NCBI GenBank assembly: GCA_947561585.1
Contig: CANNZV010000504.1
Location: 124,001 to 188,000 of the forward strand
Direction of reading: 5' to 3'
DNA: 64,000 nucleotides
Origin: Caprella mutica
Lineage: Eukaryota > Arthropoda > Malacostraca > Amphipoda > Caprellidae
Below, one piece after another: positions 1 to 64,000 of the stretch; position 1 is the first letter of the stretch, and the number at the start of each line of letters is the position of its first letter. A program made the translations under genes and the position numbers. The notes beneath the pieces are model-generated. The model saw only the letters and a list, made by a program, of their open reading frames with translations. It made no database searches and had not been told where the DNA came from.

Positions 1-18
1 TGCAATTTTCTCTTGCAG

Positions 19-147
19 GCTGCAATGAAGGCTCACAAGACTCAGTATGTTTGGTTCAGAAAGTTGTACATGCTCTTCTCTCGGTACGTAGTGATGAACA
101 CACTCACACCACTCATAGCACCAGTCAAGAAAGAGAGTGAGTGGTGA
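19..147 (+). CDS. PIGL: PIGL last coding exon (GlcNAc-PI de-N-acetylase C-terminus)
   Basis: A TTTTCTCTTGCAG acceptor is followed by 42 in-frame codons and TGA. The encoded stretch HKTQYVWFRKLYMLFSRYVV matches the conserved C-terminus of PIG-L, the ER enzyme that removes the acetyl group from GlcNAc-phosphatidylinositol in the second step of GPI-anchor synthesis (the human protein ends with a similar ..WFRRLYIIFSRY.. segment). The catalytic exons lie left of the window, so only the tail is seen. The last dozen residues, ending KKESEW, have no counterpart in the family as I know it, and they run into the GAGTGAGTGG minisatellite that also supplies the stop. A donor-like GGTACGTAG inside the exon is an alternative splice possibility, but the open frame fits the family better. 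The recognition rests on family knowledge. Confidence 0.75.
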   Translation, partial: AAMKAHKTQYVWFRKLYMLFSRYVVMNTLTPLIAPVKKESEW

Positions 148-355
148 GTGAGTCACCTCTAGAGAGTGAGTGAGTGAGTCACCTCTAGAGAGTGAGTGGT
201 GAGTTAAAGAGTGAGTGGTGAATCACCTCTAGAGAGTGAGTGGTGAGTCACCTATAGAGTTAGTAAGAAAGAAAGAGTGTGAATGAGTGGTGAATCACTT
301 CTAGAGAGTGAGTGATGAGTAAGAAAGAGAGTGAGTGGTGAGTAACCTCTAACTA
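133..355. repeat. Minisatellite of AGAGTGAGTGGTGAGTCACCTC-like units
   Basis: Degenerate tandem units of GAGTGAGTGGTGAGT, separated by CACCTCTAGA spacers, fill about 220 bp. The array begins inside the final PIGL codons and supplies its stop codon. Confidence 0.85.
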
Positions 356-1210
356 CATTCCTTTGCTTAAAATTTAAACTGGAAGAGTTTTTTTATTTTT
401 CTGAGAGAAGAGTCAAAGTTTTATGATTTTCTAAATTTTTTTTCATGTACCCAAACCAAATTCAAGATATCAAACTACATTAAAAACTTAAGTTCATGTT
501 TCAAAGTGGCCAAAATTTCAATACAGATGGGTTAAGTTCAGTTATTTGCCAAATCAATATTTTCGATAATGTAAGAAAAAATATTCAAGTTAACATCTTA
601 ATTTGTTTTTATAATAACTATTAACTCTGTTCTTTTTTATTTTATCACCAATGTGAAACTGTTAAATAACTCAGAACAAACGCAGCTACTTTTTTTGACA
701 ATTTCAACTTTTGTTAACATAGAAAATGTTTGTTGTTTAGATGTTCAAATGCTCAAACCAATTTAATGTGAATCTTTTTGGGAAATGTTCATTAGATATT
801 AAGTCATTTCAGTTTTATTAAGAACTCTGTTCCACTACAAGAAGTAATATCTACATACCCTTGCATTTTAATATCTGTGTCGTATCGATGCCTTATATTA
901 TTTAATAAAATAATTAGCCTTGATAATGTTTCTAATGTAAGTAGCTTTTTATCTGATTAAAATTTAGTAATAATTGTATAAACTTTTCCTCTAGGTTTGT
1001 AGCTACTTTTGTACAAAAATGTAAATGTCTTATTTATTGATCAAATCTTATGATCCTTTGGTTAAATATTTTAAATATTTCTGCTCTGATAATAAAATGA
1101 AACACTCATTCAATTGAATAAGGCTTTGAAATCGTATTAATGAACTTCTAGCTCTTAATCCTATTGCAGATATACTCTCTCATCTTTCAATAAAATATAT
1201 AAATAATCTT
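356..1210. other. PIGL 3' flank, no gene seen
   Basis: AT-rich sequence downstream of PIGL. It should hold the 3' untranslated region and several AATAAA-like hexamers, but I cannot pick the poly(A) site. No coding signal is visible. Confidence 0.5.
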
Positions 1211-1320
1211 AGGGTAAGTTACAATTTATTGGACAGTGCCTCATTTTTAAACATTATGTAAACCAATTTTTTATTGTGATCGTAATTATGAAACCATCCG
1301 ATAAATTGGAACTTGCCCTA
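1211..1320. mobile_element. Short foldback MITE, GGGTAAGTT family
   Basis: It starts AGGGTAAGTTACAATTTATT and ends with the inverted form AATTGGAACTTGCCCT. The same termini occur at least eight more times in the window, so this is a dispersed non-autonomous element. Confidence 0.7.
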
Positions 1321-1608
1321 TCCAATTCTTTTGTGAAAATAATCTTATGATCTCTATTAATTTAAGAATTTACTGGAATATAATAACTTAGTTAGTTTGC
1401 TAATGCAATTTACTAAACATGCTATTAAAATCTGAAGCTAATAAAACTACAAATTATTCATAATGTTGAGACTTTATTTCCTGAATTTAACATTCAAATT
1501 TGTAGAAGAAATATTTAAGAAGCTACAGTAAAATTGCATTATTTTACATAAAAAAATGTCCGATTGTTAGAATTTATTGAAATGTGAAGTAGCCAAATTG
1601 TGATAAAA

Positions 1609-1676
1609 CCCAGGCAACAATGATTTATTCCTGGGATATTAAGGGAATATCCCAGGAATAATGCTTGCTACCTGGG
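1609..1676. repeat. Hairpin with 16 bp perfect stem
   Basis: Positions 1625-1640 and 1646-1661 are perfect inverted copies around a 5 nt loop. An imperfect outer stem (CCCAGG..CCTGGG) extends it. A similar outer motif recurs near 58,005-58,060, so this is probably a small foldback element. Confidence 0.65.
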
Positions 1677-2425
1677 AAAATTATATAACTTTGTTACTAA
1701 TCATAAAATATTTCTAGATGTAACCAAAGAGGAACAAACTCGCTGACTAAACTGTAATTGGTGATTGACAACAACTCCATACTTTGTTTCTAAATTCCCA
1801 TTTTAAGGGGTATCTAGAACACCATTGAACATATTAACTCTTATGAAAGAGATTATAGATTATTTAAAAAGATACAGTTTCAATATTTTAGAGATGAGAC
1901 TAATCTTTAAATAGCTACTTTAAAAATGCCAATAAAAATAATAGCAATGGTTTGCTAGGAAATCTCCTAACTTACTGGCTGAAACACGAGGCAAACCATC
2001 AGAAAAAGATAAGAATTAATTGATAAAATGGACAAAGATTGTCATTCATTTTCATGCAAACAATAAATATAAATTGGTTACATTTAAATAAACAAAGATA
2101 TAAAATAGTCGCAAACAAATTTAGCTCAGAAATAATCCAAAGAAATGTATATTATTGCTAGCTACTATAGATATTTGTGTTAGCTAATGGCACAAATAAA
2201 TTGTAAATGTTCTAATCTACTAATCATTATTTTGCTAATATATTTAATACCAGTGATGGAAGATGGAATGACAATAACTGAATTGAATTGGCTTGGCAAG
2301 ATTCTAGATAAATTGACAATAAAAACAAGAAAACTACAGAAGCTAGGTAACTCCATTACCAATCTTCAACACTAACGCTTTAAATTATATAAAAAATAAA
2401 GTATTTATTTACATTTGCACCAATG
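1677..2425. other. Intergenic region between PIGL and RAB5IF
   Basis: AT-rich sequence without a convincing coding frame. It lies between two convergent genes, so it should contain the 3' end of RAB5IF (minus strand); an AATAAA (plus-strand TTTATT) lies about 20 bp past the RAB5IF stop. Confidence 0.4.
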
Positions 2426-2470
2426 TTAGTCATCAAAGTGTAGACCAGAGTATATAATTATCCACATAAC
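2426..2470 (-). CDS. RAB5IF: RAB5IF exon 4 (terminal)
   Basis: Too short for simple ORF finding. After TTCCAG it encodes VMWIIIYSGLHFDD and TAA, matching the family's end (human ..IWIIFYTAIHYD). Confidence 0.88.
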   Translation of the reverse strand, partial: VMWIIIYSGLHFDD

Positions 2471-4563
2471 CTGGAAAAAAAATTGAAAACAATTAGCTGC
2501 ATTATTAATAAAATATAAATTATATTTTCAAAGAAGCGTGCAAAGGTTGTGACAGTATTTAGTCATTGAAGACTTTAGTATTCTTTCATAATGTACAGTC
2601 AATGAAAAGTGTATTATTCAATAATATTTTTTTTAACAGTTAAGCTACTATTTTAACATTTCCAAAAAGTTACTTTAATATTATAAAATTAGTCCGGGAG
2701 CTAGCTACACAATGACCAATTAAGTCAGATTTTGAAATATTAGAACACTGTGATATGAACAATTAACATCATGTGAAGATACTTTTCTTTGATATAGAAA
2801 ATCACTCACCAAGAATCCAGCAAAAGAGGTGACAAAACCTTCTTTGATTATTTCCCACGCCCCGCCGTAATCATCCTCATCCACGCATTGGAAATTGAAG
2901 GCGTAGTAGTAGACGATGCCAGCACTCACTAGACAGAATCTGACGAATAAGAGGTAATTCTTCAAGTTTTGTATTGTGAACAGTACTCATTATTCAGTAG
3001 AAATAACTTAATAAGTTTAAGACACCTCCAAAAAATGGCAATAATTTTAACCACACTTCTCTATGAAAATTTGAATAGTAGCTATATCTAGATTGGTTGA
3101 TTGCCTAAAATTCAATTTCATTAAGAAAAATATAAAATAAATCAGTTTTCAGGGCTAGAAATAAATGAAAGAAAAAAGAGGATATAGATATTTTAGTAAT
3201 TACATTTACTTCCTTCAGATTACAGAACTTCAACACATCTGTTTTGCATTGAACCAATTGAGTTTTTTATTAGTTTCATTCCAATAACCTTTAATGTAAG
3301 GTTTTCAAAGTTTCTGTATTTTTAAATTTGTCTTCCATCACGATAAACTTTCAAAAACTAATGTTCCCCATCAAATTTACAAAGGGTTTAGTGCAGGTAT
3401 CATGGATATCAACCAAAATAAATAATAATACCGTTTTTTCTTATATGATTCAAAAATCTTGTGGAAAAAGTAGGAGGAGCTTAGCAAAAAGTCTGGTGGA
3501 AAGACTTGAAAAACCCTGCGTGTGTACAGCTCTTTATGTAGGTCTCTCTCATGACCTTCTTCAGATCATGCCAGTAGCACTGGGATACATTGGCCCAATC
3601 CAATTTGGCAAAATGTGATTTTTTGATGAGAAAAAGTTCAATTTGAACGGGCCTGATGGATCCCAGTAAAACTGCATGACTGAAGAAGGTCTTCCAAGAT
3701 AATTAACCCCTTCTAGATATACTCATCAAATTTTCAGAGAATTGTGTTTTAAAAATAAAATTATTGCCAATTTTAGTGGGTCTCTTATACTTATTTTCAT
3801 CCTTTTATAACACCTAAAAATTTAAAATTTCAATGTTTTGACTACTTTTAGTTATCTTCAGGATCTGGATTATATTGGTAATTTTTGAATTGATTAATTC
3901 TATACATCAAATATTTATCTCAAAACTTTTACAGTTAATTAAAAATAAAAGTATAGTACTCAAATAAATTATAATTTTTAAATGAAATAGGTATGCTTAG
4001 GTATATGGAATCAAAAAAATATGAAAAAGAGCAGCTTCACAATTCTTTTTTTCTACTGAAAATTGATTGCACTTAATAAATTCATATCCAATTAGTTAAA
4101 TGGTAAAAAAAAGAATGTCAAAAATTCTGTAACATGCTACTCTTTTAGTTTCCTCCAATATCATAAACATAAGCAGACACAATAGTAGCTAATTAGAATA
4201 TTGCTATTTAATGTCGATAAAGTATCTTTTTACTCACAGAACCAGACCCAGCATTCCTCTGAAGGGTACAATTCCCCAAAGTAAACCTAATATCAGGCCA
4301 AGGATTTGCCTCCCCCAGTAGATCACATCGAGAAAATCATCCTGAGGATGAACACAAACAATTAGTAGCAAGCAATGGGATTTATAGAGCCAAAATATAG
4401 CAACTACTTTATGTTTAGGTTATTGCAAACAAAAAGATAATTCTCTTACCTTTTCCTCCCACTTTGAATTTGCAATGCAAGCTTTATTGAACATATGAGC
4501 TGTGTGGGAGTATTTGGCTTTACTGGACTTGGCAGTACCATTTTTAACAGGTTTGGTATTCAT
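2426..4563 (-). CDS. RAB5IF: RAB5IF / OPTI (GEL complex subunit), complete four-exon gene
   Basis: Four exons (4563-4450, 4341-4238, 2939-2810, 2470-2426) with GT..AG borders join in phase into a 130-residue protein. The core reads WEEK-DDFLDVIYWGRQ, then two hydrophobic spans (about residues 52-70 and 75-90), EDDYGGAWEIIKEGFVTSFA, and a last span near MWIIIYSGLH. This matches the family of human RAB5IF/C20orf24 (about 137 aa), whose core is (D/E)FLDVIYW..Q and EEYGGTWEL.KEGFMTSFA. In vertebrates the protein is an ER membrane subunit of the GET/EMC-like complex that helps insert multipass proteins, and it was earlier linked to respiratory supercomplex assembly. The start ATG at 4563 sits in AAAATG context, and the charged, Lys-rich N-terminus is less conserved, as expected. 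It is convergent with PIGL. Identification is confident; the function is transferred from the family. Confidence 0.92.
2810..2939 (-). CDS. RAB5IF: RAB5IF exon 3
   Basis: Acceptor CGTCAG; encodes FCLVSAGIVYYY and the family signature DDYGGAWEIIKEGFVTSFAG; donor GTGAGT. Confidence 0.93.
3388..3535. mobile_element. Half copy of the ACACACGTAGGG foldback element
   Basis: Lies in RAB5IF intron 2. It carries one arm only: core GCAGGTATCATGGATATCAA, then GTAGGAGGAGCTTAGC and GTCTGGTGGAAAGACTT, ending CTGCGTGTGTACAGCTCTT. Full two-armed copies occur at 30.3, 38.1, 55.2 and 57.7 kb. Confidence 0.8.
3553..3691. mobile_element. Small foldback element (GACCTTCTTCAG arms)
   Basis: Imperfect inverted arms GACCTTCTTCAGATCATGC and GCATGACTGAAGAAGGTC, with a matching CTGGGAT.CAT..GGCCC segment inside each arm. 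It directly abuts the half foldback copy. Confidence 0.7.
4238..4341 (-). CDS. RAB5IF: RAB5IF exon 2
   Basis: Acceptor CCTCAG, then DDFLDVIYWGRQILG and the first membrane span up to RGMLGLV; ends in phase 2 at a GTGAG donor. Confidence 0.92.
4450..4563 (-). CDS. RAB5IF: RAB5IF exon 1
   Basis: 38 codons from ATG to ..SKWEEK, then GTAAGAG donor. Lys/Ser-rich cytosolic N-terminus. Confidence 0.85.
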
Positions 4564-6281
4564 TTTTAGTTATTTTTTATTCTATCAAAACCTAATAAAT
4601 AATTCTGAAAAAATGAATAATAAAAATAGTGTCAATCAGGTTATTTTTCCACATTCCTCGAAATTGCAAAAAAATGGCCTGCAGAAACTGCTAAACATTT
4701 ATCCTATATTTTATTCCCAGTAAAATATATGTAAATTATAGGGAAAAATTGATAATTGTTTGTCTCATATTCTGCAGACAGAATCTTTACATCCTGCTTA
4801 ATTTCAGTTACTAATACGTGAATAATGCCTACAAAATTTCAGTCCTCCACTTATAGTCTACAAAAAAAAAGCGCAAGACATAATAGATAGGTATTAACAT
4901 GTATCTTGCGAAGGGACCCACCAGTGGGTCCCTAGTACCTTCGTTTTTTGAGATATAGCGCAATTACGTTTATGATAGGTTAGGTTAAGTTTGAGGATAT
5001 GGAAACCTAAATTTGTAGTTTATTTATCATTAAACATTCATGAAGTGTGCAGTAAAACAAGCTAGCGGAAACTAAACTACATTAACGGTTTCATGTCACC
5101 AAGATTTCAAGTCACAAAAATGTAAAAGCCTAGTATTATCTTGTAATCTAATATCTTATCTGTATTTGGTGCATAAAATCCCACTGATTTAAAAAATATA
5201 TATATCTATCAAGTTGGCTGATCCACCAACATTTTCCTAATTTATCCACCAAAAATTAGTTGCAACATCCATTAATTTAGCTGCGGGAGAATCTGAATCT
5301 GCTGCTGAGAGTCGGAGAGTAGCTCTCTCTCAAATCAAAGTCTCTGCGAGAGAAGAGACGCATTCTGCAGACTGGACAGACTTCAAAAATCAATGGTAAA
5401 TTGCTAAAAATTGTATAATCCGCAGCATTTAGCAAATAGAGTTCATCTGTTAGCCTAAGCAGTTTTCCAGACTGGTTCCTAGTGAAGATTTTACACTTGG
5501 AAACATCATTAGGAATTTAGGGTCACGCAGGTAAATTCCGGCTCATTCATTTTTTAATTTTTAATTGCGGCCCTCTCAAGAGAGTCTAAAACATTCTGAA
5601 CCGAATTTACACCTAGTTCAAGAGCATGTATAATGTACCAAGTCGCCGATTAATTGTCGACTTAAAATTTGTGAAATTAAGTACCTTTCACATACCTATA
5701 TAGACGACTAATGAGCACTTTAATTAGATAAAATTAAAATTGGTGACTCATAATCATAAACAGCGAAACCGCGCTGTTTCTCTGTTGAAACTGTAAACAA
5801 AGCCGCCATTTTGTTTTGATACTACGCGCTCCATGATGTAGCTACAATTCAAATTGTGTATCAGTTTTCTGTTTTTGGTGTTCTTTTGTTATGAATGATG
5901 TGGTCACTAGTCACTACTTGTCATTTTAATTTGATGCTCTCTGACTAATTATCGGAAAAAAAACAAATGAATAACTGAAAGAAAGTATGCCTCTCTCAGA
6001 CACTGTGTGATTGGCTGGTATCAGTATTCAGTTGTATGCCTCTCTCCGATTGGCTTTTGGCTGATACGCTCTCAATTAATTTAGGTAGTTATAATAATAT
6101 AGGTATAATGACGACTGTCGACTTTAAAAATTGGAATTAAATTATGATGACTGGCGACTGCATTACTAATTTTAGTTGACTTATATTGAAAAAAAAAGAT
6201 ATATTGGAGACTCAACGAACATTCTCTGAAACTAGGAATTTGCATTAAAATGTTGCATTGCTATCAAAAAGAATCGCACCG
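4564..6281. other. RAB5IF upstream region with degraded DNA-element fragments
   Basis: It should hold the RAB5IF promoter and 5' untranslated region, though no clear TATA or initiator stands out. A small hairpin GGGACCCA-CCAG-TGGGTCCC lies at 4913-4932. Around 5161-5290 a TGTATTTGGTGCATAAAATC sequence is a fragment of the hAT-like family found complete at 6282-6519. Confidence 0.5.
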
Positions 6282-6519
6282 CCAGTTTATATTTGGTGCA
6301 CTGAACTCCTCTGACTTTTTCAAAAATCTGAGAAACAGCTGCCATTATTTTTCATCAATTTGTCTAGTCCTCCAACATTTTTCCAGTTTCCTCTCCCAAA
6401 ATCAATGGTAATATAGGAATTAATAGCTAAATATCCTCCGACATTGCAAGAATTTATTTATTGGAGAAATTGAATATCTCCCGATATATCATAGGAATTC
6501 ACCACCAAATACAATCTGG
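6282..6519. mobile_element. 238 bp hAT-like MITE with 8 bp target duplication
   Basis: Left end CCAGTTTATATTTGGTG and right end inverted CCAGATTGTATTTGGTG. Flanking octamers TCGCACCG (6274-6281) and GCGCACCG (6520-6527) match at 7 of 8 positions. An 8 bp duplication is the hallmark of the hAT superfamily. The same termini bound the 3.4 kb element at 18160-21519. Confidence 0.8.
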
Positions 6520-6952
6520 GCGCACCGCAATACCAGACTGCAGAAACTGGTAAATTGTTCTTCAAGAAATAATCTATTTTGGCTTTTGTTCTCAGTAAAA
6601 TACATGTAAACATATGAGGAAATTAAGGATTGTTCGCCCAGAAAATGTTAAAAATGTCCCATGTTTTGCAGACTGGCCGCAATGCATGCTAAAATTTATT
6701 ATTTTAAGTTTTTAACGTGTATTTTGAATGTATGATGTTTCTGTTGCCGCAATTTACCTGCTTTACCCTATGCTTCATGTCTGATGCTTGATTGCTTGTG
6801 AGTTGTGCCAAGTCTGAAAACTTGAAAAGTAAAGCAGGATTTGTGGATTAATCATTAATCCTTCGCAGCGCCCAAGTCCTATTTAATTCCTATGTTCCCA
6901 TAATATTTGCTGCGCCCAAATCCCAATTTCTGTAAAAAAAATCCTGGGTCTG

Positions 6953-7140
6953 ATCCAGTTTGTATTTGGTGCATAAAATCCCACTGACTTTTTCAAAAAG
7001 CTGAAAAATCCACCATAAATTTCCAATAATATGGCTGATCCACCAACATTTTCCCAATTTATCCACTGAAAATTAATGGTAATATAGGAATAAATAGCCA
7101 AAACTCCACCGTCTTTGCTATAATATATATATTTTTTTTT
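6953..7140. mobile_element. Partial copy of the same hAT-like family
   Basis: Begins CCAGTTTGTATTTGGTGC and shares the internal text ATCCACCAACATTTTCCCAA with the fragment near 5.2 kb. No matching right end is found, so it is truncated. Confidence 0.65.
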
Positions 7141-7256
7141 TAAAGACAATATTTTTCCATTAAAAACAAGAAGGATAAAATCTTTACAGAAGAGGAAATT
7201 CCTTCAGGAAACTACGAGTGAGGGGTTGAGTTCCCTGAAGGGGTGGACTTGACCCT

Positions 7257-7840
7257 CTAAAACCTCTCCTTCGTGGCTGAGAGGATGCTGAAGGCATTCC
7301 CTCTCTGGATTGCAAGAGCCATTCGCTGTTGGAACCAGGCAGACTCCCTTGGATCATTCGTTGTCTCAACAAGGCGTCTACCTATGGACTTCATGATTAA
7401 GGAGGTCGTTCTACCGTACGCTCCTGTGGTCTCTATAGCAATTGGCTCAAATATGTATGCATCTCCAAGGGCGGAGTATTTCTGACGTTTACGGTTCTCC
7501 GCAGCCCCGGCAGCTGATCCGGCCTCAACTGCGGAATCATTGAGGTGTGTCTCGGCAAATGTGTCGACACACGTGCAATCCCAAATCAGACTCTTTCCAT
7601 TCATGTAAGGAAACACAGTAATACCATCAGGGCCTTTACCATCACCTCTGTCAAGTCCAGGAGGCTCAAGTACTGAAGGGAGTCCTGCTCTCTGCAAAGC
7701 CCATTTTACCACATCATTCATTGCTGCATGTCTAGGGTGACACCCAGAACTGTACCTACAAGACAGGCCATGCAGTCCTCTGACATCCATCCCACTGCCA
7801 CAGCGGCAAGAATGAAGTTCACAAACTCTGGCACCAACTC
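7257..7840 (-). pseudogene. C-terminal fragment of a second retroelement (RPDG/WDxTCVDT domain)
   Basis: The frame encodes CHPRHAAMNDVVKWALQ, DGKGPDGITVF, LIWDCTCVDT, RKRQKYSALGDAYIFEPIAI and RESAWFQQRMALAIQRGNA. This is the conserved tail found in a group of invertebrate reverse-transcriptase-like mobile genes. The PDG..(x)n..WD.T spacing resembles a PD-(D/E)XK-type nuclease core, but that is inference. It lacks its own polymerase part and a proper start, and sits immediately 3' of the truncated I-like ORF2 on the same strand. It is therefore a fragment brought next to that element by nested insertion or deletion. Confidence 0.7.
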
Positions 7841-7845
7841 TGAGA

Positions 7846-7921
7846 GCAATGGCTACCCTCAGGACCTGTGGATCGAGCTGTGGGCAATGGCTACCCTCAG
7901 GACCTCTGGATCGAGCTCTGA
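7846..7921. repeat. Direct repeat, 2 x 38 bp
   Basis: GCAATGGCTACCCTCAGGAC is repeated 38 bp apart, with one or two differences over the unit. It lies exactly at the junction between the I-like ORF2 and the other retroelement fragment. Confidence 0.85.
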
Positions 7922-9177
7922 TTCTCTTGATTTCTGTCCCTGGTTATATGCTCAAGGAGCAAGTTGGCCTTTGCCGTATCAGTTGCAGCAAAGTCACCAA
8001 TTGGGATGTTTTTAACTGATTGTTTGCCATTTATTGCTTTGATGGTTCTCCAAACTTTGGCTGATGGAGTGTTGCTCTGCAATGTTGATGTGAAATTGAT
8101 CCAAGAGTCTTTCTTTTTCTTTTTAACCAGGTATTTCACTTTAGCTTGACATTTTTTATAATTTATTAAATTTATTTGAGTTGGATGTCGTTGTATCAAG
8201 TTTTTTGCATCATTTCTTTTTTTTATGGAATCTTTGTATTCCTGGTCCCACCAGGGAGTGCATCTCTTGATGCACCCTTCTCCTTTAGACTTGGGTATAT
8301 GTTTTTCTGATACCTTTAATAGTTTTTGAGTTAGTTCTAAGTTATGTGTAGAGGTGTCTAAAGGTAACATGTAACCACCACGCTCCTCAAGATCATCTGC
8401 CCATTTTCTCCAATCCACATTTTTCAGATTCCATCGACTGATAGTTTTCATGTCACTCTTGTGAATAGAAATTCCAACACTCAACTCGATAGGGTAATGA
8501 TCACTCCCAAGATCTTGACCTCTCTCTAGGTCCGCTCTATTAGCAATCTGGTTAGATGCGAAACACAGATCAAGGCAAGAAGAACTTCCGGTTCTATTAT
8601 CAATATATGTAGGAAACTCAGTCTGATTGAGCAGGGAAATATTCCTGATTTCCATTACAGTTTCAAGATTTCTACCAGTGCAATTTTGCCTACCTCTAAA
8701 GTCCCAAAGCGGAGAGTGGGCATTGAAATCCCCCAACCAAATGAAATTATTGCCCATTATGTTCAAGTAATAATTAAGTTCTGTAATATAAATATTTTTG
8801 TGAGGGTTATATATGTTAGCAAGTCTAATTGAACCCAGAGGTCCAGCTATCTCTATTATTTGAATTTCCAGCCCTCCATCTGGGAAAGGTGCAAAGTCAA
8901 TATTTTTATATGTTATATCTTCTCTAATTAAAATTACTAATCCTCCCTTTTCCCCAATTCTGTGTTTCCATTCTGCTTTATACCCCACAAATTTTGGTTC
9001 ATTTTTCTTAACCAGAGTTTCGCACATGCAGGCAAAATCAGGCTTTGTCTCATATATATACTTTCTGATTTCTCCTAGTTTGTTTGAAAGAGAATTACAA
9101 TTGAGTTGTATTATCTGCAATTTTTGTTCACTATTTTTTGTTCTTTTGAGTTTATTAGTTTCAGGATTGTTGTTCAT
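7897..9177 (-). CDS. I-like retrotransposon ORF2, endonuclease only (truncated)
   Basis: 426 residues. The N-terminal apurinic-type endonuclease is recognisable: IIQLNCNSLSNKLGEIRKY, PDFACMCET, the metal-site motif WLGDFNAHSPLWD and LGSDHYPIE. The linker up to AKVWRTIKAINGK aligns with the longer ORF2 at 12.9-16.6 kb, and the frame then ends. Reverse transcriptase and RNase H are missing, so this copy cannot move unaided. The ATG overlaps the ORF1 stop as TAATG, the arrangement used for termination-reinitiation. The two copies differ by many substitutions, so they are not recent duplicates. Confidence 0.9.
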   Translation of the reverse strand: MNNNPETNKLKRTKNSEQKLQIIQLNCNSLSNKLGEIRKYIYETKPDFACMCETLVKKNEPKFVGYKAEWKHRIGEKGGLVILIREDITYKNIDFAPFPDGGLEIQIIEIAGPLGSIRLANIYNPHKNIYITELNYYLNIMGNNFIWLGDFNAHSPLWDFRGRQNCTGRNLETVMEIRNISLLNQTEFPTYIDNRTGSSSCLDLCFASNQIANRADLERGQDLGSDHYPIELSVGISIHKSDMKTISRWNLKNVDWRKWADDLEERGGYMLPLDTSTHNLELTQKLLKVSEKHIPKSKGEGCIKRCTPWWDQEYKDSIKKRNDAKNLIQRHPTQINLINYKKCQAKVKYLVKKKKKDSWINFTSTLQSNTPSAKVWRTIKAINGKQSVKNIPIGDFAATDTAKANLLLEHITRDRNQENQSSIQRS

Positions 9178-11006
9178 TATTCATTTATTTTTTTGTTTTT
9201 GGTAGCTCTCCCTGAAGTGCTTGCATCATTCTCTGTTTCACCAATGCTTTTTTTACGTTTTCCTTTCTTTTTCTTCTTCTTTGACCAGTTCTGGTCAGTA
9301 TTCTTTTCCTCCACTCCTGAGGAAATAACTCCCTGGTCATTTTCTGACAGTAATAGCATTTCGCGACTAGCATTTTCTTCAGCTGGAAGAAAATTAGGGG
9401 CATAGCTTCCTAGATGCTTTGTGGCAGATTCATTCATACGAACTGCATTGGGTAAGTGCTCAGTTCCAATTTGAGAAAAGATTTCCTTTATGAATTTTGT
9501 CAAACCTGACAAAAGCTCAGCAAAACTATCTTGAATAAGTTTCTTGCATTCCTCCATTTGGTCTGGTACTCTGTAGGTATTTTCAGTATGTAGGGTTGAA
9601 GAATTATTAGCATTTTGGCTTTGGAGAGATGGAGCTGTTGAACTGGTGGAGCTTGAAGGTTCTCTTCTTGTGACATCGCTGTATGAACGTTGTGATGATG
9701 CATCACTTCTAGTCATGGTGTTAGAGACTTTTGTTGCAGTTTGATTGTCTCTGGGTTGTGGAAATTTTGCATCAGCCAAGCTTTTTGCCTCCTGAAATGG
9801 TTTACCTAGTTTCATTGATTTATTTATTTCAATGGCCTTCAAGTTATACATGAATGAACGTGCACTGGCTACATGTCCTCCTCCACAGTTTGCGCACTTT
9901 GGGGAGCCTGCCTTTGTGCAATCTTTCTTCATATGGTCCTCACCACAAATCATGCATCTTTCTCTGGCTGTGCATCCCCCTGACATGTGGCCAAATCTTT
10001 GGCAGCGATAGCAACGCAAAGGGGGTGGATTATATACTCTCACATCGAAAGACATGTATCCTAATTTGATTTTCTCAGGCAAGTTATGTCCACTGAAATC
10101 AATTTTAACAGCCGTTGATGGTTCCTTAATACCATTAAAAAACTTGGAAAGTTTGGTAATTCTCAGTATGTTTTCAGGAGATACAATCATCTCTTTTATA
10201 TCTTCTATCTCAGTTTCTGGTCCTATAGGGCTGATCACTCCTGAGGTGTGAGGTCCCAACCAACTTTCTGTTGGTTTGTATGCGCTCACCGCACACCTAC
10301 CAATTTTCTTGAGGGTGAGGAGCTTATCTAGGGATTCATGGTTAGTTTCATTTCGTTCCACTGCAACAATATTCTGTCTTCTATTGATTCTAACATCCTT
10401 AATGTGATTGTCTGGTATAGCTTTAGAAATGCTTAAGGCGATTCCAACAGGGTCATATGAGAGTACATTAGAGCCACTCCGATCATCTTGTTTGAATATA
10501 ATGGTGTTCTGGCTCCTTGAAGTAGCAGTCAAATTTGATGGAAATTTTCTTGTTTTGTCAGCATTGATTGCTTGTGGAACTTCTTTATTTACTGTGTTTA
10601 CATTGTTACTATGCTTGATTGTGACATTTTGAGTTACAGGGATGGGGAATGTTTCAGGGATATGTTGGGTTTCTGGGATGGGGAATGTTTCAGGGATATG
10701 TTGGGTCTCTGGGATAGGGAATGTTTCAGCGATGTATTGGGATTCCGGGATTGGAAGAGTTTCGGGGATCACGAACAAATCAGCCTCATTACTGTTCTCA
10801 TCTAAATCAATCATAGGGCCAGCGCCATCCAAGTTATCAGGAGTCTCGTTCTGAGATTCCATAATTATACAGTTGTTAAAGTTATTAGTATTTCCTTCTC
10901 TAAGTATACTTTGGTTGTCTGAATTGTCAGAATTAGTTTCACAAGAATCAAGGTTCATACCCAGACTGGAAAACATAAATTCCAACAGAGTTACTCCTAA
11001 CTTCAT
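9177..11006 (-). CDS. I-like retrotransposon ORF1 (gag), intact
   Basis: 609 residues of gag-like nucleic-acid-binding protein. Around residues 330-390 there are three zinc knuckles: CYRCQRFGHMSGGC, CMICGEDHMKKDC and a CANCGGGHVAS knuckle. A central region resembles the RRM-like fold typical of these gags. The N-terminus carries an unusual proline-rich tandem motif, IPETQHIPETFP, in several copies (about residues 78-125). The C-terminus is Lys-rich (SKKKKKKGKRKKS). The protein would package the element RNA. The chosen start is the first ATG of the frame; a later Met at residue 11 or 17 is possible. Confidence 0.88.
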   Translation of the reverse strand: MKLGVTLLEFMFSSLGMNLDSCETNSDNSDNQSILREGNTNNFNNCIIMESQNETPDNLDGAGPMIDLDENSNEADLFVIPETLPIPESQYIAETFPIPETQHIPETFPIPETQHIPETFPIPVTQNVTIKHSNNVNTVNKEVPQAINADKTRKFPSNLTATSRSQNTIIFKQDDRSGSNVLSYDPVGIALSISKAIPDNHIKDVRINRRQNIVAVERNETNHESLDKLLTLKKIGRCAVSAYKPTESWLGPHTSGVISPIGPETEIEDIKEMIVSPENILRITKLSKFFNGIKEPSTAVKIDFSGHNLPEKIKLGYMSFDVRVYNPPPLRCYRCQRFGHMSGGCTARERCMICGEDHMKKDCTKAGSPKCANCGGGHVASARSFMYNLKAIEINKSMKLGKPFQEAKSLADAKFPQPRDNQTATKVSNTMTRSDASSQRSYSDVTRREPSSSTSSTAPSLQSQNANNSSTLHTENTYRVPDQMEECKKLIQDSFAELLSGLTKFIKEIFSQIGTEHLPNAVRMNESATKHLGSYAPNFLPAEENASREMLLLSENDQGVISSGVEEKNTDQNWSKKKKKKGKRKKSIGETENDASTSGRATKNKKINE

Positions 11007-12857
11007 GCATTCCCATCAGTGATGTTTATCATCACAACAACTAACAAGCTCAATTGTGAAGCTTAAATGACTTATTTTACAATAGTTTTCACTGCGGAGT
11101 TGTAACTTATAAAATAATTCACTGATTTCTGCATTTTTTAGGGTTAAAATGAGTAATTTTTGTTCTTTCTAAATTCCTAACAGAGTTACTAGTCAATCTG
11201 AAATGAGTTATTATTCCACTCTGGGTTCATACCTAACTGGGCAGATAGGTAGGTATGAAAAAAAAAAAGGATTTAGTTAGGAAGATAAGGATTAGATACC
11301 TAGTAAAATAGGTAACTGCTTATCCTACATGTATAACAAAAACCCAGTCTCAACTATTTATTGTAAAATAGAGCAATAATTTAATAGACAAACACACCAC
11401 TTCAAAACCAAAGTAAATAAACAAATTAATAAAGTTATGATTGAGAGGAGAAGATCACTCTACCCAAGATTAGTTAGCACCAGTCCTTGGATCAAACTTA
11501 AGCACCCTAGAGATTATAAGCTAGGTAGTGCCAAGCATCGATTAAAGACAAAAAAAATAGTGAAAAAAGAAGAAGGGAATATGGAGGATCTCCCCACTCA
11601 CCTAACTCTAAACTCTACGTTTAGGGAAGAGAGTGGGATGAGGACCTCGTATGGATGTAGATAATTACTATACACTAGATAGGTATATATGGTAATGTTA
11701 GGAAACAGAAAAAAAGGGAAAATTGGTAGGTAGTGGCTGTTTGCAATAATCTGATAGTAGGCAAATAGGAACTACTTTACTCACTAGAAACATGCAATTT
11801 CGGAACAAATCACCAAGATCTGCAAAGATAACTATGGTGAAAAGTACGCGAAATATAGCCGGTTTTATCGTAACCTTACGTCTAGAGCGACACGTCCTGT
11901 CACCACCGTAGCTGAAACAGGAATCGAGGAATTAATTCACAATTGTTCATAGAGAATATCCCAAATATTGTTCAGAGTTTCAGACTGGGGCCAAATGGAA
12001 ATGCCAATTTATAATTTTAGGTTAGACTTTTTTTCTGCGAACTGGGAAGATTTGGAAAAACAATATTTGAACCTGTTTCGATTCATAAGGACCCTCGTAT
12101 CCATATCGTAAGGCAGAACGTGACAGCTCCTCTTCGCGACTCCCTTCCGAAGACGCTAGATTTAATTCAAGATATCAGATTACATATAGTATTCTTTCTT
12201 CTTCTTTACCAAGATGGGGTAGCACAAAACTCGCCACCACCTAAAGTATGTAGTTATCCTAACAGGATAAACCGTTTAACCTGGCAGCTTCTTAATAAAA
12301 ATATTTTACAATTTTCGTTTTAGGTTCCTATATAAACTAATACAAAATGACATGGTGACAAAATGACTAATACAAAATATTGTTACACAACTCATCCTAT
12401 TTACATAAACATTAAATAAATGATTGTCTAGTAGCTAACTAATACTATTTATAAGGAACAATTTATCCGTTCATAAAATAATATTAAATGGGGTATCTTA
12501 TATTTAATAACATAATAGCTATGTTTACATATATTAATTAGTTTGACAAAAGTTACAGAACTAAATTATAAACATACAACAAATGGTTTTTAACATGATA
12601 TTGACTATTATAGCCAAAAATTAACACTTTTATCGCATTACTTTCTTAAACTCAAACTTCCTGGAAGCTGATTTTTATTCTAGTTATTAAATTAGTAAAC
12701 ATAAGGGTAAAATAAATTAAATAAGACCTTAACCCACCCTGATTTATGGGCCAAGATAAACCAACCATGTTAAGGTCTAGAAACAGAAGTTTGATAAATT
12801 AGGGATGAAAAGGTTAAAAATAATGCAAAATAAATAAATTCTTGGCCCATATACTTT
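11007..12857. other. Untranslated regions between the two I-like elements
   Basis: Holds the 5' untranslated region of the 7.9-11.0 kb copy and the 3' end of the 12.9-21.6 kb copy, both minus strand. No convincing frame on either strand. I could not place element borders or target duplications. Confidence 0.5.
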
Positions 12858-15800
12858 TCAAAGGATATTTAATCTTCCAGAAGTTTGTAGGAATATCAAA
12901 AATATCCTATGAATTTTCCTATTCACATTCTCTTCAAAGTTTCCTCCCAAGAGAATGTTTTTCATTGATAGGTCTACATTGACATTCGATAACATATCTG
13001 CCATTACTCTTCTTTGGTCTGTAAATTTTCTGCATGTCATCAGGAAATGTTCAATTGTATCAGATTGATTACAATACTCACAGAGATCAGAAATTGACAT
13101 CTCAAATCTATGCATGTGTGCTTTCACTCCTGCATGACCAATTCTGATTCTTGAGGATGCAGTCTCTAGACATCTAGATTTGAGACTAAGCCAAGGTCTG
13201 AACAAAGGTTTTTCGACAATATTGCTAAGGAAGTTACCTGTTTGACTGTGGATGACTCTAGTCTTCCATATTTTTGTCCAAAACATCATAATGTGAGATT
13301 TTAATGTGATCATACTTTCTTCATAATTCAGTGAGCTCAGGACTGAGTGCATGTTTTGATGACCTAGATTAGCCCCTCTGTCAGCCACTTCATTGCCTTT
13401 GATACCAGAGTGTGCACATACCCATTGCAGTTTGACTGAACTCATAAGCTCCTTCATAGTGTTTTGTATTTTATACACTATATGTTTGTATTTGGGATCT
13501 ACTTGATTTCTAATTAGATGCAATGCACTTTTGGAGTCAGTTGAAATCAAGTATCTAGTTCCTATCAAATGATTAGATTTTATCCACTCCAATGCTTTGT
13601 CAATAGCAAAGAGCTCTGCTCCTAATACAGTGTGGTTAGGGTTTAATTTCCATGTTGTTACAGAATTTGATTGTTCCACATACAGAGCAGCTGCTGTTGA
13701 TCCATCACTTAGTTTTGATCCATCTGTATATAACTCATGCACATCAGGAAATAATGCTCTTCTATACTCTTGAAACATGTTATTTGTCACATTATTGTTA
13801 TTTTGCATCACTTCTTTGTCAAATAGGTCAATATATATATTTTCAGTGATATCAACCATTGGTGACACTGGACAAATATAAGGTGTTGATACTCTTTTTA
13901 TTGGTTTCAGATCTATTGTACTAAATATTGCCATTGCCCTCCTATGAAATATACTAGTGTTATTTTCATCTCTTGGCAAAACACCTACTTCATGTGCAAT
14001 GTCAATCCTATTATTTGTTTGTGGGGAATATATCATTTTATAATACCACTTCATAAATAGATATTTGAAGCGAATGTCAATAGGCATAATGTATCCTTCT
14101 ATCTCCATTGAGAGTTTTGGCGATGTCTTTCTTGCTCCCAGAATGATACGAAGGGCATTATTTTGAATCACTTCTAATTTTTGATATATTCCTCTAGAAA
14201 ACTCAGGAAATAGTGAACAGCAATATTCTAACTTACTTCGGATGAAGCTGACATATACTCTTCTTAGTAGGTTTCTTGACGCACCCCACTTATTTGAAGC
14301 GATTGATCTCATTGTGCATATTCTGCGAGAGCATTCAGTTTTCAAGTAAGTTGTATGTTCTTTGAAGAGTAATTTAGGAGAGTCAAATATGATGCCTAGG
14401 ACTCTTTGTTTCTTTGTTTGGGAAATTTGTTGACCAGCTAGTTGAAGTTTTATATCTGGTATTATCCTTTTTCTTGTGAAGACTTGGAAGCAGCATTTGT
14501 TTGCATTCATAATAAATTTATTTGTTACCATCCAAGTAAATAGCTCATCTAAATAGAGTTGCATTTCACGTTCAGCTAGTTCCAAGGAAGGGGATCTACA
14601 TACTAAAGTTATGTCATCAGCATATGACACCATCTTGACAGTTGAAGACTTAGGAAGGTCACTCAGCATTATATTAAAGAGTAATGGGGAGAGCACTGCA
14701 CCTTGTGGAAGACCTCTACTGAGAATTTTTTCAGTTGATAAATCCTTTCCAACTCTGACTTTAACAGTTCTACCTTTCAAGTAGTCTTTCAACCAATAGA
14801 GCATGTATGGTTCGATCCCAATTAGCTGAAGTTTTGTAATTAGGCCAGCATGCCAAACACAATCATATGCACTTTCAAGATCTATGTAGCATACGACACA
14901 ATATTCTTTGGCTTCAAGACTAGTGTTTATCTGGTTCTTCAGAATTGCAAGACAATCTAATGTGCAACGACCTCTTCTAAATCCACTCTGGCTTGCCTCA
15001 AATATACCTTTCTCAATTTCAATTATGTGTTCAAGTCTTCTCTTAATGATTCGTTCCATTAACTTTCCAACACAGGACAGCATGGTGATTGGTCTGTAGG
15101 AGGAAGCCAGAGAAGAGTCTTTTCCAGGTTTCATAATGGGGCAAATGATACCAGCTTTCCATTCACTTGGAACACTACTTGTCATAAGGCTTATATTGAA
15201 GAGGTATTGGACTTCACTCATTATATTTGTGGGCACTTTTTTCAAGAATATGTTACAAATTTCATCCACACCTGGTGATGTATTTTTTATTCTTTTTGTG
15301 ACTTCTTGAACTTCTCTCAAAGAAATAGCTGGGAATGGTACAGAGGATAAGTCAGCACTTTCAGTTTCCCTTAATTGCAGATCATTGTTATCAATGACTC
15401 TAGCAAAATGGTTCATCAGAATGTTTGCCTTGTCAGAGTCTGATAAATTTGGTGACCCAACTGGGATGTTGAAGCAAGAGTGTTTGCCATTTATACTCTT
15501 TATTGTTTTCCATACTTTTGCAGAGGGAGTATTACTCTGCAAAGTTGATGTAAAGTCTTTCCATGATTGTTTCTTCTTCTTTTGGGTTGTGCGTTTCACT
15601 ATAGCTTGACACCTCTTGAAGTTAATAATATTTTCTACAGTAGGGTGGGACATCATTTTGTTTCTTGCTTTATTTCTATTTGTCACAGACACTTTGCATT
15701 CACCATCCCACCAAGGAGATGTCCTTTTATATGATTTATGTCCTTTTGTTTTTGGAATATATTGGTTAGACACATGTTTTATTTTATTGGTTAGATAATT

Positions 15801-16643
15801 GTTATAAGTGGTCACATCAGAGGGGAAAACTATACTCGATTCATTTACCTCACTTAGTGCGAGTGACCAGTTTTTCCAGTCTGCTTCTCCTAATTTCCAT
15901 CTGGGTACAGTTTTCATTTCACTTTTGATAATTGGGAATCCAAATACTATTTCTATTGGGAAATGATCACTTCCCAGATCAATACCTCTAGAGAAATCAG
16001 ATACATTACATAGGTTATAGGATGCTAGACACAGATCCAAACATGAGGATGAACCAGTTCTAATGTCATAATAAGTTTGGATGGAATACTCATTCACTAA
16101 AGAAATAGGATATTTCTCAAGGATGACTTCTAAACTTTTACCAGTAGTATTTTGTCTACCTCTTTCATCCCAGAGAGGTGAGTGTGCGTTAAAGTCACCC
16201 AATAAGATACCTCTGTTTCCAATATACTGGATATAATGATCTAGTTCTTGTGTAGATATGTTTTTATTGGGATTGTATATATTGACTATTCTAATGTTTC
16301 CTATATTATCAGCTATTTCAACTATTTGTAGTTCAAGATGACCATCTTGAAAGGGTATGAAAGGGATCTTCTTAAAAGAAATATCTTCACGAATTAAAAA
16401 CGCCAAACCACCCCCATTTCCAACTCTATGGCTCCAAATTGCCGTGTAACCATGAAATTTTGGTTCCCTAATTTTAACAAAGGTTTCACAGAGGCATACA
16501 ACATCTGGTTTTTTCTCAAATATATAAAGTTTCAATTCCTGTAACTTATTGGATAATGAGTTACAGTTAAATTGTATCAAATTTAAATGATTCTCAGAAC
16601 CTTTATTTCTCTTTAACTTATTTATATAGCCATTAGAGTTCAT
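12858..16643 (-). CDS. I-like retrotransposon ORF2: endonuclease, reverse transcriptase, RNase H
   Basis: 1,261 residues, intact. Domains in order: endonuclease (1-230; LIQFNCNSLSNK, GDFNAHSPLWDERG, SDHFPIE), reverse transcriptase (about 450-720; CPIMKPGKDSSLASSYRPI, LPQGAVLSPLLFNIM, catalytic SYADDITLV), RNase H (about 950-1090; LYTDGSKLSDG, LGAELFAIDKAL, ISTDSKSAL, AHSGIKGNEVAD), then a CEYC..IEHFLMTC zinc-like tail near the end. An RNase H inside ORF2 together with a three-knuckle gag places it in the I group rather than Jockey. Its ATG overlaps the ORF1 stop (ATGA). The frame is complete, so this copy may have been active until ORF1 was split by a DNA element. Confidence 0.95.
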   Translation of the reverse strand: MNSNGYINKLKRNKGSENHLNLIQFNCNSLSNKLQELKLYIFEKKPDVVCLCETFVKIREPKFHGYTAIWSHRVGNGGGLAFLIREDISFKKIPFIPFQDGHLELQIVEIADNIGNIRIVNIYNPNKNISTQELDHYIQYIGNRGILLGDFNAHSPLWDERGRQNTTGKSLEVILEKYPISLVNEYSIQTYYDIRTGSSSCLDLCLASYNLCNVSDFSRGIDLGSDHFPIEIVFGFPIIKSEMKTVPRWKLGEADWKNWSLALSEVNESSIVFPSDVTTYNNYLTNKIKHVSNQYIPKTKGHKSYKRTSPWWDGECKVSVTNRNKARNKMMSHPTVENIINFKRCQAIVKRTTQKKKKQSWKDFTSTLQSNTPSAKVWKTIKSINGKHSCFNIPVGSPNLSDSDKANILMNHFARVIDNNDLQLRETESADLSSVPFPAISLREVQEVTKRIKNTSPGVDEICNIFLKKVPTNIMSEVQYLFNISLMTSSVPSEWKAGIICPIMKPGKDSSLASSYRPITMLSCVGKLMERIIKRRLEHIIEIEKGIFEASQSGFRRGRCTLDCLAILKNQINTSLEAKEYCVVCYIDLESAYDCVWHAGLITKLQLIGIEPYMLYWLKDYLKGRTVKVRVGKDLSTEKILSRGLPQGAVLSPLLFNIMLSDLPKSSTVKMVSYADDITLVCRSPSLELAEREMQLYLDELFTWMVTNKFIMNANKCCFQVFTRKRIIPDIKLQLAGQQISQTKKQRVLGIIFDSPKLLFKEHTTYLKTECSRRICTMRSIASNKWGASRNLLRRVYVSFIRSKLEYCCSLFPEFSRGIYQKLEVIQNNALRIILGARKTSPKLSMEIEGYIMPIDIRFKYLFMKWYYKMIYSPQTNNRIDIAHEVGVLPRDENNTSIFHRRAMAIFSTIDLKPIKRVSTPYICPVSPMVDITENIYIDLFDKEVMQNNNNVTNNMFQEYRRALFPDVHELYTDGSKLSDGSTAAALYVEQSNSVTTWKLNPNHTVLGAELFAIDKALEWIKSNHLIGTRYLISTDSKSALHLIRNQVDPKYKHIVYKIQNTMKELMSSVKLQWVCAHSGIKGNEVADRGANLGHQNMHSVLSSLNYEESMITLKSHIMMFWTKIWKTRVIHSQTGNFLSNIVEKPLFRPWLSLKSRCLETASSRIRIGHAGVKAHMHRFEMSISDLCEYCNQSDTIEHFLMTCRKFTDQRRVMADMLSNVNVDLSMKNILLGGNFEENVNRKIHRIFLIFLQTSGRLNIL

Positions 16644-18159
16644 TTAACTTGTTTTTTCTTTGATCTGTCCAGAGAACTTTTTCTTTGTTCAGTTTCACTC
16701 TCACTTTTCTTTCTTTTACTGTTTTTCTTTTTTTTCTTTTTCTTGTTCCAATTAGATACACTTTTATTTTCTACATCCGATGACAAAACTCCAGCATCAC
16801 TGTCCAATGAACTCATTTCTTCATTTCTAGTGGTATTTGTTTCTGTAGGTTTTTTGTTAATCACTTGACTCTGATTAGGGAAAACTTTTTGTGCTACAGC
16901 ATTGATGACAGAACATAAGTCCTGACTCAAATTTATTTGTGTCAAAACTTCACTTAGCAGAGTTCTAATGTTGAGGAAGAAGTCATTCATGATTTTTTCT
17001 ACCATTGACTTGCATTCTCTTAGTACACTATTTTGGACTTGTGTCGTTTCAGGTGTCTTTTCTCCAAAGGTCTCCTGTACCTTCTCCCTTGTGTGGATCC
17101 CATTAACTTTTGTACTTTTTGCTGCCACACTACTATAGGTGCAGGGCCCAGGGGCCTCAAAGCTAGTTCCGGGTGTCTGAACATCTACAGTGACATTTTG
17201 CGGCAATCTGTTAGGTTTTGTTTTGTTGCCAAGGTTCTCATCTACTATTTTCTTAGCTTCTTGGAAGGTTTTACCTTGTTTTGTCAGGCTAGAAATTTGT
17301 TGGGATTTCTTATTCATGATACAATCTCTAGAACTGGCAATGTGTTCCATTCCACAATTTGCACATCTAGGAGAGTTTTGCCTGTCACAGTCTTCTTTAG
17401 GATGGTCCTCGCCACATATTAAGCATCTCCTTCTAGCTGTGCAGCCTCCTGACAGATGACCAAAACGTTGGCATCGGAAACAACGCATTGGTTGCTGGTT
17501 GAATTCTCTTACTGTAAAGGATATATACCCAATTTTGATTTTACCCGGTAAAGATTCTCCAGAAAAATCAATTCTAATTGCGGATGAATCCTCCTTTCTG
17601 CCACTGCTGAATTTGTAAAGTCGTTTAAGACTAATGATTTTACTAGGGGATACAATCATCTCTTGCAACTCTTCCATAGTAATGTCACTATCTACTGGTC
17701 CAATGACTCCAGAACAATGTTTTTCAACATTGTTTGGTTCTGAGGGTTTATATCCTAATACATTGCATCTCCCCATTATCTTAATGCTCAGTAATTTATC
17801 TAAGTGTTCTCTTGTTGGATTTTCTAACTCTACTGCCACTATGTTGCGTCGTCTATTTATCCTAACATCTTTTATTTCACAGTCCAAAGGGATTTCCGAA
17901 AAGAATTTTCCAATCAAAATTGGATTGTGAGTAAGAATGGCAGATCTACAGTTATCAGCTTGTCGATACACAATTGTATTTAGCAAGCCCTGATTTTCTA
18001 ATGTTGCATTGGTAGGGAATCTGGCATAATGGCTATAATTAATTCGACGTCTTTGATGAATGCTGGTGTTTTGACTACTATTACCTTCAGGTTCAGTTTG
18101 TTCCTGTGTTTCAGGGAGTGGGTATGTTTCTGGTATGACTATCTTATCATTCAGGTCTA
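16640..18159 (-). CDS. I-like retrotransposon ORF1 (gag), main part, split by hAT-like element
   Basis: Open from the insertion border to the stop at 16640. Three zinc knuckles (CFRCQRFGHLSGGC, CLICGEDHPKEDC, CANCGMEHIASSRDC) and a Lys-rich C-terminus as in the other copy. The frame upstream of the first knuckle continues without a stop to the insertion site at 18159, past the apparent start. The missing N-terminus lies at 21528-21630. It carries IPETYPLPETQ, the same proline motif as the other gag. Confidence 0.88.
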
Positions 18160-21100
18160 CCAGTCTGTATTTGGTGCATGGAACTCCACCGACATGCCTT
18201 ATATAGGAATAATTCCACCGAAAAAGTCACTATATTTTTGCCAATTCCACCGCCATGAGCAGGAAAATTAAGTTGTGCCTCCGCCACTGTATGTTAAATT
18301 ACAAAATTCCACCGACTAGTTAGGAAGAAATCTTTCAGGACAATTCAAACTAGTAATAAAAGTTCAAATCAGTGTAATTATTACTTATTACAGTTTAAAT
18401 CATAGTATTTTATTTAATTATCAAAATAGAGTAGCTACCTATTACTACCAAGCTAACTAAGCTGTCTAAGTATACTGTATAGCCAGCCTAAGCCAGGTAC
18501 CTAATATCATTTGCCAGTTTGCCACCAAATTCTAAAATTCTTTTTCTTCTTATCTTAAGAATCAGTAGAAAATCAGACAGACTGGTACCATAATATTGCA
18601 AGCTTGTTTTTGTTTACCTTAATATTTTTCTGATAACATCTTCTACAGTTTTCATCATAGTATTTTATTTATTTAATGCAAGATAGTACCTAGGTATACA
18701 GAATGATAATATCAATTATCATACCTAGTTTGCTACCACATTTCCAGTAACCATTAGGTACCGTAAAACTATTCTTTTTCTCTTTTGAATCAAAAGAAAA
18801 CCAGACCATTGAAGTCTCACAGAAACCCTGAATAGCATCTTTGGTTAAAGAATAAAAACAAAAGAAATAGGCTACCTAATAATAATTATGATATTGCTAG
18901 TTTCTTTCTTAGGAATGTATAAGACCGAAGATGTGAAACTGATTGATAATTCATAAGTTAGCTACCCTAGTACCTACGTACAATCTTTCAGTTTAATATA
19001 TTTACTCAAAATACCTAATTGAATGAACAGTAATGTTTAAACTAGTGCTTTATAATTTATCAAATTCAAATCTAAATTTTCCGATCGTATTATTTCTTAA
19101 ATATTAGGCTAATTGTAAATACTTAAAAACATGTACAAGTCCAGACAATTGTCCCATACATGTCTAGAACCGAAAATATTAAATTTAAACAATTAGCTGT
19201 ACTTATAATAGAAAGGTATTTTGTGTTAATTAGGTATACTGTATATTTTGATTTACCATTATTCTTAATACTCTGCTTATATTCATTGAATAGCTATAAC
19301 TTTTTCTATATTTAACCAGTTCAATACATGTTCAAGTGTTAAGAATATCACGTCATCCTGACAGCCATTTTGTTTATTAACTTATGTATGTGAACTTCTG
19401 ATTTAAATATTTTAATCATACGTTTTTAAAACTTTATAAATTCTTACTTACCTAATAATGATTATGTAATTTCTATTTAAATTGTTATCCATGATACTAA
19501 ATAAAGAGTTAAAATAAGTAGGTAAATAGGTTTATATTTCTGTGATCGAAAATGTGGAACCGTACAATAATTCAAAGTACCTACTTCCAGTGATTTACAC
19601 TATTACCTTGCCACGATTTAAATACGCTGTACATTAATAAACTTTATTTAATGTGCAGTGTAATTAAACCTTGGGAATAGCGTAAATCACTGGAAGTAGG
19701 TAGTTTGAATTATTGTACGCTTCCACATTTTCGATCATATGGATAGTACCAATCAAAATAATGAGTTAAAATAGGTAAGTATATATATAGTTTATTTTTC
19801 TCTGATCGAAAATGTGGAAGCGTACAATAATTCAAACTACCTACTTCCAGTGATTTACGCTATTCCCAAGGTTTAATTACACTGTACATTAATAAAGTTT
19901 ATTAATGTACAGCGTATTTAAATCGTGGGAAGGGAGTAGCGTAAATCACTGGAAGTAGGTACTTTGAATTATTGTACGGTTCCACATTTTCGATCACAGA
20001 AATATAAACCTATTTACCTACTTATTTTAACTCTTTATTTAGTATCATGGATAACAATTTAAATAGAAATTACATAATCATTATTAGGTAAGTAGGAAAT
20101 TATATAGTTATAAAACGTATGATTAAACTATTTAAAACAGAAGTTCACGTACCATCACGTACATAAGTTAATAAACTAGAGTATTGGGTACCAGTCTACC
20201 TAGGGTAAGTTTCAAGTTCCTAGGGTAAGTTTCAAGTTATCAGACGTTTCCATATTTCCGACCACACAAATATTGTATAATTTACTAACTACTTTAACTG
20301 GTTATTTAATTATAGTAAGCCTATATTAAAATAACCATTTGAATTGTTAGTTAAATTCATTAACTTTTTCTTATATCTGAGGTAAGTTCTAAGTTATCGT
20401 ACGATAACACATTTTCGGCCCTTGAATAGAAATCCTATACATAGGAGAACTTGGTAACTTACGAATTAGCGGTCAATTTCACATCTTCGGTCATATGTAA
20501 ATGTAGATATGAGAAAACACGATAGGTAAAATAACTATTTTTTTAAAATAGGTAGTGTTACCTATTGCGATATTAAACATGTAGTTAGATATAATAATTA
20601 TTTATCAGACAAGTAACGAACTGGGCAATTGGGGTCACTGGTTGGGGGTTATGTGTTAGCATGCAATGATGGAATCGTAACATTTTATGTTACTTAAAAC
20701 ATGAATAATCTTCAAGCTTGTTTGGTATTTACAATAATCTTTTATTCTGATATTGTGCAGCCATCTAATTAAGAGGTACTACAGTTTCCATCGTATTATT
20801 TTATTTATTTAATGTAAGATAGTACCTAGGTAACTGATATCATTAGGCATCAAATTTTTTTTTAAGAAAACTGTAGAAACTCTTATCAGAAAAATATTAA
20901 GGAAAACAAAAAACAAGCTTGCAAAATTATTCATGTTTTAGTTAGCTCGAAATATTATGGTACCTGTCTGTCTGATTTTCTACTGATTCTTAAGATAAGA
21001 AGAAAAAGAATTTAAAATTTGTGGCAAATTATACCTATAGGTATAATATATATAGGTAGTATCTAGTAGGTACTATATTACAGAAAGTATCTTATACTGC

Positions 21101-21519
21101 TCACTCTAATCTAAAAGGCCACCATTGTCTTGATATAGGCCACCATAATATTAGATGTGGGTACTAGTTACTACCTATGTATTTATCGAAAGTTTAGTAA
21201 TCAAAAGTTTACAATGTTGAGGGGAGGGTGGGGTGGATTACTTTGAGTTTTAATATAAGTACATATATATAGTTGTTCACACAGTTTCGACTCTCAGACA
21301 AACAGTAATGCTCTGGCATCCATTGAGGGAGGATGTATGATGTTATCATGTTGCCACCACCGCCATACTAGATACGATTGTTCTCAGATTTCCCACCGAC
21401 AAAAGGTCTTAGCAGTTATCTTGAAACAAATATTCCACCGACTTTGTTGGAATATTAGGCCCATCAACCTCAAAATTCCACCGACAAGTCGGTGGAATTT
21501 ACCACTAAATACAGACTGG
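18160..21519. mobile_element. 3,360 bp hAT-like non-autonomous element with 8 bp target duplication
   Basis: Termini are 17 bp inverted repeats, CCAGTCTGTATTTGGTG and (inverted right end) CCAGTCTGTATTTAGTG. It is flanked on both sides by CAGGTCTA (18152-18159 and 21520-21527), a perfect 8 bp duplication. Subterminal regions contain repeated TTCCACCGAC motifs (18,190-18,315 and 21,395-21,490) that could be transposase-binding sites. No transposase frame is visible; most of the interior is a palindrome. Confidence 0.92.
18541..21010. repeat. Giant imperfect palindrome inside the hAT-like element
   Basis: Left-arm blocks at 18,544-18,655 and 19,450-19,750 recur inverted at 19,800-20,075 and 20,850-21,008, about a centre near 19,770. 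For example, CTTATCTTAAGAATCAGTAG on the left meets CTACTGATTCTTAAGATAAG on the right. Each inner half (19,545-19,740 and 19,800-19,995) is itself a foldback around GATCGAAAATGTGGAA arms, so palindromes are nested. Some arm segments differ by indels. Confidence 0.85.
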
Positions 21520-21527
21520 CAGGTCTA

Positions 21528-21630
21528 TTACATCAAACTGGTTATTGTTGAATATATCAGAATCATTGTCCATTATTTCAGTCTCATTTTGAGTTTCAGG
21601 CAGAGGGCAAGTCTCAGGAATTTCCTCCAT
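21528..21630 (-). CDS. N-terminal part of the split ORF1 (gag)
   Basis: ATG at 21630 opens MEEIPETCPLPETQ and runs in frame to the target duplication CAGGTCTA. If the 3,360 bp element and one duplication copy are ignored, this frame continues exactly into the main part at 18159, so the insertion is the only lesion visible in the gene. Confidence 0.82.
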
Positions 21631-22792
21631 AGTTTTGGTTTTCAGGTTTGTATTTTTACAACTATTGAATGCATATGGAATATCTCTTGTAAAATGTGGA
21701 GCAGAATTGTCCAGTTTTAATCTTAATATTTATACAGTAATGAAATAGGTAGACTATCTAGAATCTAGTGCCTAATGGTTTAATGATACAATCTACCTAC
21801 CTATTCCAGACTATTTGAAATAGCTGTATAATATTCTATTGTTCTATAGTCCTACCTACCTTTAATTTAACAGTGTTGAAATGCAACTAATAGCTATGTC
21901 TAACTAACTACCTACCTACCTGGTTTGAGTCTCTGATACCGTCAGGCACTCCCCCGACTTAGAGCCGGTAGAGCTAAGGTAAGGTGTCACAACACTCAGG
22001 AGCTTTCACTTGTAACAATTAAACAGCTTGATAAAAGTATATAGGTACTGTAATAATCGCTACAAAGGAGTTTTAAGGACTTTTATTCAATGGCTAAAGC
22101 ATTAGATTTAAAGAACCTTATCAAGTGAAAGCACAAACGAGACTCCATATAGTATTCAAAGTCTAATAATGTTGGAGCACACGTCACAATTGTAAGCCGG
22201 AACTTTAGACAAATTTCATATAAAAAGAGAAGCTGCCTCGGTTCTCGAAGAACGCAAATTTCAGTATCGTTAATTTCAACTGTTAATTGACCAATCAGAG
22301 TCTAGTGCTGATCGGAACACATGACGTCATAAATATCTAGACAAATAACAGAGCTGTATATTGGTTACGTCATCAGTACCGAGAGAAAAATTAAATATAA
22401 TACAGTGTAGATAATCCTATAGTTCAATATACAGTAACTATATTTTCTAAAATAAGGAAAATATAAAATTGGCATTAAAATGTATAGTTTAAATAGAAGT
22501 CAGTTTACAATAATGATTACAATAACTGAACCAAATCAATAGAATGAAGTAATATTCTTCGTATTATGAGCTTATGTGGATTTTTTTATAATCTAAGATT
22601 TGAAAGAATCTTTGAATCTTAGATTTCTAAAATGTGACATTCAGTAGAAAGTTCATGAGTTATTTTATATAATAGTAATGCTTATTTACTATTTGAAAAT
22701 AACTTTTCCAAGAAACTGAAGGGTTGGAAGAAGGAAAAATAATACATTTATGCTTAACATTAGTATTTACTTATTTCAAACTTATAAAGCGA
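21631..22792. other. 5' region of the split retrotransposon and flank of the recoded genes
   Basis: Up to about 22.0 kb is probably retrotransposon 5' untranslated sequence rich in TACCTACC. From there to 22792 I see no standard-code gene. A perfect 11 bp stem, AATCTAAGATT and AATCTTAGATT (22590-22625), lies downstream of the second recoded gene and could act as a 3' signal. Confidence 0.45.
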
Positions 22793-24163
22793 TCAGCATT
22801 AATTTTTTTAACGTCTCCAGTAATCATATACATTATCATTCTAAGTACGACACTGGCACTGTTATTAAAGAGATTATCTCTATAAATAACGTTTTATGAG
22901 CATATATCCTATTATGAAAATTGTAATGATACATAATGCCAAGTTCAAATAGCTCATAATTAAAGTGATTGTTTTAATTTTAACACTTCTTAAAATCTAA
23001 GGTAATTATACAATATTGCGTCTTGCTTCTTCTATTTGGTTTGCTATCTGTTAATGTTCTCCATTAGAACGTTTTACAACAAAATCGTACAATTTTTTCT
23101 CCTGTTCTTCGACTTGTGGTTCTATTCGTCCAGAGTTGTTGATATACCTTGAAAAAGAATTCAGTTCATCAAATTACAGTTTCATAAGATTTACTAAGGC
23201 CAAATTTTCATGGAAGTCTTGAATTTAAATCAAATTATTGTGAAAAATATGATTCACCCTAACTGTAAATTGATTCATATCAGTCGATTGCGCCTGTAAA
23301 TCAGCATACAACTTTTTGAGTTTTTCTTCTCCAATATCTCTCGCATAATCAATGTTTTCTTGAAGTCTTTAATGTAAACGTTTTATATTCTATTCTTAAA
23401 TCTTTATCTGTTGTTAATGATTGGCTAGTAGTTTTATCATGGTTTCGATTACATCTTCTTTACTAATTGAATTGGTTTAACTAAGAGTTTCAACATTAAT
23501 AATCTAATTTTATTAATGTCGATTGTAATCTTTCAACCGACTGTGTTCTATCTTTTAAAGAGTTTTGCGAACTCGTAGAATATTTTTGTGCAACTCCAGT
23601 TGCCTAATTGGTCCAAGAAATCTGTCAACATTGGCCTTAATCCACGAGCTGATGATGGGCTTCGTGAGAACATTATTCATATCATTCCAATTCTGCACGA
23701 TAAATGGAACAAGTTTTCTGTACCGATTCGAAGATTCTGATATGAAGCGTTATATCAAGTATGGATCATATCTATTGAGTGTCATTGCTTCCTTGTTTTA
23801 CTGCTGTGTCTCTTTCAGAACTTTTTTTGCCATCATGCAACCTTCCAATGGCGCATGGAATTGTTTTTCAATGACTGTTTCTATTCTGCGTTTATTTTCT
23901 TTCAAATTAATCACAGCTTCTTTAATTTCTCTCATCATTAAATCCATAATAATTTCATAACTTTCATTTCTTGAGAAGTTGTTCAATTCTTGAATAAGCT
24001 TATATTCAAACTCCTTTTCATTTTTAGATGTTTCGTATGCATTTTTTCCATACTAAATTAAATCATATCCAGACTATTATTTTGAATCAATAGTTGCCGA
24101 ACAATAATTCGAATATAATAGGAGCATGAGTGTTATAAATAAGAAGTCTTTCTTTAGCCACAT
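22793..24163 (-). CDS. Recoded gene B: type I membrane protein read with TAA/TAG as Gln
   Basis: From ATG at 24163 one frame runs 457 codons to TGA at 22795-22793. It contains 19 TAA and 7 TAG but no other TGA and no frame break. Read with UAA/UAG as Gln it is a coherent 456-residue protein: signal peptide (DFLFITLMLLLYSNYCSA, residues 6-23), a long Gln/Glu/Lys-rich helical ectodomain, one membrane span after SYLNLALCIITIFIIGYML (residues 404-422), and a short cytoplasmic tail with YWRR. Many of the codons in question fall in Gln-rich clusters, for example beside CAACAG. With the standard code the longest open piece is 62 codons. I do not recognise the family. It lies 234 bp downstream of its paralogue on the same strand. 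A decayed pseudogene would be expected to show frameshifts and TGA. Confidence 0.8.
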
Positions 24164-24397
24164 TATTAAAAAGGAATAAAAGTTATATGAAATTTTGATC
24201 TGGTGTATTTCTTCAATTTAAAATTATGTTTTGCTATCAATTTATTTCCGATAAGTAGTATAGATACAAACATCTAAATTTGGAATATTCTTATTTTGAC
24301 ATAAGAATCTATTTAAATATTTAACTGAAAGAGAAAGATTGATAAATGGTTAAAATCAAATTAGGTATACATTTTCAGATAATTACTGAATACCTTT

Positions 24398-25768
24398 TCA
24401 ACAGTTAACATTATATCCTCTCGTATTCTGTCTTCTCCAATGACCCATCTTCTCTTACTTTGTCACCATTCTTTTTCTCTACTTATCTCTCTTCTGTTTA
24501 TTTATCAAGATGCTTCGACTAACCAATAAACAAATTTTGATAATCATGCCAAAAATGAAGAGCAATATCAGTCCCAAGTTAAGGTAAGAGAGTGCCATGG
24601 TAGGCGTTCTAACCGTCACAAGTCTTAGCAGCTCAGGTATTGGGTCCACAGTCATTCTAGAATCCTCCAGCAAGTTAGCTATCTTATTGTGGTTTTCGTA
24701 AGTTTCTCTCATATCAACTTATCTGGCTTTTGACTCCATCTCTGCAAAGTGATTCTTAACTTTATCTTTTCTATCGGAATAGCTTTTGTGAATTGATAAC
24801 TCTAATTCTGACAACTTCATAAGATTCTTCATAGTCTACTCGCCGTAAATTTTCCTTAGTTAAGACTATGCTTGTTAAAGTAATAGTTTGATGATCTGGA
24901 ATTATTACTAATTCTTGCCATCGAGATATTGCAAATCATCTTTGAATCCTTCTAATTCACTTTTCATTTGTCGGTGTACCCTTCCCTTAGCAGAATCTAT
25001 CATTTTCTGGACTATATCTATCCCCTTCCACGCTTTCTACTTTGCTATCAACTTTTCAAGAAAACTTATGAGTTCAGTTCTTGTAACTCCGTCTGAATTC
25101 GCCTGTCTAACCAGACTTACCTGATCTGTTACAAAGGTTCTTTATTCTACTCCATATAAAACCTTTACCGTCTGTTTAAAACCAGAGTTTATGATTTCAA
25201 GCTCTAATCTTTTAATTCTTGGTAACAGTGCCTAGAAGTAAGTTTTCGAGAGCTGTTGCAATCGATTCAATATGACATTCTTATTGAGAGACATGAGACT
25301 ACGAGTTAACCTTACTACAGCCGTGGAATAACCCTCTCTTGATTATCGTATTTGATCCTCTATTACGCCATTGAACTCAGTTTCACCCGAAATCCCAACA
25401 TTGCCGTATACTCGATCCACTTCATCCAAGTCACTTCGAACTGCAAGAAGATCTTCAAGAGGTTTCTCAAAAATATTTGGCCACACAATTGTTTCTAATG
25501 TTCTTTAATGTTCATTTAACGTTAGAACACCAATTTCTACAGCTCGTGTCACATTATCCATTATCATTTCTTCTGTAGATTGATTGAATAGTCTAGTGGT
25601 ATTGTAATGCGTGATTTCACTCAATACGGTCTCTTCAAGATTAGATTCTTGCGTTCCTTCACTGGTTTCGTCTGCAATGACGTCTCTTGTGGATCTTTAC
25701 AGAGTTGATGCCTATTAACAATAGAATGCAATGATGAAGGCGAGTATTTTACAATCAAAGAGCATCAT
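24398..25768 (-). CDS. Recoded gene A: type I membrane protein read with TAA/TAG as Gln
   Basis: From ATGATG at 25768 the frame runs 457 codons to TGA at 24400-24398. It contains 11 TAA and 7 TAG, no internal TGA and no frameshift. It is exactly as long as gene B. Residues 5-17 (DCKILAFIIAFYC) form a signal peptide, NTT and NQS are possible glycosylation sites, the ectodomain is mostly charged helix, SYLNLGLILLFIFGMIIKIC (394-413) is the membrane span, and the basic tail ends HWRRQN..C. Paralogy to gene B is clear in IMD..(x)n..NL/TL..(x)n..ETVI/ETIV, in P.I..LEL, in IAN.(x)n.P..LR.V, and in the SYLNL and WRRQ blocks. Its Q in WRRQ is CAG where gene B has TAA. No family is recognised, so the function is unknown; cell-surface location is inferred. 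Confidence 0.8.
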
Positions 25769-25846
25769 CTTGACTTTTTGGTGATTATTTTATTGAATTT
25801 GAGATCAATTTCTGATTTGTAGAATCAAGTAGAATGGATACAATTC

Positions 25847-25854
25847 TTTATATA
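25847..25854 (-). promoter_or_regulatory. TATA box upstream of recoded gene A
   Basis: TATATAAA on the minus strand (within CTTTTATATATAAAGAATTG), 79 bp before the ATG. A start about 25-30 bp downstream would give a roughly 50 nt leader. In such AT-rich DNA a chance match is possible. Confidence 0.45.
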
Positions 25855-28800
25855 TAAAAGAAAAAGGTATTTAAATGAAAAAATCACAACACGGGTTCAT
25901 TTTTATTTTTCAATAATTCGTATTCATTAATATACTCACATTAACAACAATAGATCGAATTTTACATGTAAAAAATTGACGAAAAGCATAGGTATGTTGG
26001 ATAATTGATACAATCAAAATATATATTGAATTTATCAACAAGTTTCAGTTAAATATTAAGCAATGAAGTTTAATAGCTATTCAATGAACTCGAATTAAGG
26101 GGATTATTTTTAGATTTTATTTATTATATTCTAATTATGCACAATTTCTATCAGCACCTTTTGTTGTTTTTGAGAAACTAACCCGTAAAGAGTGTCTGAA
26201 TATCCTAATTATTATTCCCTTGATATCAAATGCATTCATTAAATTGAAATTAAATTAAAATGGCATAATGAATATGAGTGAACTAATTCAAAATCTATCT
26301 GTAAAAGTGACATTCTCTTAAAAACTATATTGAAAATCTACTTGTGAAATCTTAATTAATAATTTAACTATGTACTGTGTAATAATTAGATAATTATTAG
26401 AATTAGAAAATAATAAGAAAATTAATATCAAATTATAATCAATCGCAACCTATCGACTAATTTAGTAGTACGTAATTTAGAATAGTGATATAGATTACAA
26501 TTATTGCCAATTGGTCATAAAATATTTACTTTTACCTAATTTCTAAAAGGCGAATTATTTCCTGATGTAGAGAATTGAAATTTATTTTAACATTTGAGGT
26601 TAGACTTAAAGAAACTATAATAGCTTTTAACCAAAAATTTGATTTTTACTTTGTTGTCATATTTTCGTTATTTCCCCTAAAAATATATATTGAGTAATGG
26701 GTTAAGTTTGGAGTTAGTGGACAGTTCTACTTTGTCGATCGTGTAAAAAAAACATTTATAATAATAATTTTCCTTACATGATTGAAAATGTTGAACCGTC
26801 CAATAACTTGGAACTTGCCCTAGTTTATTTGTTGAATATACATTTTTAATTTTTAGCTACATACCTAACTTACAGTTGTATTTCATACATTGTTCTCAAT
26901 AGAATGTGGATTTGAAATGATTATTTTAATATATTAACAAATTCCAAACCGAAAAATGTAGCATAAATTTAATGGAATTTTTTCAAAAAGTGAAGAGGTC
27001 ATAAATTCCTATTTGAAATTGTGAAAATAAATTATTGTTTAGGAACAAAAAATAATGTAATTAGGGTGAATATTCATTTATAAAATACTAATTAAAAAAC
27101 AAACCTATTTGAATTATACAAATTATATATAAATTGAAAGAAAATTTACATCTTGCATGTTGATTCATTGAACACTATATATAGATATAGTTTTTTCATC
27201 TTTATATGTGTATATAATATACTAAACACAAAGAAGAGGGTTCTCCACGATTATATAAAAGGATACACCACACATAGACCTAAATGTTATGGCAGTAATT
27301 ATCTTGCAAAGAGATATCAATAGATCATTACATGCAGACCCAGCTTTAAGTAGACCCCGCTGTTATAACAGGACGACTTAAAGCGGAGTTGCCTCCGAGC
27401 TTACTTACATCAGTTGTACCGGAAAACTATTTTTAAACAATTTTATTTACATTGAAGGAATCAGACAAAATATGGTACATAGTATTAGTGTACCATGCAA
27501 ACGTTCTTTGATTTTCGTTAATAGAAAACAAAAAGATTGGAGTAACAATGCTAAACTTAAAGCGGGGTGTGCCTGTATTACTTTTCCCTGAATATGAAAA
27601 CGAAAAAAAAAATCTACAAAAACAAAATGGAGATGAAATCAATAGTTATTATTAAAACAAAGATGTATTTTGAATGATCACAATGACATATAATGTATAC
27701 TGGCAGTGATAGCAACTATCGAGAAATAGTTACATGCAATTCAATAAATGCATTAACATACTTAGAAGCATGTCAATTTAATGCCCCATCATATTGTAAT
27801 TATTATGAGTCTTTATTAATTATATACCAGTAGATAATAGTTGTAGATGAGTGTAATATATGTAAGTTAATCTATTACTAAAATTTCACTCCAACCTGAC
27901 ATGTGTCCATTGCTAAATTTGGTCCGAATTTTACTTCACTAATTAGGCTAGTAACTAATTTCCTACCTACAGTATGTCTATTGTGTCCTGTGGATAGAAC
28001 TAATTTAAATACCTTCAATCATACTACTCTAAGCACGTCAGATTTTCACACATATATATAAATATATAGGTTCATTTGCTCAATAAAGAAGCCTCTCAAT
28101 ATAATTAATCTAGAAGAGTTAGAAATCGTGAAAGTGCTAGAAAGAATAACCAGAAAACGTGATGGAATGAAGAGGAAATAATCCATGTTTCAAAGTATGG
28201 CAGTGAGAACCAATGCATCGGCTAGACAATTGAATTTAATGTATTAATTTTTATGTAGGGTTGCGACAATATGCGTTTAAAATCATAGATCCTGGAAATA
28301 TTATAGACTGGTTGAATTAAAGACTATTGAATCTTTCTACACAAGCGGTATATAGTATTCGATACCATCGTATTTCGTTTCGTCTATGATATTCTTAAGA
28401 TCTATGATGTTAAGTGCATATTGTCACAACCCTGTTTCTATGTATTGGTATGCTGTACTATGGAACATGGAAAAAGAAGAGCAGTTGATGCTCATAGGAA
28501 GTGTTTCAGAAGTGTCTCTACTACACACGTAAATCTAACCTATGTACACTATGTCTCATTATCAATATAAGGCGTAACAGCTGTTGAATCTTTACGATAC
28601 CAATTACTAATTACTCGTGTGTACAGTGAAATGGAAAAGAACTAAAAGGCAAAATCTACGATCTGACGAGAGTTCTGGAAGTTCTGTCTATTTGCTACAA
28701 AGAAAAAGATTGTACCTATTTAGTGTAGAGGTTACTAGAAATATGATAACTCATGCGATATACATACATATTTTCAGAAGTCGCTATTTTGAATACCTTA

Positions 28801-30340
28801 GAATAAATATTACATACATAATAATGAAAAACAAAAGATAAAAACAATAAATATCACATACAATATAAAATTTCACAACGGTGCAAACTTAAAATCTTGG
28901 GATGGAGGTCAACCATCTTGGTAACATTAGAACGTGATAGATCAAATATAGAAAATTTACATATAGAATATATATATCAGCTAATCAAAGGTACAAATTT
29001 TAGGAGTTTCATCAATTTTACGATAAATGAACACTACCGAAGTCGAAGGTCCGAATTTTACGACAATTCGTCTAAATTTTTTGGTATATCAGAGATCCCT
29101 CTTCGTTGAAAGTTCCTGTGGGAATAAAGATAAATTAGTGGACAGGAATGACGGTAGGATTTTATCCAATATCACTCAAACTCAGGGCACAAATAAAGCG
29201 AGTATATCAAAGGAATACAGTGCGACATATTGCCAGTAAAGCGAGACACAACACAGTGAAACATGAAAAGAAAACACACTTAGTAGGTGCAATGAACTAA
29301 AGTGATGCAGTTTCTTGCTAAACTCTTCGATGTGATTAAGAAACCATTGATACCAGAAAGTAAGGGAGATTTTGCTAAAAAGTAAATACTGTCTACAGAC
29401 TTCATATATACCCAGAGAGAAAGTTATGGTAAGGCCTTGGACTATTTTAATGAGAATCATAACTTTCTCTTGGAATAATATTATCATATTAATTAAAAGA
29501 GGTAACATTTCATAATTTTTATCTTAAAAAGAGAAATTTAACGCGAATTAAAATCCTGACGGATAATTGCAATATGTCTGATAAGTACATATATCTAACT
29601 CTAACCCTTCCAACATATTACTTATCTAATTAATAACTCGTACTAATATAAGAGTTCATATTTTTGTGAGAATTCCAGCGTTTTCACATCATATCTTTTT
29701 CGTTGCACATATACGTCCTATGCAATATTAATAATAAAATTATTTCGAAATATACCTTGTTAGGTAAAAGATTCGGTAACTCTTATTTTCTAACGGATAT
29801 ATTGAGATGAATTATCACCTCATATTTATAATTTCTGTAAATTTCCATATTTTCGAACATTAAAATTAATTTCTAAAAACTAACAGTCAGAGTAACCGTA
29901 AATTTCTGAGAAAATAATAGTTCATGACTTTATTCTTTTGATGTATGGATTAAATGGTTTGTTTAATTGAATGAAAAAAATAAATACTGAATAAAATAAA
30001 ATTAAATAAAGATAGATAGTGTTTGTTAATCTTTTTCTGGTAAAGTGTAGCGTTGTCAGCCAATGAAATATATATATAATATATATTCTAAATATTGGCA
30101 CTATGGTGGACACGTTAAAGTTTCAAATATGATGAAAATGAAGAGAGTCACATTAATATATCCAATTTTTAACAGAAACTTGATAAATTAAATCAACGTA
30201 TGAAGGAATCTATGTAGTTAAAATAAGCGAAAATAAGAACATGAAAAGAAACTACCACAACCAAAGATATAAATCTTTCACGTGAAATTTATTTAATTCA
30301 GGGAGTTCTACCTACTACATGTCGCACACTCGAAACTGTA
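25855..30340. other. Intergenic region, no gene recognised
   Basis: AT-rich throughout. Its right part presumably contains the 3' untranslated region of the L1-like gene. I looked for a further recoded copy by its SYLNL and WRRQ blocks and found none. Short plus-strand frames around 28.6-29.2 kb show no recognisable motif. Confidence 0.45.
26699..26821. mobile_element. Foldback MITE, GGGTAAGTT family
   Basis: GGGTTAAGTTTGGAGTTAGT at the left and inverted CCAATAACTTGGAACTTGCCC at the right, around GATTGAAAATGTTGAACCG. It shows that this side of the recoded genes is ordinary host DNA. Confidence 0.7.
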
Positions 30341-30602
30341 AAGGGCCGTACACACGTAGGGTTTCTTAAGTCTTTCAACCAGACTTTTTGCTAAGCTCCT
30401 CCGACTTTTTTCCACGAGAATATAAGAAAAAGATATAATTCTTATTTATTTCAGTTCGTATCCATGATACCTGTAGGTATCATGGATACTAACTGAAATA
30501 AACAATAATTATATCGTTTTTCTTATATTCTCTTGGAAAAAGTAGGAGCTTAGAAAAAAGTCTGGTGGAAAGACTTTAAAAACCATGCGTGTGTACAGCT
30601 CT
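30341..30602. mobile_element. Foldback element, ACACACGTAGGG family (copy 1)
   Basis: Two arms, AAGGGCCGTACACACGTAGG and the inverted GCGTGTGTACAGCTC, with GTCTTTCAACCAGACTTTTT and its mirror inside. The centre is GATACCTGTAGGTATC. The whole unit can fold into one hairpin. It lies just 3' of the last L1-like exon. Confidence 0.85.
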
Positions 30603-30722
30603 CTAGAATCTAATATTTTCATTTATATTACAAAGCAGTTCATTTGTTGAAGCTATTTTTTACCGAGGGCTGGAGCAAAATAAATGTTGATGCCGATTGT
30701 TGAAGAGATTTGGTCAGCAACT

Positions 30723-30766
30723 TCAGTATTGACGCCCCAGTCGTATAGAATTAAGTAGTTCGATAG
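30723..30766 (-). CDS. L1-like terminal coding exon (candidate)
   Basis: After TATTTTCAG, in the required phase, it encodes IELLNSIRLGRQY and TGA. This is not FIGQY. An unseen exon between 30.8 and 33.2 kb or beyond could supply the canonical motif, so the end of the protein is uncertain. Confidence 0.5.
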
Positions 30767-33700
30767 CTGAAAATATAAAATAAATAACAAAAAAGGCCTA
30801 CGTGAAAAACATGGATTCTATTTCAATTGACGAAAAAGAAAGAATTTTTTTTAGTGTTACTTATGAATTTTATTCGTATTAATAGGTAAGGGGAGCAACA
30901 TGTTTAATATTTCAACTTTTTGGGAGATTTAGATTTCGGTTTATACTGGTAAATACAAGGCAGATTAATAAATACCTAACCAAGGAGCGTCTGCTATAAT
31001 CGTGGAGATAGTTGAGGATTTAAATTTTTCTTTACAATATTGAAAATGAAAACTTTTAATTGAAATTTTTAAGTTGTAAACTTTTAAATGAATTAGGAAA
31101 GTCGAAAGCATTCATACGGTTTCTGTTGGGATTCTTCTATTTAATAATGTAAATCTTACCATCGATCTCGTATCTAAATAGCCTTTTGCATATACTTTGG
31201 TGTATCTTACATAAATTTACAAGAGGTTTTATTTTTTCAATGTAAGGAGAAGAGTACCTACATACGAGTCAGATTTTTGAACAAATTTCTTTGTATTATA
31301 ATTAGGAAGAGGTCAGGAATATCTTCATAATTCTTATAATCATTGCTTTAAAAATTATATATAAATGAATTACGCTTTTAATAAATTACGGGTGGATGCG
31401 TTTTTAGTCGCCCCTCCATCTGTCATCCCCACTGTACGCGCTACAGATAAGCTATGACTACAATATAAACACAATATATTCTACACACCTGTAGGTGTGT
31501 TTTGGATGTATATTATATAATTTTTTGGGGGTTTTCTGAGGCTACTATCGATCTCCTTAATTATAGATTGGAGCAATAGTTAAAGATACGATTTAACATC
31601 TAGTTTGACACATGCAGAAAATAAAATGGTGAGAACGATAACTGGTGATGTGAACGATAACTGGTGATGTGAACGATAACTGGTGATGTGAACGATAACT
31701 GGTGATGTGAACGATAACTGGTGATGTGAACGATAACTGGTGATGTGAACGATAACTAGTGATGTGAACGATAACTGGTGATGTGAACGATAACTGGTGA
31801 TGTGAAAGATAACTAGCGATGTTCAGAACGATTATGAGTATCTAATGATTTTAATGTGGACATGAAAATTGTATTTTTGGTCAAGCTAGAAAAGGATGCC
31901 AGTTGCACACAAATAAAAACAATTTAAATTCACTTTGAAAGCAGAAAGATAATATTCATAATAAATAAAAACGTCCAAAGCCACAAAGAATTCAAAGATT
32001 ATTCTTGTAATGAAGGTGAAAATAAAAATGAAGCACACGAAGACAAACTTGAGAATATGACAACTACTGAAAAAAGAATCGTGAAGAAGATAGCTTTAGT
32101 GAATGAAAGTTGCACATATAGACCAGTCAAAAGTCCGAGGGAGGGTCAGTACCCTAGTAAATGAATAGATTTACTAGGGTCTAGTTATATTAAATAGATA
32201 AATTTACTAGGGTTAATACCATAGTAAATAAATAGATTTACTAGGATCAATACCATAGTAAATAAATAGATTTACTAGGATCAATACCATAGTAAATAAA
32301 TAGATTTACTAGGATCAATACCATAGTAAATAAATAGATTTACTAGGGTCTAGTAATTGTAAATGAATAGATTTACTAGGGTCTAGTTATTGTAAATGAA
32401 TAGATTTACTAGGGTCAGTACAATGATCTATCACCTCAATCAGACTAATGAGTGGTAACAGACACAAGGAAGATTTTGTCCGTACCGGAATAGTTGGTAG
32501 CTCTGCCTTAGAGATTGAATGGTTGTTCTTGTGTGATTTAGAGGAGTATTTCCTTGCCTAGAGATGCGAAGATGTTGTGTTGTTGTCGTAGTTTATTTGT
32601 GTGAAATTATAGTATAAATTATGTATTAAGAAAACATAATCGGATGAAATTATAAAAAGTAATCACATATTTAGGTATTTTGTGTTTAAAATAATCATAC
32701 AAAAAACGCCAAAGGGATCATTTGAACAGACCATAATTAAATTAATAAAATTCACAAGAAATGTTATAGAAGGGATTGGAAATGAAGTAAAATGAGGATT
32801 TATGTTGAAGAAGCAATTTCGGCATCGAGAAGGAATAGGATACCATGTTAGTCAGTCACAAATATTACTACACACTTTAAACACACATGGTATATCTAGT
32901 AAATAGTACGCTATTTACAATAGCTATTATATATTCTTTTATATACATCACAATTTTAATCATAAAATACAGGTAGAAGTTACGATTTTGTATATTATAT
33001 GGGGTAAGTTGCGAAATATCGGTCAGTTTCACATCTTCGATATAATAATTACAATATCGTGTTTTTCTTATATGACTGGAGATATGGAACTGACCGATAA
33101 TTCGTAACTTACCCTAGCAGTTACGATTTTGTATAATAACTACTTTTCTATTCATCATTAGCTTACTTTACTCTACAGTTGAAGAAAAGGAAATATTTGA
33201 TTATAATTCAAAGATATACAACAAGATAATGATGTCCATTACTCACCGACAGTCTCATCACCATACTCAGCAAAGTCATCGTCATGGGAGGCGAATGAGT
33301 CCACACTCTGAATAGTGTCCTGCCTGCGCATCATGGCTGCCATTTGTCTGTAAGGCAAACTAAGAGTCAACACAAGGCAAAGTTAGCGGAAAGTTCCACA
33401 TTTTAATCACAAGAAAAAGTGCATAATAATTGTTGAGAGAAGACAAAATTTTCGAAATGGAATAAAAAAAGGTAAATTATGATAATCAGTTTTCGTTTAA
33501 TTTGTTAATTCCAGCTAGGTGGAAAGAGGTAATTTTGTTTAAACTTTTTTACCAATTTAATAACTTTTCATAATTTTCGACATACTATCACATTTTTATG
33601 TGTAACAGTGGATAAACTTTAAAACATATGCAATAGTAATTATTGTATATATCATTAATTTCTCAGACACTGCTAACAAATGGTTATAGTCTAAAAGAAA

Positions 33701-36700
33701 ATATTTGACTATATAAAGTTAATATTTTTCTGCTTTTAAATGATGGTAAAGAGTAAGCAAATAGTATTTTTAGCTATAATTTATTTCTCTGACTTTTGTC
33801 CAAAATGACTATTCAATACAAAACAGGTAAAGAAACTATAGAAGAAAATCTATTGCGAAGCTTCTACAGCAAATGACATATAATTCAAACATCAACTACT
33901 TGCACATTAACGAAGGCTACAAGACACAAACGACAGGTTTCGAAGGTTGAAGCTTAAGCAATTAAAAAAAAAACACTTCCAAATAGGTTTCAAAGTGGCA
34001 CATACAAATCAGATTAAACATTAACGATTTTTAAAGAAGATCAGGAATGACGGACAGATAAAATACACGATGACGAAATCTCTAATAAAGAGAACTGTAC
34101 GAAAGAAAAGTTCCAAGACTCATGTAGCGAAAACGAGGAACGAATAAAAAGTAAAAGACAATTCAAGAGACTCAGTAATATCGGTTAAAACTCTTCATGA
34201 GATGAATCTTGGTACTCTAAATTTATAGGTTCATGATACATAACGTATAGATTCGAAGATTGTTGTCACTGAAGAGGTTTCACCTTAAAGCTTCTCATAG
34301 CTGGGCAGTTTGCTACAGACATTTCAGTTCATTTTGGCAACAATAAAAGGAGAAAGAAAGGATAAGATTGAGTGAAGTCATACTTACACTTGATACCAAG
34401 ACTGTCTATCAAAGTTTATAGCATTCCTTTTGATAGCGTGGAAAGGAGTTAGGTATTGATGATGTGCATCCTCTACACATCATAACTCCTATCGAATACA
34501 ATAACTCTAACGCGGGATAGAGAATTCATGGCTACGGTGAAAAAAAATTACATAAACTAAATGTCAGATTTTTTACTTAAAAGATTGCAGAGTTTCATAG
34601 TTTGGAGTTTAGACTAACAATTAACTAAATATTTTAATGTGCAGACTATAAGTAGTGTTTGTAATTACCTTTTCAAATCACTAGTTATATATTGGAAGTA
34701 CTGTGCACAGATATTTAGTTTTACTAGTTACTAGGCTATAATCTATCACTATTGGGCGCCATTTTCAATATTTACTCATGACTAACTAGTGCTTTCATCG
34801 TAATAAAATTAAAGGTTCTGACGAACACAATTTATTTTCTTTCTTATAGTGAATATACCGTACATTGTGTGCAAACAGTAACCCAGTTACCTAATCGAAT
34901 GAAACCTGCCCAATTTCCTCGTTCTGACAACTCTGGAGTAAAAATGACTGTTATAATATTTTAATATACGTAATTTACCAATGATAATTTGTAATGAAAA
35001 AGATGAAGAAGCTAATTAATATCTTTGCAGCTTATCAAACGTGTAGAAAACAGAGTTTCGAAGAGAATATAAGCTTTGACATATAAATGTGCGTACAGAA
35101 TATTGAGAAAAGCTGAGCGATATGAATTATGATATTATTAGTGCATTAAGTATTGAACATTTAGAAAAATGAATAAGTGACGGATTAAAACATTGAATAA
35201 CTGTCGGATTATCTGCATGATTCTCGCTTATTAAATTTCCTTTAACTTTTTCAAATTTGAAGGAAAATGTTAGCACGCTTGAAAAAAAAAGTGAAAATAA
35301 AAGATGCAGGATTATGAGAGGTGATGCAGCACTAAATATGAGAGGTGATGCAGCGCTAAATATGAGAGGTGATGCAGCGCTAAATATGAGAGGTGATGCA
35401 GCGCTAAATATGAGAGGTGATGCAGCGCTAAATATGAGAGGTGAGGCAGCGCTAAATATGAGAGGTGAGGCAGCGCTAAATATGAGAGGTGATGCAGCGC
35501 TAAATATGAGAGGTGATGCAGCGCTAAATATGAGAGGTGATGCAGCGCTAAATATGAGCGGTGATGCAGCGCTAAATATGAGAGGTGAGGCAGCGCTAAA
35601 TATGAGAGGTGATGCAGCGCTAAATATGAGAGGTGATGCAGCGCTAAATATGAGAGGTGATGCAGCGCTAAATATGAGAGGCGAGGCAGCGCTAAATATG
35701 AGAGGTGATGCAGCGCTAAATATGAGAGGTGAGGCAGCGCTAAATATGAGAGGTGATGCAGCGCTAAATATGAGAGGTGAGGCAGCGCTAAATATGAGAG
35801 GTGATGCAGCGCTAAATATGAGAGGTGATGCAGCGCTAAATATGAGAGGTGATGCAGCGCTAAATATGAGAGGTGATGCAGCGCTAAATATGAGAGGTGA
35901 TGCAGCGCTAAATATGAGAGGTGAGGCAGCGCTAAATATGAGAGGTGATGCAGCGCTAAATATGAGAGGTGATGCAGCGCTAAATATGAGAGGTGATGCA
36001 GCGCTAAATATGAGAGGCGAGGCAGCGCTAAATATGAGAGGTGATGCAGCGCTAAATATGAGAGGTGATGCAGCGCTAAATATGAGAGGTGAGGCAGCGC
36101 TAAATATGAGAGGTGATGCAGCGCTAAATATGAGAGGTGAGGCAGCGCTAAATATGAGAGGTGATGCAGCGCTAAATATGAGAGGTGAGGCAGCGCTAAA
36201 TATGAGAGGTGATGCAGCGCTAAATATGAGAGGTGATGCAGCGCTAAATATGAGAGGTGATGCAGCGCTAAATATGAGAGGTGATGCAGCGCTAAATATG
36301 AGAGGTGAGGCAGCGCTAAATATGAGAGGTGATGCAGCGCTAAATATGAGAGGTGATGCAGCGCTAAATATGAGAGGTGAGGCAGCGCTAAATATGAGAG
36401 GTGATGCAGCGCTAAATATGAGAGGTGATGCAGCGCTAAATATGAGAGGTGATGCAGCGCTAAATATGAGAGGTGATGCAGCGCTAAATATGAGAGGTGA
36501 GGCAGCGCTAAATATGAGAGGTGAGGCAGCGCTAAATATGAGAGGTGAGGCAGCGCTAAATATGAGAGGTGATGCAGCGCTAAATATGAGAGGTGATGCA
36601 GCGCTAAATATGAGAGGTGATGCAGCGCTAAATATGAGAGGCGAGGCAGCGCTAAATATGAGAGGTGATGCAGCGCTAAATATGAGAGGTGAGGCAGCGC

Positions 36701-39700
36701 TAAATATGAGAGGTGAGGCAGCGCTAAATATGAGAGGTGATGCAGCGCTAAATATGAGAGGTGAGGCAGCGCTAAATATGAGAGGTGAGGCAGCGCTAAA
36801 TATGAGAGGTGATGCAGCGCTAAATATGAGAGGTGAGGCAGCGCTAAATATGAGAGGTGATGCAGCGCTAAATATGAGAGGTGATGCAGCGCTAAATATG
36901 AGAGGTGATACAGCGCTAAATATGAGAGGTGATGCAGCGCTAAGTACGGGAGGTGATGCAGCGCTAAATATGAGAGGTGATGCAGCGCTAAATATGAGAG
37001 GTGATGCAGCGCTAAATATGAGAGGTGAGGCAGCGCTAAATATGAGAGGTGATGCAGCGCTAAATATGAGAGGTGATGCAGCGCTAAATATGAGAGGTGA
37101 GGCAGCGCTAAATATGAGAGGTGATGCAGCGCTAAGTATGAGAGGTGATGCAGCGCTAAGTATGAGAGGTGATGCAGCGCTAAGTACGGGAGGTGATGCA
37201 GCGCTAAATATGAGAGGTGATGCAGCGCTAAGTATGAGAGGTGATGCAGCGCTAAATATGAGAGGTGATGCAGCGCTAAGTATGAGAGGTGATGCAGCGC
37301 TAAGTATGAGAGGTGATGCAGCGCTAAGTATGAGAGGTGATGCAGCGCTAAATATGAGAGGTGATGCAGCGCTAAATATGAGAGGTGATGCAGCGCTAAA
37401 TATGAGAGGTGATGCAGCGCTAAATATGAGAGGTGATGCAGCGCTAAATATGAGAGGTGATGCAGAATTATGATAGGTTGGTTAGTTCTCATAACTATTA
37501 CAATAATTATCACTGTTCACAGTTCTCATGTCACTGTTCACAGTTGGTACTCACTGTCGTTGAGAACTTGCTGTCACTGGCTCATCGTCTAATCCGGCTT
37601 CCAGGTCGTCAGCGGCTGCCGCAGCCATCATAGGTTTCTGGGCCGAAGGTTCGTAGTCTTCGTACATTGAAGCGCGCAATTCGGCAATTCGGGATAATCT
37701 GGAACATCATATATTTGAAATACACTTTTAAGTTGTATACTGACAGCTCCTATTCATTATATAAAAACTAAAATGATTGTTTACTCTATTGAAAATCTGT
37801 AAAATAAGCACCTAATAAAAAAGAAAATCGAACAGAAATAATAAATAGTTATATCTATAGTATAATTTTCAAGTTGTTAGTTAGTTGTAATCCATGAATG
37901 ACATACCTGTGATTATATGCCCACATTGAGAAGCAAATCACAAGCATCATAGTGATGGCTACTACCAGGGCAATGATGAACCAAGTCATGTCGGTGGGGT
38001 CGAAGTAGCCCTTTCCTATACCACTCTTCATGTCACCACTCTTGTCAGAGGGGTCTTCCATGGCTGAGAACAGTTACAAAGGTTACACTCAACATTGTCA
38101 GTTATACTAAAGGGCCGTACACACGTAGGTTTTTTAAATCTTTCCACCAGACTTTTTGCTAAGCTCCTCCTACTTTTTCCACAAGAATATAAGAAAAAAC
38201 GATGTAATTATTATTTGGTATCCATGATACCTGCAGGTTTCATGGATACCAACTGAAATAAATAATTATTACATCGTTTTTTCCTATTGTATCGTGGTAA
38301 AAGTAGGAGGAGCTTAACAAAAAGTCTGGTGGAAAGACTTAAAAAACCTACGTGTGTACGGCCCTTCATACTTAGTTTCAACTGACAGTCTTTCAAATTA
38401 TGAAGTTAAACATCCTTAGTTTTCGGGGAAAAATGAGTGTTAGGTTAAGTTTCGAATTATCTAAAGGTTTCACATTTACGATTATAATAGAAAGAAATAA
38501 CGAGTTAAAAAATTAAATCCTATGCTTTTTTTTATAAAATAAAAAGTGTGGAACCGGTCGATAATTCGGAACTTATCCTAAAAGAGTAAATATTTATATT
38601 TTAATTTGGTATTCGTGAATAATTTGAAGGAAGTCAGTTGAAGCTAAAAATGTGAAAACAGTCCTAGAAGTAATGATTTCAGACTACAAAATTTGAAATC
38701 GATATATATGATATCTTCACATCTAAAGAAAATTGTATGCAGTTTAATCTACAAACAGAAGTTTTTCAAAAACTACAGGCACCATAGATTTAATTTTAGG
38801 CAGGGTATGTTTCTGAGTTATCAAACTGTTCCATATTTTCGATCACGAAGAAAAGAAATATGATAATTATAATAAAAGTTGAATGATAATTATTAAATAA
38901 TTCATTTCTTACATGATCGAAAACGTGGAACTAACCGTAACTCTGAGGTTGCCCTATATTTTAGTTTTCTTTAGATCTGATGAATTAATTTCAATATTTT
39001 TTAAAACATGCTTTATACCGTAAGAATGTTTTAGATCTTACAGTACGCAACCCAGATGAGTTAAGGTGGGGCCATGGGCAATTAAGTGAACTTAATCTTC
39101 TATGGCCCCACCATAACCATCCCTGGGAATATAGAGGAGATTCTGTGCATTTTCTACTTTACAGTTGGATGGTGAGTGAGTGAGGATATTTGTTACAAAG
39201 GCATACACAACAGGACTATTTAGCTATCAAACAGGATATCATTAAACAGAATTAAATTAGGCAAATAAAGAGTTGCAATTAAATGTTAATCAAATAGGTA
39301 TATAGGGTTGCTATTTAATTAAACAATGAATGAATGAATAAATGAATGGACAAATAAAGTAAAAATTCAATGAGTACTAAATTAATGATGGTTACCAATC
39401 TCTACTCATGATTAACACCAAGATAGGGGGAGACTTTCAACAGAGGTAATAATTTAAGATGATGCCAACCACATGAATTTATATGTAATCTAATTTTATT
39501 TACTTTGAAACAAGTAAAAGATCGTTCATGTAGCAATTCACCGAATTATTACTCTCAATACTCTGAAGATGGGAATGAGGATGGATTAACTACAAATGGG
39601 TGGAATGGAAATGAGAATCTTAGAAAATAATTATTCTAACAATTTACAGAGGTTCTTATAGTGTAGCCTTAATTATCCAACCTGATTTCGAAGGGAAATT

Positions 39701-42700
39701 TCTAAGTTAAATAAATCCATACCTGATACAATCAATTTGGGGAAATGGCAATTTGATTCACTTTTTTGAAGGAAGTTTTAAATGAGATAATCCATATATT
39801 TTAAATAGGTATTATCACTGATGTAATTTTAACCTCAAGGAGTTTTTATGATCTTTTTAGTCAATAACTATATTCATTTTTTTTCGTACCAAGGACTGTT
39901 ATGGTAATTATTCTAAATTCAAAATGTAACTCCTAGAACTGAAATAAACCAATGTATTTGAGATGATTTAGATGTGCTGCAATAAAATGGCTCATGATGA
40001 AGTGACTTGATTCTGTTCTCTAAATTTGAAGTGAAACAAAATTAACGTGACGTAGCTACGAAATTTAGCTACAAATTGCTATGAAGTTTAATATTTAAAT
40101 ATTAGCCAGCCAGATCCATGGAGAAGCTTTAGAGGCATGCCAGGACTTAGTGTACCGTCATGGACTAAATAATAATAGCTATACAGTTCTCAATTATTAC
40201 TTTGAATTAATATACAGAAGTTAAAATCAGATTGAAAATACTTTAGAAGTGCATCAGCATTTAATTCTATCAATTATGAGTAAGTCAGTTAATTCAATTG
40301 AAGATCAATTTTAATTACCAGTAATTTTTATTCAATTACAGCTCAAACTATTTTCAACTTGCAACTACATTTTCAATATTCTGATTAATTCCCAATTTTC
40401 CCAGTCCGTATTGACTATTCGAATTTCTTTCCCGAACCTAAAAATTTGAATACTTTCTTCCATGCAGGACTAGCCCTTGTTAACTTCTTTTTAACCTGAT
40501 TCATTTATTTAGGTTCCACTAGTTATTCTTTACATAAGAAGCTAAGGATATCTTAAATAGGAATAAGGAATAGAAGTAGGAGACGAAAAAAGTAGTAGAG
40601 GTACCTGCTCCAGTGCCTGAATGAATAGCTACTACAAAGTCAGTAGAAGAGACAGATGAAGTGATGATATCACCACTAGATTTAGTACTGGAAAACATTT
40701 CTTCATTTGAATTAGTGCTAAGCACATCAGAAACAAGACTAATCTCCTCAATTGGAACTGCTGTAGTTTTCGAGAGTAAATCTCCCTCACTTGTTATATC
40801 TATATTTTCCACTGTATAAGGTTCAAAAATAGTACTAGGCACATCAATAGGGATAGTGATATTTGACTTCATTGTTGTGCTTTCATCATTATTATCACTT
40901 GGAAGTGGTAAAGAGACAGTTGTATGTTCCTTTATTATATCATCTATATCTGCCGCAGCAACAGTAGTAGTATTTAGAATATCATAACCATCACTCGTAT
41001 CAAGAATAGATATACCATTATCAGGTAGATCTTCAAAATCATTTATATTAGTTTCTTCAAAACTTGGCATTAACGTACTTGAATTAACATATTCAGATAT
41101 ATCTGTATTGAATACTTCATATATGGTGGTTGTTGTTCCAGAATCCATACCATCTGAATCTAAATTGACATAGCTTGGACTTGGAGTGAATAATTCTTCT
41201 TCGAATTCGTTATTATTTGCTCTCGGAGTGATGAATAATGGATGCAAAGTACTGTCATAGGATTCCCCGCTTCCCTCGTCGAGGCCAAATGGAGTAAGAC
41301 TTTCATTATCTCTTCTCATATCTCCACTAGTAGAATTATCTAACTCTTCGATTATGAATAAATCCTTTTCAAAATCATCATCATCAATAATCTGGAAACT
41401 ATCCTCTGATTCAGGTGCCGACGAGAGAGTTGAAGCTTCTACTTTACCCATTACATATTCATCTTTACTCTCAGTTGGATCAGGAGTGATTGGGCTAATC
41501 TCTAAGGGTTCTAATCCTTCGATAAAATATGCAGTGACATTCTGCACTGTGAGAATATCTTCTATAGCTTTGTTCCTGACGAGGAAACCACCAGGCAAAT
41601 TATCAGTGGTCGAATCGTATGTTCCATTAACATCATCATTTGTCAGAGTTATTTCTATGTTGTTTGGTATAAAAGTGTCATTGCTATATGTATCGTTAAT
41701 GTCAAATAATTGTGAAATTGAAGTTGTAACATCTGCATTTACAACATTATAACTACTGTTAGATAAAGAAAGAATATCGTCGTACTCCATCAATTTTTGG
41801 TCATTTTCAATTTCATGTTCCTCATCAATAATGGCTTTTTCCATATCATCTACAATTATCTCCATATCGGATTTTTCTTGCTCTATATCTTTGACGTGCA
41901 ATCTTTCCTCAAGAAGTTTTTCCTCGTTTGCATCTAATTCATTGATGCTCACATTTAGAATTTCTTCAGTTTTATTGAGTGACACTTTTTCCGATTCAAT
42001 TATTTGTCCTCTTTGAAGCAGTAATCCTTCTTCGCGATTCAACGACTCATTTCGTGCTTGAATCCCTTCATCTATGATAGACAGTAAACCCTCTTCTGCC
42101 TTAGTTTCTTCGAGTTCTTTTTCTATTTCATTCTTCCTATCTAGCAAATCATGTTCACGAGAATCAATTTCTTCCAGAATGGAGGCAATTTCATCTTCCT
42201 CTTTTGCTATCAATAAACCTTCCTCTTCTAACAACTGCTGATCTTTTTCTAAAGCTCTCCTCTGATCTTCTAGTTTATTTTCTTCTAGTTCTATCAACTC
42301 CTTCTCTATTTCTACTTCTCGTTCTTGTTGGTCTAACTCCTCACGCTGTAAAATCAAATCAGTTTCTTTTTCTGTAATGATTTCATCTCCTTCTAATAAT
42401 CTGATATCTTTATGCTCTAATTCACTTTTGGCAATTGCTAAATTAATTTCTTCGTCGATAATATCATCACGTTTATGTTCTATCTCATTAATTTGTTTTC
42501 TGATATCCTCTTCATCCTCTTTCAGATCTTTCATTTTCTTGACCACAAGTGACTTTTCCTCTTCTAAAATTGCTTGTTCTTCTTCTAGTTCAATTTTCTT
42601 TGCTAACATTGTATTATTTTCTTCTTCTAGACTTTTCTCTTCGCTCTCAGTTTCGTTCTTCAAATTTTCTAACAAAGTAGCTTCAAGAGATATGCTTTCT

Positions 42701-45700
42701 TCTGTATTGTCAAGCCTTTCAGTGATATTATTCATATATTTTTTCTCTGTTTCTAACTTATCCTCTATTTCAGAAAGTTCAATTTTGGTTTCATCTAATT
42801 CTTCTATCTTATCACCTAGATCAATATTTTCAGAATTTATTAGTTTATTAATATCTTTATTTAAACTAGTAATATCACTTTCATTCACATTTATTCCATC
42901 TAATTCACTGCTTGAATTCTCATGGCTAAAAATTAAGTTCTCATCTAGGTCTTCTAATATGAATTTCTTATCATCCAAATCATATTTTAGTTGATCATAA
43001 TCAGTAATATTCCTATTAGCATCTTCTGAAGTCCCATTTTCTATCATATTGTCATCAATTACTTTGCTCGCATTTCCAAAATCTGATTCATTTTCCAAAA
43101 TTATAAGTTCCTTCTCATCTGAAGCTGGAACTGTGGCGTTAGTTCCTTTCTTCTTTGAACCTATTAAAAAGTCTCCAATGGTTTTCAGACGTTTCGTCAA
43201 TTTTTCCAAAACACCTAAATCGTCAAATTTTTCTTCTTCAACCTGTGTTTCTTCAGTTACTACTTTGTTTGTACCATTTCCTTCTGATTTTATTTCCTTT
43301 TGTATACTGTTATTAAATAAATCATTGAATGGATTGTCATTATTTTCTTGTACTGGTATTTCTAAAACTGTTGAATCCAGATCATCTGGGTTTATTGGTT
43401 CAGGAAAATATGTAAAATCATACTCTTCATCAGTTTCGTTATTTAATGGCAAATACTCGTAATCTTTGTACCAGTAAAAATTATCTCGTGGCTCTATACT
43501 ATAAGTTGGTTCTGGCGATGTTTCAGGTATTTCAGTAATTTCTGGAATGATTGCATCTATAGTGGTATTATTTATGAGCGGAAAAGAACTTTTGCCCACA
43601 ATTTTTTCATCAATTTGACCACCAACTGTTGTTTCATAATCGGTACTCATAGTGCTGTGCAGCTTCAATTCTTCGTCAAGTTCATCATCATCAAAATTTT
43701 CAAATGGGTATGGGGAGGAAAGTTCAGATTCATTGAGGGGAAGATCAGTCACTTCTTCGTTAACATTTATTCCATTTTCTGCACTAGTAGTAATATCATC
43801 ACTGTCATCTTCATCAAGAAATTCTGCAATCTCCTGATCCTTAAAATCTCCGATTCCAGGCGGTTGTTCTTCATCCTCTGCGATAGAATCTGGATGGTGC
43901 ACAAAGAGATCCAACTTGTTTTGAAACTATATACTAACCATACTTTCGATCATAAATAGTGTTATTTCTAGATCCAGGGTACACTACTTAATTGGCGTTC
44001 ATGATCACAAAAGGTGAAAGTGTTGATTGGAAAAAGATTACTATAGAAATTATAAAATGAATTGAACTAAATAGTCAATGACCGCTTTTTTTTAACGAAA
44101 ATAAATTAAAAAAGAAAATTAAGTTATTGGCAAATGAAGGTTTACTCAGAACATATCTATAATGCATAATTAGTTTTGGACCAGGCTGGCATAGTGAAAT
44201 TCTCTCTGAATGCACTACAGACGAAAAGAGCTTAGATTCTATTTGGTTTTCAACTATCTTTTTAAAGTCTATTTCATTATTGAATTTTCTTTAATTATTG
44301 AACTTAAACAGACATACATGAAGATGATACATGAGAAATGAGCGAATTTGATGATGATTCTGGAGATCAAACTAGATTCTCATGCAAATTTATACACAAT
44401 TCTATTGATAGAAAATCTGTTCTAAGGAAAACACTAAATTATTTCCACACTATACGATAAAGTGCCAATTGGGATATTTATGCCTCAAGTTTCTAAATGG
44501 AACTAATGAAACATACAACGAACATCAACAAAACTTGGAGGAAAAAGGAGAACACTGATGGTGAAAATCAGCTGAGAAATTTCGTTTACACTTTAAATAA
44601 TTTTCACCAAAATGTTTCCAGAATTATAAGATGTTTGAGGAACCAGATAAATTTTGTGAAATCAACAAGAAAGAAAAGAATTTGAAGCAAAAATTAATTT
44701 AAAAAAATAGAGTAAAGAAACACATATAACTATTCGTGTTTTTTGAGATGGACGAGAAAATGGTTTCTATCGTGAAAAGAAATGTGTAGTGATATCAAAT
44801 ATTTTAACGTGATATTAAGAAGTGATATAAATACGTGATATCAGTATAACTTAACAAGATATTAAATTTATTCATTATGTTGTCATAATTCGAACAATCG
44901 TGTAACAGATAAATTAGTGATGTGAGTGATGGTAAATTAGAAAAGGTAGAACTCAACATTGTGAAAATTATTTGAGCAAATGCTAAAATATGATGAAATT
45001 ATTCATGTTTTTTTAAATTAATTTTTCTTTATTTTTAGTTAAAATTTTTTTTAATTAACAAACATGAACGTAATGTTATACTATGCAATAGTTTTTAGTA
45101 TAAATTATGAATTTATTAAGAACGTTATTATGTACGTTTCTGCTAACTGTAAGATAAATCAATATCACGTTATTCACAACTTGTTGTCGCTTTTTATGAA
45201 CGAGTAGCCTAAACCAGAGGACTCCTTGGTTGTTGCAGTATGCAGGATGAAAAACTCGACAAGAAATAGTTTTAATTTTCCCTTTTAATTAAAATGATTA
45301 AATCAAGACTATTTCATGTAGATTTCTTCATCCTACATAATATATGCGAATGAGTTGCCTAAATGCATGGGTGATGTGAACGAACACATTGTCACTCAAC
45401 ATTGGTCCAATGTCAATTATTTACAACAAAATCAACAGATTTAAATCTAAAAAAATAATCCATAATGTCAGGTTATTACTATATGGAATCTATTACTTTT
45501 ATCAAAGAAAAGAGTCACCGTATGACGTAGATTTCTCAAATTAAAGTTTTCTAATTTCCTACAATTTTCAAATCTTCCAAATTTGTAAGACGAACAAACC
45601 CAGACCAATTTTAAAATATTTACAACCACAACAATTAGTATAGTTTATTTTCGGAAATGAGAAATCAGTAAATTGTCCAAATATCATAACGGATACAATT

Positions 45701-48700
45701 TTCTTTGACAGAACCACGAAGAAAAAATGTGACAAACTGGACCAATGTTTGAAACTTTTGATAAATACTCAAACTGTGGTGAATATTGAATAAAATTGAA
45801 GTTTACCTGGGGCATAGAGATCCACTGTTGAAAGGAGGGACAGAGAAAATAAGAAAATCAATAAGACGATATTGTAATTATAATAGAAACACCGAAGATT
45901 TAATAAAGAAAAGACTGAGAATTGGACCACTGTGGTAGAAGATTTTATATTAATCATTAGCTGTTTATTTTACTTATAGAACAAATAATTTACATAGCGA
46001 CCAGGTAGAAATGGTAAATATCGTTACTGCGATAACAACCAGCCGATTAGTTTATCCATGAGTAATGGTTTGTAACATGGTGACTACTGATTACATAATT
46101 AGAAGTTAATAAATTCATAATAAATTATGAATGTAACTAGATTTTAGCAGTCTCATATAGGATGGATTTTCTCTAATGTATATTTCAAAGATTAAAATAA
46201 GCAAGTGAATTTATATTTAATTGGGATTTAGTTTTATTTATTCATATAATATTTTGAAATATTTATCACTGGTGAAAGATTCCCTTAATTAATTTATAGT
46301 GTTTATGTACATATAATAAATCCATAACGTATTAATATATAAAATATTCATAGGAAGTCAAGACAATGTAGCACATGACACTATTTACAATTCCTACTTA
46401 GCATTATAATAACTCACAGAATTGCGGTAAACATAAATAACAGGCTTAAGGTACGGTTTCCATGCTGCGATTGTCGCGATCATCTTTCAGCATTAGGTCA
46501 ATGTATTCCTATCGCTGGGCGATGATCGCAAATAACAACCGCTGCATACAAAACGTACCTTTAAGAATCCACTGCGTCTAGTTATAGTTACTAAAAGAAT
46601 ATTCATCCATTTTTACTTACCCAATTGGGGCGGCAGGGGCCGTTCTGAAGACAGAAGAAAGATTTATAGTTAATATTTACACTGTTAAAATCTATCTATA
46701 ATCACAATAAATAAATTCAAATATTATAGATATACATATTCAAACGCCTCGATATGTATTTGGTGAATAGATGTCTGATGTAGAAAGTCAAAAAGCATCT
46801 TTGTTATATATATTAGAACATATTAGTAATAAAAACTTTATAAGTTGTTTTGACTGTTTTTAAGAGAAAAGTTAGAATGTTCTTTTCTCTGATGGTAGGT
46901 ACATCTTCACTATTCACTAGTTAGTAGACTAGTGAGAAGAGAAAGAAAGACTAGGGCTGAACAGTGAACATACCAATGTACTATCATCAAATTAAATTCA
47001 GTAGTAAATTAATCACTAGGTACACTTCTCCATGTTTTGAATACTGACTGTTTTTTATACACATCAATTGTAATGATAATTTACTATTAGTTATTAATAA
47101 TTAATAACTAAATTAGCTACCATCAAGGAAGTGGAAGACGCATTTGACTTCATCCCTTGAATTATGATGTTATTAATTTTTTTAATTATTAAATCAATTC
47201 TAATTAGAAATAAATTGAATATCCCCAACTAAATAATCATAAGTCTCATAACAATCATGTACCATCGTCGCAGTTACCTCTGTACCCTGCGTACACACAC
47301 ACCTTACTACAACTCATTCACAAAAATAGACTGGTAAACAAGACTCTTTAAACAAGACTCAATTGGTGAAGGCTAGGCATGTAGTAAAGTGGCTGTGGTG
47401 ACGTCATAAGAGTATATAAAGGCAATAGTGACTCGGATGATACATTTATCAGTAAATTAAGAATAGGCGTGATACAAATTTCTATTTACAAATTTATTTG
47501 TAAGAAATTATAGTGATCGGATCACACAACAGTTATTTCAGTCAGTTCTGCGATAATAACTAAATAATGGTTAACAATCATTACAATTGATTATTTGACT
47601 GATGATTATTTATAATTAGCTATTATTATTTACGCTAAGATGGTATAAATATATATTATACCTACCACCAAAAAATTGATTTCACTATTATACTATAACA
47701 CTAAACTATGAAAAAATACATTTGCGGTCACTTCAGCGAATGACACTTGGTCGAATGGACGTTTGGCCGAAAAAACAATTGGACGAAAGTAGATTTGGCG
47801 TAAATTTGGCCAAACGGATATTTGGCCGACCGAAATACTTCTGTTTAATGTGTATTCAAATTAGGAAAGAACCCTGCGTTTAGCACCTTTAATATAAGGG
47901 GTAGAAAAAGTTGATCCGAAATGGCATCGCTTGCATCGTGGACAGAGAATTAGCCACGACAACGTGTTTTTCAAACTTGTTAACATAGGTTATTACCTAT
48001 ATCATATATTAATATAAAAATAAAGTAATTATTTTCTTATCACCCCCCGTAAATAGTTTCCTTATCTATATTTGTCTGTCTGTCACGCTTTGAGTAATAT
48101 TCAGAAATTAGGCTAAATATGTTAACAGGTGGCAGCATGAATACCAAATCTTATGTGAGTGCAATAAATGATTATTACTATAACTGAATTGTAAATTATT
48201 TAAAATATAAAATAAAGTTTATAAAAAAACCTATTTGCAACATCTGTCATAAAATTTATATACTCTATCACTTATCAGTAATGTCTAAAATATAATTATA
48301 ATATAATTGTCTTTTTTCAATTAATAACTTCAATCAAATCTGAGGGCACGTACCAAAGTGTGGATATAGTTAAATTACACATATATTGATAGTGATGCAA
48401 TTGAGAACACGTTATTCTTAACGGGTAAGTACACTAGTTATTAAATAATATTACTATCCCATTTTTCTGTTTTCAAAATAGAAATATTTCGGCCAAATAT
48501 CCTTTAGGTCAAATGCCTTTTCGGCCAAATGTCAGTCGGCGAAGTGTCCTTCAACCGTTAAAGTGTTCTTAGCATCTTTTCGAGGTCAATCATATGTAGG
48601 ATAAGAGACGCACCTAACGTGCGAAACCTATTGAGTGGGCGTGCCATCGGTAAATATAGGTAGCTTCTATTTTAGGCTAACTTTAACCCTCGAAACTCAC

Positions 48701-51700
48701 TTTTAGTCGCAGGTAGAACCATAACCTCGGAAGGTGTTTCGAGTTCCCCATCCTTGGCCACCATTTGGATCTCATGGTCCTTGTAAGGGTCCAAACCGTG
48801 GATCTTCTGGTGGAGGTTATCGCTCTCCACTGGAGTCTGCCTCCACTTGTCACTACCAACTGGTCTGTGTGGAGCAGAGAAAGTACTTAAATATTATTTG
48901 TACTAATAAATATACATAAAAGATAAATTAAATAATAAGGATTCCTAATACAACGAATGAGCTGAGCCCCTTTCACACGGGCGTTTTTCTCATGCTGTAG
49001 CAAAGAAAATACTGCATGAAAAAACGATATAACTATGTTTAGTATGAACCTTTAGATCGGGCGGTTTTTCATTCTGCAGTTTTGTTTGAATTAAAAACGC
49101 TTTGTGTGAAATGGTCCCATGAGAAACTTTTAAGGAAATATATATTTAAAATTTAATAAGACTGAAATTATTTCTCAATGTCATTTCAATGTAATTGTTC
49201 AATACCTTTCGATCGATTAATAATTTTGTTAAAGGTGATACCTAGTATATATTATTAAATTGGTATTTACCTGTACTGTACGAAAAATTCTTTGCCAGGG
49301 TTGTTCTCAAAATCAGGCTGCATGCCAATCTCAACATCGACTCCCTCTCCTTCATCAGCACCATCAATATCTCCATCACCATCACGATCTGCAGCCAACA
49401 CATCATCTCCATCAATGTCTCCATCACCATCCACATCACCAATATCCAAGTGGTCCACATCCTTGTCTCCATCTCTGTCACCAGCATATAGATCGCTATT
49501 ATCTACCACTCCATCATCATTGATATCTGCTACTTCCACATCCCCATCACCGATTATTCCATCACCATCAGTGTCAAGCACATCCTGATCATCAATAAAC
49601 CCATCATTGTTAAGATCCTTCAAAATAACGAACCGATTCTTCTCGTCAACTTCATCAATATCTCCATCACCATCTCTATCCAAACCCATCAAATCATTTC
49701 CATTAATGGCTCCATCACCATTGAAATCCATCAAGTCTCCAGCGTCAACATCCCCATCACCATCTTTATCCGCTGCTTTGATGTCATCCTCATCAACATC
49801 TCCATCATTGTCCACATCAGCTATCTTCTGATCCTTGTCATCCATCACCCCATCGCCGTTAATGTCAGTGAAATCTACCACACCATCGTCATTCGCGTCC
49901 GACAGTAGGACGAATTTACCATCAGCATCGTCATCATCAATGTCTCCATCATTGTCAACATCTGCATTCCTAAGATCCTCTCCATCAACATCTCCATCTT
50001 CATCCACATCCCAGATGTCGTTAAAGTCCACAGCCCCGTCTCTATTCCGGTCTCCTGCTTTAACATCTCTCACATCAATCTCATCGTCATTGTTGATGTC
50101 CACTGCATTCACATCTTTAGCATCAACCACTCCGTCATCATTCACATCAAGCACATCGTCTTCCTCAATAACTCCATCACCATTCGTATCACCTAAAAAT
50201 ATTCTCTTATTCACAAAGTCCCGAACGTCAATATCACCATCAGCGTCACGATCCTTAACCTTCAGATCTACACCATCAACCTTCCCATCACCATTAAGAT
50301 CACTCACATCATCTCCATCAACATCACCATCTCCATCATGATCACCAATCGTTACATCATCGCCATCAACGTCACCATCACCATCTAAATCAGTAGCGGC
50401 TACATCCTTGTCATCGATATCACCATCATTATCTGTATCCAGCACATCTTTCTCATTGATCCTCCCATCTTTATTTACATCACCAAGGAAGAGATCTTTC
50501 AGAGCTGCATCTATACCATCTATCACTCCATCACCATTTTTATCCACTACATCAAAGTCATCACTATCTATCTTGCCATCACCATCAAAATCTGCTATAT
50601 CTTTAGCATCGACATCTCCATCACCATCTCTGTCAATGAGACCCACATCTTTAGCGTCAATGTCTCCATCATTGTCTCGGTCAAACACCGCTAAATCATC
50701 AGAGTCAACATCACCATCTCCATCAGTATCTGTCAAATCATCTTCATCCAGTATTCCATCAGCATTCAGATCTTTAAGTATAACCATCTCGTTGTTCTTA
50801 TCGTCTCCATCAATGTCTCCATCTCTGTCCTTGTCAGCAGATTTCACATCATTGATGTCCACATCTCCATCACCATCAACATCACCAATGTCTTGAGCGT
50901 CAACATCTCCATCACCATTTCTGTCGGCTGCTATGATGTCTTCAATGTTAACCAATCCATCTCTATTGATATCCATCAGAGCACGATCTTTGTTATCTTT
51001 ATCACCATCACCATCAACATCCATCACTTCATTCCTGTCAATCTGTCCATCATCATTCAAGTCAGCCATGAAAGTATCCTTCAGTTCATAATCTTCAAAA
51101 TCCACATCACCATCTCCATCTTTATCCACAATAGCGATATCATCAACTCCAATCTTTCCATCACCATTCCAGTCTATCACATCAGCTGCATCAATGTCCC
51201 CATCACCATCTCTGTCCACTGGAGTCACATCATCTATACTAATGACTCCATCATCATTCAGATCAGCTAGGGCAACGTCTTCATGATCAATCTTCCCATC
51301 CCAATTAAGGTCAAGGACATCACCAACGTCAATCTTGCCATTTCCATTGGTATCGTCAAGGAAGGTATTCTCCTCATCGTCATCATCACGATCTATATCA
51401 CCATCTCCGTCCTCGTCAGCAGCTATAACATCATCTTTATCAAAATCACCATCACCGTCAGCGTCTCCAACATCATCAAAATCTACATCCCCATCACCGT
51501 CTCTGTCGGCGGCAAATACATCGTAAACATCTATCTCGTCGTCGTTGTTAATATCAGCAATGGCTAGATCATCAGCATCAATATCTCCATCACGATCGAG
51601 ATCTAGCACGTCTGCTAAATCAACGTCTCCATCACGATCTGTGTCTCCAATAACCATATCTTTGTTGAGCACGTCCAGTTCGTCAATGTCTCCGTCAGCG

Positions 51701-54700
51701 TCCACGTCTTTGTCTAGCGCCTCGTTGCCCGGACTCATTTGATCTAGTGAGAAGACAGGAGCAGCTGGAATGACTGGCTCTACTGCTTCAGGCTTAGCAG
51801 TGATTGTTATTCTGTAAACAAAAATAGTTATTGAATACTTGTTCTCATGTACATAATTTACCAATAACACTAACTAGTCAATGAGTTCAATCACACCCAA
51901 TACTTACGGCTCTCCAAAACCCCTCGCGTTTTTGGACACCACAGTAATCTTATACTCCACACCTTCCTCCAAGTCTGATATTTTCACCTGTCACAAAATA
52001 TAAATATATATATAACAACAAATAGAAGAAAGAACGGCGCATAGTTCACACTACAAAATTGATACTAAAATTGGTTAGCATGCAATCTTAGTAGAGAGTC
52101 TGACAGGTTTTATACAATCAGACTATAATCGAATAATTAAACAATTAGGGTAAGTTACGAATTGTCGGTCGGTTTCACATCTTCTGTCATATAAAACGAT
52201 AAAACAACTATTATTCAATTGTTATTTTATTGGTTTTATTTTACCCTAAATAGAAATATAGATATTTTGATTATTTTAAGAACAGATCCCACACACCTCG
52301 TTTTTATCAGCGGGCACGACAATGTACTTAGTCTCCTTCGTAGAACGACCCACCCTGCTGCTTCTAGTGTTAGCCTCTAGATCAGGTGTCTCAAGGTAAG
52401 GCAGCTCTCCATTAACGTAATCGGGAAGTGTTTCTCCTGTGATAAAAAGAGAAGTTGACGAAATTGAATAAACCTGTAAAAAACATATGAAATTGTTTAG
52501 TAAAGACTCAACTAGTTGAAGCTATGACTGAAGTTACGACTCTGGAAGCAGTATCCTAATGATTTTTACAGAGTCCTCAATTTAAGAAAAATAGATCAAT
52601 TCGAGGATAAGGTGGAATTTTTGATTTTATATAGAAATTAGACGCTAATACTGAATGAAAATCGTATATATCTGTTTTGGTAATCTTGACTATATTTAGT
52701 TATTTCATTCGAAGTAGTTATAGATTCACCTCAAGTGGAATAATGTATTTCGCCATCAAAATATTTATAAATCGAGACATGAAGATGAAAAATAAATTTT
52801 ACTTCTTTTTTCAGAAGATCATAGCCATAGTAAATAAATAGAAAGTATACTAAGTACAATATTGGAACATCCAAAAATACTACATGGACGAGACATCGAT
52901 TAAAACGAGTGACGTCACACTAGTTATTTCCAAATATAAATTGTGCTATTATTGAGTTAAATGTGCATTTTCATGGAAATTTACTTAAATAAAATATTGT
53001 TTTCATCACGTTTTACACTCTATTCACATATAATATTCAGCTTAATAGCCTTCAAATCTCCAGTAGAGTAAAGGTGACTGAAGGATTTAAGACACATTCG
53101 CATTTATCTGATTAAATAAGAATTTTTATTGAAAATTTCATTCGTCAAATTATTGTGCTTAAAATAACATTTTACGAAATGCAATCAGGTTTATATGTTA
53201 GATAATGGTCATTTGAGTGCTTCATTGTAAGTACAATAGGTTACTCAGTACCACCTTATATTTTACAACTTTGTAAATAAGCTAACTTATAAGTGCCAGA
53301 CCGGTATTAAATATATAAAAGTTATCTAGGTACTTGAAGCTAACGAAACATATTGTTTCGTTAGTCAATCTATATTTACTTGTCGTCCCTATATAATTCT
53401 CATTTTGACATTACTTCATCTGATTTTGTGTGACGCCATTTGTTTACATAGTTTTTGAAGACCAGAATCAAGTTCTCCGTTAATGAGTTTGCAACTTAGT
53501 ATACTTTTCTATCTATTTACTATGATCATAGCTATATCATCTCTTAAAAAGTCTGTAAATTGAAACCATTTTCAAAATTAGTGAGCTGATATCTGAGTGA
53601 AAAGATTTATACTCAACGGGAAATATCCCTTTTATCAGAGGTTATTTAAACTCAGCGTTGATTATTTTTTCTCCAACGCTGAGTTAAATAACCTCTGATA
53701 ATATGGATTTCCCGTTGAATATGAATCTTTTCACTCAACTATCAGCTCACTGAATTTTAAAAATTTGTTTATTAATTTTTTAAATTTAATATTACTTACC
53801 TTCTTTGAGAGGCTCGTAGCTGACGTGATACTCTGACAGTTTTCCGTTAGGTTCACTAGGCGGGTCCCACCTCACCAGCAAACTAGTGGCAGAAAGGGCC
53901 TTGGCCTCTAAGTTACCAACTGCAGACGAGCCTGAAAAGATAGGAAAGAAAAGATAAAATGATAGAAAGGAAATGTTAAAGTTACATGAGTGATAAACTT
54001 TCCAATGGAAATAAAGTAAGGAACATTTTTTAACAAGTTCAACGGAGCTCATTTCATATCGAATATAAAATACACTAATATTTAGATAACTAGTTCATCA
54101 TACAAAAAGTTAAGAATTGAAAATAGCTACAATATAACTTTTCTATCTCTTGAATTGGGTAAGTTACAAATTATCGGTCAGTTTCAAATCATCATATAAG
54201 AAAAACGATATAATAATAATTATTCATTTTTTTATATAGTTTTTTACTTAAATGACCGAAGATGTGAGTGAAACCGACCAAAATTTTGTAACTCACACTA
54301 TAAATATTACTGTTCAATTGATGGGGTTTCTCACTAGGGTAAATTACGAATTATCGGTCAGTTTCATATCTTCGGTCATATAAGAAAAAACTATATTGCA
54401 TTTGTTATTTAATTTTTATTTTAGTTGGTAGATACCTGCAGGTATCATGGATACCAACTAAAATAAAAATTAAATAACAATTGTAATATAGTTTTTTCTT
54501 ATATGACCGAAGATATGAAACTGACCGATAATTCGTAATTTACACAATAAACTTACGTGCTTGTCTAGTGTAGAATCTAAGAGGCTGTCCTTCCACCCCT
54601 TCGTACTCGGTGTTATCAGCCCTAATGCTGGCAAAGTACTCGGTGAAAGGCTTCAAACTGCTTATGGTAGTCCTCTTGACGTTACCTTCTAGGTACACTT

Positions 54701-57700
54701 CGTCAACTTCTACCTTCTCATCACCTTCATATCTGTGCACCTTCAACTGAAGCGGGAAAGGCTAATTAAAATCTATGAAGTGGAAATAGTTATGAAGTGG
54801 CGATAGTTATGAAGTGGAAATAGTTATGAAGTGGCAATAGCTATGAAGTGGCAATAGCTATGAAGTGGCAATAGTTATGAAGTGGCAATAGCTATGAAGT
54901 GGCAATAGCTATGAAGTGGCAATAGTTATGAAGTGGCAACAGCTATGAAGTGGCAATAGTTATGGTTTCCGTAAAATAGTATACCTATAGCGTAGGCATT
55001 GTTTTAGTTTCCAGAGAAAATGTCTAACTTTGAAATTTCACATACGGTTCATGTATCAAATTTACTAAAGTAGCTATCTACCAATAATAATTTATGAGAT
55101 ACAAATGTAGTAATGTTTGGAAAATAAATGCAGTCAAGTTGACTGGTTGATAGTTCTAGTTGTTAATGAGGATGTACACACGTAGGGTTTTTTAAGTCTT
55201 TCCACCACTTTTCGCGAAGCTCCTCCTACTTTTTCCGCGAGAATATAAGAAAAAACGATATAATTATTATTTATTTCAGTTGGTATCCATGATACCTGCA
55301 GGTATCATGGATACCAACTATAATAAATAATAATTATATATATCTTTTTTCTTATATTCTAGTGGAAAAAGTAGGAGAGCTTAGCGAAAAGTCTGCTGGA
55401 AAGACTTAAAAAACCCTACGTGTGTATGGCCCTTTAAAGAGGATACATCTCTCTACACCCCCTCACCTGATATCCCTTCAGTTCACCTCTCAGGTGCTTG
55501 TTAGTCAGTGGTTTCCAGATCAACTCCGCAGATTCTCTCCTCACATCCCCAACTCTAAGGATTGGGGCAGCGCTTGGGGCTACAAAAGAACTTAGTAAGT
55601 ACCTATTCTTATTACGCTTATACATTGAATATTGCTTGATATGTCTAATAATTAGGATTGCGATATAGGTTTATTTTTAGGCAGCACTATAGCTATTCCG
55701 GCCTGAATGTTTCCTTACTTTTTTCTTCTATGCATGTAGATAATAGATATTAGATATTACCGTGCTGAATAGATCCCAAATAACAGTTAATATATTTCAA
55801 TGGGATATTTTGTTTTAATAAATGAAAAAAATAATAAAACTATTGAAACCAAGAGTTCGTTAGATATTACTCAATAAAGGTGAAGTACTCAATAGAAGTG
55901 AATAAAACAATAAAAGCAATACCTGCAGGAGCAGTTTTTTCCGTTACTGCCACCACCTCATCACTACTCGGCCCCAACTCGTTATTGGCTTTGATACGAA
56001 CCAGGTATTGAGTGTTTGGGTCAAGACCGGGAATACGAACACCGGACTGAAAAGTAAAGGTAGTTATTGGTATATCAATTATAAAAATAAGTTGCATATG
56101 TTAAGGTTCGTGAAAAAAATGAGTTGAATGTATAACATTATTGAAAAAAGTCCAGGTTCATTAATTTGAATATCACTTATAATTTGATTCAGTTTGTTTC
56201 ATATTCTTTTAAAGTGAATATAGCAGAAAAGAAATTTGTCTAAACTCCCACCTCTTGCCAATTGTTGATAATTTTCTTTTCCCATTCCCCCTCATGGGGT
56301 GCTCCTTCATCTTCTATCGTTCCCGCCACTTCCTCAGGGGACAGTTGCCGCCAAGTAACTTCGTAGAAAAAGTCCTCACCTTGTTGATCAATTGGCTCGA
56401 TGGGCTGTAAAAGGTTAAACATCTTAAAATGCATCACAATGATCACATTACCTAATAATAGTGAAGCAATTCAAACTACCTATAATTGTTATTGTGAAGT
56501 CGACATAAGAACAGAATGTTAGAAATGTTTTTGAGGTACGTGAAAAAATTGAAGTGAGAATCAACTTTCTCTAATAGATAGTTAAAAATAATCCAAAAAC
56601 TATACATATTTAGTACAATAATTTTTTTATTATTTTTTATAAAGGCCCCCCTGCCAGAAGAAGCAGACCTTCTTTAAATAATTACAATAACCATTAAATA
56701 ATACAATAATTTAGAATGAGATTGAAGGAACCAAATCATATCATTTTTTTCAGAGAACTCTTGTAGTATGAAACCTCACCTCCCAGTTAAGGTAGAGCGA
56801 AGTAGCACTCGTCTCCTCCAAGCTGATGTTCTTGGGATTGTGGGCCGGTACATTCTGTTCGGTAGTGCAGTTCATCACAGTACCGGGTTCGGAGACACCC
56901 ACTCTGTTCTCTGCCACTACCCTGAACTGGTACTCCCTTCCGTACCGTACTGGCACCTTTGGAACGGTACATATTGTCAGATGGTTATAGAAAATATAAG
57001 CTAGGTAAGGTTGGGCCACTTTGTATTCCTTGGGAAACTTAACTGAGATCTGCTGACTTTTTTTGTTCGTAAAATTAATATTTTATGCTATTAATTACAA
57101 AAAAAGTCAAAATTTTAGAACATTTGACTAACTAATTCCAGGTTGCAGAGATCCTTGTCAAGATTTTTTGCATGGAATATAAAGTGAAATAGAAGCAGAT
57201 AAAGAGTAGAAGAGTAAACAGTTATAACTGTGAAAGAATACAAAATAGAGAATTAGGGCTATAGAGAGATATATAATAGAATGATAATTCTAAACAAACT
57301 AAGAGTTTTACTATAATAAAATGTTAAATTAACTAAAAATCACACTATATTTGTAGATTATTCGTAGAAAACTAAGATTAGTTAGCTACATTAATAAAAA
57401 AGATAATGCTGCATATGTATCATACAAAAATACTAGTAGTACAATAAAAATAAGAAAATGATTTTGAACGTCATATGCGCGGCCAAAATAGCTTACTTAT
57501 ACTATAGCTGGCAAAGTTAAGTAGCTTAGTCACCAAAGGCAGCAAATAAACTACAAGAAAGCTACCTAGTACGGTGAATGTGAATATTCAATTTACAAAT
57601 TCGTTCATTGTTACAAATTTGTTCATTGAAAGAATTCCAATTAGTAGTAAAAGAATTTAACAGATGATGATGTCAAAAATTTGGAATAGTTCGTATAATT

Positions 57701-60700
57701 TGATCTTTCTTAAGGGCCCCGTACACACGTAGGTTTTTTTGCTAAGATCCTCCTACTTTTTTCACGAGAATATAAGAAAAAACGATATAATTATTATTTA
57801 TTTCAGTTGGTACCCATGATACCTGCAGGTATCATGGATACCAACTGAAATAAATACTAATTATATCGTTTTTTCTTATATTCTCGTGGAAAAAGTAGGA
57901 GGAGCTTAGCAAAAAGTCTGGTGGAAAAGACTTAAAAAACCCTACGTGTGTACGGCCCTCAAGAGACTTTTTTGAGAGTGTTTTAAAATAGTAAATTCTA
58001 TCACATCCCAGGTAGCAATTTTGATCCAGGAAACATTGCTACTTGTAAATAAATACACGTAAAACCTGATAGGAAATACTGATATTCACACCCACCGCTG
58101 ATAAAGTGAATGAATATCATGAATTGCTATAGTATACTAACAAGACCTCAAAATAACGAGTTTCCCCATGAGAGATTCTGTGAAAAGTGGAGGAAGGAGG
58201 ATATGCAAGTCAAAAGGCTGATGTCATATGGGTGGTTGTGGAGGAAAATAGGTAACATGTAAGGAATAGTTGGTTAAAAGAAATTCAATTATCATCATAT
58301 ATCACTGTGGTGAACCTAATTCTTAGCACTGCAAAAAAGAATAGTTATGTTTTTCTCTTAGAATTATAGATGATGAGATAGGGAGGTGTGTGGGAAAGAT
58401 GATTAAAAGAGTTATGTAGGTTTTTAATAATTAGGAAAATATAAAAGATTGCCAATTCTAATATAGACCTTTCTTGTTTGGGACATACAGCTAAATTTTC
58501 ATAACACAGTCTTATGTATTTTTGTCCAAATAATCTTAAAATCAAAAACAGCTCTTGTAGAAATTAATACTTTCTGAGTTATGAGGGTTTGAAGTTATTT
58601 GTTCCCTACCTATTATTAAAGATTTAGAGCTTTAAGAAAGCTCGTGTTTTCATCTAAAAGATTCTAATGTTATAGATTTGTTATATGAAGCCGTAATGTA
58701 GATTACTGTATCCGCTAGTTTGTTGTACTGCTCACTTCATGATTGTTTAATAACCTTGTAGGGGGTTTGGGAGCGGCACGTCCACCTCTATACATATATC
58801 GGATCTTTCGTGTTTCAGTGATATTTTCCATTTATTACTCCAATACTGATATATGTGTATAGGAGGGCGTGCCGGCCATCGAACCTCCTGCCAGGTAATT
58901 AAATGTGCAGTACAACAAACTAGAGGACACAAAAACCACATTGCGGCGATCGAAATGAGAAGAAATTTCAATTTTTGCGTTTCATCAGTAATAGATAGGG
59001 AATAAATAACTTCAAACCCGCACAGAACAAAAAGTATTCATTTCTACAAAAACGGTTATTATTTTCGGGTTCTTTGGACAAAAATTCAAAAGGAAAAAAA
59101 TTAAATTCGAAGGTATGCCTCAAACAGGAAAGATTCTACAATACCAATTGAGAACCTTTTTTGGCCTTTATCTTTTAAAAACTAAATGAATGAAGCAAGT
59201 GAAGGTAAATTGCGAAAAATGTCTTGCGCAAACTGAGCCATATGCAATTCCATTATAGACCTCAGTATCATGTAGGCATTCAGGGATTATTAAAATTTAC
59301 AAATATACTTCTAAGAAATTAATCATCCTTTTACAAATTGAACTACTGTTACCATTTTAAATCAGGAATATTCAAGTGGAGTCCAAGTATAACTACTAGG
59401 TGATATAGTGAAATAATCTAACCTAGAAAGTTTGTAATGATGGAGCTATTGAAAGTTAAATCTTCTATGGCCCCATCCTAACTCTCTATCTCTGACTAGT
59501 ACATTTAAGGCTCGATGACTCGAGGCTAGTTTACTCGCTGCTAGTTAACGAGTTTTCAAGATGGCGAGTACTTTTTTTCTTCTCTGCTAGTTTACTAGCC
59601 AAAATGATGATACGGGGTGAGTTTACTAGCAGCTTGTGGCGGGTAAACTTGCCTCGCGTAAACGAGCCTTTACTAACTTCACAGTTAGACGTTTGTCTTT
59701 TTAGACGGGGAGGAGTGGCTCAAGTTATTTTGAGGTCGTGAGTGTTAATCATGCAAGGTGGGCCTAAGAGGTTACTCACGATTGTGGAATGGCGAGGCGG
59801 GCCCTTTGGGGGTGGTGGTGGTAAGGGATGAAATGAAGACAGGAGGTGATAGGCAATGAGTCAGAGTTAGTAAGTGAGTAGGTAAATACTGCCACGCGGT
59901 CCAAAGCTCATTTTATTAAGCGCAATGGTTGGTTCTCTTCAGGAGGTTACCGCACTACCTGGTTACTTCAACACATTTTGTAAATGAGGCGCCTAAGCAT
60001 TAGAGTTAAAGCGCACGTCATTGTGACGTCTAAATAGTGAAGATATTCAAATATATTCAAGCGATCGTGATTAAAGCTATAAGAGTAAAGTAGAATTCTT
60101 CTATAGTGAATGTAGTGTCATGAGTAAGAGACTACCTCGTATAGTGAACAAATCTTCTTTAGTCTGCCATAAATGGCCATCAGTTTTCAGAGAACTGACA
60201 ACCTTTTTATGGCAAACTAAAGAGAAAATTTGTTTGTTAACTACTCATACTCATGGTAGCTACTTCCTTCCTCAGGACACTACATTCAATATAGAGGACT
60301 TATACTGTAGATTTGTGATGTACTACTTAATCAATATAGTCATTCAAACTTGAAATTCAATGTGGAGATACATACTTATTCATGTATTCTCAAATTCTTA
60401 TATACGAGTTTCTTTTTTAAATTTATATTGAGCTATGAAACATTATATATAATCAGTTTGCATTATAATCAGTTTGTGGCAAGTGTTATTTAGTGATATA
60501 ATCAAGTACAATTCATATTCAATCATAGATTAAAGTGTACACACATTCACCAGTTTCTCTCTAAATTAATCTATCAAAAAACACTTAGGTTCACACCTAT
60601 TCTAATTATTGTGATAGCCAGTATGAAAATTACTCCATAATAACTGGATAACTAATACACCCACACAAAAATTTAGATCGGGATTCAGGGTTTTATTTTG

Positions 60701-63667
60701 TGAAATCTAATCTAAAACTCTCTAACAAAAATGTTTTTCTATACAAAAAACTAGAAGAAATAACCATGCAGCGAACCGTTTGTATGATTTCTTTAGGATT
60801 TCCTATTAAAGTTTATTACTTGCTACTTTGTTAAACCATTTTAATTGTTCATGCCTGTTGATGAAGCATGCTACTATCAATTACATATCTAATATTTATT
60901 TAATACAAAATAACACATGTAAAACATGACCATAGTAATTTCGGTAAAAAATACAAGAAAAAACAGCAACGAATATTGGAAATGAAACAACAGAGTTCTA
61001 GAAAAAATATTCAAGATAGATTTGAAGTTAAATAAATAAGTCGTATAGTATTGATCAACTAACTACTATAAAGCTTTTTTTAAAGCAGGTTATAGAGTAA
61101 CTTTCGAGTTATCGGACGGTTTCATATATTCGATCGTATAAGAAAAAGATATATAATAATTATTCTTTAACTTCAATTTAAATTGGTATCCATGATACCT
61201 GCAAGTATCATAAATACCAATTGAAATAAAAGTTGAATAATGATTTTAGCATATTGTTTTCTTTTATGATCGAAACGTGAAACCGTCCGTTAACTCGGAA
61301 CTTACCCATTTACCCACAGTTTTTATTGCATGCATTTTAAAGTGTCAAAGCAACCGGCAATAAAAATAAAATTAATGAAAATTATTCTCTTTCTCCCCAT
61401 CTTATATCAACAATAAAATTATTAACATCAAATTCATTCGCTGTGATATGAAGTAATCACAGTCCACGTACTATATTCAACTAAATTATATACTCACAAA
61501 CAGTTATTCAACCAAAACTATTGAAAAATAGCTTAAATTATTCCAAACAATATCATTTTGATCATCACCTTCTAGTTCTTTAACCACAGTGAACGATTTA
61601 CTAACATTTAATTCTCTTTACCACGGTTAGTTAACTAACAGGATAAATAAAATATTCTAAATCAACTCACCTCGGCATCCATTTTGTTCTGTGGTAGCAA
61701 ATCAGGTGTAGCTTCATACCAAGTGTCAGGCTCCGTGTCGTCCTCCATTTCGATCACAAAACCAGTGATTCGCGCATTGTTCTCCCCACCACTCGACCAG
61801 CGGAGGAAAGCAGACTCTTGCTGACAGGTAACAGAGATGAGGTTGGGGGGAGAGGGCACGTCTGAAAACACAATATCTCATGATACAAAACTATGAAAAC
61901 AAGAAATAACTATAGAAATATTTTAGTATATAGTGGAAAAAGAGAACAAGTTTCAAATTGTTTCCAATAGATCATTATGACAAAATTCGTCTTGGGATTG
62001 AACCTTCTTAAATTATTCACTTGAAATATATCCACGAGAGAATATAGATGAAAAATGTTCATAATTTCTACATGCGAACAGTAACTAACTCATCTTTTCA
62101 ATGTGGTAAAACTTGAGAAAGAATAACAACCTAAAACTCACCTTCGACCATGACGATGGTATTCTGCTCAGTTTCATCAAGAGTGGTGACTCCCTTACAA
62201 GTATAGACTCCTGAGTCAGGCCCTCTGGCGTTAGAAATATCAACTGTCGTCTCCAAGGAACCTAATCAAACGAATTCAAGTCATACAAAGTATCTCGACC
62301 ATTTTGCCACGCACCTATTTGGCATAGTCTCTATTGGAAAGGATATAATATTTTAAGTACATCAATTGTACCTTCTCCAGTAACTTTTTCGAACATTTTC
62401 CTCCGTTCGTCGTCTCGTGGGTGCAGTACAGCGTCATCTAAGTACCAGAAAATCTTCACGGGAAGACTGGTGTCGTGATTGATGGTGCAAGTGAGGGAAA
62501 TGGAATCGCCTGCAGGGGGGGGGGGGAATCTAATTAGTCAAGAAGATCTAGAGTTAAAAGGAGGAAATGGAATTAGTCAAAAGAAAGATGAGAAGATTCA
62601 GAGGTAGATTATATGATATATAATTACCACAGGTGTTATTCACCTGCTCTTACAGCTTCAGATGCTGATGTCAATTGCAGAGACGTGTGAGCTGAAATAG
62701 AGAGTTATAAGTTTATATATATTTAGTCTTTATTGAAAAAAAATCACTACATATTTTACAACAGTTATTAATAAAGTACAAGCCATTGTATAAGTTTCAA
62801 AAACTTTTCGGGCAAAATCATTCACCACTCATTTCATAATTCTAAAAATAGTAATCAGACAAGCCAAGCATTAATAACTTACTTCTACTATGCACAGTGG
62901 CAGAGTGTCGAATTTCTCCGAATTTGTTCCTAGCGAGACACAAATAATCACCGACTGTACCTGGATTCACATTCCTGAAAAAGATGAAAAATTATTTATG
63001 GTTTTATACTGTTAGTTATCATTAACAGGAACTATAAATATGAATTTATTATCTATTTCTATTATAATATCGGATTTTCTTATATCGCTTGTTTGCAGCA
63101 ACAACGTCATAAACACAAAAACATGTATTTTAGAGTTATCCATTTAGACATATAAATCATAAAATGCTGATTATTTTGGTTAACAAATAATCATTGAAAC
63201 TTCAAAATGTACCGCTACAGAGGCTAAATGTCCTAACGATATACCATTAAATGTACGTACATTACGTGTACTAATATGCCTCTCCTGAAAAACAGCTTCT
63301 TTGAAGTTATGACATTGTTCTCGCAAACAAGCGATATGGCCGAAGATTTGGAACCTATCAATAATTCGTAACTTCCACTACCTATAGCCACTTTTTAATT
63401 ACCTTATAACCAGTTTATTGCGCTCTATGGTGTAGAAGGCATCGTTCTTCAGTTTTTCACCATCCACCTCCTCGTAAGAAGGTTCAGTACTCTCCTCCGG
63501 TGGTTCGTTACCCAAGTCTGCTGGGTCTAACTCCAGACTGCTACTGTGTAGTTTGTACCATTCAACTTCAGGATCAGGAGAACCGAACACCTCGCAGTTA
63601 AGGTGGGTGGTTTCGTGCTGCAGCGCAAACGTTGTCTCGGGCTGCCGTTCGAATTTTGGAGGAAGAG
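30723..63667 (-). CDS. Nrg-like: Neuroglian (L1CAM)-like giant adhesion receptor, 3' part, 23 exons
   Basis: All proposed exons join in phase to about 2,812 residues. Order: two Ig domains (corresponding to Ig5 and Ig6 of L1 proteins), five fibronectin III domains, a membrane span (TWFIIALVVAITMMLVICF) and a cytoplasmic tail of about 100 residues. The Ig2-FN5-TM layout, the domain spacing, segments such as AAPVFSLDQ at the start of FN5, and the tail segment FAEYGDE (fly neuroglian has MAEYGDGD) identify the L1 family. L1 proteins mediate homophilic adhesion of neurons, glia and epithelia and bind ankyrin through FIGQY. Departures: FN5 is split by a calcium-loop repeat region of about 770 residues, a 1,095-codon acidic exon precedes the membrane span, and neither FIGQY nor the FERM-binding box is found. 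The 5' exons lie beyond the window. It is probably a divergent L1 paralogue rather than the canonical neuroglian. Confidence 0.85.
31632..31822. repeat. 19 bp minisatellite, about 10 copies
   Basis: Unit GAACGATAACTGGTGATGT, nearly perfect; the last copies have AGATAACTAGCGATGT variants. Intronic. Confidence 0.92.
32150..32420. repeat. 34 bp minisatellite, about 8 copies
   Basis: Units built from AGTAAATAAATAGATTTACT and AGGATCAATACCAT; outer copies drift to GGTCTAGTTATTGTAAATGA. Each unit is partly self-complementary (AGTAAAT..ATTTACT). Confidence 0.9.
33001..33115. mobile_element. Foldback MITE, GGGTAAGTT family
   Basis: GGGGTAAGTTGCGAAATATC at one end, inverted GATAATTCGTAACTTACCC at the other. 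Confidence 0.8.
33247..33347 (-). CDS. L1-like exon: cytoplasmic tail 2
   Basis: QMAAMMRRQDTIQSVDSFAS followed by HDDDFAEYGDETV; FAEYGD matches neuroglian MAEYGD upstream of its ankyrin site. Donor CGGTGAGT. Confidence 0.88.
33348..35312. other. Intron sequence of the L1-like gene
   Basis: AT-rich, no coding or repeat structure recognised before the 24 bp array begins. Confidence 0.5.
35313..37470. repeat. 24 bp minisatellite, about 90 copies
   Basis: Unit ATGAGAGGTGATGCAGCGCT plus AAAT, almost without indels over 2.16 kb. Because 24 is a multiple of 3, several frames stay open on both strands (MRGDAALN forward, LHHLSYLA reverse), which is a by-product and not evidence for a gene. GATG/GAGG variants and, near the right end, AAGTATG/AAGTACGG variants are interspersed as if by local duplication. 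It lies in an intron and ends 84 bp from an exon. Confidence 0.97.
37555..37698 (-). CDS. L1-like exon: cytoplasmic tail 1
   Basis: LSRIAELRASMYEDYEPSAQ, an Ala run, then DDLEAGLDDEPVTASSQRQ. MYEDYEP is a possible tyrosine phosphorylation site. The FERM-binding KYDVHD box of neuroglian is absent. Confidence 0.85.
37907..38063 (-). CDS. L1-like exon: juxtamembrane and transmembrane
   Basis: AMEDPSDKSGDMKSGIGKG, then the span TWFIIALVVAITMMLVICFS and WAYNHR stop-transfer. TWFI corresponds to the GWFIG opening of the neuroglian span. Donor GTATGT. Confidence 0.92.
38109..38366. mobile_element. Foldback element, ACACACGTAGGG family (copy 2)
   Basis: AAGGGCCGTACACACGTAGG to CCTACGTGTGTACGGCCCTT, a near-perfect 258 bp palindrome centred on GATACCTGCAGGTTTC. 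It starts 46 bp upstream of the membrane-span exon. Confidence 0.92.
38441..38580. mobile_element. Foldback MITE, GGGTAAGTT family
   Basis: TAGGTTAAGTTTCGAATTAT to inverted GATAATTCGGAACTTATCCTA. Confidence 0.75.
38801..38956. mobile_element. Foldback MITE, GGGTAAGTT family, diverged
   Basis: CAGGGTATGTTTCTGAGTTA, TTTCGATCACGA near one end, ATGATCGAAAACGTGGAAC near the other, ending GAGGTTGCCCTAT. Confidence 0.65.
39065..39112. repeat. Short perfect hairpin
   Basis: GGTGGGGCCAT and ATGGCCCCACC arms with TTAAG..CTTAA inside. A related ATGGCCCCATCC string occurs near 59,469. Confidence 0.7.
39113..40604. other. Intron between the acidic exon and the membrane-span exon
   Basis: AT-rich with an AATGAATGAATGAATAAATG simple repeat near 39.33 kb. 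No further exon recognised. Confidence 0.45.
40605..43889 (-). CDS. L1-like giant acidic, coiled-coil exon (3,285 nt)
   Basis: 1,095 codons with no stop, between FN3-5 and the membrane span. The first 330 residues are Asp/Glu/Ser-rich with several N-x-S/T sites. About 350-720 is a long heptad-rich Glu/Lys/Leu coiled coil (EEEQAILEEEKSLVVKKMKD, ELIELEENKLEDQRRALEKD). The rest is Ser/Thr/Asp-rich like a mucin stalk, ending VVAIHSGTGAG. Phase 1 at both ends: splicing around it restores a conventional L1 juxtamembrane region, so it is probably an alternative cassette. No family is recognised. If included it would hold the FN3 domains far from the membrane. The acceptor (CACCATCCAG) is weak; the donor is GGTACC. 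Confidence 0.8.
45807..45824 (-). CDS. L1-like 18 nt microexon (candidate)
   Basis: A long pyrimidine tract ending TTTCAACAG precedes TGGATCTCTATGCCCCAG and a GTAAAC donor. Phase 1 at both ends; encodes VDLYAP. The 25 nt just before the acidic exon acceptor resemble it, suggesting a duplicated microexon. Confidence 0.5.
46452..46560. mobile_element. Small foldback element
   Basis: GGTACGGTTTCCATGCTGCG at the left, inverted CCGCTGCATACAAAACGTACC at the right, with GATCATC/GATGATCG inside. No target duplication established. Confidence 0.6.
46621..46644 (-). CDS. L1-like 24 nt microexon
   Basis: Acceptor TTCTGTCTTCAG, 24 nt, donor GTAAGT. In phase it encodes a short proline-rich juxtamembrane piece, RPLPPQL. 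Phase 1 at both ends makes it an optional cassette. Confidence 0.65.
47733..48560. mobile_element. Foldback element with TTTGGCCGA arms (about 830 bp)
   Basis: Left arm repeats GAATGACACTTGGTCGAATG and TTTGGCCGA; right arm has TCGGCCAAATATCC, TCGGCCAAATGTCAGTCGGC and GAAGTGTCCTTC inverted. Repeated short motifs in the arms are typical of foldback transposons. Confidence 0.7.
48701..48864 (-). CDS. L1-like exon: FN3-5 end
   Basis: PVGSDKWRQTPVESDNLHQK, IHGLDPYKDHEIQMVAKDGE and the closing strand. This aligns with the end of neuroglian FN5 and shows the domain resumes after the repeat region. Phase 1 out (GTGAGT). Confidence 0.9.
48966..49128. mobile_element. Small foldback MITE
   Basis: CCCTTTCACACGGGCGTTTT and inverted AAAACGCTTTGTGTGAAATGG; inner CTGTAG..CTGCAG also mirrored. 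Confidence 0.65.
49271..51811 (-). CDS. L1-like exon: FN3-5 split by a calcium-loop repeat region
   Basis: 2,541 nt, one exon, no stop. It opens with the end of FN3-4 and the first strand of FN3-5 (PAAPVFSLDQM). About 770 residues of DxDxDG loops follow (DRDGDVDLADV, DGDGDIDRDD, DLNDDGVISIDDV), and the exon closes with the FN3-5 C strand (NPGKEFFVQYR). The loops match the 12-residue calcium-binding loop of dockerin/EF-hand-like and thrombospondin type 3 repeats: Asp/Asn at positions 1, 3 and 5, Gly at 6, hydrophobic at 8, Asp at 12. They are grouped into about eight super-repeats of roughly 100 residues, each opening with a hydrophobic (T/I/L)FLxDxNxDG variant. The exon cannot be skipped without breaking FN3-5. 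Calcium binding is inference from the motif. Confidence 0.9.
51908..51987 (-). CDS. L1-like exon: FN3-4 end
   Basis: VKISDLEEGVEYKITVVSKN followed by ARGFGEP, the F-G strands of FN3-4. Phase 2 out (GTAAGT). Confidence 0.9.
52146..52247. mobile_element. Partial foldback MITE, GGGTAAGTT family
   Basis: TAGGGTAAGTTACGAATTGT followed by CGGTCGGTTTCACATCTTC; only one arm is well kept and TTTACCCTA closes it. Confidence 0.65.
52297..52436 (-). CDS. L1-like exon: FN3-4 middle
   Basis: GETLPDYVNGELPYLETPDL and STKETKYIVVPADKNE. More divergent than its neighbours, but phase and borders fit. Confidence 0.82.
52806..53551. mobile_element. DNA element with about 45 bp inverted repeats
   Basis: Left arm GATCATAGCCATAGTAAATA..GTATACTAAGT and right arm ACTTAGTATACTTTTC..ATTTACTATGATCATAGC. 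No transposase in about 745 bp, so non-autonomous. Intronic. Confidence 0.75.
53571..53760. mobile_element. 190 bp hairpin MITE
   Basis: Arms of about 90 bp: AGTGAGCTGATATCTGAGTG, CTCAACGGGAAAT and CAGAGGTTATTTAAACTCAG all recur inverted, with a short TTGATTATTTTTTCT loop. Confidence 0.88.
53800..53931 (-). CDS. L1-like exon: FN3-4 first half
   Basis: SAVGNLEAKALSATSLLVRW followed by DPPSEPNGKLSEYHVSYE; the PNGKL.(x)Y motif is strongly conserved in L1 FN3-4. Confidence 0.92.
54156..54300. mobile_element. Foldback MITE, GGGTAAGTT family
   Basis: GGGTAAGTTACAAATTATCG to inverted GACCAAAATTTTGTAACTCA, with GATGTGAGTGAAACCGACC next to the right end. Confidence 0.75.
54336..54545. mobile_element. 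Foldback MITE with shared GATACCTGCAGGTATC core
   Basis: TAGGGTAAATTACGAATTAT to inverted GATAATTCGTAATTTAC, near-perfect palindrome. Its right end is about 5 bp from the donor of the FN3-3 exon. Confidence 0.88.
54557..54746 (-). CDS. L1-like exon: FN3-3 second half
   Basis: ISSLKPFTEYFASIRADNTE and the closing strand RFYTRQA. A foldback element begins about 5 bp past its GTAAGT donor. Confidence 0.9.
54773..54962. repeat. 17 bp minisatellite, about 11 copies
   Basis: Unit TATGAAGTGGCAATAGT/C, beginning 27 bp upstream of the FN3-3 second-half exon on the coding strand. It therefore occupies the branch-point region of that intron. Confidence 0.92.
55168..55434. mobile_element. Foldback element, ACACACGTAGGG family (copy 3)
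   Basis: GATGTACACACGTAGGGTTT to CCCTACGTGTGTATGGCCCTT; core GATACCTGCAGGTATC. It ends about 30 bp from an exon donor. Confidence 0.92.
55467..55579 (-). CDS. L1-like exon: FN3-3 first half
   Basis: APSAAPILRVGDVRRESAEL, core Trp in LIWKPL, then HLRGELKGYQ, typical of L1 FN3-3. Confidence 0.88.
55923..56046 (-). CDS. L1-like exon: FN3-2 end
   Basis: SGVRIPGLDPNTQYLVRIKA followed by NNELGPSSDEVV; the LxPxTxYxVRI motif is diagnostic of FN3. Confidence 0.9.
56252..56404 (-). CDS. L1-like exon: FN3-2 middle
   Basis: DFFYEVTWRQLSPEEVAGT is the C strand, followed by an acidic loop and WEKKIINNWQE. Phase 0 at both ends. Confidence 0.87.
56780..56956 (-). CDS. L1-like exon: FN3-1 end and FN3-2 start
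   Basis: VRYGREYQFRVVAENRVGVS is the classic F-G strand of an FN3 domain; NPKNISLEETSATSLYLNWE opens the next. Phase 0 at both ends. It follows a 4.7 kb intron. Confidence 0.9.
57712..57960. mobile_element. Foldback element, ACACACGTAGGG family (copy 4)
   Basis: AAGGGCCCCGTACACACGTAGG to CCTACGTGTGTACGGCCCT with core GATACCTGCAGGTATC. The left arm lacks the GTCTTTCCACCAGAC segment that the right arm keeps. Confidence 0.92.
59508..59668. mobile_element. Foldback element with TAGTTTACTCG motifs
   Basis: GGCTCG and GGCTAGTTTACTCG at the left, CGCGTAAACGAGCC inverted at the right, with repeated GTTTACTAGC motifs inside. Confidence 0.6.
60108..60291. mobile_element. 184 bp hairpin MITE
   Basis: Perfect 12 bp ends GAATGTAGTGTC and GACACTACATTC; inner TTTAGTCTGCCATAAA and TTTATGGCAAACTAAA pair as well. 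Confidence 0.85.
61093..61308. mobile_element. Foldback MITE with shared GATACCTGCAAGTATC core
   Basis: TATAGAGTAACTTTCGAGTT to inverted GTTAACTCGGAACTTACCC. The core GGTATCCATGATACCTGC is the same as in the ACACACGTAGGG family. Confidence 0.82.
61671..61861 (-). CDS. L1-like exon: FN3-1, first half
   Basis: DVPSPPNLISVTCQQESAFL, core tryptophan in LRWSSGGENNARITGFVIE and the TWYEA strand. Closely follows the spacing of neuroglian FN1. Confidence 0.9.
62142..62261 (-). CDS. L1-like exon: Ig6 end
   Basis: TTVDISNARGPDSGVYTCKG has the second Ig cysteine; it ends in VMVEG. Phase 1 at both ends. Confidence 0.87.
62372..62509 (-). CDS. L1-like exon: Ig6 core
   Basis: GDSISLTCTINHD..KIFWYLDD gives the first Ig cysteine and the core tryptophan. 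The acceptor is preceded by a run of 12 C on the coding strand. Confidence 0.85.
62515..62526. promoter_or_regulatory. Poly-C pyrimidine tract of the Ig6 acceptor
   Basis: Twelve consecutive G on the plus strand are twelve C immediately before TGCAG of the acceptor. This is a rare pure-C pyrimidine tract. Confidence 0.6.
62644..62691 (-). CDS. L1-like exon: Ig6 start (48 nt)
   Basis: TSLQLTSASEAVRA linker and first strand. Phase 1 at both ends, so it could be skipped in frame. Confidence 0.75.
62883..62974 (-). CDS. L1-like exon: Ig5, second part
   Basis: NVNPGTVGDYLCLARNKFGE has the second Ig cysteine in the DxYxC context. Phase 2 in, phase 1 out (GTAAGT). Confidence 0.88.
63403..63667 (-). 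CDS. L1-like exon: Ig5, first part
   Basis: LPPKFERQPETTFALQ, first Ig cysteine in LNCEVFGSPDPEVEWY, then an acidic insert (ELDPADLGNEPPEESTEPSY) where other L1 proteins have a short loop, then NKLVIR. Acceptor TTTTCAG, donor GTAATT. The gene continues upstream of this exon. Confidence 0.85.
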
Positions 63668-64000
63668 CTGAAAACAGTTTGGATATTATTATTCAGAAAT
63701 TAAATATACAAAAATAATCATGCTGAAGGAAGTTGCGTACCCAGGAAGAAAGTTATGGAGTGGGTGTAGAATATTTAAGTTTTCTGAATGTAGAGAGGTT
63801 TTCTTGGGTAAAAAAATTGAATATTATTATTTTTCATAATATTCAAAACTTATATCAATAATAATTTTAACTAACCCACAATAATGCATTATAAATTTAT
63901 ACGTGAGAAAATTGAATATTATTATTTGAATTCATGAGAGAAATGGTAAAGAAGTCAATTCATTTAATCTTTACTGACACCATAATAACTTTTTTCTGTG
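63668..64000. other. Intron upstream of the Ig5 exon
   Basis: AT-rich sequence to the end of the window with no exon recognised. The 5' exons of the L1-like gene must lie further right. Confidence 0.5.

Follow-up and report, generated by a model that had tools for sequence, protein, structure and literature searches.

Two adjacent paralogous genes with TAA and TAG as putative sense codons in an animal contig, possibly inserted from a protist

Two adjacent minus-strand frames in the window, the 64,000-nucleotide stretch of animal contig that we analyzed, are supported as coding sequence in which TAA and TAG (together TAR) would be sense codons and TGA the stop. The two genes are, on comparison of their predicted proteins, paralogues, a relationship that is new here. 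We find it somewhat more probable than all other explanations combined that the pair was inserted recently, that its source is a protist translating UAA and UAG (UAR) as Gln, and that it is silent in the animal.

Two paralogous frames with in-frame TAA and TAG

Gene 1 (24398..25768) and gene 2 (22793..24163), its paralogue, lie on the minus strand and comprise 457 codons each, the terminal TGA included, of which 18 and 26, respectively, are in-frame TAA or TAG. Translation with NCBI table 6 yields 456 residues in each case. Neither gene contains an internal TGA, both terminate at TGA (n = 2 genes), and no frameshift occurs in the 912 codons of the pair. The TAR codons of gene 1 include a run of three, TAG-TAA-TAA, at codons 287–289. 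Pooled over the two genes, the Gln-type codons comprise 30 TAA, 14 TAG, 17 CAA, and 17 CAG, with TAR making up 44 of the 78. Upon retranslation, the coordinates, frame lengths, TAR counts, Gln-codon tally, and lack of internal TGA given in an initial annotation of this DNA were reproduced exactly.

Frame length alone is weak evidence of coding here, and homology the decisive kind. Random 64-kb sequences (n = 60) matching the dinucleotide make-up of the flanks had a longest TGA-free frame of 430 codons on average, and one of the 60 contained two frames of 456 codons or more. The AT-rich window abounds in long TGA-free frames, and we rejected frame length as proof of coding. The chance of finding zero TGA in 912 codons, calculated from the TGA frequency of the flanks, is 4e-8. 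Three-base periodicity reaches 27.7 and 22.3 in gene 1 and gene 2, compared to a window median of 7.9 and to values of 3.0–10.5 for eight other long code-6 frames. A 493-aa code-6 frame at 19765-21246 has a periodicity of 7.8 and no homology; within this frame, which looks non-coding, we also observed a tandem duplication of ~240 bp (19499-19996, 85% identical).

The proteins of gene 1 and gene 2 share 24% identity over 433 aa (E = 7e-19). With every TAR codon masked as X, the alignment still extends over 361 codons with a score of 203, whereas scores in a codon-shuffle control (n = 300) averaged 39 and did not exceed 60. A self-comparison of the window by blastn (word 9, E 1e-6) returned no DNA match between the two genes. 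As judged from these alignments, the likeness is kept in protein and lost in DNA, and it is confined to the frame in which TAR must be sense. From TAR-masked protein homology in combination with the lack of DNA similarity, we infer that the gene family diverged over a long period with TAA and TAG as sense codons. TAR stands in both genes in only 1 to 4 alignment columns, the number varying with the residue assumed; since these columns number at most four, the TAR sites appear to have turned over, with codons probably gained and lost at many sites under protein conservation. The common C-terminal part consists of SYLNL, the membrane span, and a tail carrying WRRQ and a last Cys, and the Q of WRRQ is encoded by TAA in gene 2 and by a CAA or CAG (CAR) codon in gene 1. 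Among 1377 code-6 stretches of at least 25 aa in the window, we found no third family member, all other stretches giving E values no better than 0.14 against either protein or the profile.

The dN/dS comparison envisaged in the initial annotation gave no usable value because synonymous sites are saturated: in the codon model, omega collapsed to 0 and the branch length grew without bound, although omega = 1 was beaten (2dlnL 63; 65 without TAR columns). Codon-position identity between the genes is 38/57/32%. We dropped this measure as a signal of selection, as 200 shuffled-codon alignments give the same pattern over ~56 codons.

These data bear directly on whether the frames are decayed animal genes, that is, two old standard-code paralogues in which CAA and CAG have mutated to TAA and TAG. 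The TAR share of Gln-type codons is near the 63–68% expected from host non-coding DNA, as such decay would produce, and neutral drift gives the same share. Decay is difficult to reconcile with frames that lack both TGA and frameshifts and retain ten CGA codons; the CAR/TAR counts of 34/44 contrast with CGA/TGA counts of 10/0 (Fisher p = 0.001). Moreover, TAR-masked protein similarity without DNA similarity cannot arise by this route. We regard decay as extremely improbable, in agreement with the initial annotation, which had argued that random decay would produce TGA and indels.

The identity of the residue at TAR is less sharply defined. The initial annotation had proposed Gln; the sense use of TAA and TAG is borne out, in that the frames behave as coding with TGA as stop, while Gln does not stand out from other residues in the masked alignments. 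Local alignment scores with different residues placed at TAR are 269 for Lys, 260 for Gln, 259 for Asn, 254 for His, 253 for Glu, 235 for Tyr, and 209 for Leu. In the masked local alignment, the partners of 27 one-sided TAR codons favor Asn, Glu, and then Gln. TAR falls opposite CAR 4–6 times (1.6 expected) when TAR is aligned as Glu (4 times) or Gln, and 2 times when masked; it falls opposite GAA or GAG 3 times (3.3 expected) whether aligned as Glu, as Gln, or masked. Taken over these alignments, a polar residue fits best. Glutamine is a plausible assignment by analogy, chosen because nuclear codes that reassign UAR most often read it as Gln (PMC5304391).

Predicted proteins and intergenic signals

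The gene products are predicted to be 456-residue, single-span, mostly helical membrane proteins. One membrane span is predicted in each, at residues ~388–424 and ~394–428, and the hydrophobic N-terminus exceeds the threshold of 1.4 in the second protein only. AlphaFold models have mean pLDDT values of 40.1 and 45.5, a quality insufficient for fold searching. The architecture proposed initially, a signal peptide, a helical ectodomain, and one span in each protein, is thus retained in part: the span holds for both proteins and the signal for that of gene 2, and the helical ectodomain depends on very low-confidence models.

As far as sequence searches reveal, the pair defines a membrane-protein family without relatives in the collections searched. 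Using gene 1 or the pair as the query, we found no relatives at E ≤ 1 in 5.8 billion proteins, in a search that requires common 5-residue words and overlooks remote or fragmented relatives. Pfam, PHROGs, NCBIfam, and the PDB gave no significant matches, and no significant relatives were detected in viral contigs or in one scan of prokaryote contigs. A DNA pattern coding for WRRQ was discarded, as it returned chance matches only.

The spacer between the genes (24164..24397) measures 234 bp with a GC content of 0.209; both the 3′ end of gene 1 and the gene 2 promoter would fall within it. An AATAAA on the minus strand (24241..24246) is the sole A[AT]TAAA hexamer within 400 bp downstream of gene 1, and none is present within 400 bp downstream of gene 2. 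A minus-strand TATATA (25851..25856) precedes the start of gene 1 by 88 bp; no such element was found within 160 bp of gene 2. Both the AATAAA and the TATATA may be chance occurrences in AT-rich DNA.

The animal contig and the AT-rich island

A full-length LINE ORF of 1261 aa (12858..16643, minus strand) uses the standard code and aligns over 97–100% of its length with proteins of similar size. Together with the ORF at 7897-9177, it contains 59 Gln codons, all of which are CAA or CAG and none TAR, and on the strength of this element we rejected a code change of the whole genome. Among the best 120 of 182 LINE matches, the only animals named are the amphipods Hirondellea gigas and Trinorchestia longiramus; because these are the sole animals among the matches listed, the host is likely an arthropod. 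The contig is that of an animal, and the initial description of it as an insect contig was not confirmed, two amphipods being the only animals named among the matches listed. The two ORFs belong to two related two-ORF LINEs (7897-11006 and 12858-17986, minus strand), the second with a full-length ORF2, which are ~63–66% identical in DNA where aligned and jockey-like by best matches. A further piece at 21508-21729 resembles the first ORF of the LINE by eye only and has no Pfam match.

A gene with Ig and FN3 domains occupies the minus strand from ~37.8 to ~63.7 kb. Ig or FN3 Pfam matches were obtained in 7 of the 10 pieces scanned, with E values up to 0.004 and two matches above the curated cut-off, and PDB matches include Roundabout, titin, receptor phosphatases, contactins, and Drosophila neuroglian. 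A FIGQY-like tail was not found for this gene. Nine of its pieces contain 21 CAR codons; these pieces were picked as standard-code frames, a choice that in part accounts for their lack of TAR. Accordingly, the earlier statement that the standard code is used by all other genes here is well founded for the LINE and less so for the Ig/FN3 gene. Two minus-strand frames within the span of this gene have no Pfam match, namely, an Asp-rich frame of 867 aa with DxDGDGDxD-like repeats (49267-51870) and an acidic frame of 1131 aa (40519-43914). Outside it, a 24-bp minisatellite of ~90 copies (35313-37465) is free of standard-code stops over 730 codons on both strands.

We considered whether the pair could be native animal genes with a private code, in which suppressor tRNAs (or RNA editing) in some cell type would read UAA and UAG as Gln while UGA stops translation. 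The two frames are undamaged, their synonymous codons have the composition of host non-coding DNA, their dinucleotide signature is host-like, and host repeats lie on both sides of the pair, all of which would be expected of resident genes. Decoding them would nevertheless demand near-complete suppression at each of 26 TAR codons in one message and at three consecutive ones in the other. The readthrough context motif, CARYYA, follows none of the 44 TAR codons, and C occupies the +4 position after 6 of the 44; the many stops per gene and the lack of CARYYA led us to reject programmed stop codon readthrough and also weigh against native decoding. The standard-code LINE indicates that the genome at large reads the standard code, and the window contains no tRNA genes. 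Regulated readthrough of a single stop codon is known in Drosophila, at ~18–30% in one reporter (PMC13170385), but an animal gene-specific UAR = Gln code was not found in open-licence literature, a body that excludes the bioRxiv collection and subscription papers. We judge native decoding unlikely, and retain it at that level because the frames are undamaged and their composition is host-like.

The pair resides in an AT-rich island of ~4.8 kb, whose change points (22385..27226) mark the proposed extent of an insert. GC content in the non-coding parts of the island is 0.225 on the 3′ side, 0.209 in the spacer, and 0.231 on the 5′ side, and the 1132 bp upstream of gene 1 have a GC content of 0.242, below all 1161 overlapping windows of the same size outside the island. 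The island is suggestive only as a sign of insertion because, of 38 control scans in host DNA, 3 contained a GC step at least as large as that at the left boundary and 2 a step at least as large as that at the right. In dinucleotide signature the block does not look foreign (0.098), as 25% of the host windows (n = 200) lie at least as far from the host mean. We found no target-site duplication, with no exact direct repeat of at least 12 bases flanking the block, and no poly(A) tail, the only A/T run of at least 8 inside the proposed block being 8 A at 26745.

Finally, the assembler may have spliced a piece of a contaminating protist genome into the animal contig. Code-changed protists do contaminate arthropod data (PMC5304391), and the block has an AT content of its own. 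An assembly artifact would require two false joins ~5 kb apart, in a window that contains no Ns and carries copies of host repeats on both sides of the pair. On the left, the nearest stretch in common with distant parts of the window is one of 44 bp (20453..20496) that recurs at ~52.1 and 54.3 kb. On the right, the nearest host repeat is a palindromic dispersed repeat (30336..30609) with relatives of the same family at ~3.4, 38.1, 55.2, and 57.7 kb. From ~20.5 to ~30.3 kb, no stretch is in common with distant window parts, and no shared repeat vouches for these 10 kb. Overall, we consider a false join quite improbable. The copies of the palindromic repeat (3392-3536, 30336-30609, 38104-38369, 55173-55439, and 57736-57964) are MITE-like and ~80–91% identical.

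Proposed protist insertion and comparison with known codes

We favor protist insertion over a code change in the animal because of the AT-rich island, the standard-code LINE, the lack of further family members in the window, and the 26 stops that native decoding would have to pass in a single message. The donor would be a ciliate, a hexamitin diplomonad, or an oxymonad, in which both mRNAs would be decoded by tRNA-Gln species carrying UUA and CUA anticodons, together with a release factor specific for UGA. A block of ~5 kb is predicted to have entered the animal chromosome recently. By the standard code, the first in-frame TAR is codon 18 in gene 1 and codon 29 in gene 2, at which animal ribosomes would halt; because of these stops, both genes are predicted to be silent passengers in the animal, intact only through recent arrival. 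With no host selection, damage-free frames need an age below ~0.6–1.9% divergence, depending on the indel rate assumed. Our searches of the collections above yielded no relative that would point to the donor.

If the insertion reading is correct, the pair would represent protist-to-animal gene transfer in which the changed code would both reveal the direction of transfer and silence the genes, providing a rare clean test of whether the genetic code impedes such transfer. If instead the genes are native, one animal nucleus would use two genetic codes by cell type, with UAA and UAG meaning glutamine in the messages of its own membrane-protein family and stop elsewhere. Reading animal assemblies with table 6 would constitute a simple new screen.

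Among known systems, programmed stop codon readthrough in animals such as Drosophila resembles the present case in that a ribosome would pass a stop codon, and differs from it in that here there are 18 and 26 stops per gene, three of them consecutive, without CARYYA context. A closer likeness is to the hexamitin diplomonads Spironucleus salmonicida and Hexamita. The Gln codon shares of the pair (TAA/TAG/CAA/CAG 38/18/22/22%) are close to the 42/20/18/21% given for weakly expressed S. salmonicida genes in PMC1805757 (chi-square 1.2, p = 0.76), and for Gln-type codons alone the flanking triplets do not fit (p = 0.005). Intronless genes and short spacers are described as diplomonad traits in PMC11787283, which the intronless pair and its short spacer fit, and a GC content of ~33% is likewise shared. 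In contrast to these likenesses, no sequence relative was found in the protein searches, and codons other than the Gln type are fit slightly better by host non-coding triplets or plain 30–32% GC (−863.9 to −867.8) than by the Spironucleus table (−875.3).

The UAR = Gln nuclear code (NCBI table 6) is found in some ciliates, hexamitin diplomonads, oxymonads, and some ulvophyte algae, and code-changed protists have previously been met in insect sequence data (PMC5304391 for both). The present case departs from that code's usual setting in that two genes stand in an animal contig alongside a standard-code LINE. It shares with this code TAA and TAG that appear to be sense codons, TGA as the stop, and TAA as the commonest Gln-type codon.
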